Part shown: piece after piece, positions 1 to 47,007 of the stretch | How the letters are laid out: every line of letters begins with the position of its first letter | Position numbering within the stretch: position 1 is the stretch's first letter | Origin: Arcobacter sp. EP1 | Lineage (GTDB): Bacteria > Campylobacterota > Campylobacteria > Campylobacterales > Arcobacteraceae | Reading direction: 5' to 3' | NCBI GenBank assembly: GCA_001655195.1 | Contig: LPNY01000122.1 | Location: 113,116 to 160,122 of the forward strand | DNA length: 47,007 nucleotides | The notes under the pieces: model-generated | Databases searched by the model: none | What the model saw: the letters and a program-made list of their open reading frames with translations, nothing else | Told to the model about the DNA's origin: nothing | Translations under genes and position numbers: made by a program

Positions 1-340
1 AAAGTTCTGTTGTTGTAGGAAAGTCTTCTAAATAAATTTGATAAAAGTGAGGAAGTTTCTGCTTAAGAAGTTTGAGTGACGAACGGGATAAATCACTTTG
101 AACATTCTCTAATATTTGCTCTTTTTTTAAGGTCGCTATGGTTTTTACTTTGATGCCTGCAAGTTCATCAAGACTCTGTTTATCAAGGGGTGTATAGGTT
201 ACGATTACAATGGAGTAATCATTTGAAATTTTTACTTTATAATCTTGTACCATATTATTAGTAATCAAAAAGATTGCAAAAGTAATTAACATAGCAGTTA
301 ACGGGATTGTAAAGGCAAATATATGTTTAAGAGACTTCAT
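1..340 (-). CDS. ftsX: FtsX-like permease subunit, N-terminal part (cut by window edge)
   Basis: The minus-strand reading frame opens with ATG at 340 and runs off the left edge of the window (113 codons present). It starts [10 protein letters not shown], followed by a hydrophobic segment at about residues 7-27 (TIPLTAMLITFAIFL), as expected for the first membrane helix of FtsX, and then a soluble periplasmic stretch. It overlaps the end of ftsE by 14 bases, so the two are probably translationally coupled. FtsX is the membrane partner of the FtsE ATPase; the complex sits at the division septum and activates peptidoglycan hydrolases. The assignment rests mainly on position after ftsE and on topology, because the conserved C-terminal permease domain lies outside the window. 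Confidence 0.8.
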   Translation of the reverse strand, partial: MKSLKHIFAFTIPLTAMLITFAIFLITNNMVQDYKVKISNDYSIVIVTYTPLDKQSLDELAGIKVKTIATLKKEQILENVQSDLSRSSLKLLKQKLPHFYQIYLEDFPTTTEL

Positions 341-989
341 AGATTATTCCATCTTGAATTTTAAATTGTCGGGAACGAATACCAAAGTTTTTTGGAACCC
401 TGTGTGTTACAACTACTACGGTAATACCAAGTTGTTCATTAGCACCTTTTAAAAGATTCCAAACAACATCAGCTGAGTAGTCATCAAGGTTACCCGTAGG
501 CTCATCGGCAATAATGATTTTAGGATTGTGTGCTAATGCACGTGCTACGGCAACTCGTTGTTGCTCACCACCTGAGAGTTCATTTGGATAGTACCCTTTA
601 CGATGTGAGAGTTTAACGTGTGCTAAAAGTTTTTCTGCTTGAACAACAGAGACATCGTGTGCATAACCATTGATTTTAAGTGGTAACATAATGTTTTCTT
701 CTATGGTCCACTCTTTAATAAGTTTATAATCTTGGAAAATAATTCCAATATCTTTTCGTAATGTTTTTAGATTTTTGCTTGAAATATTATTTAGTTTATG
801 ATTGTCAATTGTGAGGTTTCCATGTTTAAGAGGAATTTCTCCATAAAAAGATTTGAGCAGTGTCGATTTACCACTACCACTATTTCCTCCAATAAAGATA
901 AACTCTTTATTTTTAATACTAAACGTACCTTTTTTGATAATAAATTTATTTTCATCATAGGCTAAATAAATATTCTTTGCTTCAATCAT
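327..989 (-). CDS. ftsE: Cell division ATP-binding protein FtsE
   Basis: A 220-residue ABC ATPase, the usual length for FtsE. It has a Walker A motif ([10 protein letters not shown], about residues 34-43), a Q-loop (IIFQDY), an ABC signature ([15 protein letters not shown]), a Walker B motif with catalytic glutamate ([12 protein letters not shown]) and an H-loop histidine (VVVTHR). The protein is cytoplasmic and couples ATP hydrolysis to FtsX in the septal membrane, controlling cell-wall hydrolysis at division. Its ATG overlaps the trmB stop as ATGA, and its own end overlaps ftsX, so the genes are one transcriptional unit. A lipoprotein-export ATPase (LolD) has a similar sequence, but the following FtsX-like gene supports FtsE. 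Confidence 0.88.
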
Positions 990-2173
990 AAAATCTCTTT
1001 TAACTTTTCATGCGCTTTAATATTAGCACTGGTTGGGATAGGTTTTCCTTGAAAATAGGCTATTCTACCATTTTTAACTAAAATATACTTACTTACTGGT
1101 CGATTAAAACTTCCAAGTGTTACTTGAATCAATCCTGAGTTTTCAAATTGTTCGATTACATAGATATCTTCAATGTGAACAACATAATCTTTTTCTACAA
1201 TTGCTTTGGTTGGAAGTTGCGTCTTTGTAACATCAAAATCAATCTCTTTGTCAAAATTAAAGTTGTAGTTATGTGTTACTTCTGGGCTTATTTCACTAGA
1301 CTTAAGAACAACATCATAAATATTTTTACCTTGTTTCTTCCAACGGTCTTCATATTTACTAGAAACTTGTAGGTCTTTATTGATATCAACAGTAATTTTA
1401 CCGCTGTGTAAATGGGTGAGTAAATCCATACAATAATCAAAATATTTTCGACTGTCCGTTCGTAATTCTAAAGTACCTGATGGTTTTAAAACCCGTTGTG
1501 CCTCAGCAATAAAGTCGTTTGAGTAGACACGTCTGTGTGGTTTTTTATCCCAAGGAACTGGGAAATGAACAAAAATTTTTCCCACTTTGTTAGATTTAAT
1601 AAACTCCATAAAAAGCCGTGCATCATAATTGATGGCCAAAATATTGGTTAGACCTTGGATTTTAATCTGTTTTAAAAGTTGTTCAATTGATGGAGTGTGA
1701 ATCTCTAAGCCAATAAATTGAACATCTGGATTAGCTGCTGCTTGATGTAATAGGTGGCGACCACTTCCAAAACCTACTTCAATTTGAATCTCTTTGTTTG
1801 TTTCAAACTCATCAACAAAAAAATCAATATCTTTTAGGTACTCTTTGTCAGGTTGTACTTTTTGTGTTAGGTTTGCAGTATTGGAAAATAGTATTGATGC
1901 ACCGTTTGCTTCAACGTAAGCATTTAGAGCACTTTTAACGGTTTCAATAGGCGTAACACGTGTCACTTTATCTGCTTTGAGAAGATAGTCTTCATCTTTG
2001 TTTTTTAAAGTAAGAAGAAACTCTTTATTTTCGTAGTTAACAGCGATTTTATACTCTGTTCGTCGTTCTTTATTTGTGTTATTAAATGAGGTGGCAATAA
2101 AATCAAAATCAACCCCATTAACTGAAAGTGGGGGTGATTTTAACTCTTGTTTTTTAAAGACAATGTGAGGCAT
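986..2173 (-). CDS. trmB: tRNA (guanine-N7-)-methyltransferase, long form
   Basis: At 395 residues this is much longer than the typical 210-240 residue bacterial TrmB. The methyltransferase core lies in the middle. A SAM-binding loop (EVGFGSGRHLL) sits at about residue 136, followed by 'FIGLEIH' and then the substrate motif 'FVHFPVPWDKKPHRR', the counterpart of the family's FPDPW(P)KxRH segment. About 100 residues precede the core and about 100 follow it; such extensions are, to my recollection, typical of epsilonproteobacterial TrmB. The enzyme makes m7G46 in the variable loop of tRNAs using SAM. The gene lies 3 bases after the FnIII lipoprotein gene and overlaps ftsE by four bases, so it is an operon member. 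The function of the extensions is unknown. Confidence 0.87.
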   Translation of the reverse strand: MPHIVFKKQELKSPPLSVNGVDFDFIATSFNNTNKERRTEYKIAVNYENKEFLLTLKNKDEDYLLKADKVTRVTPIETVKSALNAYVEANGASILFSNTANLTQKVQPDKEYLKDIDFFVDEFETNKEIQIEVGFGSGRHLLHQAAANPDVQFIGLEIHTPSIEQLLKQIKIQGLTNILAINYDARLFMEFIKSNKVGKIFVHFPVPWDKKPHRRVYSNDFIAEAQRVLKPSGTLELRTDSRKYFDYCMDLLTHLHSGKITVDINKDLQVSSKYEDRWKKQGKNIYDVVLKSSEISPEVTHNYNFNFDKEIDFDVTKTQLPTKAIVEKDYVVHIEDIYVIEQFENSGLIQVTLGSFNRPVSKYILVKNGRIAYFQGKPIPTSANIKAHEKLKEIL

Positions 2174-2176
2174 ATT

Positions 2177-3460
2177 CTACTGTGCTACCTCTTGAAGTTT
2201 TGGTAATACTAAAAGTGTTTCATTGGTTGTTTCTGAAACAATACCATATTGATCAACAGACTCAACTGAGTATTTGTACTCAACTCCTCTTACAATATCA
2301 TTATCTTCAAATCGTAAGTCTGTAATGTTTGTAAATTTCTCTTGTCGTGAATCAAACATACCATCCTTGATGTTTTTGTAAATGTTATAACTTACTGCTC
2401 TTTTATCTCCTGCTAACCAATTTAAAATAGCTTTTTCCCCTTGGATTTGGGCTAGGGTTAATACAGGTTTATTAAGTTTTGGTAACGTGATACCCATAAC
2501 TGCATTTTTATGAATACTACTCTCTAAATTATCAATATCTGTTGCAGTTACTTTATAAAAGTATGTTTTTCCATCTTCATTGATAAAGTCTTCGTATTGT
2601 ACAGTCTCTTTATTAACTCTTTTTAATAAATCAAATGAACCATCTGCCGAGGTATTTCTGTAAATATTATATTGAACAATATCACTGTTTTCAGAAGGTT
2701 GCCAATTTAACATGATTTTTCGTGGTAAATCAGTTGAGGCTCGTAAACTCATTACACCTGCTGGTAGAGGTTTTGTTTGTGCTCTTACAATTTTACTTGG
2801 ATACGACGCAATATCTTCAAAAGTATATGCTGTAACTCGGTAAATGTAAACAACATTATCCTCTAAGTCAGTGTCAATAAATTCTGATTGTAATCGTCCA
2901 TCAAGAGTATCAAGATTTCTCCATTCAGATGATTGTGGTGTTGAACGTTCAATTTTATAGTATTCTATATTTAAACTACTGTGTGGACGCCACAATACTT
3001 TAATTTGTCGTGGTAAGTTTGAAATAGCTTGAATAAATGGCACGGCCTCTGGACGGTCAGCTGTTGTTACTTCAATTGAGTTCGTTGGTTTTGACTCATA
3101 TCCACTTTCTGTATTACTTGAAAAAGAATAAATATATTTTGTATTTGGTTCTAGGTCTTCATCAACAAAGTGTGTTGCGTATCTATTTTCTATAAAATCA
3201 ACTTGTTTTAGTTTATCACCATCTTCTTGTACATTTGCTCTGTAAAGGTTATAACCATCTACACGTGGGTCATCCACTTTTCGCCATTCAAAGGCGATTG
3301 ACGTGATTTCTGAAATATGTCGAATAGATTCAGAATCTACAACTTCTAAAGATTCGTCAATTTTTGGCTGACTTGGATCTAGCATGCCATTTTTGGTACT
3401 ACAACCACTAACTAAAAGAATCAAAAATAGAGATGATATAACTTTCATCCAGTTTCTCAT
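2177..3460 (-). CDS. Lipoprotein with four fibronectin type III-like domains
   Basis: A 427-residue predicted lipoprotein. The chosen ATG at 3460 has a GGGAG ribosome site 8-9 bases upstream. It gives a signal peptide (MRNWMKVISSLFLILLVSGC) with the lipobox cysteine at residue 20; a longer reading from 3487 lacks such support. The mature part is built from four repeats of roughly 90-100 residues, each with the FnIII pattern (a tryptophan such as 'FEWRKV', 'VLWRPH', 'LNWQPS' or 'LNWLAG', then a 'YNLYR/YNIYR/YNIYK' strand and a late 'YxYSV/YFYKV' strand). It probably sits on the periplasmic side of a membrane and binds protein or glycan. It lies between rluD and trmB and its start overlaps the end of rluD by 53 bases. 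Its exact role is unknown; a link to envelope or division through FtsEX is inference. Confidence 0.8.
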   Translation of the reverse strand: MRNWMKVISSLFLILLVSGCSTKNGMLDPSQPKIDESLEVVDSESIRHISEITSIAFEWRKVDDPRVDGYNLYRANVQEDGDKLKQVDFIENRYATHFVDEDLEPNTKYIYSFSSNTESGYESKPTNSIEVTTADRPEAVPFIQAISNLPRQIKVLWRPHSSLNIEYYKIERSTPQSSEWRNLDTLDGRLQSEFIDTDLEDNVVYIYRVTAYTFEDIASYPSKIVRAQTKPLPAGVMSLRASTDLPRKIMLNWQPSENSDIVQYNIYRNTSADGSFDLLKRVNKETVQYEDFINEDGKTYFYKVTATDIDNLESSIHKNAVMGITLPKLNKPVLTLAQIQGEKAILNWLAGDKRAVSYNIYKNIKDGMFDSRQEKFTNITDLRFEDNDIVRGVEYKYSVESVDQYGIVSETTNETLLVLPKLQEVAQ

Positions 3461-4370
3461 TAACTTTCTCCCTGTTAAAATTATCATTTAAAAAATTATT
3501 AATATCATAAGGTATATTTGCTTTAAAACTCATTTCCTTACCAGTTGTAGGATGAGTTAAATATAGGTTATATGCGTGTAAATAAAATCTATTTATTTTA
3601 TTTAACTCACCCTTAAATCCGTATAAATTATCACCCAAAATATGGCGATTTAGCGACGCTAGATGGACGCGTATTTGATGTGTTCTTCCCGTGAAAAGTT
3701 TAGCGGCAATTAACTCATATTTTTCATTGTTACTTAGCTGTAGTTTTGCAAAAGCAGATTTTGCATTTTTACCATTTGGAATAATTGCCATTTTGAGACG
3801 ATTATTAGGATTTCTACCTATTGGTTTTTCCACAATAGTATGATCTTTTAATGCTAGGTCAGTTACTGCTAAATAATAACGACCCATGCTTTTCTCTTCT
3901 AACTGTTTTGCTAAATGAACATGGGCTTCATTTGTTTTTGCTACAACCATAACTCCACTAGTGCCTTTGTCTAAACGATGAACAATTCCATGTCGCTCTT
4001 CTCCACTAATAGTTGAGAGTGAGATCTTTTTTGATTTTAGCCAATCCACTAAAGTAGCATCTTTGACACTAGGGGCATCATGAACAGTGAGGTTCATTGG
4101 TTTATTAATAACTAAAATTGCATCATCTTCATAGATAATTTCAACATCAAAATCTACGGTGACCTCTTTTGAAGTTTCAACTTCTGGAAAGTTAACTTCA
4201 ACTTCATCATTAACTTTTAGTTTATAACCAGATTTTGGCATAGTTTTGCCATTGACTTTGACAAACTCTTTTTTTATTAAGTGTTCAATTTGATTTCTAG
4301 AAGCCTCAATGTGAGGGGTTAAAAATTTATCCAAACGATTCGGCTCGTGAACAATAAAGGTTTTATTCAT
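3408..4370 (-). CDS. rluD: RluD-family 23S rRNA pseudouridine synthase
   Basis: From the ATG at 4370 the product is 320 residues: an N-terminal S4 RNA-binding domain (about residues 10-60, 'RLDKFLTPHIEASRNQIEHLI') and a PseudoU synthase 2 catalytic domain. The catalytic aspartate is D134 in 'HGIVHRLDKGTSG', and the family motif 'TGRTHQIRVHLA' follows later. RluD makes pseudouridines in helix 69 of 23S rRNA (positions 1911/1915/1917); RluC-type specificity cannot be excluded. An upstream ATG at 4388 would add six residues but has no ribosome site, whereas 4370 has AAAGAG about 10 bases upstream. The gene heads the minus-strand operon and is divergent from rodA, whose ATG begins at 4390. The last 53 bases overlap the following lipoprotein gene. 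Confidence 0.85.
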   Translation of the reverse strand: MNKTFIVHEPNRLDKFLTPHIEASRNQIEHLIKKEFVKVNGKTMPKSGYKLKVNDEVEVNFPEVETSKEVTVDFDVEIIYEDDAILVINKPMNLTVHDAPSVKDATLVDWLKSKKISLSTISGEERHGIVHRLDKGTSGVMVVAKTNEAHVHLAKQLEEKSMGRYYLAVTDLALKDHTIVEKPIGRNPNNRLKMAIIPNGKNAKSAFAKLQLSNNEKYELIAAKLFTGRTHQIRVHLASLNRHILGDNLYGFKGELNKINRFYLHAYNLYLTHPTTGKEMSFKANIPYDINNFLNDNFNREKVNEKLDESYIISIFDSFS

Positions 4371-4389
4371 ATTTTGATACTCTTTCATT

Positions 4390-5496
4390 ATGCATTTTAT
4401 TGATAAAAGAATTATATCCCATTTTGATTATCTGTTAATTATATTTATTTTACCATTGGTCTATTTCTCTTACCATTTAATTAGTGAAACAAATGAAATA
4501 TTAGCACAAAAACAGTTAATATACTTTTCTATAGCTTTTGCTTCGTTTATAGTTGTCTTTTTTCTCCCTGTACGAAGGAATATTCGGCTGATTCCATTTT
4601 TTTATTGGTTAGGAATTGCGCTATTAATTGCTGTTGAGCTTTTTGGAGTAACAAAGTTGGGAGCACAGCGATGGTTAGAGATACCAGGGACCAGCTCAAC
4701 CATACAACCCTCAGAGCTTATTAAACCTATTTTTTTGCTGATGATTGGACATTTAGTTGCCAATCAGCCTCCTCCTCGTGGTGGTTACCGTTTAAAAGAG
4801 TTTATCTATTTTTCTTTTTTTATTTTAGTTCCCTTTGTATTAATTGCCAAAGAACCTGATTTAGGAACAGCATTGGTATTGCTTCTTGTTGGTTATGGTA
4901 TTTTATTTATTATTGGGGTTCATTGGAAAATATGGGTGAGTATTATTGTGATGATTGGTATAGCTTCACCATTTATTTACACCTATTTAATCAAAGATTA
5001 TCAGAAAAAAAGAATTCATGATTTTATTTCAGAAGAGCCTAGTTATCACGTACAACAATCTATTATTGCCATAGGTTCCGGGGGACTTTTAGGAAAGAAC
5101 TCTGATGAAGCAACCCAAACGCAATTGAAGTTTTTACCTATTGCAACCAGCGATTTTATTTTTGCATATTTAGTTGAGCGTTATGGCTTTATTGGTGCTA
5201 TTGGTTTGATTTTAATTTATCTCTTACTCATTGTGCATCTTTTATCCCTTAACTACTTTTTTCAAGATGATTATGTCATCCGCTGTTTTGCCTCAGGTTT
5301 GGGGCTGTTACTGTTTTTAAATATGAGTATTAATATATTTATGGTTATTGGGTTTGCTCCCGTTGTTGGCTTGCCCTTGCCACTGTTCTCATATGGGGGA
5401 AGCTCCTTTATTAACTTTATTGTGATATTTGCCATCTTAGAAAATCTCTTGGCATTTAGGTATATGGATATGTATAATTTTGAAAGGAAACTTTAA
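4390..5496 (+). CDS. rodA: Rod shape-determining SEDS protein RodA (peptidoglycan glycosyltransferase)
   Basis: A 368-residue multi-pass membrane protein of the FtsW/RodA/SpoVE family with about ten hydrophobic helices. Family landmarks are 'GAQRWLEI' and 'IQPSELIKP' (about residues 92-115), 'EPDLGTALVLL' (about residue 157), the loop 'GSGGLLGKN' (about residue 229) and the C-terminal signature 'PLPLFSYGGSSF'. RodA polymerises lipid II into glycan strands with a class B PBP during cell elongation. RodA is preferred over FtsW because of length and because the neighbours are not division/murein cluster genes on this strand. The ATG at 4390 has no clear ribosome site. The stop abuts the speB start with no gap, so the two are probably cotranscribed. 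Confidence 0.87.
   Translation: MHFIDKRIISHFDYLLIIFILPLVYFSYHLISETNEILAQKQLIYFSIAFASFIVVFFLPVRRNIRLIPFFYWLGIALLIAVELFGVTKLGAQRWLEIPGTSSTIQPSELIKPIFLLMIGHLVANQPPPRGGYRLKEFIYFSFFILVPFVLIAKEPDLGTALVLLLVGYGILFIIGVHWKIWVSIIVMIGIASPFIYTYLIKDYQKKRIHDFISEEPSYHVQQSIIAIGSGGLLGKNSDEATQTQLKFLPIATSDFIFAYLVERYGFIGAIGLILIYLLLIVHLLSLNYFFQDDYVIRCFASGLGLLLFLNMSINIFMVIGFAPVVGLPLPLFSYGGSSFINFIVIFAILENLLAFRYMDMYNFERKL
4411..4416 (-). promoter_or_regulatory. Candidate -10 box (TATAAT) for the rluD-trmB-ftsEX operon
   Basis: Read on the minus strand the sequence is GGGATATAATTCTTTT, a perfect TATAAT hexamer. Transcription would start near 4404. The box lies inside the first codons of the oppositely oriented rodA, so the divergent genes have overlapping control regions. 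Called by motif only. Confidence 0.5.
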
Positions 5497-6348
5497 ATGA
5501 AAGCACAAAGTAATACTTTTATTGGCTTTGAATCTGATTTTGAAGAGTCAAAAGCTGTTTTGTTTGGAGTACCTTTTGATGGTACAACGTCATTTAAGCC
5601 AGGGGCTCGATTTGCACCAGCAGCTATGCGAGAAGATTCGTGGGCAATTGAGAGTTATTCCCCTTATTTAGATAAAGACTTAGAAGATTTAAAGCTTTTT
5701 GATTATGGTGATTTAGAACTTCCTTTTGGGGATAAGAAGAATGCACTTCGTTTAATACAAGAGCATGTTGACAAAATTATTGAGGCAAATAAAATACCTA
5801 TTATGATTGGAGGGGAACACTTAGTCTCTTTAGCTCCCGTTAAAGCATTGTCAAAAAAATATGAAAACTTACATCTTATTCATTTTGATGCACATACTGA
5901 TTTACGTGAAGATTACTTAGGTGAATCATTAAGCCATGCAACTGTAATAAGAAGAATCTATGACCAGTTAGGTGATGGAAAAATTAATCAATTTTGTATT
6001 CGTTCGGGATTAAAAGAGGAGTTCCTTTGGGCAAAAAAACATACGCATTTAGAAAAGTTTACCTATAACACTTTACCTTCTTGTGTTAGACGACTAAAAG
6101 ATATACCTGTCTACATAACAATTGACTTGGATGTTTTAGATCCTTCCGTTTTTCCTGGTACTGGAACGCCAGAACCTGGTGGAATAAACTTTCATCAAAT
6201 GCTTGAGATTATTAAAGAATTAAGTAATTTAAATAATGTAGTCGGTGTAGACCTTGTTGAGTTATCTCCTAAATATGATACAAGTGGCGTCTCAACAGCA
6301 GTTGCTTGTAAAACACTACGAGAGCTTGTATTAGCAACAATTAAATAA
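5497..6348 (+). CDS. speB: Agmatinase (ureohydrolase family)
   Basis: A 283-residue ureohydrolase. The binuclear manganese ligands are all visible: H108 in 'GGEHLVSL', D131, H133 and D135 in 'HFDAHTDLRE', and D210/D212 in 'ITIDLDVLDPSVFPGTGTPEPGG'. Agmatinase hydrolyses agmatine to putrescine and urea and is cytoplasmic. The start follows the rodA stop directly and has a GAAAGGAA ribosome site inside the rodA end. Arginase and other ureohydrolases share these motifs; agmatinase is favoured by overall layout and by the usual annotation in this phylum. The window also carries an agmatine deiminase-family gene at 44617, so two enzymes of the agmatine route may coexist. Confidence 0.85.
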   Translation: MKAQSNTFIGFESDFEESKAVLFGVPFDGTTSFKPGARFAPAAMREDSWAIESYSPYLDKDLEDLKLFDYGDLELPFGDKKNALRLIQEHVDKIIEANKIPIMIGGEHLVSLAPVKALSKKYENLHLIHFDAHTDLREDYLGESLSHATVIRRIYDQLGDGKINQFCIRSGLKEEFLWAKKHTHLEKFTYNTLPSCVRRLKDIPVYITIDLDVLDPSVFPGTGTPEPGGINFHQMLEIIKELSNLNNVVGVDLVELSPKYDTSGVSTAVACKTLRELVLATIK

Positions 6349-6367
6349 GAAGACAAGAGAGCATAGT

Positions 6368-6553
6368 TTAAAACATAGTAAGTTGTTTAAACATTCCCTT
6401 TTTCTTTGAGAGCCTTTGTATCTCTCGTTTATAATAAGCAACAAGACGATTTGACTCTTGGAAATTTTCTTCTGAACCTTTGTTTGCTTCTTTTTGCCAT
6501 TGAGCATAGTCAAGTTTTCTGTAAAGTGTGTCTAATTTTTCGTTGATAAACAT
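6368..6553 (-). CDS. Small charged protein of unknown function (61 aa)
   Basis: A 61-residue, highly charged product (MFINEKLDTLYRKLDYAQWQ...) with no membrane segment or signal peptide. It is predicted mostly helical, rich in Lys, Glu, Gln and Arg. The ATG at 6553 is preceded by a strong ribosome site (AAAAAGGAGTTATC), the main reason to call it a gene. A longer overlapping frame on the same strand lacks such a site. It lies convergent to speB and 77 bases downstream of the symporter-kinase gene, so it could be read with that gene. The last codons lie in a GTTTAAA...TTTAAAC inverted repeat (about 6367-6393) that may end transcription. I do not recognise the family. Confidence 0.65.
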   Translation of the reverse strand: MFINEKLDTLYRKLDYAQWQKEANKGSEENFQESNRLVAYYKREIQRLSKKKGMFKQLTMF

Positions 6554-6629
6554 GATAACTCCTTTTTAAGAAGTTTATCACTATTTGATATATTTATATG
6601 AAAACATTACAAAATGAAATATTTATGGT

Positions 6630-9563
6630 TTATTCTTTGGGAAACTTAACGATAAAGGTCGTTCCTTCTTGCTCTTTGCTGTTGCATTTAATAGTACCAT
6701 TGAGTTTTGTTGTGATTAGATTATAGATAATACTTAACCCTAATCCACTACCTCCACCTTCTCTGTTAGTAGTAAAGAATGGATTGAAAATTTTGGCTAG
6801 ATTTTCTTGGCTGATTCCTTTTCCATAATCTTTGTAGATAAGTTCAATATCATTTTCGCTCGTGCTAACAATAATCTCAGCTTTACCTTTATCTTTTTTA
6901 TCATAAGCATGTATTGTTGTATTAATAATAAAGTTAGTTAATATTTGAGAAAAAACTCCAGGATAACTTTGAAGTGTTAAATCTTTTGGACACTCTTTGT
7001 GAATAGTGATTTTTGTTTTTTTTGTAATGTTGTTAATACTGAGCAAAATCTCATCAATGTACTCATCCATATTAAATTCGCGCTTATCATCACTGGATTG
7101 ATCCACTGCAACTTGTTTAAAACTGCTCACAAGTTTGGCTGTTTTTTCTAAATTAATATTAATACTTTTTGCCAACTCTTTTGACTTTTGTAAAAAGTTT
7201 TCAAAATCATCTTGACTAAGGTTATCTTCCTTATAGAGCTTTGAAATATCTTTAGAGAGTGAATTAAAATAGGTGATCCCCGTAAGAGATGAACCTACTG
7301 GCGTATTAATTTCATGGGCAACTCCAGCTACAAGTTCTCCCAGACTTGCCATTTTTTCAGCCTCAATTAAATTGTCTTGTGTTCGTTTTAATTCAAGCAT
7401 GGATTGGTTGAGTTTAGCATTGATATCACGTAGTTGTTTTGTTCTATCTTCAACTTTATGTTCTAAAGTTTCATTGAGTTCTTTTATTTCATTTTGAGCA
7501 ATTTTTCGCGCACTGATTTCATTGTCTCTTTCAATAATTTTTTCTTCTAATTGTTCGTAGTGCTCTTTTAAAAGTTTCTCTTTCTCTTCAAAGTAGTTGA
7601 TTTTTTTACTAAACTCTTCTGGTGAGATTTTCATCTTTTTTAGAATATTGGCATAAAGACTAGAAAGTTCTACTGATTCCTTTTCACTAAAAATCTCACT
7701 CTTTTTTAGCGTACTATATGCTCCTGCTGTTCCTAGGGTTCCTGAAAGGACTCTTTCTAAATAACTGTATATTTTTGAAAGCTCCAAAATATTAATATGA
7801 GTTCTCTTTTTTAACTCAAATTTTCGTGTTATTTTTTTTAAGGTTAGGGCAGTTTTTACAGGGCTTAAATATTGATTGAGAATATTTTTAAAAAGTCTCA
7901 TCTTCTCTTGAATATTTATGGTTTGTTCTAACTCTTTATTGAGTTGTAGGTGCTCTTTCTCTTCTAATATGTGAATAAAATCGTTGGCAATTTTTTGTTC
8001 TTCTTCACTACTTTGTTTAATCAAAGAGACAATAATAAAAGTACCAATATTAAAAAACATTGTCCAAAAAACAGCATGAGGAATAGAAGCAAACTCTGAA
8101 AGTCCAAAAAGTTGTGTTGGTTTTAAAAAGGCTAATCCTAAAAGTCCTTCATTAACAATATCTGTATCAATCCATTGACTTTTTACAAATTGAGGAATAA
8201 TAAGGGTATAGAACCAAATAACAAAACCACTTGTTAGTGCAGTAATTGCTCCATATTTATTAGCTTTTTCCCAAAATAAACCACCAATAATAACTGGAGC
8301 AAATTGTAAAATAGCCGTAAAAGAGATAAGACCAATGTTAACAATGAGATTATCTTTAGAGACATAAAGATAAAAAATATAACTAAGGGTAATCAACAAA
8401 GTTACGATTACCCAACGGGTAAAAAGAAGTCTTCGTTTCAAGAAGTTTAAATGGGGTGTTAGCTCAAGAAGTGGTAAAACTAAATAGTTGCTCACCATGA
8501 TAGCCATTGCCATGGAGGTTACCATAATCATACTCGTAGATGCAGAAAAACCACCAATAAATGCAATAATAGACAAAATAGGCTGTTCTAAACTCATAGG
8601 TATTGTTAAAACGTAAAAATCATTTAAAGTATGATTAATATCTAATAAACTTCCTCCTAGTGCTATGGGTATAGTGAAAAAGGTAATTAAAAATAGATAC
8701 AGAGGAAAAACCCACATGGCAGTTTTGATATGATTAACATTTGAATTTTCTACAACACTAATATGAAACTGTCGTGGTAAAAACATAACAGCAAACATAG
8801 AGAGTATAATAATACTAATCCAGTTAGAGTAGTCCATTCCATTTTGATTCTCTGCTAAATGTTTAAAAACATCATTTTGTGCTGCAAGAGTGAGAATGGA
8901 TTCAATATCATCAAAAACAAAATAGGAGACAAAAATACCAATAACTAATAGGGCAATAAGTTTAATAATCGATTCAATAGCAACAATAAAAACCATTCCA
9001 AAGTGTCTCTCTGAAGGGTCAAGTTTACGTAGTCCAAAAATAATAGTAAAAAATGCCATGAGAATAACAATGAGGATTCCTACATCATCTGCACTATTGG
9101 CGTTAATACTTTGCTCCTCTTTAATGAGTAAAATATCAATAGATTGAATAATAGCTTTAAGTTGTATGGAGATATAAGGAATAATACCTGCAATAGCTCC
9201 AAAACTGACAAAAGCACCAATAAACATAGATTTATCGTAACGTGCTGAAATCAAATCTGCTAAACTAGTGACTTTATAGACCTCTTTAATTTTTATCATT
9301 CGTCGTAAAATAATAGGCCACAAAAATACAATAAGTGTTGGTCCCAAATAGACTGCCATAAAAATAAATCCACCACTGGATACTTTTCCGACACTTCCGT
9401 AATATGTCCAAGCGGTACAATAAATTGCAAGAGAGAGGGCATAAATATAAGGTGAATTAAAAAGTTTTTTAGAACGGTTACTGTTTTCAACGAAATAAGC
9501 AACCACAAAAAGTAAAAGCATGTAGATTAAAAAAATGGTAATAATGACATCTAATTCAAACAT
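6630..9563 (-). CDS. Sodium:solute symporter-histidine kinase fusion sensor
   Basis: A 977-residue fusion. Roughly residues 1-520 are a polytopic sodium/solute symporter (SSSF/PutP-type) domain with about 13 helices. A linker and coiled coil follow (about residues 520-735, ending 'EDRTKQLRDINAKLNQ'). Then comes a histidine kinase with H-box 'GVAHEINTPVG' (phosphoacceptor His750), an N-box (FIINTTIHAY), G1 (YKDYGKGI), F-box (NPFFTT) and G2 (GGGSGLGLSI). The layout resembles CbrA-type sensors, where a transporter-like domain senses or carries a nutrient. A 68-residue membrane protein gene overlaps its start by 8 bases. The divergent HD-GYP response regulator at 9907 is the likely partner, though that is inference. 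The N-box has Asn followed by Thr-Thr where Asn-Ala is usual. Substrate unknown. Confidence 0.85.
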   Translation of the reverse strand: MFELDVIITIFLIYMLLLFVVAYFVENSNRSKKLFNSPYIYALSLAIYCTAWTYYGSVGKVSSGGFIFMAVYLGPTLIVFLWPIILRRMIKIKEVYKVTSLADLISARYDKSMFIGAFVSFGAIAGIIPYISIQLKAIIQSIDILLIKEEQSINANSADDVGILIVILMAFFTIIFGLRKLDPSERHFGMVFIVAIESIIKLIALLVIGIFVSYFVFDDIESILTLAAQNDVFKHLAENQNGMDYSNWISIIILSMFAVMFLPRQFHISVVENSNVNHIKTAMWVFPLYLFLITFFTIPIALGGSLLDINHTLNDFYVLTIPMSLEQPILSIIAFIGGFSASTSMIMVTSMAMAIMVSNYLVLPLLELTPHLNFLKRRLLFTRWVIVTLLITLSYIFYLYVSKDNLIVNIGLISFTAILQFAPVIIGGLFWEKANKYGAITALTSGFVIWFYTLIIPQFVKSQWIDTDIVNEGLLGLAFLKPTQLFGLSEFASIPHAVFWTMFFNIGTFIIVSLIKQSSEEEQKIANDFIHILEEKEHLQLNKELEQTINIQEKMRLFKNILNQYLSPVKTALTLKKITRKFELKKRTHINILELSKIYSYLERVLSGTLGTAGAYSTLKKSEIFSEKESVELSSLYANILKKMKISPEEFSKKINYFEEKEKLLKEHYEQLEEKIIERDNEISARKIAQNEIKELNETLEHKVEDRTKQLRDINAKLNQSMLELKRTQDNLIEAEKMASLGELVAGVAHEINTPVGSSLTGITYFNSLSKDISKLYKEDNLSQDDFENFLQKSKELAKSININLEKTAKLVSSFKQVAVDQSSDDKREFNMDEYIDEILLSINNITKKTKITIHKECPKDLTLQSYPGVFSQILTNFIINTTIHAYDKKDKGKAEIIVSTSENDIELIYKDYGKGISQENLAKIFNPFFTTNREGGGSGLGLSIIYNLITTKLNGTIKCNSKEQEGTTFIVKFPKE

Positions 9564-9762
9564 TTTTACTCTCTTTAAAACTAATGCGGTCTGATATCAT
9601 TTTCAATAAAACTATAATTATTATCCAAATCATAGAAAAAATTAGGTAGCTACTATAAATCGCACTGGTATCTATTTTAAAGATAATGTAAATATTAATA
9701 ATAAAAAAGAGCAAAATAAAAGTATATGCGAGAAAAATAGGAGAGTTACACAGTTTTTTCAT
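9556..9762 (-). CDS. Small two-helix membrane protein upstream of symporter-kinase
   Basis: A 68-residue product with two hydrophobic helices (about residues 8-28 and 36-56) and a short charged C-terminus (SDRISFKESKNV). Its stop overlaps the symporter-kinase start by 8 bases, which indicates translational coupling. Small two-helix membrane proteins often accompany sodium:solute symporters (YjcH/DUF485 with ActP, YhdT with PanF), so an accessory subunit role is plausible. I cannot place it in one of those families by eye. The ribosome site is weak (GAGAAAG, 7 bases from ATG). Confidence 0.65.
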   Translation of the reverse strand: MKKLCNSPIFLAYTFILLFFIINIYIIFKIDTSAIYSSYLIFSMIWIIIIVLLKMISDRISFKESKNV

Positions 9763-9906
9763 GGATACGCTTTCTCATTAATTTTATTCTTTTTGATTAT
9801 AACTCTAACAATATTAAATTTTGTTGTTATGCTAGAGTAAAAAATTATTTTTATTTAAGATTTATTTTATATAGGTTACTATTAAGGTACCTAAGAAGGG
9901 AGTAAG

Positions 9907-11427
9907 ATGGGAAAATTAAAATTTGTAAAAAAAGAACCTAAAGAAGCCACTCTGAGCAAAAAAAGCTGGAAAGTTTTAATCTGTGATGATGAGAAAGAGG
10001 TTCATACTATTACTAAGGCAGTTTTGTCAGATTTTACTTTTCGTAATAAGAAACTAGAGTTTTATAGTACCTATAGTGGTGCTCAAGCTATAGAGGTCTT
10101 AAAAGAGAATTCTGATATTAGTGTAATATTGCTTGATGTTGTTATGGAGAGTGATTATGCTGGTTTAGATGTTGTCAAAACAATTCGTGATGAATTAAAA
10201 AACCCCTTTATACGAATCGTCTTACGAACAGGACAACCTGGATATGCTCCTGAAAAAGATGTTATTCAAGATTATGACATTAATGATTATAAAGAAAAAA
10301 CAGAATTAACTGATGTTAAACTCTATACTACCATGGTTAGTTCTTTACGTTCATACAGAGACTTACGAACTATTGAACGAAGCAGAGAAGGCTTAGAAAA
10401 AATCATTGAAGCTACCCGAAGTATATTTGAAAAAACTTCTTTAGAACTTTTTGCTGATGGAGTACTTACCCAACTTATCTCAATTTTAAAACTTAATGGA
10501 CACTCATTTTTAGTCACTGAAGATGGTTTTTCTATTGAAAAAGAGCACGACTGCGACGATTGTTATAAACTTTTAGCATCAACAGGAAAATATACCGACA
10601 AAGAATTAGAAGAGATTTTAACAGATGATATTCGCAGTTTATTTAAAGAGGCAATTGAAAATAAACGTTCCCTCTTTTTAGATGATGTGTTTATTGGTTA
10701 TTATGAAACAGATTTGGATAAATCAAATCTTATCTACGTTACTGGATGTGAAAAACTCTCAAAACTTGATAAAAACTTGATTAATATCTTCTCCAATAAT
10801 GTCTCTATAGCTTTTAACAATCTCTATTTAAATAAAGAGATTATAGATACACAAAAAGAACTTATTGAAACATTAGGAGAAACCGTTGAAAGGCGTTCAA
10901 AAGAGGCTTCTCATCATGTACGGCGTGTAGCAAATATCTCCTATGAATTAGCACTTCGTGTGGGTTTAACTGAACAAGAGTCTCAAATGATACGTCGAGC
11001 ATCTCCCATGCATGATGTTGGTAAAATTGGTATTGCTGATTCCATACTTCTAAAAGAGGGACCATTAACTGAAGAAGAGTTTGAAACTATGAAAGGTCAT
11101 GCTCGAATAGGTCGTGATATTTTGGCACATTCAAGTAAAGCAGTGTTAAAAGCAGCTGCAATTATTGCTTATGAACATCATGAAAAATGGGATGGTAGTG
11201 GTTACCCTAACGCAAAAGCAGCTGAAGATATTCATATCTATGGCCGAATAACTGCTATAGCAGATGTTTTTGATGCTCTTTTACACAGACGATGTTATAA
11301 AGAGCCTTGGCCTTTAGAAAAAGTTATTGAGTATTTTAAAGATCAAAGAGGTAAACACTTTGATCCTAAGTTAGTGGATATATTATTAAATAATTTAGAA
11401 GTTTTTAGAAAAATTGAAAATGTTTAG
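9907..11427 (+). CDS. Response regulator with REC, DUF3369 and HD-GYP domains
   Basis: A 506-residue cytoplasmic regulator. The receiver domain (about residues 20-145) has the acidic pair D27/D28 and phosphoacceptor D77 in 'VILLDVVMESDYAG'. A central DUF3369-type region (about 160-320) follows. The C-terminal HD-GYP domain (about 325-500) has H369/D370 in 'SPMHDVGKIGI' and the GYP motif in 'HHEKWDGSGYP'. HD-GYP domains degrade cyclic-di-GMP, so the protein should link a phosphorelay to c-di-GMP levels. All key residues look intact. The ATG has a clear AAGGGAG ribosome site. It is divergent from the small membrane protein/symporter-kinase pair with about 145 bases between, suggesting a sensor-regulator pair. 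A bidirectional terminator follows at 11438. Confidence 0.87.
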   Translation: MGKLKFVKKEPKEATLSKKSWKVLICDDEKEVHTITKAVLSDFTFRNKKLEFYSTYSGAQAIEVLKENSDISVILLDVVMESDYAGLDVVKTIRDELKNPFIRIVLRTGQPGYAPEKDVIQDYDINDYKEKTELTDVKLYTTMVSSLRSYRDLRTIERSREGLEKIIEATRSIFEKTSLELFADGVLTQLISILKLNGHSFLVTEDGFSIEKEHDCDDCYKLLASTGKYTDKELEEILTDDIRSLFKEAIENKRSLFLDDVFIGYYETDLDKSNLIYVTGCEKLSKLDKNLINIFSNNVSIAFNNLYLNKEIIDTQKELIETLGETVERRSKEASHHVRRVANISYELALRVGLTEQESQMIRRASPMHDVGKIGIADSILLKEGPLTEEEFETMKGHARIGRDILAHSSKAVLKAAAIIAYEHHEKWDGSGYPNAKAAEDIHIYGRITAIADVFDALLHRRCYKEPWPLEKVIEYFKDQRGKHFDPKLVDILLNNLEVFRKIENV

Positions 11428-11437
11428 TATTGTATTT

Positions 11438-11466
11438 AAAAAGTATGATTAATTATCATACTTTTT
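11438..11466. terminator. Bidirectional terminator between convergent genes
   Basis: AAAAAGTATGA (11438-11448) pairs perfectly with TCATACTTTTT (11456-11466) around a 7-base loop. A-run and T-run flank the stem, so it can work on both strands. The stop codon of the minus-strand MTHFR-like gene lies in the loop and its last codons form one arm. Confidence 0.75.
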
Positions 11467-12375
11467 AATGATATTGTGAACTTCATCAAGAAGTTCAATT
11501 GAAGCTTCAATTTCTGCTTTTCGTATTGCAACACTTTCAACGTTACAGCCCACAGGAATTCCTCGTTTTTTACCAAAACTGTATAACTCTTCAAAAATAT
11601 CTCGAGAGAGTTTGATTGAATCGTGTAAAATATCACCTGATTCTTTTAAGTCATCTTCTAAATAGTTAGGGATATTAATACCCAACCATTTCATAAAATC
11701 AAGTGTTTTAGCACTTCCACATGGAGTGAGTGTAAAAATGATAGGAACCATAGGTTGATTATTCTCTTTTGAATAGTGTAAGTAATCTGTTAGAAAAACT
11801 TTTGCCGCTTCTAAATCGTAAACACATTGTGTTACAAAATATTCACATGAGTTATCAATCTTAGAAAAAACACGTAAATGTTCATCATGTTTTTTAGTGT
11901 GTCTTTCAGGGATTGCAATTCCCCCTAAACATAGGTTATTATTAACCTCTTTTTTTAAACTGTAAGCTTCTCTCAGAGTAATGTTGTTTTGTTGTTCATG
12001 GCTTGCAGCACCTACAAAAACAGAGTGAACTTGACTCTGTTTTGTATCTTCTAACCAATTAGTAAAGGTATTTGTTGTGTAGTTACCCACTGCTCTATAA
12101 ACAATTCTTGGCGTCTTTAACTCTTGTAAATAGTTTTTTGAATATTCACAAGGGTTAAGAGTTTTTATAAAGGGAAAGGGTCTCTTTTCATCTGTTCTAT
12201 CTGATTCATCTTGAATATCGTATAGAACAAGCCCATCGATATTAAGTTTTGAGATTCTCTCAATATGTTTTTGTGCGATTGTTTTAATTTCATCTTCAGT
12301 GTGAGTAGCTTTTGGTGGTGTAATACCGTAAAGTACAATACCACTTTTTTTCGCTCTGATTTTATCCGTTAGCAT
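11449..12375 (-). CDS. Methylenetetrahydrofolate reductase-family protein
   Basis: A 308-residue protein with the TIM-barrel pattern of MTHFR: an early 'YGITPPKATHTEDE' segment in the place of the family's 'EFFPPK', 'FVGAASH', 'CEYFVTQCVYD' matching the conserved 'ADFxITQxxFD' strand, and 'PMVPIIFTLTPCGS' for the 'PIIPGIMPI' strand. The family reduces 5,10-methylenetetrahydrofolate to 5-methyl-THF with FAD and feeds methionine synthesis. The motifs diverge from canonical MetF, so a paralogue with another one-carbon substrate is possible and no metF symbol is given. The ATG has a TTAGGAT ribosome site. It lies 79 bases downstream of the receiver-only regulator, with a possible promoter (TATTAT on the minus strand) in the gap. 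Confidence 0.7.
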   Translation of the reverse strand: MLTDKIRAKKSGIVLYGITPPKATHTEDEIKTIAQKHIERISKLNIDGLVLYDIQDESDRTDEKRPFPFIKTLNPCEYSKNYLQELKTPRIVYRAVGNYTTNTFTNWLEDTKQSQVHSVFVGAASHEQQNNITLREAYSLKKEVNNNLCLGGIAIPERHTKKHDEHLRVFSKIDNSCEYFVTQCVYDLEAAKVFLTDYLHYSKENNQPMVPIIFTLTPCGSAKTLDFMKWLGINIPNYLEDDLKESGDILHDSIKLSRDIFEELYSFGKKRGIPVGCNVESVAIRKAEIEASIELLDEVHNIIKKYDN

Positions 12376-12454
12376 ATAAAATCCTAAATATTTTCTTGGA
12401 ATAATACTATAAATATTTTAATAGTTTATAAAAAGCTCTAATAATTTAGAATAA

Positions 12455-12901
12455 TTAATTACTTTCTTGGTTTTCTTTTAGTTTATTGAGTGCCAAAATC
12501 ATTGTTTCTAAAAGATTTTCTTGTTGAATTGGTTTTTGAATAAATTTAAAGATTCCTAAATTTATAAGGTCTAAAAGTTTATTGGGATTTGTGTAGGCTG
12601 ATAGAACCAATATAATCTGCTCTTCATCAATACTAATAATCTCTTCACAAAAAGTTACGCCATCCATTTTTGGCATACTCAAATCGGTGATGATAATATC
12701 ATAGGGTTTTTGCTCTTTTTCAAAAAACTGGTGGTATAAATCCAACCCTTCTTCGCCATTTTGTGCCGTATCAATATTGTCAAAAATGTTATGAAGCATT
12801 TTGACAATTTGATTTCGCACCTCTTCGTTATCTTCTACAAATAAAATATTTAATTTTTTACTAAAAGGAAGTAATTCTTTTAATTGGTTTATTTCTAACA
12901 T
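12455..12901 (-). CDS. Receiver-only response regulator
   Basis: A 148-residue CheY-like protein. The receiver domain begins at about residue 17 ('LNILFVEDNEEVR'), with E23/D24 as the acidic pocket, phosphoacceptor D73 in 'IIITDLSMPKMDG', S101 in place of the conserved Thr/Ser and K123 in 'FIQKPI'. No output domain follows, so it acts by protein contact or in a phosphorelay. Its start overlaps the end of the triple-binding-domain kinase gene by 7 bases, so that kinase is the obvious partner. The 16 residues before the receiver fold carry no recognised domain. Confidence 0.85.
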   Translation of the reverse strand: MLEINQLKELLPFSKKLNILFVEDNEEVRNQIVKMLHNIFDNIDTAQNGEEGLDLYHQFFEKEQKPYDIIITDLSMPKMDGVTFCEEIISIDEEQIILVLSAYTNPNKLLDLINLGIFKFIQKPIQQENLLETMILALNKLKENQESN

Positions 12902-15900
12902 GTTTTATCCTTTTGTATTGTGACTTTAAAAGCAACGCCTAAGTCCTTATTTTGTACATCGATTTTTCCATTACAATGCTCTTCTATAATAATCTTACTC
13001 ATGTATAATCCTAATCCCGTACCATCTTTATCCATTTTTGTTGAGAAATAAGGTTCGAATATCTTTTCAATAGGGATACCTTTGACACCACCACCATTAT
13101 CACTGATTTCTAAATAAACATTGGACTCATCATAAAAGGTATGAATTTTGATTCTAGGTTGAGTGATGGTATTTTCTATTAGAATATCTTCTGCATTCTT
13201 TAGTAGATTTAAAATCACTTGATTGATCTCTGTTGGGTAGGTTGTTATTGTTGCTTCATGTGCTGTGTAGAGCTCTTGGATTTCAATATTATGATGCTCT
13301 AATGATGGACGTGTAATGTCCAACGCTTTTTGAATAATCTCTTCAAAGGTTGTTTGTTGTTTTCGTTTATCTTTTTTATAAAAATTTCTAAAGTCTTCAA
13401 TGGTTGAAGAGAGATGCTGCGAGTAGTTATCGATTAATAATAGCTCTCTTTCTAGCTCTTCTTTTTTGGTTTGATTCCCCAGCATTGTTTTAAGCAATAA
13501 GTTATTAGTTGTTGCTGATATGGCAGTAAGAGGCTGTCTCCATTGATGCGCAATCATATTGATAAGCTCACCCATTTGTGCTAGACGTGACTGGTAGATA
13601 AGCTGGTTTGTTTTTTGTTCATTCTTTTTGATCTCTTCTTGCACTTTTGTCTCTAAGTTATTGGTTAACTGGGCAATCTCTTTGTTGGCAAGTTTGAGCT
13701 CTTTATTGTGTTTATTAAGAATACTTTGTCGGTAGAGTAACACAAAAATAACCACACAAACAACAATAAGTATTTGCCATAATAGGGTATAATCAAATTT
13801 TTCTTGAATAGTAATTGATGACCATTTATTATTAATCTCACGTTTTTCTTTTTCATTGATTTGACGTAAAAGTTTATTAAAAATTGTCATAAGTTGGGTT
13901 TCATCATTATGTATAGCCATATGAATATTGTATGAAAAATTTGTATATCGTGAAATGTAGAGGTTATTCATAGCATATTTAGACATATAGTATGTAGCAA
14001 TAGGTAAGGGTAGCAGGGTGTAATATGCCTCTTTATTATTGACTTTTTCAATTGCCTCTCTGTGAGTATTTGTTTTAATAATATTACTTGTAGGGTAATT
14101 TGATTGAAACTCACTTGCTATAAAAGAGTCTTGTTTAAGGGCTACTTTTTCATTAATAACTGCTTTTATATTAGGAATGACTGGTATCCCTTTTTGAGTA
14201 ATGATTGCTAGTTTATAACTCAAATAGGGATAGGTTAGGGACGCATTTCCTATTTTTGTCTGTTTACTCTCAATACTTGGAATAATATCACACTTTTTCT
14301 CATTTAGTAGTTTCAATGACTCTTTGAGTGAAGAGGTAACGATATGATTATACTCAATGTTAAGCTGTTTTTTTAAGAGCTTTAAAGTATCCATAGAGAT
14401 ACCTTCAACTTTGCCGTTATTATTGATAAACTCAATGGGTTTGAGATCATGATTAGTACAGATATTTATTACCTGTTTTGCTTGTAAATAGAGTTTCTCT
14501 TTTTGGGTTAATCCATTTTTAGTTGAGAGTTGAGTATTGACTCCGAACCATTTACGTTTTAAATTTAAAAGTTGTTCTTCTGTAACTGAGTCTTGTGCTT
14601 TTTGCAGAAGATTTTGAAGATGGGTTTCACCTTTTGGTACTCCCATTCGAATTAGACTTACTAATCGGCTATCATCAACAAAACTTGTAGGGATTACTCC
14701 TGAAATGTTATTGGTAGAAATAATATAATCTAAAACATTTTTTTTACCAATAGTAGCATCGGCTTTTCCTAATGAGAGCTGTCGTAATGCCTCTAAAGAG
14801 TCCTTCACTAAAATCTGTTTGATATTTGGATAATGTTTCTGGATAAGCTGTTGTGCAAAAAACCCTTTAGGCATGATGATAGTTTTGTTATGTAACTTCT
14901 CTAGTGAGTCAATATTTTCTGAACCATTTTTAACGTAAATTGCATTTGCTGCAGTGTGAAAAATATTTGTAAAATCAATATATGTGTCACGTTCTTTGTT
15001 TTTAGAGATGTTATTGATTACATCAATTTGTCTTTTTTTTAACATTTGCAAGTAATCATTCCATGAGTAGCCAGAGACATACTCAACTTTTAATCCCAGC
15101 TTTTGAGCTAAAAGATTTGTATAATCAATGGAAAACCCTTTTGGTTGTCCATTAACATTAAAGTTATAGGGTGGCCAATTTTTTTCATTTTGAACTTTGA
15201 TAACTTTTTTTTGTGTAATATAACGTTTCTCTTGCTCAGTTAAGGGAATGGAGCTATCCGTTTTTGTAGTGCTTTTTTTTGCATAGACGGTGATCCATTT
15301 TTGATGAAGTTTCTCCCACTCTTGCGGGGTGATATTTTTGTAGGCCTTTTTCATAATAGAATAAAGTATCTCATTCTTTTTAGTTATTCCAAAACGTAAA
15401 TCTGTTTTTTTAATTTCAGGAAGATCAAGTTCTCCTAGAACTTGTATGTTTGTAAAACCACTTTTGATAATGTTGTTTTGCGTACTTAATAAATGACCAA
15501 AAATAACATCAACTTCACCAAGGGCTAAAGCTTTGAGTTTTTTGGCAAAACTGTCATACTCTACAATCTCAAATAGGTTTAGTTTTTCAACACTCTCTTT
15601 GTAAAAGATATTTTTAGTAATTCCTAGTTTTTTGCCTTGTAAGTCATTAATATTTTGATAGTTATTAAGTTTACCTTTTTGTGAAAAAATGACTAATGGT
15701 ATTTCATAATAGGGTTTTGTATAGTTTGTAAAAGAGAGTCTTTTCTCTTTATAAGAAATAGTATCAATGATATCAATCTTTTTATCTTTAAAATTCTTTA
15801 GTATTGTTGGCCAAGCTCCGATTTGATACTCAAATGATAAATCATATTTTTTTGAAAAAAGTTGCAAAATATCATAGGAGAAACCTTTTTGTTTTCCATT

Positions 15901-16047
15901 CTCATTAATACTAAAAGGAGGAAAATCAGGCAACATTCCTACCTTAAAACTGCTGTTTTTTATATAGGTTAACTCTTCTTGTGTTAGATCGTCATGTGCA
16001 TGGATAAAGTTGCATAAAAAAAGAAAAAGTATTAAAAAAAATTTCAA
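12895..16047 (-). CDS. Sensor histidine kinase with three periplasmic solute-binding (SBP_bac_3) domains
   Basis: The chosen TTG start at 16047 gives 1050 residues. It has a GGGAG site about 9 bases upstream and yields a clean signal peptide (MKFFLILFLFLCNFIHA); the ATG 39 bases further up has neither. Three tandem PBPb/SBP_bac_3 modules follow, each opening with the same phrase: 'FKVGMLPDFPPFSI', 'IKVQNEKNWPPYNF' and 'INICTNHDLKPIEF', at about residues 30-255, 280-510 and 525-755. A membrane helix (about 757-778) and coiled coil lead to a kinase with 'MIAHQWRQPLTAI' (His834), N-box 'NLLKNAED', G1 'DNGGGV', 'EPYFSTK' and 'GTGLGLYMSK'. It resembles EvgS/BvgS sensors, which have two such domains. 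The third module lacks the conserved 'PPF/PPY'. The receiver gene downstream overlaps by 7 bases. Confidence 0.87.
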   Translation of the reverse strand: MKFFLILFLFLCNFIHAHDDLTQEELTYIKNSSFKVGMLPDFPPFSINENGKQKGFSYDILQLFSKKYDLSFEYQIGAWPTILKNFKDKKIDIIDTISYKEKRLSFTNYTKPYYEIPLVIFSQKGKLNNYQNINDLQGKKLGITKNIFYKESVEKLNLFEIVEYDSFAKKLKALALGEVDVIFGHLLSTQNNIIKSGFTNIQVLGELDLPEIKKTDLRFGITKKNEILYSIMKKAYKNITPQEWEKLHQKWITVYAKKSTTKTDSSIPLTEQEKRYITQKKVIKVQNEKNWPPYNFNVNGQPKGFSIDYTNLLAQKLGLKVEYVSGYSWNDYLQMLKKRQIDVINNISKNKERDTYIDFTNIFHTAANAIYVKNGSENIDSLEKLHNKTIIMPKGFFAQQLIQKHYPNIKQILVKDSLEALRQLSLGKADATIGKKNVLDYIISTNNISGVIPTSFVDDSRLVSLIRMGVPKGETHLQNLLQKAQDSVTEEQLLNLKRKWFGVNTQLSTKNGLTQKEKLYLQAKQVINICTNHDLKPIEFINNNGKVEGISMDTLKLLKKQLNIEYNHIVTSSLKESLKLLNEKKCDIIPSIESKQTKIGNASLTYPYLSYKLAIITQKGIPVIPNIKAVINEKVALKQDSFIASEFQSNYPTSNIIKTNTHREAIEKVNNKEAYYTLLPLPIATYYMSKYAMNNLYISRYTNFSYNIHMAIHNDETQLMTIFNKLLRQINEKEKREINNKWSSITIQEKFDYTLLWQILIVVCVVIFVLLYRQSILNKHNKELKLANKEIAQLTNNLETKVQEEIKKNEQKTNQLIYQSRLAQMGELINMIAHQWRQPLTAISATTNNLLLKTMLGNQTKKEELERELLLIDNYSQHLSSTIEDFRNFYKKDKRKQQTTFEEIIQKALDITRPSLEHHNIEIQELYTAHEATITTYPTEINQVILNLLKNAEDILIENTITQPRIKIHTFYDESNVYLEISDNGGGVKGIPIEKIFEPYFSTKMDKDGTGLGLYMSKIIIEEHCNGKIDVQNKDLGVAFKVTIQKDKTC

Positions 16048-16135
16048 AAATATATCTCCCAATAAATATATGATGAATAGTATCAAAAAAGAGTATCAAA
16101 AGTGTAGCAAAAATAGAAATTATAAAAAAAATTAT

Positions 16136-16933
16136 TTAATATAAAATATAATTTACATATATTTTAATTTTTGTGGGATCTTTGGGTCTTGGGTAATCTT
16201 TATAAGCAATTTCAATGGTTTCTAATGTCTCTTTATCAAAAAAAGAGTATCCAGAAGGGGATGTTATTTTTAATCTTGATATATCACCATTTGGATGAAG
16301 AATAAACTCTACGATATTCATGTGACGACCACGGAGGTTAAGCTGTACAGCAATACGTGGCATACTTAAGTATTTTTGAGTAATTCGTCCAATATTTTTG
16401 AGATTATTTTGTAGATATACTTTTTGTACTTTGGTAAAAGAGTTGTACTCTTCTCCATAAAGTTTGAGATAACTTTGTGTAACTTCATCTAAGAGTTGCA
16501 TATCCAAAACGGGAGCTGCCAAAAACTCATCTAAGGTTCTTTTTTGCAGTTTTGTGGGGTTCATTTTTTGGTAGTTTGGCGTTGCTTCAACCTTTTCAAT
16601 AGGTTTTCTTTGAATATTTTTTGCAGGTTTTTTTATCACTTTTCGTTTAGCAGTTTTAACGACTTTTTTGACTTTTTTATAACTCTTTAGTTTTTTAGGT
16701 TTTACAGGCTTTGTGGGTAGCTTTTTTATTACTGGTGTTTTGAACTTTTTTTGTACATTTTTTTGAACGGGTGCTTTTCTTTGAAGTTTCACAAAATGCA
16801 CTTGAGATTTGCTTATCTCTTTGGAAGTTGAGGGTTTATCACTGTACTCTTGAAGTTTTTTTTCTTTGAGTGTATAAAATGCCAACAAATGAAGTGCAAT
16901 TGATAAAATAAAGGCAACTGTAATAGGTTTCAT
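16136..16933 (-). CDS. tonB: TonB-like energy transducer
   Basis: A 265-residue protein with TonB architecture: a short cytoplasmic start and one N-terminal helix (about residues 4-21, 'TVAFILSIALHLLAFYTL', with the histidine typical of TonB). A long Lys/Pro-rich periplasmic spacer follows (about 30-125, many KKP/KP repeats), then a C-terminal domain (about 180-265) with 'IVEFILHPNGDISRLKITSPSGYSFFDKETLETI', the TonB_C pattern. It would couple proton motive force through ExbB/ExbD to outer-membrane receptors. No exbB/exbD or receptor gene is adjacent. No ribosome site precedes the ATG, and a TATAAT box ends 8 bases before it, so the message may be leaderless. It lies 88 bases upstream of the sensor kinase on the same strand. 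Confidence 0.78.
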   Translation of the reverse strand: MKPITVAFILSIALHLLAFYTLKEKKLQEYSDKPSTSKEISKSQVHFVKLQRKAPVQKNVQKKFKTPVIKKLPTKPVKPKKLKSYKKVKKVVKTAKRKVIKKPAKNIQRKPIEKVEATPNYQKMNPTKLQKRTLDEFLAAPVLDMQLLDEVTQSYLKLYGEEYNSFTKVQKVYLQNNLKNIGRITQKYLSMPRIAVQLNLRGRHMNIVEFILHPNGDISRLKITSPSGYSFFDKETLETIEIAYKDYPRPKDPTKIKIYVNYILY

Positions 16934-16940
16934 AATGCGA

Positions 16941-16946
16941 ATTATA
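16941..16946 (-). promoter_or_regulatory. Candidate -10 box (TATAAT) for tonB-like gene
   Basis: The minus strand reads GTACTATAATTCGCATTATG. A start site 7 bases after the hexamer would be 16934, one base before the ATG at 16933. This predicts a leaderless transcript. Confidence 0.5.
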
Positions 16947-17016
16947 GTACAATGTTGCTTTTATTAAATAAATAGACCAAATAATTGATTTGGTACATAC
17001 ATTATAGGGAAGTAAA

Positions 17017-18300
17017 ATGTTTGAAAAATCACAAAATGCATATGAAGCAGCACAACAAGTAATTCCAGGTGGTGTTGATTCACCTGTTAGAGCTTTTAAA
17101 GGGGTTGAAGGAACACCACCTTTTATTGATAGAGGTGAGGGTGCGTACCTTTATGACATTGATGGAAATAGATATTTAGATTTTGTACAAAGTTGGGGTC
17201 CACTAATTTTTGGACATTGTGATAGTGATATTGAGCAAGCTGTTATTGCAACAGCTAAAAAAGGTCTCTCTTTTGGTGCACCAACACTATTAGAGACTGA
17301 ACTTGCAGAAGAAATTGTAGAGATGTACGATAATATTGATAAAGTTCGATTTGTAAGTTCAGGTACCGAAGCTGTTATGTCTGCAATCAGACTTGCGCGT
17401 GGTGTTACTGGTAAAAATGACATTGTTAAATTCGAAGGGTGTTACCATGGGCACTCTGATTCACTGTTAGTACAAGCAGGTTCTGGTCTTGCTACATTTG
17501 GAAGCCCAAGTAGCCCAGGTGTTCCTGCAGACTTAATCAAACACACACTTTTATGTGAATATAACAATATTGAAAATCTTAAAAAATGTTTTGAAGACTC
17601 AGATGATATTTCGTGCATTATTATTGAACCAATTGCAGGAAACATGGGATTAGTTCCAGCAAGCCCTGAGTTTTTAGCTGCTTGTCGAGAACTGTGTGAT
17701 GCAAATAATGCTTTATTAATTTTTGATGAAGTTATGACAGGTTTTAGAGCTTCATTAACAGGAGCTTCTGGTATCGTTGATACAACTCCTGATATTGTTA
17801 CGTTTGGAAAAGTAATTGGTGCTGGTATGCCTGTTGGTGCTTTTGCATCAAGTAAAGAAATCATGGGACACCTAAGTCCTGATGGTGCTGTTTATCAAGC
17901 AGGAACACTAAGTGGAAACCCAGTAGCGATGGCTGCAGGACTAGTAAGTTTAAAAAAGCTTAAAGCAAATACCAATATTTATGTAGAATTAAATGCAAAA
18001 GCAACAAAACTAGTAACAGGGTTAAAAGAGGTAGCAAATAAACATAATATTCCTTTACAAGTAGATACTCGTGGTTCTATGTTTGGATTCTTTTTTGCTG
18101 AAAATATGCCAAAAAACTTTAAAGAGGTGACTGACTTTTGTGACTTCAAACGATTTGGAAGATTCCACCATGAGATGATTAAAAAAGGTTTCTATTTTGC
18201 GTGTAGTCAATATGAAGCAGGATTTATTGCAACAGTTATCACTGATGAGATGATTGATGAGTGTATTGCAGCTGCTGATGAAGTTATGGGAAATTTATAA
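17017..18300 (+). CDS. hemL: Glutamate-1-semialdehyde 2,1-aminomutase
   Basis: 427 residues, the usual length for this class III aminotransferase-fold enzyme. It shows '[11 protein letters not shown]' near the N-terminus, the PLP phosphate-binding '[15 protein letters not shown]' (about residues 111-125), '[10 protein letters not shown]' with the PLP-pyridine aspartate, and the Schiff-base lysine K265 in '[14 protein letters not shown]'. '[10 protein letters not shown]' follows. It converts glutamate-1-semialdehyde to 5-aminolevulinate in the C5 heme pathway. The ATG has an AGGGAAG ribosome site. It heads a plus-strand group with ppnP, an AtpZ-like gene and a membrane protein; the hemL-AtpZ-like neighbourhood recurs in Campylobacterota as far as I recall. 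The gene is divergent from tonB with 83 bases between. Confidence 0.95.
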
Positions 18301-18315
18301 GAGGATTCAATTAGT

Positions 18316-18630
18316 ATGGTAATTTTAGAAAATGTAAATTTAGTAAAACAAGCAAACATCTACTTTGATGGAGCAGTTACTTCTCGAAGTTATGAAGAGA
18401 ATGGGGTGAGTAAATCTTTGGGTGTTATGATGCCTGGTGAGTATACTTTTGGAACTGAGAGTGCAGAACATATGGAGATTATCTCTGGTAGTGTAGAAGT
18501 ACTGTTTTCAGGATTAGAGAGTAACTGGGAAGAGATAAATGCAGGAGAGTATTTTGAAGTACCTGCCAACTCAAGTTTTGATATTAAAGTTAAAACAATA
18601 ACAGATTACTGTTGTACCTATTTAAAGTAG
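18316..18630 (+). CDS. ppnP: Pyrimidine/purine nucleoside phosphorylase (PpnP/YaiE, cupin fold)
   Basis: A 104-residue single-domain cupin matching PpnP (formerly DUF1255/YaiE): 'ANIYFDGAVTSRSY' near the start, 'LGVMMPGEYTFGT', 'HMEIISGSVEVLF', 'GEYFEVPANSSFDIKV' and a 'DYCCTYL' ending. The family cleaves purine and pyrimidine nucleosides by phosphorolysis in the cytoplasm. It sits 15 bases after hemL, preceded by an AAGAGGA ribosome site overlapping the hemL end, and 6 bases before the next gene, so it is an operon member. Full length. Confidence 0.9.
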   Translation: MVILENVNLVKQANIYFDGAVTSRSYEENGVSKSLGVMMPGEYTFGTESAEHMEIISGSVEVLFSGLESNWEEINAGEYFEVPANSSFDIKVKTITDYCCTYLK

Positions 18631-18636
18631 TATTTG

Positions 18637-18951
18637 ATGGATGAAAAAAAAGATTTTAATCCTCAACCAAAACACAGGGATAAACTTCAAGCATTAGATA
18701 ACTTATCTCTTGGTATTTCGATGATAGCAGCCGTTATCATTGGATTTGGTATTGGTTATGGACTCAAAGAAGTGTTTGGTTATGACTGGTTATTATGGTT
18801 AGGACTATTTTGGGGTATTGCAGCAGCAGGTTTAAATATTTACAAAGCCTACAAGCGAGCTCAAAAAGCTTATGAAGGGATGGAAAATGATCCTCGATAT
18901 GCTCACAGAGCAAAACATGGTGATAAAGTAGACGATGATAACAACGATTAA
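18637..18951 (+). CDS. AtpZ/AtpI-family small membrane protein
   Basis: 104 residues from the ATG at 18637; a TTG one codon earlier is also possible, and no strong ribosome site separates them. Two hydrophobic helices (about residues 25-45 and 50-70) carry the glycine-rich 'MIAAVIIGFGIGYGLKEVFG' and 'LLWLGLFWGIAAAGLNIYKAY' pattern of AtpZ/AtpI-like proteins. These are linked to F1Fo ATP synthase assembly or Mg2+ uptake. The tail is highly charged (DPRYAHRAKHGDKVDDDNND). No ATP synthase genes are adjacent. The end overlaps the next gene by 17 bases. Confidence 0.78.
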   Translation: MDEKKDFNPQPKHRDKLQALDNLSLGISMIAAVIIGFGIGYGLKEVFGYDWLLWLGLFWGIAAAGLNIYKAYKRAQKAYEGMENDPRYAHRAKHGDKVDDDNND

Positions 18952-19483
18952 AAATTTTGCCAAAGTCTTTTTCCTATTAGACTTTGGTGTAATTTTATTT
19001 TGCTTAGTTAATGCTAATACCACATGGCTTTTAAATACTCAAATAGCATTTTTCTCTTCACTATTTATCTCAATTGCCACATTCTTTTCTTATCAAAACA
19101 GTATTAAAAAACGATTGGCAAATAGTAGTGTTGACATTGATACTGCAAATGATAGGGATAAAATTGATGAAATTGATGACCCCTATGATTTGTATAGTGA
19201 AGATGGCGTTGTTGAAGAAGAAAAAGAGTTAACAGCCCATGAAATTAAAACAATCATTCAAGAAGAAAAATCTAAAGTTAAACGAAACTCATTAAAAAAT
19301 ATGATTGTCAACGGTGGAAGTTTTGTCTCTATCTATCGTTTAGTAGGGTATGCTATTTTAGTTGTAGGATTCTTTTATTTAGTCAATCACAAACTCTTTG
19401 AGCCATTCTCATACATGGTGGGACTGTTTATTGTACCACTTTCTATGTTAGTGATAAAATTAACAACAAAAAGTGTTGATTAG
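18935..19483 (+). CDS. Hypothetical membrane protein with four helices and acidic linker
   Basis: 182 residues. Two N-terminal helices (about 8-25 and 32-49) and two C-terminal helices (about 135-150 and 155-175) flank a soluble, strongly acidic linker (about 62-110, with 'DEIDDPYDLYSEDG' and 'EEEKEL'). It starts within the end of the AtpZ-like gene (17-base overlap), implying translational coupling. I do not recognise the family. Position suggests a role with the AtpZ-like protein, but nothing in the sequence names it. Confidence 0.7.
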   Translation: MITTIKNFAKVFFLLDFGVILFCLVNANTTWLLNTQIAFFSSLFISIATFFSYQNSIKKRLANSSVDIDTANDRDKIDEIDDPYDLYSEDGVVEEEKELTAHEIKTIIQEEKSKVKRNSLKNMIVNGGSFVSIYRLVGYAILVVGFFYLVNHKLFEPFSYMVGLFIVPLSMLVIKLTTKSVD

Positions 19484-19508
19484 TATTTTTATTATTTAGA
19501 AAAAAATC

Positions 19509-20195
19509 TTAAGACAATAGGGGAAGGTCAATAAATATTTTATCTTCTTCTACGGTTAAGATAAACGTATTACTCTCTTGATCTTTATCCACACTATCAA
19601 AGTTTATAAAACTTCCATCAGTTGTTACTTCAACGGTGATGATAGAGTGCTTTTTTTCATCAATTCGAATATATTCACCAATTTTTAGTTTAACAGACGT
19701 AGTGATCATCTGAGCACCTTCTATGGAGTCATAAATAGCATTAAGTATTTTTAAAAACTCTGAGGCTACCAATTTGAAATCTGGAATAGAGGGGTCATAG
19801 TTTTTGATGTATTTAACATCTGATTTTGTTTTTTTTGTACTAATTGATAAATCAACAAGGGTAAAGATATTAGTTATAGTCGCATTTTTAGAAGATAACT
19901 TCTTTTTACGTTTAACCATGGTTGATTTGTAAAGTTTGAGATGAATTTCATCTTCATCTTCATAACCCACTGTAATTGCATAAAAAGTGTAGTTTTTAAG
20001 GGGTAGGTTTATGTACGATGTTTGAAAACCAAAGGAGCTTGGCGCATAACGCAAGGCTAAATCATAAAGTTCTTTTTGAGAGATACGGTTCAGTAAGAAT
20101 TGTGCCTCTTGATTTGAAAATTTGATTTTACCTGTGGAGGAAAAAGAGATAATAGGATTTAAATCTAATTCCACCCAGTTTTCATAGAAATTCAT
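19509..20195 (-). CDS. Hypothetical protein next to rpoD, PAS-like N-terminus
   Basis: 228 residues, soluble, no signal peptide. The opening 'NWVELDLNPIISFSSTGKIKFSNQEAQFLLNR' resembles the first strands of a PAS domain ('NPIIxFxxxGxIxxxNxxA'). The C-terminal half has an amphipathic helix (about residues 145-165) and a beta-rich ending (EEDKIFIDLPLLS). It follows rpoD after 7 bases on the same strand, so it is cotranscribed with the primary sigma factor. It could be a regulator or sensor, but no catalytic residues are visible and I do not recognise a named family. Confidence 0.65.
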   Translation of the reverse strand: MNFYENWVELDLNPIISFSSTGKIKFSNQEAQFLLNRISQKELYDLALRYAPSSFGFQTSYINLPLKNYTFYAITVGYEDEDEIHLKLYKSTMVKRKKKLSSKNATITNIFTLVDLSISTKKTKSDVKYIKNYDPSIPDFKLVASEFLKILNAIYDSIEGAQMITTSVKLKIGEYIRIDEKKHSIITVEVTTDGSFINFDSVDKDQESNTFILTVEEDKIFIDLPLLS

Positions 20196-20202
20196 GCAGT
20201 TC

Positions 20203-22059
20203 TTAACTCTCTACGTAGTTTTTAAGGTTTTTCCCAACTTTAGGGTGCTTTAATTTCTTAATAGCACTTGATTCGATTTGACGTACTCTCTCACGTGTTA
20301 CCGCAAGCTCTTTTCCAATCTCTTCAAGTGTTCTATCACTTGCATCATCCATAAGTCCAAACCGCATTCTAACAACTGCTTGTTCTCTTTCATTTAATTG
20401 TGCAAGGATTTGATCAATTTGACCTTGTAAATCTTCTTTCATGATGTTATCAACTGGTGTTGGTGCTTTTTCATCAGGAACGAAGTCTCCAAATTTACCA
20501 TCATCATCTGAACCAATTGGTGCTTCAAGTGATACTGGCTCTTTTGTAATCTTAATAACTTGTTTTACCTTATCAACAGGTAGTCCAACTTCTTTTGCGA
20601 TTACATCTACATCTGGCTCTTTACCATTCTCTTGGATTCCCTTTCTGATGATTTTATTGATTCTATTAATCGTTTCAATCATGTGAATTGGAATACGGAT
20701 AGTTCTCGCTTGGTCTGCAATTGCTCTTGAGATAGCTTGTCTAATCCACCATGTTGCATAAGTAGAGAATTTATAACCTTTTTTATATTCAAACTTGTCA
20801 ACAGCTTTCATAAGACCGATGTTTCCTTCTTGAATAAGGTCTAAGAAAGGCAAACCTCTATTTGTATAACGTTTTGCAATCGATACAACCAGTCTTAAGT
20901 TTGATTTTGCCATTCGAGTTTTAGCTTCATCTGTGATTTGTTTACCACGTTTGATTTGCTCTAATACATCTTTTAACTCTTCAGGTTCTAAATCAAAGCC
21001 ACCTTTAGAAGCCTCTTTTGTTTGGAAAAGTTTTTTGATTTCCATATACGTAGAAACCATTGTTGCTTCTGGAACCATTGAAGTGATTTGAACTTTTGAT
21101 AAATTAATAATATTTTCTAAAAGCTTTTCGTGATTCTTTTTTAATGTTTCGTTAAAAAGTGGTAACTTATACTCTAATCGTTTTAACTCAGAGTCAAAAC
21201 CAGTATCAGATTTAAGTGCAGTTTCCATCGCTTTTACAATCTCTGTAATAAGTTTAGAAGTTGGTCCTAAATCAATAAGTGACTCTTTTAAAAGTTTCTT
21301 TTTAAAAGCAGTTGCTAAGTCAAATGTCATAACATCAACTTCGTCATCTGATTTAGCAGTCTCTTTAGTTTGGAATTTTAACCAATCTTTTTTTGCTTTT
21401 TCTAATACTTTAAATGTTGCAATAATTGTTTCAGCTCGTTTATCAAGCTTTTTATCTTTTTTGCTTGAGTCATCATCATCTGAATCATCAGTTTCTACTT
21501 CAACAATCTCTTCTTCTGATGAATCATCAGAATCTTCGTCATCAAAGTTTTTGAAAAGTTCTTTAACTTTTCGTTCTCTATTTACTAGAGGTTCTTTGTA
21601 CTCTAAAATAAAATCAATTAAATAGGGTACAAAACAGATAGCGTCAAGAATTACATCTTCACCCATCTCGATTTTTTTAGAGATTTCAATCTCTTCTTCT
21701 TTTGTTAGTAATGGGATCTGTCCCATTTCTCTTAGGTACATTCTAACAGGTGAATCAGACCGTGACCATTCAAGAAGTTCTTTGTTTTTTAATAAATCAT
21801 AAACATCTTCTTCGTTTTCACGAAGTTTGTTTCGTAAGTCTTCTTTTCTTTTGGCTTCTTCAGCATTCATTCGCTTTGCTTGCTCTTGTGACGTAATAAG
21901 CGTCACGTTGTAGAGTTGAATAAGTGCGATGAGTTTTTTTACATTGGCAACTGAAGGAGCTTTTGGAAAAATTTTAATCAGCTTTTCAAAGGTAAGAACA
22001 GAGTCTTTATACTCTTTTACCGTGGTTTCTATAGCTTTGTTTAAGTCTTTTACACTCAT
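20203..22059 (-). CDS. rpoD: RNA polymerase primary sigma factor (sigma-70)
   Basis: 618 residues with full sigma-70 layout: a region 1.1-like N-terminus, region 1.2 ('[21 protein letters not shown]', about residues 103-123), a long non-conserved segment, region 2 ('[34 protein letters not shown]' and '[30 protein letters not shown]'), region 3 and region 4 with the helix-turn-helix '[27 protein letters not shown]'. It directs core polymerase to housekeeping promoters. The non-conserved region holds an Asp/Glu/Ser-rich stretch at about residues 170-205. The ATG at 22059 has an AAGGA site. It is divergent from leuD. Confidence 0.95.
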
Positions 22060-22168
22060 ATTGATATAAGTTCCTTGCTTTTTTTAAAGATAGTCAGATA
22101 TTATACCGAAAATTATTAAATAAATAATTAATTTTATTCATTTAATCAATTATTTCAAAAATTTTAGG

Positions 22169-22174
22169 TAAAAT
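22169..22174 (+). promoter_or_regulatory. Candidate -10 box (TAAAAT) for leuDB
   Basis: The sequence TTTTAGGTAAAATGCG lies 89 bases upstream of the leuD start in the rpoD-leuD divergent spacer. Similar GGTAAAAT/GGTATAAT boxes precede other genes in this window. No leader peptide or attenuator hairpin was recognised between it and leuD. Confidence 0.45.
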
Positions 22175-22262
22175 GCGTTTTCATTTAAAAATAATGTCAA
22201 AAAAATAACAAACTATATACTAAGTTAGAAATCCATTTTTTTGTCTATTAAGGATTTAGATT

Positions 22263-22763
22263 ATGAATACAATTACTGGAAAAGTGTGGAACTTTGGTGC
22301 TAATATTGATACAGATGTTATCATTGCTGCACGTTATTTAAACAGTTCTGACCCTGAGCATTTAGCGAAATACGTTATGGAAGATGCAGATCCAGATTTC
22401 CCAAACAAGTTACAAAAGGGAGATATTATCGTTGCAGGTGAAAACTTTGGATGTGGTTCAAGTCGAGAACATGCTCCGATTGCTTTAAAAGCTGCAGGTG
22501 TAGCTGCTGTTGTTGCTCCATCATTTGCAAGAATTTTTTACCGAAATGCTTTTAATATGGGATTACCAATTTTTGAATTACCAGAGTCTTTAGAGATTAA
22601 AGAGGGTGAGACAATTTCTATTGATTTAGATAATGGAAAAATAATCAATAACACAACAAATAAAAGCTATGAATTTATTGCTATTCCTGATTTTATGCAA
22701 GAATTAATTGCTACAGGTGGTTTAATAAACTATGCAAAAGCTGAAATGGGAGTAGATAAATAA
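22263..22763 (+). CDS. leuD: 3-isopropylmalate dehydratase small subunit
   Basis: 166 residues, a typical short-form LeuD. It shows '[15 protein letters not shown]' near the start and the swivelling-domain signature '[41 protein letters not shown]' spread over residues 60-100. With LeuC it isomerises 2-isopropylmalate to 3-isopropylmalate in leucine biosynthesis. The stop overlaps the leuB ATG by one base (TAATG). leuC is not beside it here. A homoaconitase small subunit would look alike, but the leuB partner decides. An AAGGA ribosome site precedes the ATG. Confidence 0.93.
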
Positions 22764-23830
22764 TGAAAAAATATAAAATAGCAATCATCAAAGGTGATGG
22801 AATTGGTCCAGAAATTGTTGATGAAGCAATTAAAGTATTAGATGCTGTTTCATATGCGTGTGGATTTACATTAGAGTATGAAGACTATCTCATGGGTGGA
22901 ATCGCTATTGATGTAACAGGTGTTCCTTTACCAGATGAGACTGTTAGTGGAGTATTAAACTCTGATGCATGTCTATTTGGAGCTATTGGTGGAGAAAAAT
23001 GGGATACATTAGCACGTGAACTTCGACCTGAAACTGGACTATTAAAGTTTAGAGAAGCGATGGGTGTTTATGCAAACCTTCGACCTGCAATCATCTATGA
23101 TGAGTTAGTAAATGCTTCAACACTTAAACCTGAAGTTATTGAGGGCGTTGATATTATGGTTGTGCGTGAGCTTATTGGTGGTATCTACTTTGGTCAACCG
23201 CGAGCTAATGATGGTCAAAAAGCATACAATACAATGGTGTACACAAAAGATGAAATTATTCGAATTTCAAAACAAGCATTTGAACTTGCGATGAAACGAG
23301 ATAGAAGAGTATGTTCTGTTGATAAAGCAAACGTTCTTGAAGTTTCTCAGCTTTGGCGAGATACAGTTGAAGAAGTTGCTAAAGATTATCCAGAAGTTGA
23401 ACTATCACATATGTATGTAGATAATGCAGCAATGCAGTTAGTACGAAACCCAAAACAGTTTGATGTTATCTTAACAGGAAACATTTTTGGAGATATTCTT
23501 TCTGATACTGCTTCTATGGTTGTAGGTTCTATTGGATTACTTCCATCGGCTTCTACAGGGGACAAAACTGCAATCTATGAGCCAATTCATGGTTCAGCTC
23601 CTGATATTGCAGGACAAGGAATTGCAAACCCAATTGCTACAATTGAGTCTGCTGGAATGATGTTAAAATATTCACTGGGTGAAAGTGAAGCGGCAACAAT
23701 GATTGATAGTGCTATTAAAAAAGCACTTAAAGAGGGTTACCGAACAAAAGACATCGCAGCATACGATGCAAAACATGTAGTTACAACGGCTGAAATGGGT
23801 GATGTAATTGCAAACTTTATTAACAAATAA
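22763..23830 (+). CDS. leuB: 3-isopropylmalate dehydrogenase
   Basis: 355 residues, full length. Landmarks are '[17 protein letters not shown]' at the N-terminus, 'GAIGGEKWD', '[10 protein letters not shown]' with substrate-binding arginines, '[11 protein letters not shown]', the catalytic lysine in '[11 protein letters not shown]', '[31 protein letters not shown]' with the metal-binding aspartates, and the NAD-binding '[18 protein letters not shown]'. It oxidises and decarboxylates 3-isopropylmalate to 2-oxoisocaproate. It is coupled to leuD by TAATG and followed by a strong terminator. Confidence 0.95.
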
Positions 23831-23846
23831 CTAATATTTTATAAAG

Positions 23847-23874
23847 TGGAGCCTCTCTTTGGCTCCATTTTTTT
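23847..23874 (+). terminator. Rho-independent terminator after leuB
   Basis: TGGAGCC (23847-23853) pairs with GGCTCCA (23861-23867) around a 7-base loop, followed by seven T residues. Confidence 0.85.
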
Positions 23875-23937
23875 CCTCCTAATAAAAATTAAATCAATTT
23901 TTTTCTTTTTTAAATAACTTATTTATTCTAATCATGA

Positions 23938-23943
23938 TAGAAT
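23938..23943 (+). promoter_or_regulatory. Candidate extended -10 box (TGATAGAAT) for DHH gene
   Basis: TG-A-TAGAAT lies 28 bases before the DHH-family start, after the leuB terminator. Called by motif and spacing. Confidence 0.45.
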
Positions 23944-23971
23944 ATTTCAAATTTACTAGTGGAATGGTGAT

Positions 23972-24898
23972 ATGGATAAAAAATATAGATTAGTCACACG
24001 AAGTGATATGGATGGATTAGTTTGTGGTACTTTATTGAAATACCTAGACATTGTTGATGAAATTACTTTTGTTCACCCAAAAGATATGCAAGATGGTAAA
24101 GTTGAAATAACAGGAAGTGATATAACAACTAACCTTCCTTATGTGGATGGGGTTTTTTTAGCTTTTGATCACCACTTTAGTGAAACCTTGCGTAACGAAA
24201 AACAAGATAATCATATTATTGACCCTGACGCCCCAAGTGCCGCAGAAGTTGTTTACCAATATTATGGAGCAAGTTCTAAGTTTCCACCACGATTTACTGA
24301 TTTAATGGACGCAGCAAACAAAGCTGATAGTGCTGCTTTTTCAAAAGATGATATTTTAAATCCAAGAGGTTGGGATTTACTTAGCTTTTTAATGGATTCA
24401 CGAACAGGTCTTGGAAGATTTAGAGAGTTTACTGTTTCAAACTATCAATTAATGATGGATTTAATTGACTATTGTAAAGACCATGATATCTCAGAAATAT
24501 TAGCACTACCAGATGTAAAAGAGCGTGTTGACTTGTATTTAAAATATGAAGATGAATTCGAAGAGCAATTACATCGATGTTCAACCATACACGATAATTT
24601 AGTGATTATTGATTATCGTGATGAAACGATTATCTATCCTGGAAACCGATTTTTAATTTATGCCCTTTATCCAGATACAAATATTTCTATTCATGCTGTT
24701 TGGGGAAAAGATAAACAAAATGTTGTTTTCTCAACAGGGAAATCAATTATTAATAAATCATCAAAAACGAATGTTGGTGAGTTGATGTTATCTTATGGTG
24801 GTGGTGGACATCAAGCCGCAGGCGGTTGTCAAATTGACCACGATAAATGTGAAGATGTACTCAAAGAGTTAATTACTAAAATTAACAACGACGGTTAA
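23972..24898 (+). CDS. DHH-family phosphoesterase
   Basis: 308 residues. The N-terminal DHH domain has the metal-binding 'VTRSDMDGLVCG' (about residues 8-19), an acidic 'DGVFLAFDHHFSE' with the DHH triad (about residues 59-71) and 'DPDAPSAAEVVYQYY'. The C-terminal DHHA1 domain ends in 'GELMLSYGGGGHQAAGGCQI'. Relatives include exopolyphosphatases, nanoRNases (NrnA) and c-di-AMP phosphodiesterases. The substrate cannot be read from the sequence, and no DHH-RecJ or membrane domain is present. It stands alone, with its own promoter-like box and a bidirectional hairpin after the stop. Confidence 0.82.
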   Translation: MDKKYRLVTRSDMDGLVCGTLLKYLDIVDEITFVHPKDMQDGKVEITGSDITTNLPYVDGVFLAFDHHFSETLRNEKQDNHIIDPDAPSAAEVVYQYYGASSKFPPRFTDLMDAANKADSAAFSKDDILNPRGWDLLSFLMDSRTGLGRFREFTVSNYQLMMDLIDYCKDHDISEILALPDVKERVDLYLKYEDEFEEQLHRCSTIHDNLVIIDYRDETIIYPGNRFLIYALYPDTNISIHAVWGKDKQNVVFSTGKSIINKSSKTNVGELMLSYGGGGHQAAGGCQIDHDKCEDVLKELITKINNDG

Positions 24899-24900
24899 AA

Positions 24901-24925
24901 CAAAAGAAGTTTAAAGCTTCTTTTG
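24901..24925. terminator. Bidirectional hairpin between DHH gene and HIT gene
   Basis: CAAAAGAAG (24901-24909) pairs with CTTCTTTTG (24917-24925) around a 7-base loop. The last codons and stop of the convergent HIT gene form part of the hairpin. Confidence 0.65.
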
Positions 24926-25276
24926 TAACTGGGATATAAATCTATCAAAGTCGGGCAACTCTAAATTTGCCTCACGCTGTTTTTTGCCCCACATGGGCTC
25001 AGGAAAATAAGAATCCTCTTTAAATCGTGCCATAATATGAAAATGAACATGGGGTACATAATTTCCAAAAGAAGCGATATTTATTTTCTCGCATGTTTGA
25101 TAATACTCCAACATCTCTTTTTCAATAACATCTAATAACCTAAATATCTCTGTTTTAACTTCTGATGGACATTGGCTAAACTCTTTGTAGGCCTCTTGGG
25201 TAAATATTTTTAACCAAGGAATTTCACTACTTTCAATCTCTATTTTTATTAATTCATTACTATAGATAATACTCAT
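24911..25276 (-). CDS. HIT-family (histidine triad) protein
   Basis: 121 residues with the histidine triad H76-x-H78-x-H80 in 'NYVPHVHFHIMARFKED', close to the family consensus HxHxHxx. HIT proteins are nucleotide hydrolases or transferases acting on AMP-linked substrates. A Trp-containing C-terminal part ('FPEPMWGKKQREANLELPDF') matches the group of small HIT hydrolases. The exact substrate is unknown. It is transcribed alone, convergent to the DHH gene and divergent from the alpha ribosomal operon. Confidence 0.85.
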   Translation of the reverse strand: MSIIYSNELIKIEIESSEIPWLKIFTQEAYKEFSQCPSEVKTEIFRLLDVIEKEMLEYYQTCEKINIASFGNYVPHVHFHIMARFKEDSYFPEPMWGKKQREANLELPDFDRFISQLQKKL

Positions 25277-25390
25277 TTTTACTCTTTTAAATTTATTATT
25301 ATGATTTTATCAAAAACATTATAAAAGTGCCTAAAAGGATAAAATATGGCCTTTAGTAGTAGATTCAAGTTTATTTAAGCAAAAATTAAA

Positions 25391-25396
25391 TATAAT
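25391..25396 (+). promoter_or_regulatory. Candidate -10 box (TATAAT) for alpha ribosomal operon
   Basis: AAATTAAATATAATCC gives a perfect TATAAT. Transcription from about 25403 would make a leader of about 137 bases before rpmJ. Confidence 0.55.
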
Positions 25397-25461
25397 CCAA
25401 ATCCATTTTTTCAACCATAAAAGAATTTTTTACCAAATAATTTGTGATTTGCTAAAGAGTT

Positions 25462-25498
25462 GGTATGAATGGCTAATATGAACAGCAACGTTCATGCC
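25462..25498 (+). promoter_or_regulatory. Leader with two mutually exclusive hairpins before rpmJ
   Basis: GGTATGAA (25462-25469) can pair with TTCATGCC (25491-25498). Alternatively ATGAAC (25478-25483) pairs with GTTCAT (25490-25495) around a 6-base loop. The two stems share the TTCAT segment, so only one can form. In other bacteria this operon is controlled by S4 binding to a structured leader; whether this is an S4 target is inference. Confidence 0.35.
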
Positions 25499-25539
25499 TG
25501 TTGTTAAAGTGGTAAAAATACACAAAAGAAGGACTTTTT

Positions 25540-25653
25540 ATGAAAGTAAGAGCTTCAGTTAAGAAAATGTGTGACAAATGTAAGATTGTCAAAAGAAAAG
25601 GTGTCGTTAGAGTTATCTGCGAAACTAAAAAACACAAACAAAGACAAGGATAA
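25540..25653 (+). CDS. rpmJ: 50S ribosomal protein L36
   Basis: A 37-residue protein starting [20 protein letters not shown] and ending '[10 protein letters not shown]', the standard length and sequence of L36. The zinc-binding residues Cys11, Cys14, Cys27 and His32 are present, so it is the zinc (C+) form. An AGAAGGA ribosome site lies 7 bases before the ATG. It is the first gene of the alpha operon and sits 5 bases before rpsM. Confidence 0.96.
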
Positions 25654-25658
25654 GCAAT

Positions 25659-26021
25659 ATGGCTAGAATTGCAGGTGTTGATTTACCAAACAAAAAGAGA
25701 ATGGAGTACGCATTAACGTACATCTATGGTATCGGTTTACATAACTCAAGATTAATCTTAGATGCTGTTGGAATTGACAGAAACAAAAGAGCTCACGAGT
25801 TAACAGAAGATGAAGCAGCGACAATTAGACAAGAGATCCAAAAGAACTATATGGTTGAGGGTGATCTTCGAAAGAAAGTTGCGATGGATATTAAATCACT
25901 TATGGATTTAGGTTCATACCGAGGTTTAAGACACAGAAAAGGTTTACCATGTAGAGGGCAAAAGACTAAAACTAATGCTCGAACAAGAAAAGGTAAAAAA
26001 AGAACTGTTGGTGCAGCATAA
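25659..26021 (+). CDS. rpsM: 30S ribosomal protein S13
   Basis: 120 residues beginning '[19 protein letters not shown]', with the helix-two-turns-helix '[13 protein letters not shown]' and the conserved C-terminal '[27 protein letters not shown]'. S13 sits in the head of the small subunit and contacts P-site tRNA and the 50S subunit. Full length. It lies 5 bases after rpmJ and 9 bases before rpsK in the alpha operon. Confidence 0.97.
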
Positions 26022-26030
26022 GGATTAACG

Positions 26031-26423
26031 ATGGCAAAAAGAAAAGTAACTAGAAAAAAAATAGTAAAAAAGAATATTGCTGACGGTATCGTACATATTG
26101 CGGCAACGTTTAATAATACAATGGTAACAGTAACTGATAATGCTGGTAATGCAATCGCATGGTCATCTGCTGGAAACTTAGGATTTAAAGGTTCTAAAAA
26201 ATCTACTCCATTTGCTGCACAAGCTGCTGTTGAAGACGCTATGCAAAAAGCAATGGAACATGGAATTAAAAATGTTGGAATCAAAATTCAAGGACCTGGT
26301 TCTGGACGAGACACTGCAGTTAAATCTGTTGGTGCTATGGACGGAGTTAGAGTAACTTGGTTAAAGGATGTTACACCACTACCTCATAATGGTTGTAGAC
26401 CTCCTAAACGAAGAAGAGTGTAA
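26031..26423 (+). CDS. rpsK: 30S ribosomal protein S11
   Basis: 130 residues with a Lys/Arg-rich N-terminus ('[14 protein letters not shown]'), the core '[19 protein letters not shown]', '[14 protein letters not shown]' and the C-terminal '[15 protein letters not shown]' tail. S11 is on the small-subunit platform near the mRNA exit. Full length, within the alpha operon, with an AAGGATTAACG ribosome site. Confidence 0.97.
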
Positions 26424-26433
26424 GGAGTAGGTA

Positions 26434-27060
26434 ATGGCAAGATATAGAGGACCAGTAGAAAAAATCGAAAGAAGATTGGATGCAGACCTTGGATTAAAAG
26501 GTGAGAGAAGACTTAACGGAAAATCTGCATTAGAAAAAAGACCTTTCCCTCCAGGACAACACGGACAAAGACGAACAAAAATCTCTGAGTACGGTTTACA
26601 GTTAAGAGAGAAACAAAAAGCTAAATACCTTTACGGTGTATCTGAAAAACAATTCAGAAAATACTTTAAAAAAGCAGCAGCTCACGAAGGTAACACAGGG
26701 TCAAACCTTATTACTTCAATTGAGCAAAGATTAGATAACGTTGTTTATAGAATGGGATTTGCTTCAACTAGAGCAAACGCTAGACAATTCACAACACACG
26801 GTCATGTTTTAGTAGACGGTAAGAAAGTTGATATTCCTTCTTACGTTGTAAGACCTGGTCAAAAAATTGAAATCAAAGAAAAATCTAAATCTAACCCACA
26901 AGTTGTAAGAGCGTTAGAATTAACTAACCAAACTGGTATGGTTGAATGGGTTGACGTAGATAAAGATAAAGTATTTGGTATTTTTACTAGAATCCCTACT
27001 AGAGAAGAAGTAGTTATTCCAGTTGAAGAAAGATTAATCGTAGAGTTATATTCTAAATAA
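26434..27060 (+). CDS. rpsD: 30S ribosomal protein S4
   Basis: 208 residues: '[23 protein letters not shown]' at the start, '[29 protein letters not shown]', then an S4 RNA-binding fold ('[34 protein letters not shown]'). It nucleates 30S assembly on 16S rRNA and in several bacteria represses its own operon. No zinc-binding cysteine cluster is present, so it is the C-minus form. It lies between rpsK and rpoA, 10 and 19 bases away. Confidence 0.97.
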
Positions 27061-27079
27061 TAAATAAAGGTAGCAGCGT

Positions 27080-28078
27080 ATGAAAAAATTTGCAGACACT
27101 CCATTTTTACCAACAGAAGTTGAAATTGAAGCAATCAGTGATACTGAAGCTAAGATTTCTGCATATCCATTTGAAAGTGGTTTTGCAATTACATTAGCGC
27201 ACCCTTTAAGAAGACTTCTTCTTTCTAGCTCGGTTGGATACGCTCCAATCGCAGTTAAGATCGAAGGTGCAAGCCACGAGTTTGATTCTTTAAGAGGTAT
27301 GCTTGAAGATATTGCTATTTTTATTATTAATCTTAAAAACATTAAATTTAAAATTATTGGTGATGAAGATCAAGTTGAAGTTGAATACTCTTTTGATGGA
27401 CCAAAAGAGATTAAGGGTGCAGATTTAGCAAATTCTGAAGTAGAAGTTGTTAGTCCTGATGTACACTTAGCAACAATCAACTCTGATTGTAACTTAACAT
27501 TCTCAGTAATTATCCAAAGAGGTATTGGTTATATGCCATCTGAAGATATTAGAGATATGGTAGGAAGCGAATACATTCCAGTAGACGCATTCTTTACACC
27601 AGTAAAAAAAGTAGTTTATGATATTGAAAAAATGTTAGTTGAAGATAATCCAAACTTCGAAAAAGCAGTATTTAACGTACAAACAAATGGACAAATTTCT
27701 CCTATTTCTGCGTTTAAAGAAGCTGTTTCTGTTATGTACTCACAAATGTCAGTATTTAACAAAGTATTTGACTTATCTGAAGTAACAGTTAATGATTCTG
27801 GTGAAGAACCAGTTGAATTAAAAGATTTAATTGTAAAAATTGATGACTTAAACTTAAGTGCTAGATCATTCAACTCTTTAGATAGAGCAGGGTTAAAATA
27901 CCTTGGTGAATTAGTACTGATGAGTGAAGTTGAAGTTAAAAATATTAAAAATCTTGGTAAAAAATCATTTGATGAGATTTCAGAGAAATTAGAATCACTT
28001 GGTTTCCCAATTGAAAATACACTTCCAGAAAACGTTGCATCAGCTTTAAGAAGAAAGCTAGAGCAGTTTAAAGCATAA
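27080..28078 (+). CDS. rpoA: RNA polymerase subunit alpha
   Basis: 332 residues. The N-terminal dimerisation domain includes 'FESGFAITLAHPLRRLLLSSSVGYAPIAVKIEG' and 'FDSLRGMLEDIAIFIINLKNIKF'. A linker leads to the C-terminal DNA-binding domain (about residues 255-330) with 'ARSFNSLDRAGLKYLGELV' and 'NLGKKSFDEISEKLESLG', the helix-hairpin-helix that binds UP elements and activators. Full length. Positioned between rpsD and rplQ as in most bacteria. Confidence 0.97.
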   Translation: MKKFADTPFLPTEVEIEAISDTEAKISAYPFESGFAITLAHPLRRLLLSSSVGYAPIAVKIEGASHEFDSLRGMLEDIAIFIINLKNIKFKIIGDEDQVEVEYSFDGPKEIKGADLANSEVEVVSPDVHLATINSDCNLTFSVIIQRGIGYMPSEDIRDMVGSEYIPVDAFFTPVKKVVYDIEKMLVEDNPNFEKAVFNVQTNGQISPISAFKEAVSVMYSQMSVFNKVFDLSEVTVNDSGEEPVELKDLIVKIDDLNLSARSFNSLDRAGLKYLGELVLMSEVEVKNIKNLGKKSFDEISEKLESLGFPIENTLPENVASALRRKLEQFKA

Positions 28079-28090
28079 TAAGGGTTTAAT

Positions 28091-28441
28091 ATGAGACATA
28101 AGCACGGATATAGAAAGTTAAACAGAACTTCTTCTCATAGAAAAGCATTGCTAAAAAATATGGCAATCGCAATCATCGAAAGAGAAAAGATCGAAACAAC
28201 TGTACCAAAAGCAAAAGAGTTAAAAAGACACATTGAAAAATTAGTAACTACAGCAAGAAATGCAGACTTAAATACTCACAGAGCTATTTTCGCAGCATTA
28301 CAATGTAAAGAAGCTACTAAAAAATTAATCAATGAAATCGCACCAAAATACGAAGGTAGAAATGGTGGATATACTTCAATTGTTAAAACAAGAATCAGAA
28401 GAGGGGATGCTACACAAATGGCATTCATCTCATTCGTATAA
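28091..28441 (+). CDS. rplQ: 50S ribosomal protein L17
   Basis: 116 residues with the family start '[25 protein letters not shown]', then '[29 protein letters not shown]' and the C-terminal '[23 protein letters not shown]'. L17 lies near the polypeptide exit on the large subunit. Last gene of the alpha operon, 12 bases after rpoA, followed by a strong terminator. Confidence 0.97.
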
Positions 28442-28466
28442 TTGATTATTTAATTTAACATTGAGC

Positions 28467-28500
28467 AAAAGGGAAGAGGGTGTTACTCTCTTCCCTTTTT
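28467..28500 (+). terminator. Rho-independent terminator of the alpha operon
   Basis: AAAAGGGAAGAG (28467-28478) pairs with CTCTTCCCTTTT (28488-28499), a 12-bp perfect stem with a 9-base loop and a terminal T run. Confidence 0.9.
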
Positions 28501-28616
28501 TAATACCTAGAAAACTAAAAAATAACAAACAAAACTATAAATATTACTTCTTAGATAATCTATAAAATTTAAAAAAATAACTCAAAAAATAGGCGCAATT
28601 TTAATCAATATTTTGG

Positions 28617-28622
28617 TATAAT
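28617..28622 (+). promoter_or_regulatory. Candidate extended -10 (TGGTATAAT) for gatA
   Basis: TTTTGGTATAATCC lies 53 bases before the gatA start, within the 234-base spacer after rplQ. The hexamer is perfect and preceded by TG at extended -10 spacing. Confidence 0.55.
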
Positions 28623-28675
28623 CCAACGCTAATTATAATATATATTTTATACAAACTTTTTTACAGGAGCATCCA

Positions 28676-30037
28676 TTGGTTACATTAAAAGAGGCTTTGT
28701 CTTTAAGTAGTAATGAAATTCAAAACTTACGAGAAGATTTATTAACAAAAATTAAAGAAGATAACTGTGGTGCGTATGTTGAGCAGTTAACATCAAGTGA
28801 TTTAAACCAAGCTGGATCAGGTATACCTATTGCAATCAAAGATAATATCAATGTTAAAAACTGGGAAATAACAGGTGGAAGTAATATCTTAAAAGGGTAC
28901 ATATCTCCATATAATGCAACAGTAATTAATAACTTAGAAAAAGCAGGCCTTGCACCATTTGGTAAAACAAATATGGATGAAATGGCTATGGGGAGTTCAA
29001 CGGAATCTTCATGTTACGGTAAAACACTTAATCCAATTGATAACGCTAAAGTTCCAGGTGGAAGTTCAGGTGGTAGTGCCGCAGCAGTTGCAGCGGGTAT
29101 TGCTATTGCAGCACTAGGAAGTGATACTGGTGGAAGTATTAGACAGCCAGCAGCTTATTGTGGTTGTGTGGGTATGAAACCAACATATGGAAGAGTATCT
29201 CGATATGGTTTAGGTGCTTATTCATCATCATTGGACCAAATTGGACCAATTACACAAAATGTTGAAGATGCAGCGATTCTTTATGACATTATTTCAGGTC
29301 ATGATGTGATGGATTCAACCTCTGCAAATGTAGAGTCTGAACCCGTAGCTCCAAAACTAGATAGTAATAGAAAATTAACTATTGCTGTTATTAATAACTA
29401 CATTGAACAAGCAAGTGATGAAATCAAAGCTGGTTTTGAAGTTGCGGTTAAAGCATTAGAAGATGCTGGACATACAATTGTTCACAAAAACATGGTTGAT
29501 ACATCAAAAATTGTTTCTTCATACTATATTGTAGCAACGGCAGAAGCTAGTGCAAATTTAGCGCGACTAGACGGTGTACGATATGGAAACCGCAAAGGTG
29601 ACGCAGGTCTAAAAGAGATGTACGTAAAAACAAAATCAGAAGGTTTTGGTGATGAAGTACAAAAACGAATTATGTTAGGTTCATTTGTATTAAGTTCAGG
29701 TTACTACGATGCATATTACATTAAAGCACAAAAGGTGCGACACTTAATCAAAGATGAGTATGAAGCTATCTTTAACGAGGCTGATTTAATTCTTTCACCA
29801 GTTGCTCCAACAACTGCACCTGAGTTTGGAAGCTTTAAAACATCATTAGAGATGTACCTAAGTGATATTTATACTATTTCAGTAAACCTAGCAGGATTAC
29901 CAGCTATTTCACTTCCTGTATGTAATGCTGAAAATGGAATGCCAGTAGGGCTACAGTTAATAGGAAATGCTTACGATGAACAAACCGTGTTTGATGGAGC
30001 ATTAAGTTTAGAAAAACAAGTCAATTACCAAAAATAA
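28676..30037 (+). CDS. gatA: Asp-tRNA(Asn)/Glu-tRNA(Gln) amidotransferase subunit A
   Basis: 453 residues from a TTG start at 28676, supported by an ACAGGAG ribosome site; no in-frame ATG is nearby. It belongs to the amidase-signature family. The Ser-cis-Ser-Lys triad is K55 in 'PIAIKDNINV', the cis serine in 'PGGSSGGSAAAV' (residues 130-131) and nucleophile S154 in 'GSDTGGSIRQPA'. GatA releases ammonia from glutamine, which GatB uses to amidate mischarged Glu-tRNA(Gln). gatB and gatC are not adjacent. The length is slightly below the usual 470-490, but both ends look complete. guaB follows after 31 bases. Confidence 0.93.
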   Translation: MVTLKEALSLSSNEIQNLREDLLTKIKEDNCGAYVEQLTSSDLNQAGSGIPIAIKDNINVKNWEITGGSNILKGYISPYNATVINNLEKAGLAPFGKTNMDEMAMGSSTESSCYGKTLNPIDNAKVPGGSSGGSAAAVAAGIAIAALGSDTGGSIRQPAAYCGCVGMKPTYGRVSRYGLGAYSSSLDQIGPITQNVEDAAILYDIISGHDVMDSTSANVESEPVAPKLDSNRKLTIAVINNYIEQASDEIKAGFEVAVKALEDAGHTIVHKNMVDTSKIVSSYYIVATAEASANLARLDGVRYGNRKGDAGLKEMYVKTKSEGFGDEVQKRIMLGSFVLSSGYYDAYYIKAQKVRHLIKDEYEAIFNEADLILSPVAPTTAPEFGSFKTSLEMYLSDIYTISVNLAGLPAISLPVCNAENGMPVGLQLIGNAYDEQTVFDGALSLEKQVNYQK

Positions 30038-30050
30038 ATTAAAAAATTAA

Positions 30051-31656
<1,606 letters not shown>

Positions 31657-31705
31657 TTTAAATCCAAAATTATAAATTTCTAAATTTCTTTTATTTTTCT
31701 GCTTT

Positions 31706-31723
31706 TGTGACAGAAACTGTGAC
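31706..31723 (+). promoter_or_regulatory. Direct repeat TGTGAC-N6-TGTGAC upstream of membrane protein gene
   Basis: Two identical TGTGAC hexamers, 12 bases start to start, precede a possible -10 (TATAGT, 31734-31739). They overlap the expected -35 region of the gene at 31765. A regulator site is possible; motif evidence only. Confidence 0.3.
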
Positions 31724-31764
31724 GCAATATAAATATAGTTAGAGAAATTATTTAAAGGAACAAT

Positions 31765-32274
31765 ATGGAAGCTGGTATTATTGGAGGCTTAATTGCGGCA
31801 GCATTAATTGCATTTTTTTCTAAAAAAGAGAGAAAAGGTAGTGTTTATGGTGAAATTAAACATGGTTATGTACCAATAATAGTAGCAACAGGTGCACTAC
31901 TTGCCATTTTAGGTTTAGTTTTTTTAGGTTACGTAACTAAGGTTTGGGAGAACATTTCTGACGTATTAATATTACTCCCAATAGTTTTAGTTTTTTTAGT
32001 TGTTGCAAGTTACTCATTATTAGAGTATTTTAAAGTAAAAGGAACTTTTGATGAAAATAGCATTACCTTTTCTACTCCTTGGAATGGAAAAAAAGTTCTT
32101 TCATGGAATGATTTTGAAAAAGTTGAAGTAAGTGATCTCGCAGGTTGGTATGTACTAAAATTTAAATCTGATGAAAAGATAAGACTTTCAAAAATTTTGA
32201 ATGGTTATGGTGATGTATTAGATTTATTAGAAAAAAAGGGCTTTGATATACCAAAATTTAAAGTAGATCAATGA
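31765..32274 (+). CDS. Hypothetical membrane protein with PH-like C-terminal domain
   Basis: 169 residues: a first hydrophobic segment (about 3-18), then two clear helices (about 34-57 and 63-88), then a soluble domain (about 90-169). The soluble part has the strand pattern 'FDENSITFSTPWNGKKVLSWNDFEKVEVS' and 'YVLKFKSDEKIRLSKIL', which looks like a bacterial PH-type fold. The ATG has an AAAGGAAC ribosome site. It is a single gene with a hairpin downstream. I know no function for it; the PH-like reading is by eye. Confidence 0.68.
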   Translation: MEAGIIGGLIAAALIAFFSKKERKGSVYGEIKHGYVPIIVATGALLAILGLVFLGYVTKVWENISDVLILLPIVLVFLVVASYSLLEYFKVKGTFDENSITFSTPWNGKKVLSWNDFEKVEVSDLAGWYVLKFKSDEKIRLSKILNGYGDVLDLLEKKGFDIPKFKVDQ

Positions 32275-32319
32275 TGACTTAAATTTAATTTACACTTCTC
32301 TGGTTGAATTTCCACTTTT

Positions 32320-32350
32320 AGCTTGACAACTTAAAAAAGTTTGTCAAGCT
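32320..32350. terminator. Hairpin downstream of membrane protein gene
   Basis: AGCTTGACAA (32320-32329) pairs with TTGTCAAGCT (32341-32350); three further pairs form past a one-base bulge. It lies 45 bases after the 32274 stop and just before the heptamer array. Only a short T run follows, so terminator function is uncertain. Confidence 0.5.
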
Positions 32351-32353
32351 TTC

Positions 32354-32395
32354 ACTATTCACTATTCACTATTCACTATTCACTATTCACTATTC
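32354..32395. repeat. Six tandem copies of the heptamer ACTATTC
   Basis: Exact repeats of a 7-base unit, 42 bases in all. Read on the minus strand the unit is GAATAGT, which places stop codons in all three frames. The stop codon of the small minus-strand gene at 32554 is formed in the first unit it meets. This is the kind of array in which copy number can change by slippage. Confidence 0.9.
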
Positions 32396-32554
32396 AATTT
32401 CTCTTCTATCCTTTTTCTTTGCTTTCTTTATATCTTTTTGACGAGTTGGTGTAAATTGACTTTCTTTTCTTCTATTTTCTGCTTTTTTCTTTTGAATAAA
32501 GTAGATAATTACTCCAGATAATGTAAAAGATAGTAACGCTATAAATTCAAACAT
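32390..32554 (-). CDS. Small single-helix membrane protein (54 aa)
   Basis: A 54-residue product with one N-terminal helix (MFEFIALLSFTLSGVIIYFI) and a very basic cytoplasmic tail rich in Lys and Arg ('QKKKAENRRKE', 'KKAKKKDRRE'). The ATG at 32554 has an AAGGG ribosome site 7 bases upstream, which supports translation. The stop (TAG) is provided by the heptamer array, so copy-number change would not alter the protein. No family recognised; it could associate with membranes or nucleic acid through the basic tail. Confidence 0.6.
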   Translation of the reverse strand: MFEFIALLSFTLSGVIIYFIQKKKAENRRKESQFTPTRQKDIKKAKKKDRREIE

Positions 32555-32636
32555 TAGTTTCCCTTTTAGTTTATATTATCATAGTAAAAATATATGTAAA
32601 TCTAATGTAATATTTGTTTATAACCTTGTGTTTGTA

Positions 32637-32698
32637 AATTCCGGGGACAGTTTACCTAATTAATTAAATGGTCAAATAAGTATCCTGTTCTCGGAATT
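32637..32698. repeat. REP-like imperfect palindrome (62 bp)
   Basis: Two 22-base arms (32637-32658 and 32677-32698) match as an inverted repeat with 5 mismatches. The left arm contains AATTCCGGGGACAG, a sequence type I associate with ends of IS200-like/REP-associated transposase elements in marine bacteria. No transposase gene is present, so it is a solo remnant or a REP sequence. It lies upstream of the small gene at 32554 and downstream of the permease. Confidence 0.6.
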
Positions 32699-32781
32699 AT
32701 AATTATAAAAGTTTAAAATTGAAATTAGTAAATGAATATCTTGTTGTCTATATTATTTATTATTAAGCCTCAAATAAGTAT

Positions 32782-34005
32782 TTAAACTACTGAAAATATT
32801 TGAATACATAGAAGTACTAAGTTTACAATTATTCCAAGTGTTGGTATCCAAAAAGGAATATTTATAATACCTTCAGGTGTAGGACTTTTAAGTTTGATTT
32901 TAATTAATGCAAGATTCATTAGTGTAAATACTATAAATATAAAAAAACTTGTAAGACTAGCAAGAGTTACAATTGGAAGCCATAAAGTAAAAATTAAAAT
33001 AACTACAGAAGCAAAAACTGTAGCGATTATTGGCGTTCTTGTTCTTTCATTTATCTTTGTAAAAATTGAGGGAATCCATTTATTCATTCCCATCCCATAA
33101 AGTAATCTTGAAACCATAATTATTTGTATCAAAGCACCATTAATAACTGCAAACATTCCAATAATACTTAATATGATAGGCTCTTTGTTTGTAAGCGTTC
33201 TATATACATCAGCAAGTGGAGCATCACTTTTTGATAATATTTCAGGAGCTATTGCTAGTACAGAGATTGTTGCAACTAGAATATATAAAGTAGTTGAAAC
33301 AATTAAAGTTATAATTATAGCTTTTGGCATGTTTTTTTCTGGTTCTTTTACTTCTTCTGCTACATTTACCATATCTTCAAAACCAATAAATGCATAAAAA
33401 GCTAAAAATGCTCCAAGTGAGATTGTGTACCAAATAGATATTTCAAAAGAGGGAATAAACGCTTTTATTTCGACATTTTTAAATTCAATATTTTCAACAC
33501 CTACAAAAACAATAATAAGTAGACCAAAAATCTCCACTAGTGTTAAGATTGTTGCAAACTTTACTGATTTCCCAATGCCTAATATTGCAACAATTGTTAA
33601 AATACTCAGTAGTAGAATCGCCGTTAAGGTTGAAGGTAAATCAAAAAAATTAGAGATGTATCCATTGAACCCATGAATAATTGTTGCACTTGATAAAATA
33701 CCACTAAGTGCAATTATAATACCTATAAATATTGATATATATTTTGAGTTAAAGGCATGTTTCGCATAAAGAGCTTCTCCTGCACTATATGGAAATCTTG
33801 CAGATAATTCAGAATAACTCAAAGCCGTAAATAAAACAACAATACAAGCAACTATAAATGAAATAGGAGCAAAAATACCAGAGATACCAGCAATTTTTCC
33901 AACAAGTACATAAATGCCAGCACCTAAGATGTTCCCAAGGCCATAAAATATAAGAAGGTATAAAGAGATATCTCTTTTTAGGGTGACTTTATTTTCTGTT
34001 TCCAT
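32782..34005 (-). CDS. Amino acid permease of the APC superfamily
   Basis: 407 residues with about 12 hydrophobic helices. The first helix has the substrate-binding 'GLGNILGAGIYVLVGKIAG' with the unwound GxG segment typical of APC transporters, followed by 'FTALSYSELSARFPYSAGEALYAKHAF', the family's conserved second and third helices. 'FYAFIGFEDMVNVAEEVKEPEKNMPKAI' is the conserved loop after helix 6. It would import or exchange an amino acid or polyamine across the inner membrane; the substrate is not determinable. The ATG has an AGGAC ribosome site. It stands alone between the REP-like element and a 285-base spacer. Confidence 0.85.
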   Translation of the reverse strand: METENKVTLKRDISLYLLIFYGLGNILGAGIYVLVGKIAGISGIFAPISFIVACIVVLFTALSYSELSARFPYSAGEALYAKHAFNSKYISIFIGIIIALSGILSSATIIHGFNGYISNFFDLPSTLTAILLLSILTIVAILGIGKSVKFATILTLVEIFGLLIIVFVGVENIEFKNVEIKAFIPSFEISIWYTISLGAFLAFYAFIGFEDMVNVAEEVKEPEKNMPKAIIITLIVSTTLYILVATISVLAIAPEILSKSDAPLADVYRTLTNKEPIILSIIGMFAVINGALIQIIMVSRLLYGMGMNKWIPSIFTKINERTRTPIIATVFASVVILIFTLWLPIVTLASLTSFFIFIVFTLMNLALIKIKLKSPTPEGIINIPFWIPTLGIIVNLVLLCIQIFSVV

Positions 34006-34290
34006 TGTAAAGTCCTTTGTTATTACAGTATAACATAAGATTGATATATCGTAATATAATTATATTTTTCACTTGATAACAGTAAACTATCTTTGAAAAT
34101 TAAAATTAGAAATTAGGAGTCAGGTGATGAATTTCCACTTTTCAATACCTCTTCCCCATTACTTCTAAAATAGGGATTAGACTTCAAATGGGAACTTTTT
34201 TAATCTACACTAAAAGAAACAATAATACATAAGAGTCCTTTGGGACGCTATGGGATACAATGGTATTTCTAAATGAATTAAAGATTTTAT

Positions 34291-34512
34291 ATGGATGTAG
34301 ATGTTTATACGTCTAAAGATGGGAGTAACTATTTAGCTACTTTGGCATATATGAGACCAAGTATTGAAAGTGGTATTGATATGAGTGAGTTTGAAAACTC
34401 ACCTGAAAGAATTCTTGGTGTTAAAGACCCTTTTGTTTTAGAATCTGTCCTTATAGATGCCCAATATCTTTTTACCAAAATGAAACCTACTTATGAATTC
34501 TTAACCAATTGA
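34291..34512 (+). CDS. Possible small protein (73 aa), uncertain
   Basis: 73 codons from ATG at 34291, acidic, soluble ('MDVDVYTSKDGSNYLATLAY...'). Codon use resembles the neighbours and a TACAAT box lies at 34255-34260, but the ribosome site is weak (AAAG) and a stop codon lies just upstream. It could be a short gene or the surviving end of a decayed one. The spacer before it (34006-34290) shows no gene. It contains GGAGTCAGGTGATG and a 15-base match (TGAATTTCCACTTTT) to the sequence at about 32305, so this flank of the permease shares a short repeat with the other flank. Confidence 0.45.
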   Translation: MDVDVYTSKDGSNYLATLAYMRPSIESGIDMSEFENSPERILGVKDPFVLESVLIDAQYLFTKMKPTYEFLTN

Positions 34513-34592
34513 AACCTGTCATACTCTTTAATCCTTGTTTTCAGTTTTTTTATTTCTAAGTGAACTTTTCGATTTTTTTATCAAGATTTTAC

Positions 34593-34598
34593 TACAAT
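34593..34598 (+). promoter_or_regulatory. Candidate -10 box (TACAAT)
   Basis: TTTTACTACAATACC lies 28 bases before the ATG of the Lys-rich protein gene at 34626. Confidence 0.45.
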
Positions 34599-34625
34599 AC
34601 CGAACTTAAAAAACAAGGTTAACAA

Positions 34626-34847
34626 ATGGCTGGTAAAGAATTAAATATTTCAAGCGTACAAACAAAAAAAGGTGATAAGTTAGCATTACAGGGGAACCAG
34701 AATAAAAATGCTACTCGCGTTGCTTACTCTCAAGAAAAAAATCAAGAAGAACAAGTAATCAACGCACGAAAAGCGGCTAGTTTTAACAAAGCAAAAGCGA
34801 AGAAAAAAGCTAAAGCTGCAAAAGCTTCTCGAAAGAAAAATAAATAA
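34626..34847 (+). CDS. Small lysine- and alanine-rich protein (73 aa)
   Basis: 73 residues, strongly basic. The second half is a Lys/Ala-rich tail ('RKAASFNKAKAKKKAKAAKASRKKNK' in substance), predicted helical or disordered; the first half is polar with Gln and Asn. The composition suggests binding to RNA, DNA or ribosomes, like small histone-like tails, but no named family is recognised. Support for a real gene: a TACAAT promoter-like box, an AAGG ribosome site 8 bases upstream and a hairpin straight after the stop. Confidence 0.6.
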   Translation: MAGKELNISSVQTKKGDKLALQGNQNKNATRVAYSQEKNQEEQVINARKAASFNKAKAKKKAKAAKASRKKNK

Positions 34848-34862
34848 AGGATTCTTCCTTTA
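34845..34862. terminator. Short hairpin between convergent genes
   Basis: TAAAGGA (34845-34851) pairs with TCCTTTA (34856-34862) around a 4-base loop, followed by CTTTATTTTT on the plus strand. It begins in the stop codon of the Lys-rich gene. Confidence 0.6.
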
Positions 34863-34864
34863 CT

Positions 34865-35320
34865 TTATTTTTCATATTTCCAAGACTGTATCTCTATAAT
34901 ATTCTCTTCACAATCTCTACAGTAGGTAAATCGTATAACTCCAACACCCTCGATTTGGTTTTCAATTATTTCACCCAATTTTGAGCCACCATGTTTTATT
35001 ATTTGCTCTAAGGTTTCATCAACATCGTCAACTTCAAAAGCGATATGTGTAAAACCTCTATGGTTTGCCATCATAGGATTGGTTTGCACTAACTCATCAT
35101 AACTAAATATCTCTAGCGTAGGTGCTGTATCGGTTTCATATCCTGGTAGATTTAAATGCATGCCAAATTGTCTTGCATTTTTTAAACCAGTGGCTTTATC
35201 TAGCCAATCACCTTTAAGGTTTCTTTCGGGTAGTTTGGGTGTACATTTAAACACCTTGATATAAAAATCTGCAACTTTTTTCCAATCTTTTGCAGCAATA
35301 TTTGTATGGGCATATCTCAT
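34865..35320 (-). CDS. VOC-superfamily (glyoxalase/dioxygenase-like) protein
   Basis: 151 residues from the ATG at 35320, which has an AAAGAGAG ribosome site; a TTG 42 bases further up lacks one. The vicinal-oxygen-chelate pattern is clear: 'YAHTNIAAKDWKKVADFYIKVFKC' with the first metal-type histidine, 'PTLEIFSY', then the second module 'NHRGFTHIAFEVDDVDETLEQIIKHGG' and the closing 'NIIEIQSW'. Family members are lyases, dioxygenases and resistance proteins; the reaction here is unknown. Single gene, convergent to the Lys-rich protein. Confidence 0.82.
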   Translation of the reverse strand: MRYAHTNIAAKDWKKVADFYIKVFKCTPKLPERNLKGDWLDKATGLKNARQFGMHLNLPGYETDTAPTLEIFSYDELVQTNPMMANHRGFTHIAFEVDDVDETLEQIIKHGGSKLGEIIENQIEGVGVIRFTYCRDCEENIIEIQSWKYEK

Positions 35321-35543
35321 TAAATTTACTCTCTTTATTTGATAGAATTTATTATTGTTCAATTTGAATTATAGTTAAACAAACTTCTAAAAGTTTAAAA
35401 TGAGAATTTTATCTATAGATACTCAAATAGTTTTAATCACTTTTAGTAAGCTTACATTCTGCAATACTTTTAAACATTAGCGTTTTTTTCAACTATACTT
35501 CTAAAAATAAAATAGAGGTATTAGCCTAGTGAAGGAAAAAAAC

Positions 35544-35873
35544 GTGAATGGTAATATTGAAGTGACATATAAGGTTGTTAAAAAAGATGATTTGAATCTC
35601 TCTATTAGTTTAGAAGAGATACTCAAAAATGAAAAGATAGTTAAAGTTATCAAAGCAGAGTTTGCAAAAGGGTATAGAAATATTGATATTGTAACTGATT
35701 CTGAACTAACGGATAAAATTAAATTAGAAAGCATCAAAGAACACCATAACTTTGCCGTACTAAAAGATGATTTTGCAGATATTGTAACACTTGCTGAAGA
35801 TGATGCAACAAGTAAGAAACTACTTAAAAAAGAGTGTTTCGTGGAACTTGTAGATATTAAAACAGTTGAATAA
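35544..35873 (+). CDS. Hypothetical soluble protein (109 aa)
   Basis: The chosen GTG at 35544 has AAGGA 7 bases upstream; a GTG at 35529 would include that site inside the gene. The product is acidic/basic mixed, soluble, with alternating strands and helices ('NIEVTYKVVKKDDLNLSISLEEIL', 'GYRNIDIVTDSEL', 'NFAVLKDDFADIVTLAEDD', 'CFVELVDIKTVE'). No signal peptide or membrane helix. I do not recognise the family. It is convergent to the orphan kinase with a shared terminator. Confidence 0.65.
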   Translation: MNGNIEVTYKVVKKDDLNLSISLEEILKNEKIVKVIKAEFAKGYRNIDIVTDSELTDKIKLESIKEHHNFAVLKDDFADIVTLAEDDATSKKLLKKECFVELVDIKTVE

Positions 35874-35901
35874 AAATGCTACTTATCAAAGTGGTATTTT
35901 T
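35872..35901. terminator. Bidirectional terminator between convergent genes
   Basis: AAAAATGCTACTT (35872-35884) pairs with AAGTGGTATTTTT (35889-35901), with two wobble-type pairs and a 4-base loop. A and T runs flank it for both strands, and it overlaps the kinase stop codon. Confidence 0.7.
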
Positions 35902-37508
35902 ATTATGAACTCTGTACCTGTATACTCTTTATTATTAATTACAGACGTACGATTTCTTACAAGAAACTTTCCCTTCATACGTTTAGTAATAATTTCATAA
36001 GACATATATAGACCAATACCGGTACCTTGAGATTTGTGTTTTGTGGTGTAATAAGGTTCAAATACTCTATGTATTATCTCTTCTGGTATTCCACCTGCAT
36101 TATCTCTAAAAAGAATTTGACTAGCACTTTGTTCTTTTGTAATTTCGATTGTAATCACTTTATCAGATAGCTCTTTTTTATCTACAAATGCATCAATTGA
36201 ATTGTTGATGATATTTAGAAATATTTGAATAAGTTCATTCTTTATTCCATAAGCTTCTATTTTTTCAAAATTTTTAATAACTTTGATATTATTACTTATA
36301 AGTAGCGAATCAATCAGTAGTAAAGAGTGCTTTAAAGTACTGTCCAAATAAAATTTTTCTTTTTCTCTGTCTTTTTGGAAATAGTTTTTAAAATCATCAA
36401 TTGTATTGGATAGATAGTGTGTCGTTTTATTAATAGTTTCTAACGAGTTATTAAATTGTTCATCACTTAAAGTATTTGATTTTTTGTAAAATAGCAGACC
36501 TGTAGTGACACTTGAAATAATACTTAAGGGTTGTCTCCATTGATGAGCTATATTTTCTAGCATTTCTCCCATAGAAGCCATTTTTGACTGATGCGCAATA
36601 ACCTTCTGTTGTTCGATTATTTCTTTTGATTTTTCCTCGACTATGTGTTCCAAAGTAGCTTGATTTCTATAGAGAATATAAAAAATAAATAACAGAAATA
36701 TTGACATGAGGAAGTTAAATGTAAATATTGTATTTTGTCCATTGTTAACGATATCTCTTTGATTTTCAGCAGATATCGAAAAAACATAGTTTCCTAAAGA
36801 GTTAAATATTTGAACATTGTTAATTATTTTATGATGACTGTATAAAACATCAATTTTTGTATTTTTTAAAAAGGGGAAATTAACTATTTGAATATCATTG
36901 TTTGACTGTAGCTTTGTAATTTTAAGTTTTTCAAAAACTTTTGTCATAGAACTGAGATGCTTATGACTTATAAATTTACCGCTTAAGATATAGCCATTAT
37001 TATCTCCACTAGAGTCACTTTTTTTTATTTCTGATTTGATTAAATAAAGTAGTTTAGATTTATATTGAAAAACTGTATGTATATTTTTTACTTGAAGTTC
37101 TTTCAAAAGAAAGTCTTCAAAGTTTTTAGTATTGTTTATTGGTGAATTCTCAAGATACTTTGAAAATATTACCTTGTTTTTAAGTGTTGCATAAATAATA
37201 AAGTCTATACTTAAATCTTCAAGAGTATTTGTACCTTCTCTAAAGTTTTCATAAATATAGTCTGGATTTGAAGTTTTTATGAAATTATAAGTGTCATCCC
37301 ATTTGCTGTAATCGTTTATGATATTTTTAATATTTTCAATATTAGTATTAATTATGGATAAAATGGTGTGAATATTATTACTATTCTGTTTCTCCTCAAG
37401 TTTTTCAAAATCATTTATAAAAAATTGGTAACTAGATGTAAAAAAGAATAGAACAATTGTAAAATATAAAGTAACAAAAAGAAAAAGATTCGTTTTTTTT
37501 GATTTCAT
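35886..37508 (-). CDS. Orphan sensor histidine kinase with CHASE4-like periplasmic domain
   Basis: 540 residues from the ATG at 37508 (GAGAG ribosome site). A TTG four codons upstream is less likely because that site would be inside the gene. Topology: helix 1 (about residues 8-28), a periplasmic domain of about 220 residues with 'INDYSKWDDTYNFI', the mark of CHASE4 sensors, helix 2 (about 256-276), then a short coiled coil and the kinase: 'MLENIAHQWRQPLSIIS' (His322), N-box 'FLNIINNSIDAF', G1 'DNAGGIPEEI', 'FEPYYTTK' and 'GTGIGLYMSYEI'. All catalytic boxes look intact. No response regulator gene is adjacent. It is divergent from the duplicated membrane protein gene at 37736, separated by 227 bases that hold the palindrome block. 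Confidence 0.85.
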   Translation of the reverse strand: MKSKKTNLFLFVTLYFTIVLFFFTSSYQFFINDFEKLEEKQNSNNIHTILSIINTNIENIKNIINDYSKWDDTYNFIKTSNPDYIYENFREGTNTLEDLSIDFIIYATLKNKVIFSKYLENSPINNTKNFEDFLLKELQVKNIHTVFQYKSKLLYLIKSEIKKSDSSGDNNGYILSGKFISHKHLSSMTKVFEKLKITKLQSNNDIQIVNFPFLKNTKIDVLYSHHKIINNVQIFNSLGNYVFSISAENQRDIVNNGQNTIFTFNFLMSIFLLFIFYILYRNQATLEHIVEEKSKEIIEQQKVIAHQSKMASMGEMLENIAHQWRQPLSIISSVTTGLLFYKKSNTLSDEQFNNSLETINKTTHYLSNTIDDFKNYFQKDREKEKFYLDSTLKHSLLLIDSLLISNNIKVIKNFEKIEAYGIKNELIQIFLNIINNSIDAFVDKKELSDKVITIEITKEQSASQILFRDNAGGIPEEIIHRVFEPYYTTKHKSQGTGIGLYMSYEIITKRMKGKFLVRNRTSVINNKEYTGTEFIIKIPL

Positions 37509-37680
37509 AGTTTCTCTCAAAATAATTAAATTATACCATAAAAAAAACCTAAAATAAGGTTTTGATTTTGAGACAATTTTATTTTATAATATTTTTATAA
37601 ATAGGAAAGAAGAAAAAGTTTTATTTTCAATGAGTCATTTCTTCACTTCAAGATTAGTCAAAATATTTATGAGACAATAT

Positions 37681-37713
37681 TTAGATTAATCTAATTTTTT
37701 TCATTGTAATATT
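37681..37713 (+). promoter_or_regulatory. Conserved palindrome-promoter block, copy 1
   Basis: TTAGATTAATCTAA (37681-37694) is a perfect 14-base palindrome. After a 5-base gap comes TTCATTGTAATATT (37700-37713), containing a -10-like TAATAT at 37707-37712. The palindrome falls where the -35 region would be, the usual place for a regulator site. The same block, with identical spacing, lies before the gene at 38362. Confidence 0.65.
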
Positions 37714-37735
37714 TATAGACTAAAAGGGATATATT

Positions 37736-38182
37736 ATGATTATTAATGAAATAAAACAAAACTATAAAGCATTTAAAGAAAAAAAAGGTGATGACCTGTT
37801 AATTAAAATAGGAATTGGTGGAGTAGTAATTGGTTGGATTCTTTCAATCTCATTTATTCAATATCTATTTGCATGGGTTCTTCTATTTGGATTTGGTATG
37901 AAACTCTATGATTTTGCTGAAAAAGAGCAACAACGATTTGAACCAAACACGGAAAATAAAAAAACGCTTGTTGATGAAATAGCTGAAAAATATAAAGCAT
38001 TCAAACAAAATGAGGGTGATAATTTATTAATTAAAATTGGTATCGCTGGAGTTTTAATTGGTTGGATTTTTTCAATTTCATTTATTCAACATCTTTTTGC
38101 TTGGTTTATTCTCGTTGGTGTTGCTATGAAACTGTTTGATTATAATTTTCAAGCGGACAAAACAAATACGGTTAAAGAATAG
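37736..38182 (+). CDS. Membrane protein with two tandem copies of a two-helix unit
   Basis: 148 residues made of two near-identical halves (about 1-73 and 76-148). Each half has a charged helix with 'YKAFK', then 'D(D/N)LLIKIGI', two hydrophobic helices with 'GVxIGWIxSISFIQxLFAW' and 'MKLxDF/Y', then a polar linker. The DNA of the halves is also closely similar, pointing to internal duplication. The total is four membrane helices with a duplicated topology. The ATG has an AAAAGGG ribosome site. The 38362 gene encodes a third, single copy. I do not recognise the family. Regulation is probably through the palindrome at 37681, and a strong terminator follows the stop. Confidence 0.78.
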   Translation: MIINEIKQNYKAFKEKKGDDLLIKIGIGGVVIGWILSISFIQYLFAWVLLFGFGMKLYDFAEKEQQRFEPNTENKKTLVDEIAEKYKAFKQNEGDNLLIKIGIAGVLIGWIFSISFIQHLFAWFILVGVAMKLFDYNFQADKTNTVKE

Positions 38183-38213
38183 AGGGGTTTTTTGAAAAAA
38201 CCTCTTTTCTTTT
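38181..38213 (+). terminator. Rho-independent terminator
   Basis: AGAGGGGTTTT (38181-38191) pairs with AAAACCTCTTT (38197-38207), with wobble pairs at two positions and a 5-base loop. A T-rich tail (TCTTTT) follows. It starts in the stop codon of the duplicated gene, so the next gene needs its own promoter. Confidence 0.75.
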
Positions 38214-38304
38214 AGTTCAACACAAACATTAAACTACTACACTTTGTGTTAAATCCCCACTTTTTAATTCTAAAAAATAAATCAAAAAAAATATGATAAA
38301 AAAT

Positions 38305-38337
38305 TTAGATTAATCTAATATCATTCATTGTAATATT
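38305..38337 (+). promoter_or_regulatory. Conserved palindrome-promoter block, copy 2
   Basis: TTAGATTAATCTAA (38305-38318), a 5-base gap, then TTCATTGTAATATT (38324-38337). The palindrome and the 14-base downstream segment are identical to the block at 37681, and the spacing is the same, while the 5 gap bases differ. It lies 24 bases before the start of the second gene of the family. Confidence 0.65.
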
Positions 38338-38361
38338 GTCAAAATAAAATACGGAAGCTAT

Positions 38362-38631
38362 ATGTTCAACACAGAAAAATATAAAAAACAATTTATCGAA
38401 TATTATAATTTAGCAAAAGCAAAACAGGTTGATACTTTATTAATACTTGTAGGGATACTTGGTGTTTTAATTGGTTGGGTATTTTCTGTATCAATTATCA
38501 ACTATATCTTTGCGTGGTTTATTCTTTTTGGGGTTTGTTTCAAATTATATGACTTTACTGAAAAGATTGAACGAGAAATTATTCCTTATGATTTTAACTC
38601 TCTTTTGCCTCCACCTCCACCTAAAAAGTAG
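38362..38631 (+). CDS. Single-unit paralogue of the two-helix membrane protein
   Basis: 89 residues: a charged start ('YKKQFIEYYNLAKAKQVD'), then 'TLLILVGILGVLIGWVFSVSIINYIFAWFILFGVCFKLYDF' in two helices (about residues 25-64), matching both halves of the gene at 37736, and a proline-rich end ('NSLLPPPPPKK'). It is more diverged than the two halves are from each other, so it is the older copy. It has its own palindrome-promoter block and an ACGGAAG ribosome site. Function unknown; it probably forms helical hairpins in the inner membrane. Confidence 0.75.
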   Translation: MFNTEKYKKQFIEYYNLAKAKQVDTLLILVGILGVLIGWVFSVSIINYIFAWFILFGVCFKLYDFTEKIEREIIPYDFNSLLPPPPPKK

Positions 38632-38756
38632 TGTGAGGTAACTCTACTATAACTCTTTAATTCTTCTTAAATCAATTTTTATTCTTAAGAGTAGATTAAA
38701 TTGATTAATACTAATATCTAGGTATACAACAATCTTAGAACGAAAAAGGGTTAAAA

Positions 38757-39230
38757 ATGAATCTCTTACACCCGCCATTTGTGCATTTTGTCGTTGCTTT
38801 GCCTGTCGTTGCTCTATTTTCTCAGTTTACCTTTTTGGTGACAAAAGATAAGAGTTATTCTAAAGCTGCTTTTCGTATTATAGCTTTTGCATTTTTAGTT
38901 TCCATCTTTGCTGTACTTGGTGGTATCAATGATGCACAAAGAATTATGGAAGATAACACAATTCTACAAGAAGGCGTGGCCTTTTTAAGTAGCCATAAAA
39001 CGTTTGGATTTATTGTCGTTGTTGCACTGTTTGCAACTACTCTTACTAAATGGTTTGCCATTTCTAAAGAGTCTGCTTTGCTTGAAAATATTTCGCTTTT
39101 TCTGATAATAGTCACATTATTAGGAGCACTATATCAAGGACGAAGCGGCGGAGAATTGGTTTATCGATATTCAGCAGGAATAGATAGTGAAATTGTTATA
39201 CAACGAATGAATGAGCAGAATTTAAAGTAA
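38757..39230 (+). CDS. DUF2231-family membrane protein
   Basis: 157 residues with four hydrophobic helices. It opens 'LLHPPFVHFVVALPVVALF', the family's conserved His-Pro...His pattern in helix 1, and has 'LGGINDAQ' after helix 2, 'HKTFGFIVVVALFATTL' in helix 3 and 'GRSGGELVYRYSAGI' at the C-terminus, all typical of DUF2231. The conserved histidines suggest heme or metal binding in the membrane, as proposed for relatives; this is not shown here. The ATG has an AAAGGG site. Spacing of 125 bases from the previous gene argues for a separate promoter. Confidence 0.78.
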   Translation: MNLLHPPFVHFVVALPVVALFSQFTFLVTKDKSYSKAAFRIIAFAFLVSIFAVLGGINDAQRIMEDNTILQEGVAFLSSHKTFGFIVVVALFATTLTKWFAISKESALLENISLFLIIVTLLGALYQGRSGGELVYRYSAGIDSEIVIQRMNEQNLK

Positions 39231-39422
39231 TTACTTAGTTCTCTTATCATCATTTAGTTATCAATATAGTCTCTTCCTTGTCTTTAGTTATTATTACGCT
39301 AGAATGTAATTTTTATAAATGATGATAGAGACTATGCATTTGTTATAGTAATTTTTCTGACCTTTACACTTTTTATATTTTTAAAATAAGAGAATCTCAC
39401 CATTATATTTCACTAACTTTTT

Positions 39423-39428
39423 TATAAT
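39423..39428 (+). promoter_or_regulatory. Candidate -10 box (TATAAT)
   Basis: TTTTTTATAATATC ends 17 bases before the pseudouridine synthase start, leaving room for the AAGGAA ribosome site. Confidence 0.5.
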
Positions 39429-39444
39429 ATCAAGGAATAAACTA

Positions 39445-40023
39445 ATGAATAGTACAATTGATTCTCAAAAACTACTCGCACTGAATAAACCAAAGGGTTA
39501 TGTTGTAACTCGTTCTGATGAACGTGGACGAAAAACGGTTTATGATCTTTTGCCCCAGTGGGTTTTTGATGACCAGTGGATGCCTATTGGTAGATTGGAC
39601 TTAGAATCCCGTGGACTATTGTTGTTTACCCGTGATGGTCAAGTTGGTAATGTTTTAACAAAACCTGGTGGTTGCATAAAAGTCTATGAGATTTGGGTTC
39701 GAGGACATGTAACGAAAGAACATATTACTCAAGCAATGAATGGAGTAGAGAGTAAATTTGGTCTGCTTAAAGCATTAAGTGTTGAAAAAATTGGTATGGG
39801 TGGAGCAAAAACAAAACTAAGAGTACAAATTGACGAAGGGAAAAACCGTCATATACGGCGTCTGTTTGGTGCAATGAAAGACCCAAAATTTGGAACACCC
39901 TTAAAAGTTGTGACACTAACACGTGTGCGTATTGGGACGTTTAATCTTGATATTGAAAGTGGAAAATGGCGTTACCTAAGTCTTGAAGAAGAGAAGATAT
40001 TATTAAAAGGTTTACACGTATAA
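39445..40023 (+). CDS. RsuA/RluE-family pseudouridine synthase without S4 domain
   Basis: 192 residues. It starts directly with the catalytic fold 'LLALNKPKGYVVTRSDERGRKTVYDLLP', then 'PIGRLDLESRGLLLFTRDG' with catalytic Asp52, 'KVYEIWVRG' and 'LRVQIDEGKNRHIRRLFGAM'. The lack of an N-terminal S4 domain and the size fit RluE (23S rRNA pseudouridine 2457), while RluB/RluF/RsuA have S4 domains. RluE is therefore the best guess but not certain. It has an AAGGAA ribosome site and its own promoter-like box. It is convergent to the secreted repeat protein. Confidence 0.82.
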   Translation: MNSTIDSQKLLALNKPKGYVVTRSDERGRKTVYDLLPQWVFDDQWMPIGRLDLESRGLLLFTRDGQVGNVLTKPGGCIKVYEIWVRGHVTKEHITQAMNGVESKFGLLKALSVEKIGMGGAKTKLRVQIDEGKNRHIRRLFGAMKDPKFGTPLKVVTLTRVRIGTFNLDIESGKWRYLSLEEEKILLKGLHV

Positions 40024-40051
40024 AAAAAGAAGGGAAAAACATTTCCCTTCT
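40022..40051 (-). terminator. Terminator for the minus-strand secreted protein gene
   Basis: GAAGGGAAA (40029-40037) pairs with TTTCCCTTC (40042-40050). On the minus strand the hairpin is followed by seven T residues, so it mainly stops transcription arriving from 40431. It lies against the rluE-like stop codon. Confidence 0.75.
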
Positions 40052-40077
40052 CTAAGGAGACAAAATATTAACTGCGT

Positions 40078-40431
40078 TTAACACGTGATGTTTACACGCG
40101 CATCAGTGTTTTCTTCTGGGTAAAGAGCAGTTAATGTACAGTGTTGAATACCTGACTGTGCTATACTTGTAGCCATTGATTCACCTTTATCATTAACTCT
40201 TAAGTAAGTTGGTGTATCATCATTTTCAGTTGGGTAAAAAGCTGTTAATGTTCCTGTTTTAATGCTTGAAACAGCTAATGTTTTATGTCCTTCTACCTTC
40301 ATATCTTTTTGGATAAGGTAATCGGGAGTATCTACATTTTCAGCTGGGAAAAATGCTGAAAAACCATCTTGTGCAAAAGCACTTCCTGCAAACAGAGTTA
40401 ATCCTACAATTGTTGTTGTTAACGTTTTCAT
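40078..40431 (-). CDS. Secreted small protein with three short tyrosine/phenylalanine-proline repeats
   Basis: 117 residues. A Sec signal peptide (MKTLTTTIVGLTLFAGSAFA, cleavage after AFA) leads to a mature protein of about 97 residues with three copies of one motif: 'FSAFFPAENVDTPDYL', 'LTAFYPTENDDTPTYL' and 'LTALYPEENTDARVNI'. The common core is [LF]-[ST]-A-[FL]-[FY]-P-x-E-N-x-D, at about residues 24, 61 and 100. Two cysteines near the C-terminus could form a disulfide. The ATG has a strong AAAAGGA ribosome site and a TATACAAT promoter-like box upstream, plus a terminator. I do not recognise the family; location is periplasmic or extracellular. Confidence 0.72.
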   Translation of the reverse strand: MKTLTTTIVGLTLFAGSAFAQDGFSAFFPAENVDTPDYLIQKDMKVEGHKTLAVSSIKTGTLTAFYPTENDDTPTYLRVNDKGESMATSIAQSGIQHCTLTALYPEENTDARVNITC

Positions 40432-40617
40432 TTTAAATCCTTTTTTCTTTTTCGTTATTTGTATTGTATAGGATTTTTGTGAAGACGACGTAAAGGGTTC
40501 GTTTAGAATTTGTGTACTCTTTTGCCTTTTTTAGGACAATTTTTAGTCTAGTTAATAATAACTATTGGAAACTTTGCGTAAACTACTCTTCTAATATTTA
40601 TAAATGTAGGAACATCA

Positions 40618-40971
40618 ATGCTTAATAAAATAGATAAAGAAATAGACGAATTTTCAGACAACATTAAAGAAGTAAAAGGTTGTGATGATATGTTAACTTA
40701 TATGAATAGTGATATTTATGCAAGTATAAAACTTTTAATGTTTGCATCTAAATCTTTCTCATTATATAGTAGGATATTGTTATTTTTTGTAATAGCCTTC
40801 ACCGGTTTACTAATCATGTCAAGTATAAGTATGGGTGGCTTAAATACGGAATTACTTATAATAAATATCGTTTTTTTCTTTTTAACAATTTTATTTGTTT
40901 TCCAGTGCAAAAAAGTTTTGATTTCGAGTATTGAAGCGTCCAAGAAAACTATGCAAGAATCTGAACAGTAA
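40618..40971 (+). CDS. Hypothetical two-helix membrane protein (117 aa)
   Basis: 117 residues: a soluble acidic start ('NKIDKEIDEFSDNIKEVKG'), two hydrophobic helices (about 52-70 and 77-97) and a short charged tail. The ATG has a TAGGAAC ribosome site. The stop is followed after 3 bases by the GIY-YIG gene, so the two are probably cotranslated. No family recognised. The arrangement of cytoplasmic termini with a helical hairpin is inferred from charge distribution. Confidence 0.62.
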   Translation: MLNKIDKEIDEFSDNIKEVKGCDDMLTYMNSDIYASIKLLMFASKSFSLYSRILLFFVIAFTGLLIMSSISMGGLNTELLIINIVFFFLTILFVFQCKKVLISSIEASKKTMQESEQ

Positions 40972-40974
40972 TTG

Positions 40975-41229
40975 ATGTCTTATTTTGTTTATATATTAGA
41001 GTGCAGTGATGAAACTTTGTACACAGGTATAACTAAAGATGTACAAAAACGCTTAGATGAGCATAATAACTCCCATAAGGGTGCAAAGTATACAAAGACA
41101 AGACGACCTGTAAAACTACTCTATAAAGAGTCTTCAGCGGATAGAAGTAGTGCGTCTAAACGTGAATATGAAATTAAAAAGCTTACACGAGAAAAAAAGC
41201 TACAACTTATAGGAAAAACTTCTTTATAA
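40975..41229 (+). CDS. GIY-YIG domain protein (YhbQ/UPF0213-like)
   Basis: 84 residues from the ATG at 40975. The GIY-YIG core is 'YFVYILECSDETLYTGITKDVQKRLDEHN', with Y-V-Y and Y-T-G in the family positions and the catalytic-type Arg in 'QKRLDEHN', then 'GAKYTKTRRPVKLLY' and a Glu in 'SKREYEIKKLTREKK'. These small stand-alone proteins are putative structure-specific nucleases or DNA-binding proteins. It follows the membrane protein gene by 3 bases. Its last 6 bases overlap the convergent acetyltransferase gene. Confidence 0.87.
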   Translation: MSYFVYILECSDETLYTGITKDVQKRLDEHNNSHKGAKYTKTRRPVKLLYKESSADRSSASKREYEIKKLTREKKLQLIGKTSL

Positions 41230-41859
41230 ACTGTTTTTATTCTTTTCCCAATAGTTCCATAAAGCTTCTATGTTATTGCTACAAATAAGAGGCATACTCT
41301 CTTTGACTTTTTCTTCTGTCCAAGTCCACCATTTCATGGTTAATAGTTGTTCTATTTGTTTTTCATTAAATCGTGTTTTGATAATAGTTGCTGGATTACC
41401 ACCTACAACCGTGTAGGGAGCTACATCTTTTACAACCACTGCACGGGCTGCTATAATAGCTCCATCACCTATAGTGATGCCTGGAATTATCATGGCTTCA
41501 GAACCAATCCATACGTCATTACCTATTTTAGTATCGCCTACTTTTTCAAAACCATTTTTGGAGTCTTTAAAAATATTGGCTTGAAAATAAAAGGGAAAAG
41601 TACTTATCCAGTCACTTCTATGTCCTTGATTTCCTGCCATCATAAATACTGCACCTGAACCAATAGAACAGTAGTTACCAATGATAAGTCTATCTACATC
41701 TTTTCGTTTATCGTGTAAATAGCGAACGCACTCAACAAAATCATGTTTGTGATAGTATCCTGAATAGTAAGAGAATTTTCCTACCTCAATATTTGGATGA
41801 TTGACTGTTTCATGTAAAAGTTGTGATGAAAATTGGTTTTCAAAATGGTAAGGTTTCAT
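41224..41859 (-). CDS. CatB-like xenobiotic O-acetyltransferase (hexapeptide repeat)
   Basis: 211 residues with a left-handed beta-helix: repeated hexapeptides in 'IIGNYCSIGSGAVFMMAG', 'DTKIGNDVWIGSEAMIIPGITIGDGAIIAARAVVVKDV' and 'YTVVGGNPATIIKTRF'. H80 in 'GNQGHRSDW' matches the catalytic histidine of type B chloramphenicol/streptogramin acetyltransferases. The 'KWWTWTEEKV' segment near residue 175 is also typical. It would acetylate hydroxyl groups of drugs or sugars with acetyl-CoA; actual drug resistance is not implied by sequence alone. Single gene, convergent to the GIY-YIG gene (6-base overlap). Confidence 0.87.
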   Translation of the reverse strand: MKPYHFENQFSSQLLHETVNHPNIEVGKFSYYSGYYHKHDFVECVRYLHDKRKDVDRLIIGNYCSIGSGAVFMMAGNQGHRSDWISTFPFYFQANIFKDSKNGFEKVGDTKIGNDVWIGSEAMIIPGITIGDGAIIAARAVVVKDVAPYTVVGGNPATIIKTRFNEKQIEQLLTMKWWTWTEEKVKESMPLICSNNIEALWNYWEKNKNSL

Positions 41860-41955
41860 AAGGCTCCTGATGATAAATGCAGTGTAACATAGTTATTAAT
41901 ATAGCAACTTAATCGGCTTTTATTTTAATAGAAGAGTAAAGTTGTGAATATGCGC

Positions 41956-41961
41956 TATAAT
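41956..41961 (+). promoter_or_regulatory. Candidate -10 box (TATAAT)
   Basis: TGCGCTATAATGTC lies 24 bases before the ATG at 41985, followed by a TAAGGAT ribosome site. Confidence 0.55.
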
Positions 41962-41984
41962 GTCAAAAAAATATAAGGATATAA

Positions 41985-42410
41985 ATGCCTAAGGGTAAAA
42001 AAACAATTATTAAAGAGATTAAACTATTAGAGAATGATGAAATTTTAATTAATGGAAAAGAGTATGTGATACTTGAAACAACTCAAGACATTGAAACTGC
42101 TAAAACCATGAAAATCTCTTCTAATGGAAATCGAATTTTACGATTTGATGATGAAAAGAAAAAAGCAAGACTGGATGTAAAACGTAGTATTGATATTATT
42201 CAAGTAACATTTAGTGATAAAGAAAAAGCAAAAAAATTCAGTAAGACAAATGATAAAAAATTGATTTCAAATGATGATAAAAAAGAGATAATTGATACAG
42301 CAAACTCTTTTATCAATGCGCGAGCAATTGTTTCAAAATTTCAAGATAAAAAAAGTGAAACCTATGATAAACGAGTAGGGGTAACTATTTTTTATTTATT
42401 TGAAGAATAA
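41985..42410 (+). CDS. Hypothetical soluble lysine-rich protein (141 aa)
   Basis: 141 residues, Lys/Asp/Glu rich, with no membrane helix or signal. The N-terminal half has a small beta pattern ('DEILINGKEYVILETTQDI', 'NRILRFDD', 'IDIIQVTFSD'), and the C-terminal half is helical then beta ('VGVTIFYLFEE'). It has a clear promoter-like box and an AAGGAT ribosome site, so it is a real gene. No family recognised. The convergent neighbour at 42733 ends 11 bases away. Confidence 0.65.
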   Translation: MPKGKKTIIKEIKLLENDEILINGKEYVILETTQDIETAKTMKISSNGNRILRFDDEKKKARLDVKRSIDIIQVTFSDKEKAKKFSKTNDKKLISNDDKKEIIDTANSFINARAIVSKFQDKKSETYDKRVGVTIFYLFEE

Positions 42411-42421
42411 AACAGGTTAAT

Positions 42422-42733
42422 CTATCCTAAATCCAAGGGAATAAAGTTTTGCTGTAGTTCAATACTGCTATAACGTTCATTCTCTTCTTCTAAAATAGTT
42501 TTTACTTTCTCCTCTATTGCATCAAGAAGTGAATCTTTCGTATCGTTGATTGAGAGATTGGCTTCAATTTCAATGGCTTTTTTCTTAATGGTAGAAAAGT
42601 CTTCATTTTCCAGATTTGAACGTACCTTTTGTGCTAATACTTCTTTGATACAATCTTTGTCATAACCACAGTCGTCTATATTAGCACCAATTTTTTTTGC
42701 TTTGTCTTGTAAAACTTCAAGATAACTATTCAT
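42422..42733 (-). CDS. Hypothetical helical protein (103 aa)
   Basis: 103 residues, acidic and mostly helical. It appears to hold two related segments of about 37 residues: 'LQDKAKKIGANIDDCGYDKDCIKEVLAQKVRSNLE' (about 7-41) and 'IKKKAIEIEANLSINDTKDSLLDAIEEKVKTILEE' (about 49-83). They share K-A-x-x-I-x-A-N and E-x-(hydrophobic)-x-x-K-V patterns, which suggests a duplicated helical hairpin. The ATG has an AAAAAGGA ribosome site. No family recognised. Confidence 0.62.
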   Translation of the reverse strand: MNSYLEVLQDKAKKIGANIDDCGYDKDCIKEVLAQKVRSNLENEDFSTIKKKAIEIEANLSINDTKDSLLDAIEEKVKTILEEENERYSSIELQQNFIPLDLG

Positions 42734-42903
42734 TAGAGTCCTTTTTCTTTTAAATATTATAAAATAAAAGTGTGTAGGAATGATTAAGTTATTAAATTAG
42801 TATTGGAAATTCTTAATTTATTTTATTTAATATGTCTCTATTATGTGTTATTAACTACTTTTTTTATACAATTCCAGCACAAGAAACACTAAGGAATTAG
42901 AAA

Positions 42904-43545
42904 ATGAATTTAATGGTATTTGGAGCTCCGGGTGCAGGAAAAGGTACACAAGCTAAATTTTTAATTGAAAAGTATGATATCCCTCAAATCTCAACAGGTG
43001 ATATTTTAAGAGCAGCAATCGCTGATAAAACTGATATGGGTATGGAAGCAAAGAACTATATGGATGCAGGAAAGCTAGTTCCTGATTCAACAATCATTGG
43101 TATTATTAAAGATAGACTCGCTGAAGATGACTGTAAAAAAGGGTTTATTCTTGATGGATTCCCACGAACATTAGCACAAGCAGAAGCATTAAAAGAGCTT
43201 ATGGCTAACATGGGAATTTCACTTGATAAAGTTATATCTTTAAATGTTCCAGATGAGTTAATCGTTGGAAGAATTACTGGAAGAAGAGTATGTCCTGATT
43301 GTGGAGCTTCTTTTCATGTTGACTTTAATCCTTCAAAAACTGAAGATGTATGTGACTACTGTAGTGGTGAATTAATCATTAGAAAAGATGACAATGCCGA
43401 AACAGTTAAAAGTAGACTAGGAGCTTACCATGAACAAACAGCTCCATTAATCGCATTTTATACTGAAATGGGTGTTATGGTTGAACTTGATGGAACAAAA
43501 GATGTATCAGAAGTAACAGCTGATATGTTTGCATCAATTTCATAA
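42904..43545 (+). CDS. adk: Adenylate kinase, long form with four-cysteine zinc lid
   Basis: 213 residues. P-loop 'GAPGAGKGTQAKF' (about residues 7-19), 'ISTGDILRAAI', 'GFILDGFPRTLAQAEAL' and 'GRRVCPDCGASFHVDFNPS...CDYCSGELIIRKDDNAETVKSRL'. The lid carries C130-x2-C133 and C150-x2-C153, a zinc-binding arrangement best known from Gram-positive adenylate kinases. It interconverts ATP+AMP and 2 ADP in the cytoplasm. The ATG has an AAGGAATT ribosome site, and a TACAAT box (42867-42872) lies upstream. Single gene. Confidence 0.95.
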   Translation: MNLMVFGAPGAGKGTQAKFLIEKYDIPQISTGDILRAAIADKTDMGMEAKNYMDAGKLVPDSTIIGIIKDRLAEDDCKKGFILDGFPRTLAQAEALKELMANMGISLDKVISLNVPDELIVGRITGRRVCPDCGASFHVDFNPSKTEDVCDYCSGELIIRKDDNAETVKSRLGAYHEQTAPLIAFYTEMGVMVELDGTKDVSEVTADMFASIS

Positions 43546-43567
43546 TCATTAAATTAAAGACCATATG

Positions 43568-43592
43568 GGAGTTGAACATTTGATTCAACTCC
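43568..43592. terminator. Hairpin after adk
   Basis: GGAGTTGAA (43568-43576) pairs with TTCAACTCC (43584-43592) around a 7-base loop, 23 bases after the adk stop. There is no long T run, so termination efficiency is uncertain. Confidence 0.5.
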
Positions 43593-43654
43593 TAAAACTT
43601 ACTTCAAAAAACTAACCTACAATTAATCTAAATTTTTCTACACTTTAAAATATA

Positions 43655-43670
43655 TTGACTAAATAGTCAA
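43655..43670. promoter_or_regulatory. Inverted repeat TTGACTA-AA-TAGTCAA upstream of cupin gene
   Basis: A perfect 7-base inverted repeat, 20 bases before the cupin ATG and next to a possible -10 (TATATT, 43651-43656). It fits a repressor operator at the start of transcription. TTGACT could instead be read as a -35, but no -10 fits downstream. Confidence 0.45.
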
Positions 43671-43690
43671 ATAATTTCTAGGAGAGTGTT

Positions 43691-44143
43691 ATGAAAGAAA
43701 TTGAAAAAATCGTTGAAGAGAAAAACTACAACGCCATCAATCTTGGTAATTTAGATGAACTCATGGAGTATTCTCTCATTCATAAAGTTAACAAACAAAA
43801 AGTCGAGGGTAAAGTATTTTTAAAAGAGCCTACAAATGCCACGGGTACAGAAATCTCATTTAATTCACTTGCGGCAAAACAAGAGCAACCTTATTTTCAT
43901 ATTCACTATAAAAATGAAGAGACCTATATTATCCTAAAGGGGTATGGTTATTTTCAAGTAGATGGTAACTGTTTTGAAATCAAAGAGGGGAGTGTAATCC
44001 GTGTTGCACCAAATGGTATTCGTGGGATTAGAAATGATAGTGATGAAACTATGATATATATGGTCGTGCAATCAAAAGAGAATTCACTTGAAGAGTATAC
44101 AACTGATGATGGTGAACGTGTAGCTTTTGAACCTAAATGGTAA
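43691..44143 (+). CDS. Single-domain cupin protein
   Basis: 150 residues with one cupin barrel. The metal-site motif is 'PYFHIHYKNEETYIILKGYGYFQVDG' (H-x-H-x4-E and the glycine-rich turn), and the second motif is 'IKEGSVIRVAPNGIRGIRNDSDETMIYMVV', which has an Arg-Pro-Asn-Gly loop with no obvious histidine ligand. The N-terminal 45 residues are a mixed helix/strand extension ('EIEKIVEEKNYNAINLGNLDEL'). Such proteins bind small molecules or act as isomerases and dioxygenases; substrate unknown. The ATG has an AGGAGAG ribosome site, and an inverted repeat upstream suggests regulated expression. Confidence 0.8.
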   Translation: MKEIEKIVEEKNYNAINLGNLDELMEYSLIHKVNKQKVEGKVFLKEPTNATGTEISFNSLAAKQEQPYFHIHYKNEETYIILKGYGYFQVDGNCFEIKEGSVIRVAPNGIRGIRNDSDETMIYMVVQSKENSLEEYTTDDGERVAFEPKW

Positions 44144-44146
44144 AGT

Positions 44147-44512
44147 TTAAAGAGAACTTTTAATAGCTAGTAGTTCTGTTATAGTTCTCTTTTCTAGTTC
44201 TTTTACTTTTCTAAGAACGGCTTCTTGACTATCAAATTTAAGCTTTAGACAAATTGCTTCAATCAAACTATATTTATCAGTTTTAACAGTAAGCTTTTCA
44301 CGTTGGCGTTGTAGTTCATTTCTTTGGTTAATAACTGTTTTGAGATATAAATCCACTGCTTTAGAATCTACTTCATTATCTATTAAAAAGATCTCCACAT
44401 CTTTTAGTATTACTTCAACTTTTTCTTTTAAAGTATTAAAACTATGGTTTTCTGTCTCATAAATAAGTGTTTCAATTTTTTTATCAACTATTGCAAGTGC
44501 ATCTGTAGTCAC
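44147..44512 (-). CDS. Hypothetical coiled-coil-like protein (121 aa)
   Basis: 121 residues from a GTG start at 44512 with an AAGGAAACCT ribosome site just upstream. It is almost wholly helical and charged, with heptad-like spacing of Leu/Ile/Val ('LYLKTVINQRNELQRQREKL', 'AVLRKVKELEKRTITELLAI'). No membrane helix or signal peptide. No family recognised. It is convergent to the cupin gene, 3 bases away. Confidence 0.62.
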   Translation of the reverse strand: MTTDALAIVDKKIETLIYETENHSFNTLKEKVEVILKDVEIFLIDNEVDSKAVDLYLKTVINQRNELQRQREKLTVKTDKYSLIEAICLKLKFDSQEAVLRKVKELEKRTITELLAIKSSL

Positions 44513-44575
44513 AGGTTTCCTTATATTTTTTATAGATGAGATTTTATCATAATTTACGATAAATAGATGTTAGGG

Positions 44576-44581
44576 TAAAAT
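44576..44581 (+). promoter_or_regulatory. Candidate -10 box (TAAAAT)
   Basis: TTAGGGTAAAATAGG lies 35 bases before the start of the exported agmatine deiminase-family gene. Confidence 0.45.
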
Positions 44582-44616
44582 AGGTCAAAATCTATAAAAA
44601 AATTAAAAGGAAAACA

Positions 44617-45597
44617 ATGTCAATTGTAAAATTTTTGATGCCTGTTGTTTTGTTATTTTCAATTACATTTGCAGTTGAATTACGTGTTCCTGCTGAGTGG
44701 GAAAAACATGAAGCAACTTGGATGCAGTGGCCAGATGATTATGATAGAAGTTTGCGGTTACCTTTTTCTCAAATTATTAAAATCGTACAACAGTATGAAA
44801 GAGTACATTTAATTGTTCGAAATATACAAGAGAAAAAAAGTGCTAAGCAATTTTTAAAAAGATATGATGTTGATACTAATAATATCACTTGGCATACCTT
44901 GGCAACAAACAATGCATGGCTAAGAGACAATGGTCCTGTATACGTCAAGAAAGGCAAAGAGATTTTTTTATATAACTTTGGATTTGATGCTTGGGGTGGA
45001 AACTTTGGAAATGATGTTGAGTTTTTAGATGATGATAAAGTTCCTAATTATATTGCAAAGTACTTAGATAAAAAAGTGATAAAAAAGTTAGACTATATAT
45101 TAGAACGAGGCAACTTAGAGTTTAACGGTGAAGATATTTTAGTCTTAAATTGGGATTGTCAAGATGATAGAAATCCAAATTTGAGCCAAGACGAACATGA
45201 AGCTATTTTAAAAGAATCCTTTGGAGTTAAAAAAATTATTTGGGCATATGGACATCATCCTGATGATGGCACAACTGGGCATATTGATGGAACAGCACGA
45301 TTTATTAATAAATCAACTTTGGTGATTACTGATTATGATGCGCAAACAGAACGAGATTTAGCACGAGAAGCTAAAAAGGCTGGATTAATAGTCAAATGGT
45401 ATCCTGGTGACCCAAATTGGCTTGTGGGTAATGGTTATGTGATCGCAATGTCTGATGGTGATGAAAGTTTTGATAGGGAACTGGAAGAACTCCTTTCCTC
45501 TTATTTTCCTAATCGTGATGTTTATATGATAGATGGAAGTGCCATTGCAAAAGCAGGTGGTGGAATTCATTGTCTTACCAATGACCAACCTAAATAG
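44617..45597 (+). CDS. Exported agmatine deiminase / peptidylarginine deiminase-family enzyme
   Basis: 326 residues with a Sec signal peptide (MSIVKFLMPVVLLFSITFA), so the enzyme should act in the periplasm. The mature part is a PAD_porph-type guanidino hydrolase: 'WEKHEATWMQWP', 'AWLRDNGPVYV' with Asp104, 'GTTGHIDGTARF' with catalytic His222 and Asp224, and nucleophile Cys319 in 'GGGIHCLTNDQP'. Canonical AguA enzymes are cytoplasmic, somewhat longer, and have a 'GG(A/S)IH' substrate loop; here the corresponding place reads 'ERGNLEFNGEDILVLNWDCQDDRNPNLS'. It would release ammonia from agmatine (or a peptide arginine). An AAAAGGAA ribosome site precedes the ATG. No other agmatine-pathway gene is adjacent; agmatinase is 38 kb away at 5497. 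Confidence 0.82.
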   Translation: MSIVKFLMPVVLLFSITFAVELRVPAEWEKHEATWMQWPDDYDRSLRLPFSQIIKIVQQYERVHLIVRNIQEKKSAKQFLKRYDVDTNNITWHTLATNNAWLRDNGPVYVKKGKEIFLYNFGFDAWGGNFGNDVEFLDDDKVPNYIAKYLDKKVIKKLDYILERGNLEFNGEDILVLNWDCQDDRNPNLSQDEHEAILKESFGVKKIIWAYGHHPDDGTTGHIDGTARFINKSTLVITDYDAQTERDLAREAKKAGLIVKWYPGDPNWLVGNGYVIAMSDGDESFDRELEELLSSYFPNRDVYMIDGSAIAKAGGGIHCLTNDQPK

Positions 45598-45649
45598 AAC
45601 AATAAAATAATTCGTGGACTATTTGTTTAGATAACAAGTAAAAAAGCGT

Positions 45650-45655
45650 TACAAT
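45650..45655 (+). promoter_or_regulatory. Candidate -10 box (TACAAT)
   Basis: AAGCGTTACAATACC lies 25 bases before the helicase start. Confidence 0.45.
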
Positions 45656-45679
45656 ACCCCAAATAGTTTAAGGATTCCA

Positions 45680-46906
45680 ATGTCATTTTCAAGTTTTGGG
45701 TTTAGTCAAGTAATATCACAATCTTTAGAAGAGAACAGCTATACCCAAGCAACAGCAGTACAAACAGAAGTGATTCCTTTGGTGTTAAAGGGCAATGATA
45801 TAATGGCAAAAGCACAAACAGGTAGTGGTAAAACTGCTAGTTTTGTCTTGCCTATTGTTCAAAAGCTTCTATTAACAACACCTAAAAAGAAACCTAAACC
45901 TAGAGTTTTAGTATTAACTCCAACGCGAGAATTAACCCTGCAAGTTGCAAACACCTTTGAAATTTTTTCAAAACATTTTCCTAAAAAACTACAAGTAGTA
46001 AGTGTCGTAGGTGGACAAAGTATTGGTGATCAGTTATTGGATATTCAAAAAGGGTGTGATGTTATTGTTGCAACTACAGGAAGATTGATTGATATTATTG
46101 GTAAAAAGCAAATTAATCTTGATACTTTAGAATATTTTGTTTTAGATGAAGCTGACAAAATGCTTGATTTAGGATTTGCTGATGAACTTAATGTCATTTT
46201 GGACCTATTACCTTCAAAACGAGAAAATTTACTTTTTTCTGCAACATATCCAAAAAAGATGTTAGAAATTGCAAAAGTGATTTCAAGCTCATTTGTTAAT
46301 GTAGAAATTCAAGAAAGCAAAGAGAACCTCAATAATATTACTCAACGTATTATTGAAGTAAACAAAGAGAATCGAAGTGCTCTATTACAAAAGCTTATCC
46401 GAGATAATGAGTTTGAAAAAGTTCTTGTATTTATGGCAACCAAAAGGGCTACGGATAATTTGTCCAGAAAGTTTAGAAAATATGGTTTTAAAGCAGACTC
46501 TTTTCATGGAGATTTAATCCAAGAAGATAGAAACTATACGTTAGATGAGTTTAAACGTAATGATTTACAAGTTCTTTTTTCGACAGATATTGCAGCACGT
46601 GGTTTACATGTGGATGATATTACTTGTGTTGTTAACTATGATTTACCACGAAGTGCCTTTGATTATACTCATAGAATTGGACGAACAGCTAGAGCTGGAA
46701 AAAGTGGTACGGCCATAACTTTTATTGACCATGAAGATCAAGCACATTTTAAATTGATTGAAAAACGGTGTGAGTTAGATGTTAACAAAGAACAAATAGA
46801 AGGGTTCGAACTCAAAGGTGAGCCAGTTAAAAGAACAAAAGGACCAGCTCCTGTCAAGGGAAAACGAAAAAGTAAAAAAGATAAACTTCGAGAACAAAAT
46901 AAATAG
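45680..46906 (+). CDS. DEAD-box ATP-dependent RNA helicase (RhlE-like)
   Basis: 408 residues with all helicase motifs: Q motif ('FSSFGFSQ...TAVQTEVIP'), Walker A 'AKAQTGSGKT', Ia 'LTPTRELTLQV', 'TTGRLID', the DEAD box in 'FVLDEADKMLDLG', SAT in 'LFSATYP', 'VLVFMATKRATDNLS', 'STDIAARGLHVDDI' and motif VI 'HRIGRTARAGKSG'. A short basic tail follows ('KRTKGPAPVKGKRKSKKDKL'). It unwinds short RNA duplexes, probably in ribosome assembly or mRNA turnover. RhlE is the best match by length and tail, but SrmB- or CsdA-type roles cannot be excluded. It has an AAGGATT ribosome site. Confidence 0.9.
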   Translation: MSFSSFGFSQVISQSLEENSYTQATAVQTEVIPLVLKGNDIMAKAQTGSGKTASFVLPIVQKLLLTTPKKKPKPRVLVLTPTRELTLQVANTFEIFSKHFPKKLQVVSVVGGQSIGDQLLDIQKGCDVIVATTGRLIDIIGKKQINLDTLEYFVLDEADKMLDLGFADELNVILDLLPSKRENLLFSATYPKKMLEIAKVISSSFVNVEIQESKENLNNITQRIIEVNKENRSALLQKLIRDNEFEKVLVFMATKRATDNLSRKFRKYGFKADSFHGDLIQEDRNYTLDEFKRNDLQVLFSTDIAARGLHVDDITCVVNYDLPRSAFDYTHRIGRTARAGKSGTAITFIDHEDQAHFKLIEKRCELDVNKEQIEGFELKGEPVKRTKGPAPVKGKRKSKKDKLREQNK

Positions 46907-46984
46907 ACAGATTTGAAGTTAATCAACCAAATTATAAAAGATAAACTGCTATGATAACTTTTATATTTTTGTATAGGAGTCAAA

Positions 46985-47007
46985 GTGCGAAATATTATTA
47001 TAATTGG
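46985..47007 (+). CDS. Start of a gene cut by the right edge (possible Rossmann-fold protein)
   Basis: A GTG at 46985 follows a TAGGAG ribosome site. The seven complete codons read MRNIIII, then a partial Gly codon. A leading hydrophobic strand of this kind opens many nucleotide-binding Rossmann folds, but the fragment is too short to name. Confidence 0.45.

Follow-up and report, generated by a model that had tools for sequence, protein, structure and literature searches.

Two adjacent genes in the window (i.e., the whole 47,007-nucleotide stretch of Arcobacter sp. EP1 DNA that was analysed) encode proteins of 148 and 89 amino acids which together carry three copies of a two-helix membrane unit. 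This raises the question of how one unit came to be doubled in one gene and single in the next, and of what such proteins could be doing in the membrane.

Three copies of one unit and the order of their duplication

Both open reading frames lie where an earlier note on this DNA had placed them (Table 1), each is preceded by a purine-rich ribosome site (AAGGGA at 37724-37729 for the 148-aa gene and GGAAG at 38353-38357 for the 89-aa gene), and with the terminator-like hairpin between them they are probably separate transcripts. The three copies announced in that note are there as well: 38 of 59 residues (64%) are identical between units 1 and 2 of the 148-aa product, the repeat unit being of some 70 residues, and the 89-aa product is 52% and 48% identical to the two units. 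Local alignment scores among the three are 215, 170 and 168, as opposed to maxima of 87, 80 and 64 in 1000 shuffles per alignment that preserve the hydrophobic/polar pattern, and such an excess over pattern-keeping shuffles means that the likeness goes beyond the effect of two membrane helices alone. At the DNA level, units 1 and 2 are 75% identical, and each is 60–61% identical to the third copy. The dN of 0.25 and dS of 0.57 between units 1 and 2 (dN/dS about 0.44, NG86) indicate that they are coding and under (relaxed) purifying selection, and thus that some constraint has acted on the double unit ever since its origin.

Table 1. Positions in the window of the two genes, their units and the elements around them
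Feature	Position	Strand	Remark
Palindrome TTAGATTAATCTAA, promoter block of 148-aa gene	37681..37694	.	exact genome search
TAATAT, likely -10 of 148-aa gene, within conserved GTA-nn-ATTT	37707..37712	+	-10 assignment inferred
148-aa paralogue, two tandem two-helix units, conserved tail lost	37736..38182	+	found in own genome only
Unit 1, residues 1-74 of 148-aa product	37736..37957	+	
Unit 2, residues 75-148 of 148-aa product	37958..38179	+	
Intrinsic-terminator-like hairpin, 12 pairs, 3' of 148-aa gene	38181..38207	+	1 found vs 0.2 expected in shuffles
Palindrome TTAGATTAATCTAA, promoter block of 89-aa gene	38305..38318	.	exact genome search
TAATAT, likely -10 of 89-aa gene	38331..38336	+	-10 assignment inferred
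89-aa gene, ordinary Arcobacteraceae family member	38362..38631	+	~70% identity to single-copy relatives
Conserved C-terminal tail, residues 67-89, EKIEREIIPYDFNSLLPPPPPKK	38560..38628	+	tail residues invariant in 25/25 relatives

Phylogeny places units 1 and 2 as sisters (support 100/99) next to the 89-aa protein, which supports the order already proposed in the note, with gene duplication as the likely first step and internal duplication as the second. The pair sits on a long branch, of 1.2 changes per site versus 0.15 for the 89-aa protein, and the grouping of all three units of the window against 25 relatives has a support of 90/83, which is not decisive. At the position following the third glycine all three have a W in place of the L, I or F of the relatives, and this common residue suggests that the duplication may have taken place within the window's own lineage. 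Of the consensus quoted in the earlier note the family-wide residues stand, whilst the W of its IGW is peculiar to the copies of this genome and the C-terminal tail had been left out.

It is this tail, IxPYDFNxLLPPP, that makes the most conserved part of the family. In all 25 relatives E67, E70, I73, Y76, F78, N79, L82 and P83-P85 are invariant in the tail, and Y15, K19, K21, G31, G34, G38, W52, L55, G57, L62, Y63 and F65 are kept in the rest of the protein. The 89-aa protein has nearly all of these residues, tail included. The 148-aa product retains the helix glycines, W52 and the K-L-Y/F-D motif and, as PYDFN-x-LLPPP is absent from it, has to be regarded not as an ordinary member but as a derived paralogue of the 89-aa protein, doubled internally and without the conserved tail.

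A family restricted to Arcobacteraceae and its chromosomal site

Absence of the unit from related genomes, which the earlier note had named (together with lack of expression) as counting against it, is not what is seen: 26 of the 104 Arcobacteraceae species searched, each represented by its genome, carry the family, in 8 of 20 genera, and the same 26 were recovered with the 148-aa query and then with a profile. The repeated unit is not supported as the natural state of the family: the usual form is one gene of about 85 residues with its conserved tail, every other carrier has one complete copy, and the double unit, looked for across the 104 genomes, was seen in its own genome only. Over about 84 positions the profile matches the 89-aa protein with E 1.2e-41 and the units of the 148-aa protein with E 3.8e-28 and 3.1e-27, values that are not independent, since the three units of the window are themselves part of the profile; with the 148-aa protein as a single-sequence query, which is independent of it, relatives match at E down to 1.9e-16. 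The single-copy relatives (e.g., JAHIWE010000012.1, locus L036, and JAQTXA010000001.1 of Aliarcobacter sp., locus L037) are like the 89-aa protein over the whole length, in helices and in tail, with 63–69% identity; they differ in being the one copy of their genome and in having no W after the third glycine, whereas the 148-aa protein differs from them in being doubled and tailless.

No member was found outside Arcobacteraceae among 397 genomes of the class, which were drawn evenly from a larger group, so that rare carriers could be missed. A scan of bacteria and archaea with the 89-aa query, at one genome per species, gave two full-length relatives, seemingly counted among the Arcobacteraceae loci before, and a match of 16 residues that chance probably explains, as it probably does a weak extra match in another genome (G095; E 2.7e-4, internal stops). 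The listed genome size is at least 2.5 Mb for every carrier and close to 2 Mb for many non-carriers; in animal-associated Arcobacter species, genomes reduced to about 2.1 Mb are described (PMC10336517), and it is plausible that the gene was lost along with genome reduction.

The note's statement that no known family fits proved right, as neither product matches a curated family or, by sequence, a solved structure. The nearest candidate, DUF5362 (PF17319), matches weakly over the two-helix part in 10 of 17 family members (best E 0.0005). It was rejected: the scores in the window are 22.5 (148-aa product) and 19.2 bits, under the 25-bit gathering cut-off, the model exceeds that cut-off in none of 21 genomes, and apparently unrelated stretches elsewhere score 17–18 bits. 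A literature search on DUF5362 and on this protein found nothing. Weak and scattered matches to CPP1-like, TMEM249, MtrF, G6P isomerase and cytochrome oxidase are likely noise of membrane composition. The 89-aa protein is the ordinary member of a small membrane-protein family restricted to Arcobacteraceae. Such orphan families are common in bacterial genomes; this genome adds one unusual derived paralogue.

The gene keeps to one place on the chromosome. In the window and in 16 of 20 neighbourhoods of relatives it has guaB upstream and/or metX downstream (guaB in 14 of the 20, metX in two more); the other four stretches are too short to reach either and contain the zone's other genes. Wherever guaB and the family gene are both seen they are co-directional, and no immediate neighbour or operon partner is constant across the 20, so that the gene, with its constant zone and changing neighbours, is probably monocistronic. 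In 11 genomes without the family gene, other genes stand behind guaB, with metX directly there in one (L124). All this is what one would expect of a gene long established at a single locus, repeatedly lost or exchanged and with no operon partner.

The zone itself, behind guaB (31515-45597 in the window), is a variable accessory region across Arcobacteraceae, made mostly of small genes recurring in shuffled order. Directly downstream of the 89-aa gene is a DUF2231 membrane protein (38757-39230, + strand; Pfam E 8e-16), whose gene is not adjacent to the family gene in the relatives examined. Further on (40078-40431, - strand) is a gene whose 117-aa product looks exported and matches no Pfam family; it contains an internal repeat of about 38 residues three times over (at residues 24, 62 and 100), built around [FL][ST]A[FL][FY]P-x-EN-x-D.

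A promoter block with a palindrome

The two genes of the window share more than their coding sequence. The longest stretch common to both promoters is of 17 identical bases, compared with at most 12 in 300 shuffles, and the exact 14-base palindrome occurs in the 3.0-Mb genome at 37681 and 38305 only; one more site appears when a single mismatch is allowed. In 12 promoters from 11 genomes of three genera (its own and two further) a block of some 40 bases is conserved, which relatives in other genera do not share; it consists of an invariant half-site A-x-TCTAA, a less conserved other half-site, a T-rich spacing and then AT-x-GTA-xx-ATT, and the columns flanking TAATAT are invariant in all 12. 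If TAATAT is the -10, the palindrome would lie over the -35 region, a position that would suit a repressor or a site-specific activator. When the 11 genomes were scanned with a model of the block, the own promoters scored 2e-6 to 2e-9 in 10 of them, a match by construction, and no other site came near, the next best being at about 0.01. In the lack of any comparable second site the block looks gene-specific rather than the mark of a regulon. No RNA families were found in 34-43 kb of the window.

Possible roles of the single and the double unit

Hydropathy bears out the note's two-helix membrane unit, with two peaks, a polar or proline loop between them, K or E at residue 48 in about half of the relatives and a basic N-terminal segment. 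The AlphaFold2 models of the two proteins are poor (mean pLDDT 73 and 72, pTM 0.39 and 0.29), and each unit appears in them as a single long helix with no resolved hairpin, so that the predicted topology is drawn from hydropathy and charges alone. On these grounds the unit would be a hairpin in the cytoplasmic membrane with both ends cytoplasmic, i.e., with a lysine-rich N-terminal helix, the C-terminal tail inside and, on the far side, a short loop at S-x-P/S-II-N.

Our tentative reading, to which we give a probability of about 0.4 and which is built on sequence features, is that of an oligomeric two-helix membrane anchor whose cytoplasmic tail would recruit a partner, and which the tailless double unit may modulate. 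The invariant G31-x2-G34-x3-G38 face, with G57, would pack the helices and let hairpins oligomerise; patterns of the type G-x2-G-x3-G are common in membrane helices, which counts against reading oligomerisation from them. The tail, I-x-PYDFN-x-LLPPP, would serve as a docking peptide that either recruits a cytoplasmic partner to the membrane or keeps hold of a larger membrane protein. On this view the 148-aa protein would be a covalently joined pair of membrane parts that lacks the docking peptide. Expressed from a duplicate of the same promoter, it would enter the same assemblies and lower the number of tails or space them out. The fuller proposal of an undescribed Arcobacteraceae membrane scaffold family that docks through its cytoplasmic tail and answers to a gene-specific regulator, in which one species would have made its tailless fused dimer into an antagonist or spacer subunit under the same promoter, seems to us improbable as a whole.

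The strongest rival, if itself rather unlikely, concerns the 148-aa gene alone, which could be the decaying by-product of a tandem duplication that lost its tail and function, leaving the family role to the 89-aa gene. The long branch (1.2), the presence in a single genome, the loss of every tail residue and, in unit 2, of E67, E70 and K21 would all be explained by decay. Decay sits less well with an open frame of 148 codons provided with a ribosome site, its own promoter block and a terminator, with the dN/dS of about 0.44 between the units after the internal duplication, or with the helix glycines and W52 retained in both of them.

The earlier note had suggested a channel, stress or membrane-organising protein. 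A small oligomeric channel or pore (e.g., for ion or solute leak, as an osmotic or stress protein), in which the double unit would be a four-helix subunit, is a doubtful candidate. In its favour, the helices are short, have invariant glycines and are joined by a tight loop, and fused-repeat subunits are known in several channel families. In the 25 relatives, however, no charged or strongly polar residue is conserved inside the helices, which mildly disfavours a transporter or selective channel; the region of highest conservation is the soluble tail, and neither channel families nor solved structures are matched. A membrane-active toxin of a toxin-antitoxin pair or a phage holin is very unlikely, since a small hydrophobic hairpin encoded in a variable accessory zone, with a weak match to a PHROG holin in one of 17 members (E 0.013), has to be set against the lack of a constant neighbour as antitoxin, of relatives in viral contigs, of PADLOC or plasmid matches and of a lysis-cassette context, and against the single chromosomal site and conserved tail throughout the family.

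The invariant tail and the gene-specific palindrome offer good starting points for finding a partner and a regulator of these proteins, which are described in no library. Otherwise this is an ordinary lineage-restricted small membrane protein with a modest but real lineage-specific duplication, and its interest is that of a compact case, in which gene duplication, a later internal duplication and the disappearance of the family's most conserved segment can be followed with the parent gene, the promoter and 25 single-copy relatives at hand.

Another form of duplication is seen in a relative (G001) which, besides its complete copy, has a truncated duplicate made by an insertion sequence. Directly after this relative's copy of the gene (L069, G001:C1:1760000-1778000, reverse-complement 8595-10817) stands an IS1634-family element of 1757 bp with ends CTGACTTTCTCAT, which encodes a 533-aa transposase (NCBIfam E 7e-101). 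The 3' part of the gene is found on both sides of the element as a perfect direct repeat of 233 bp, which looks like a very long target-site duplication that left one gene copy whole.
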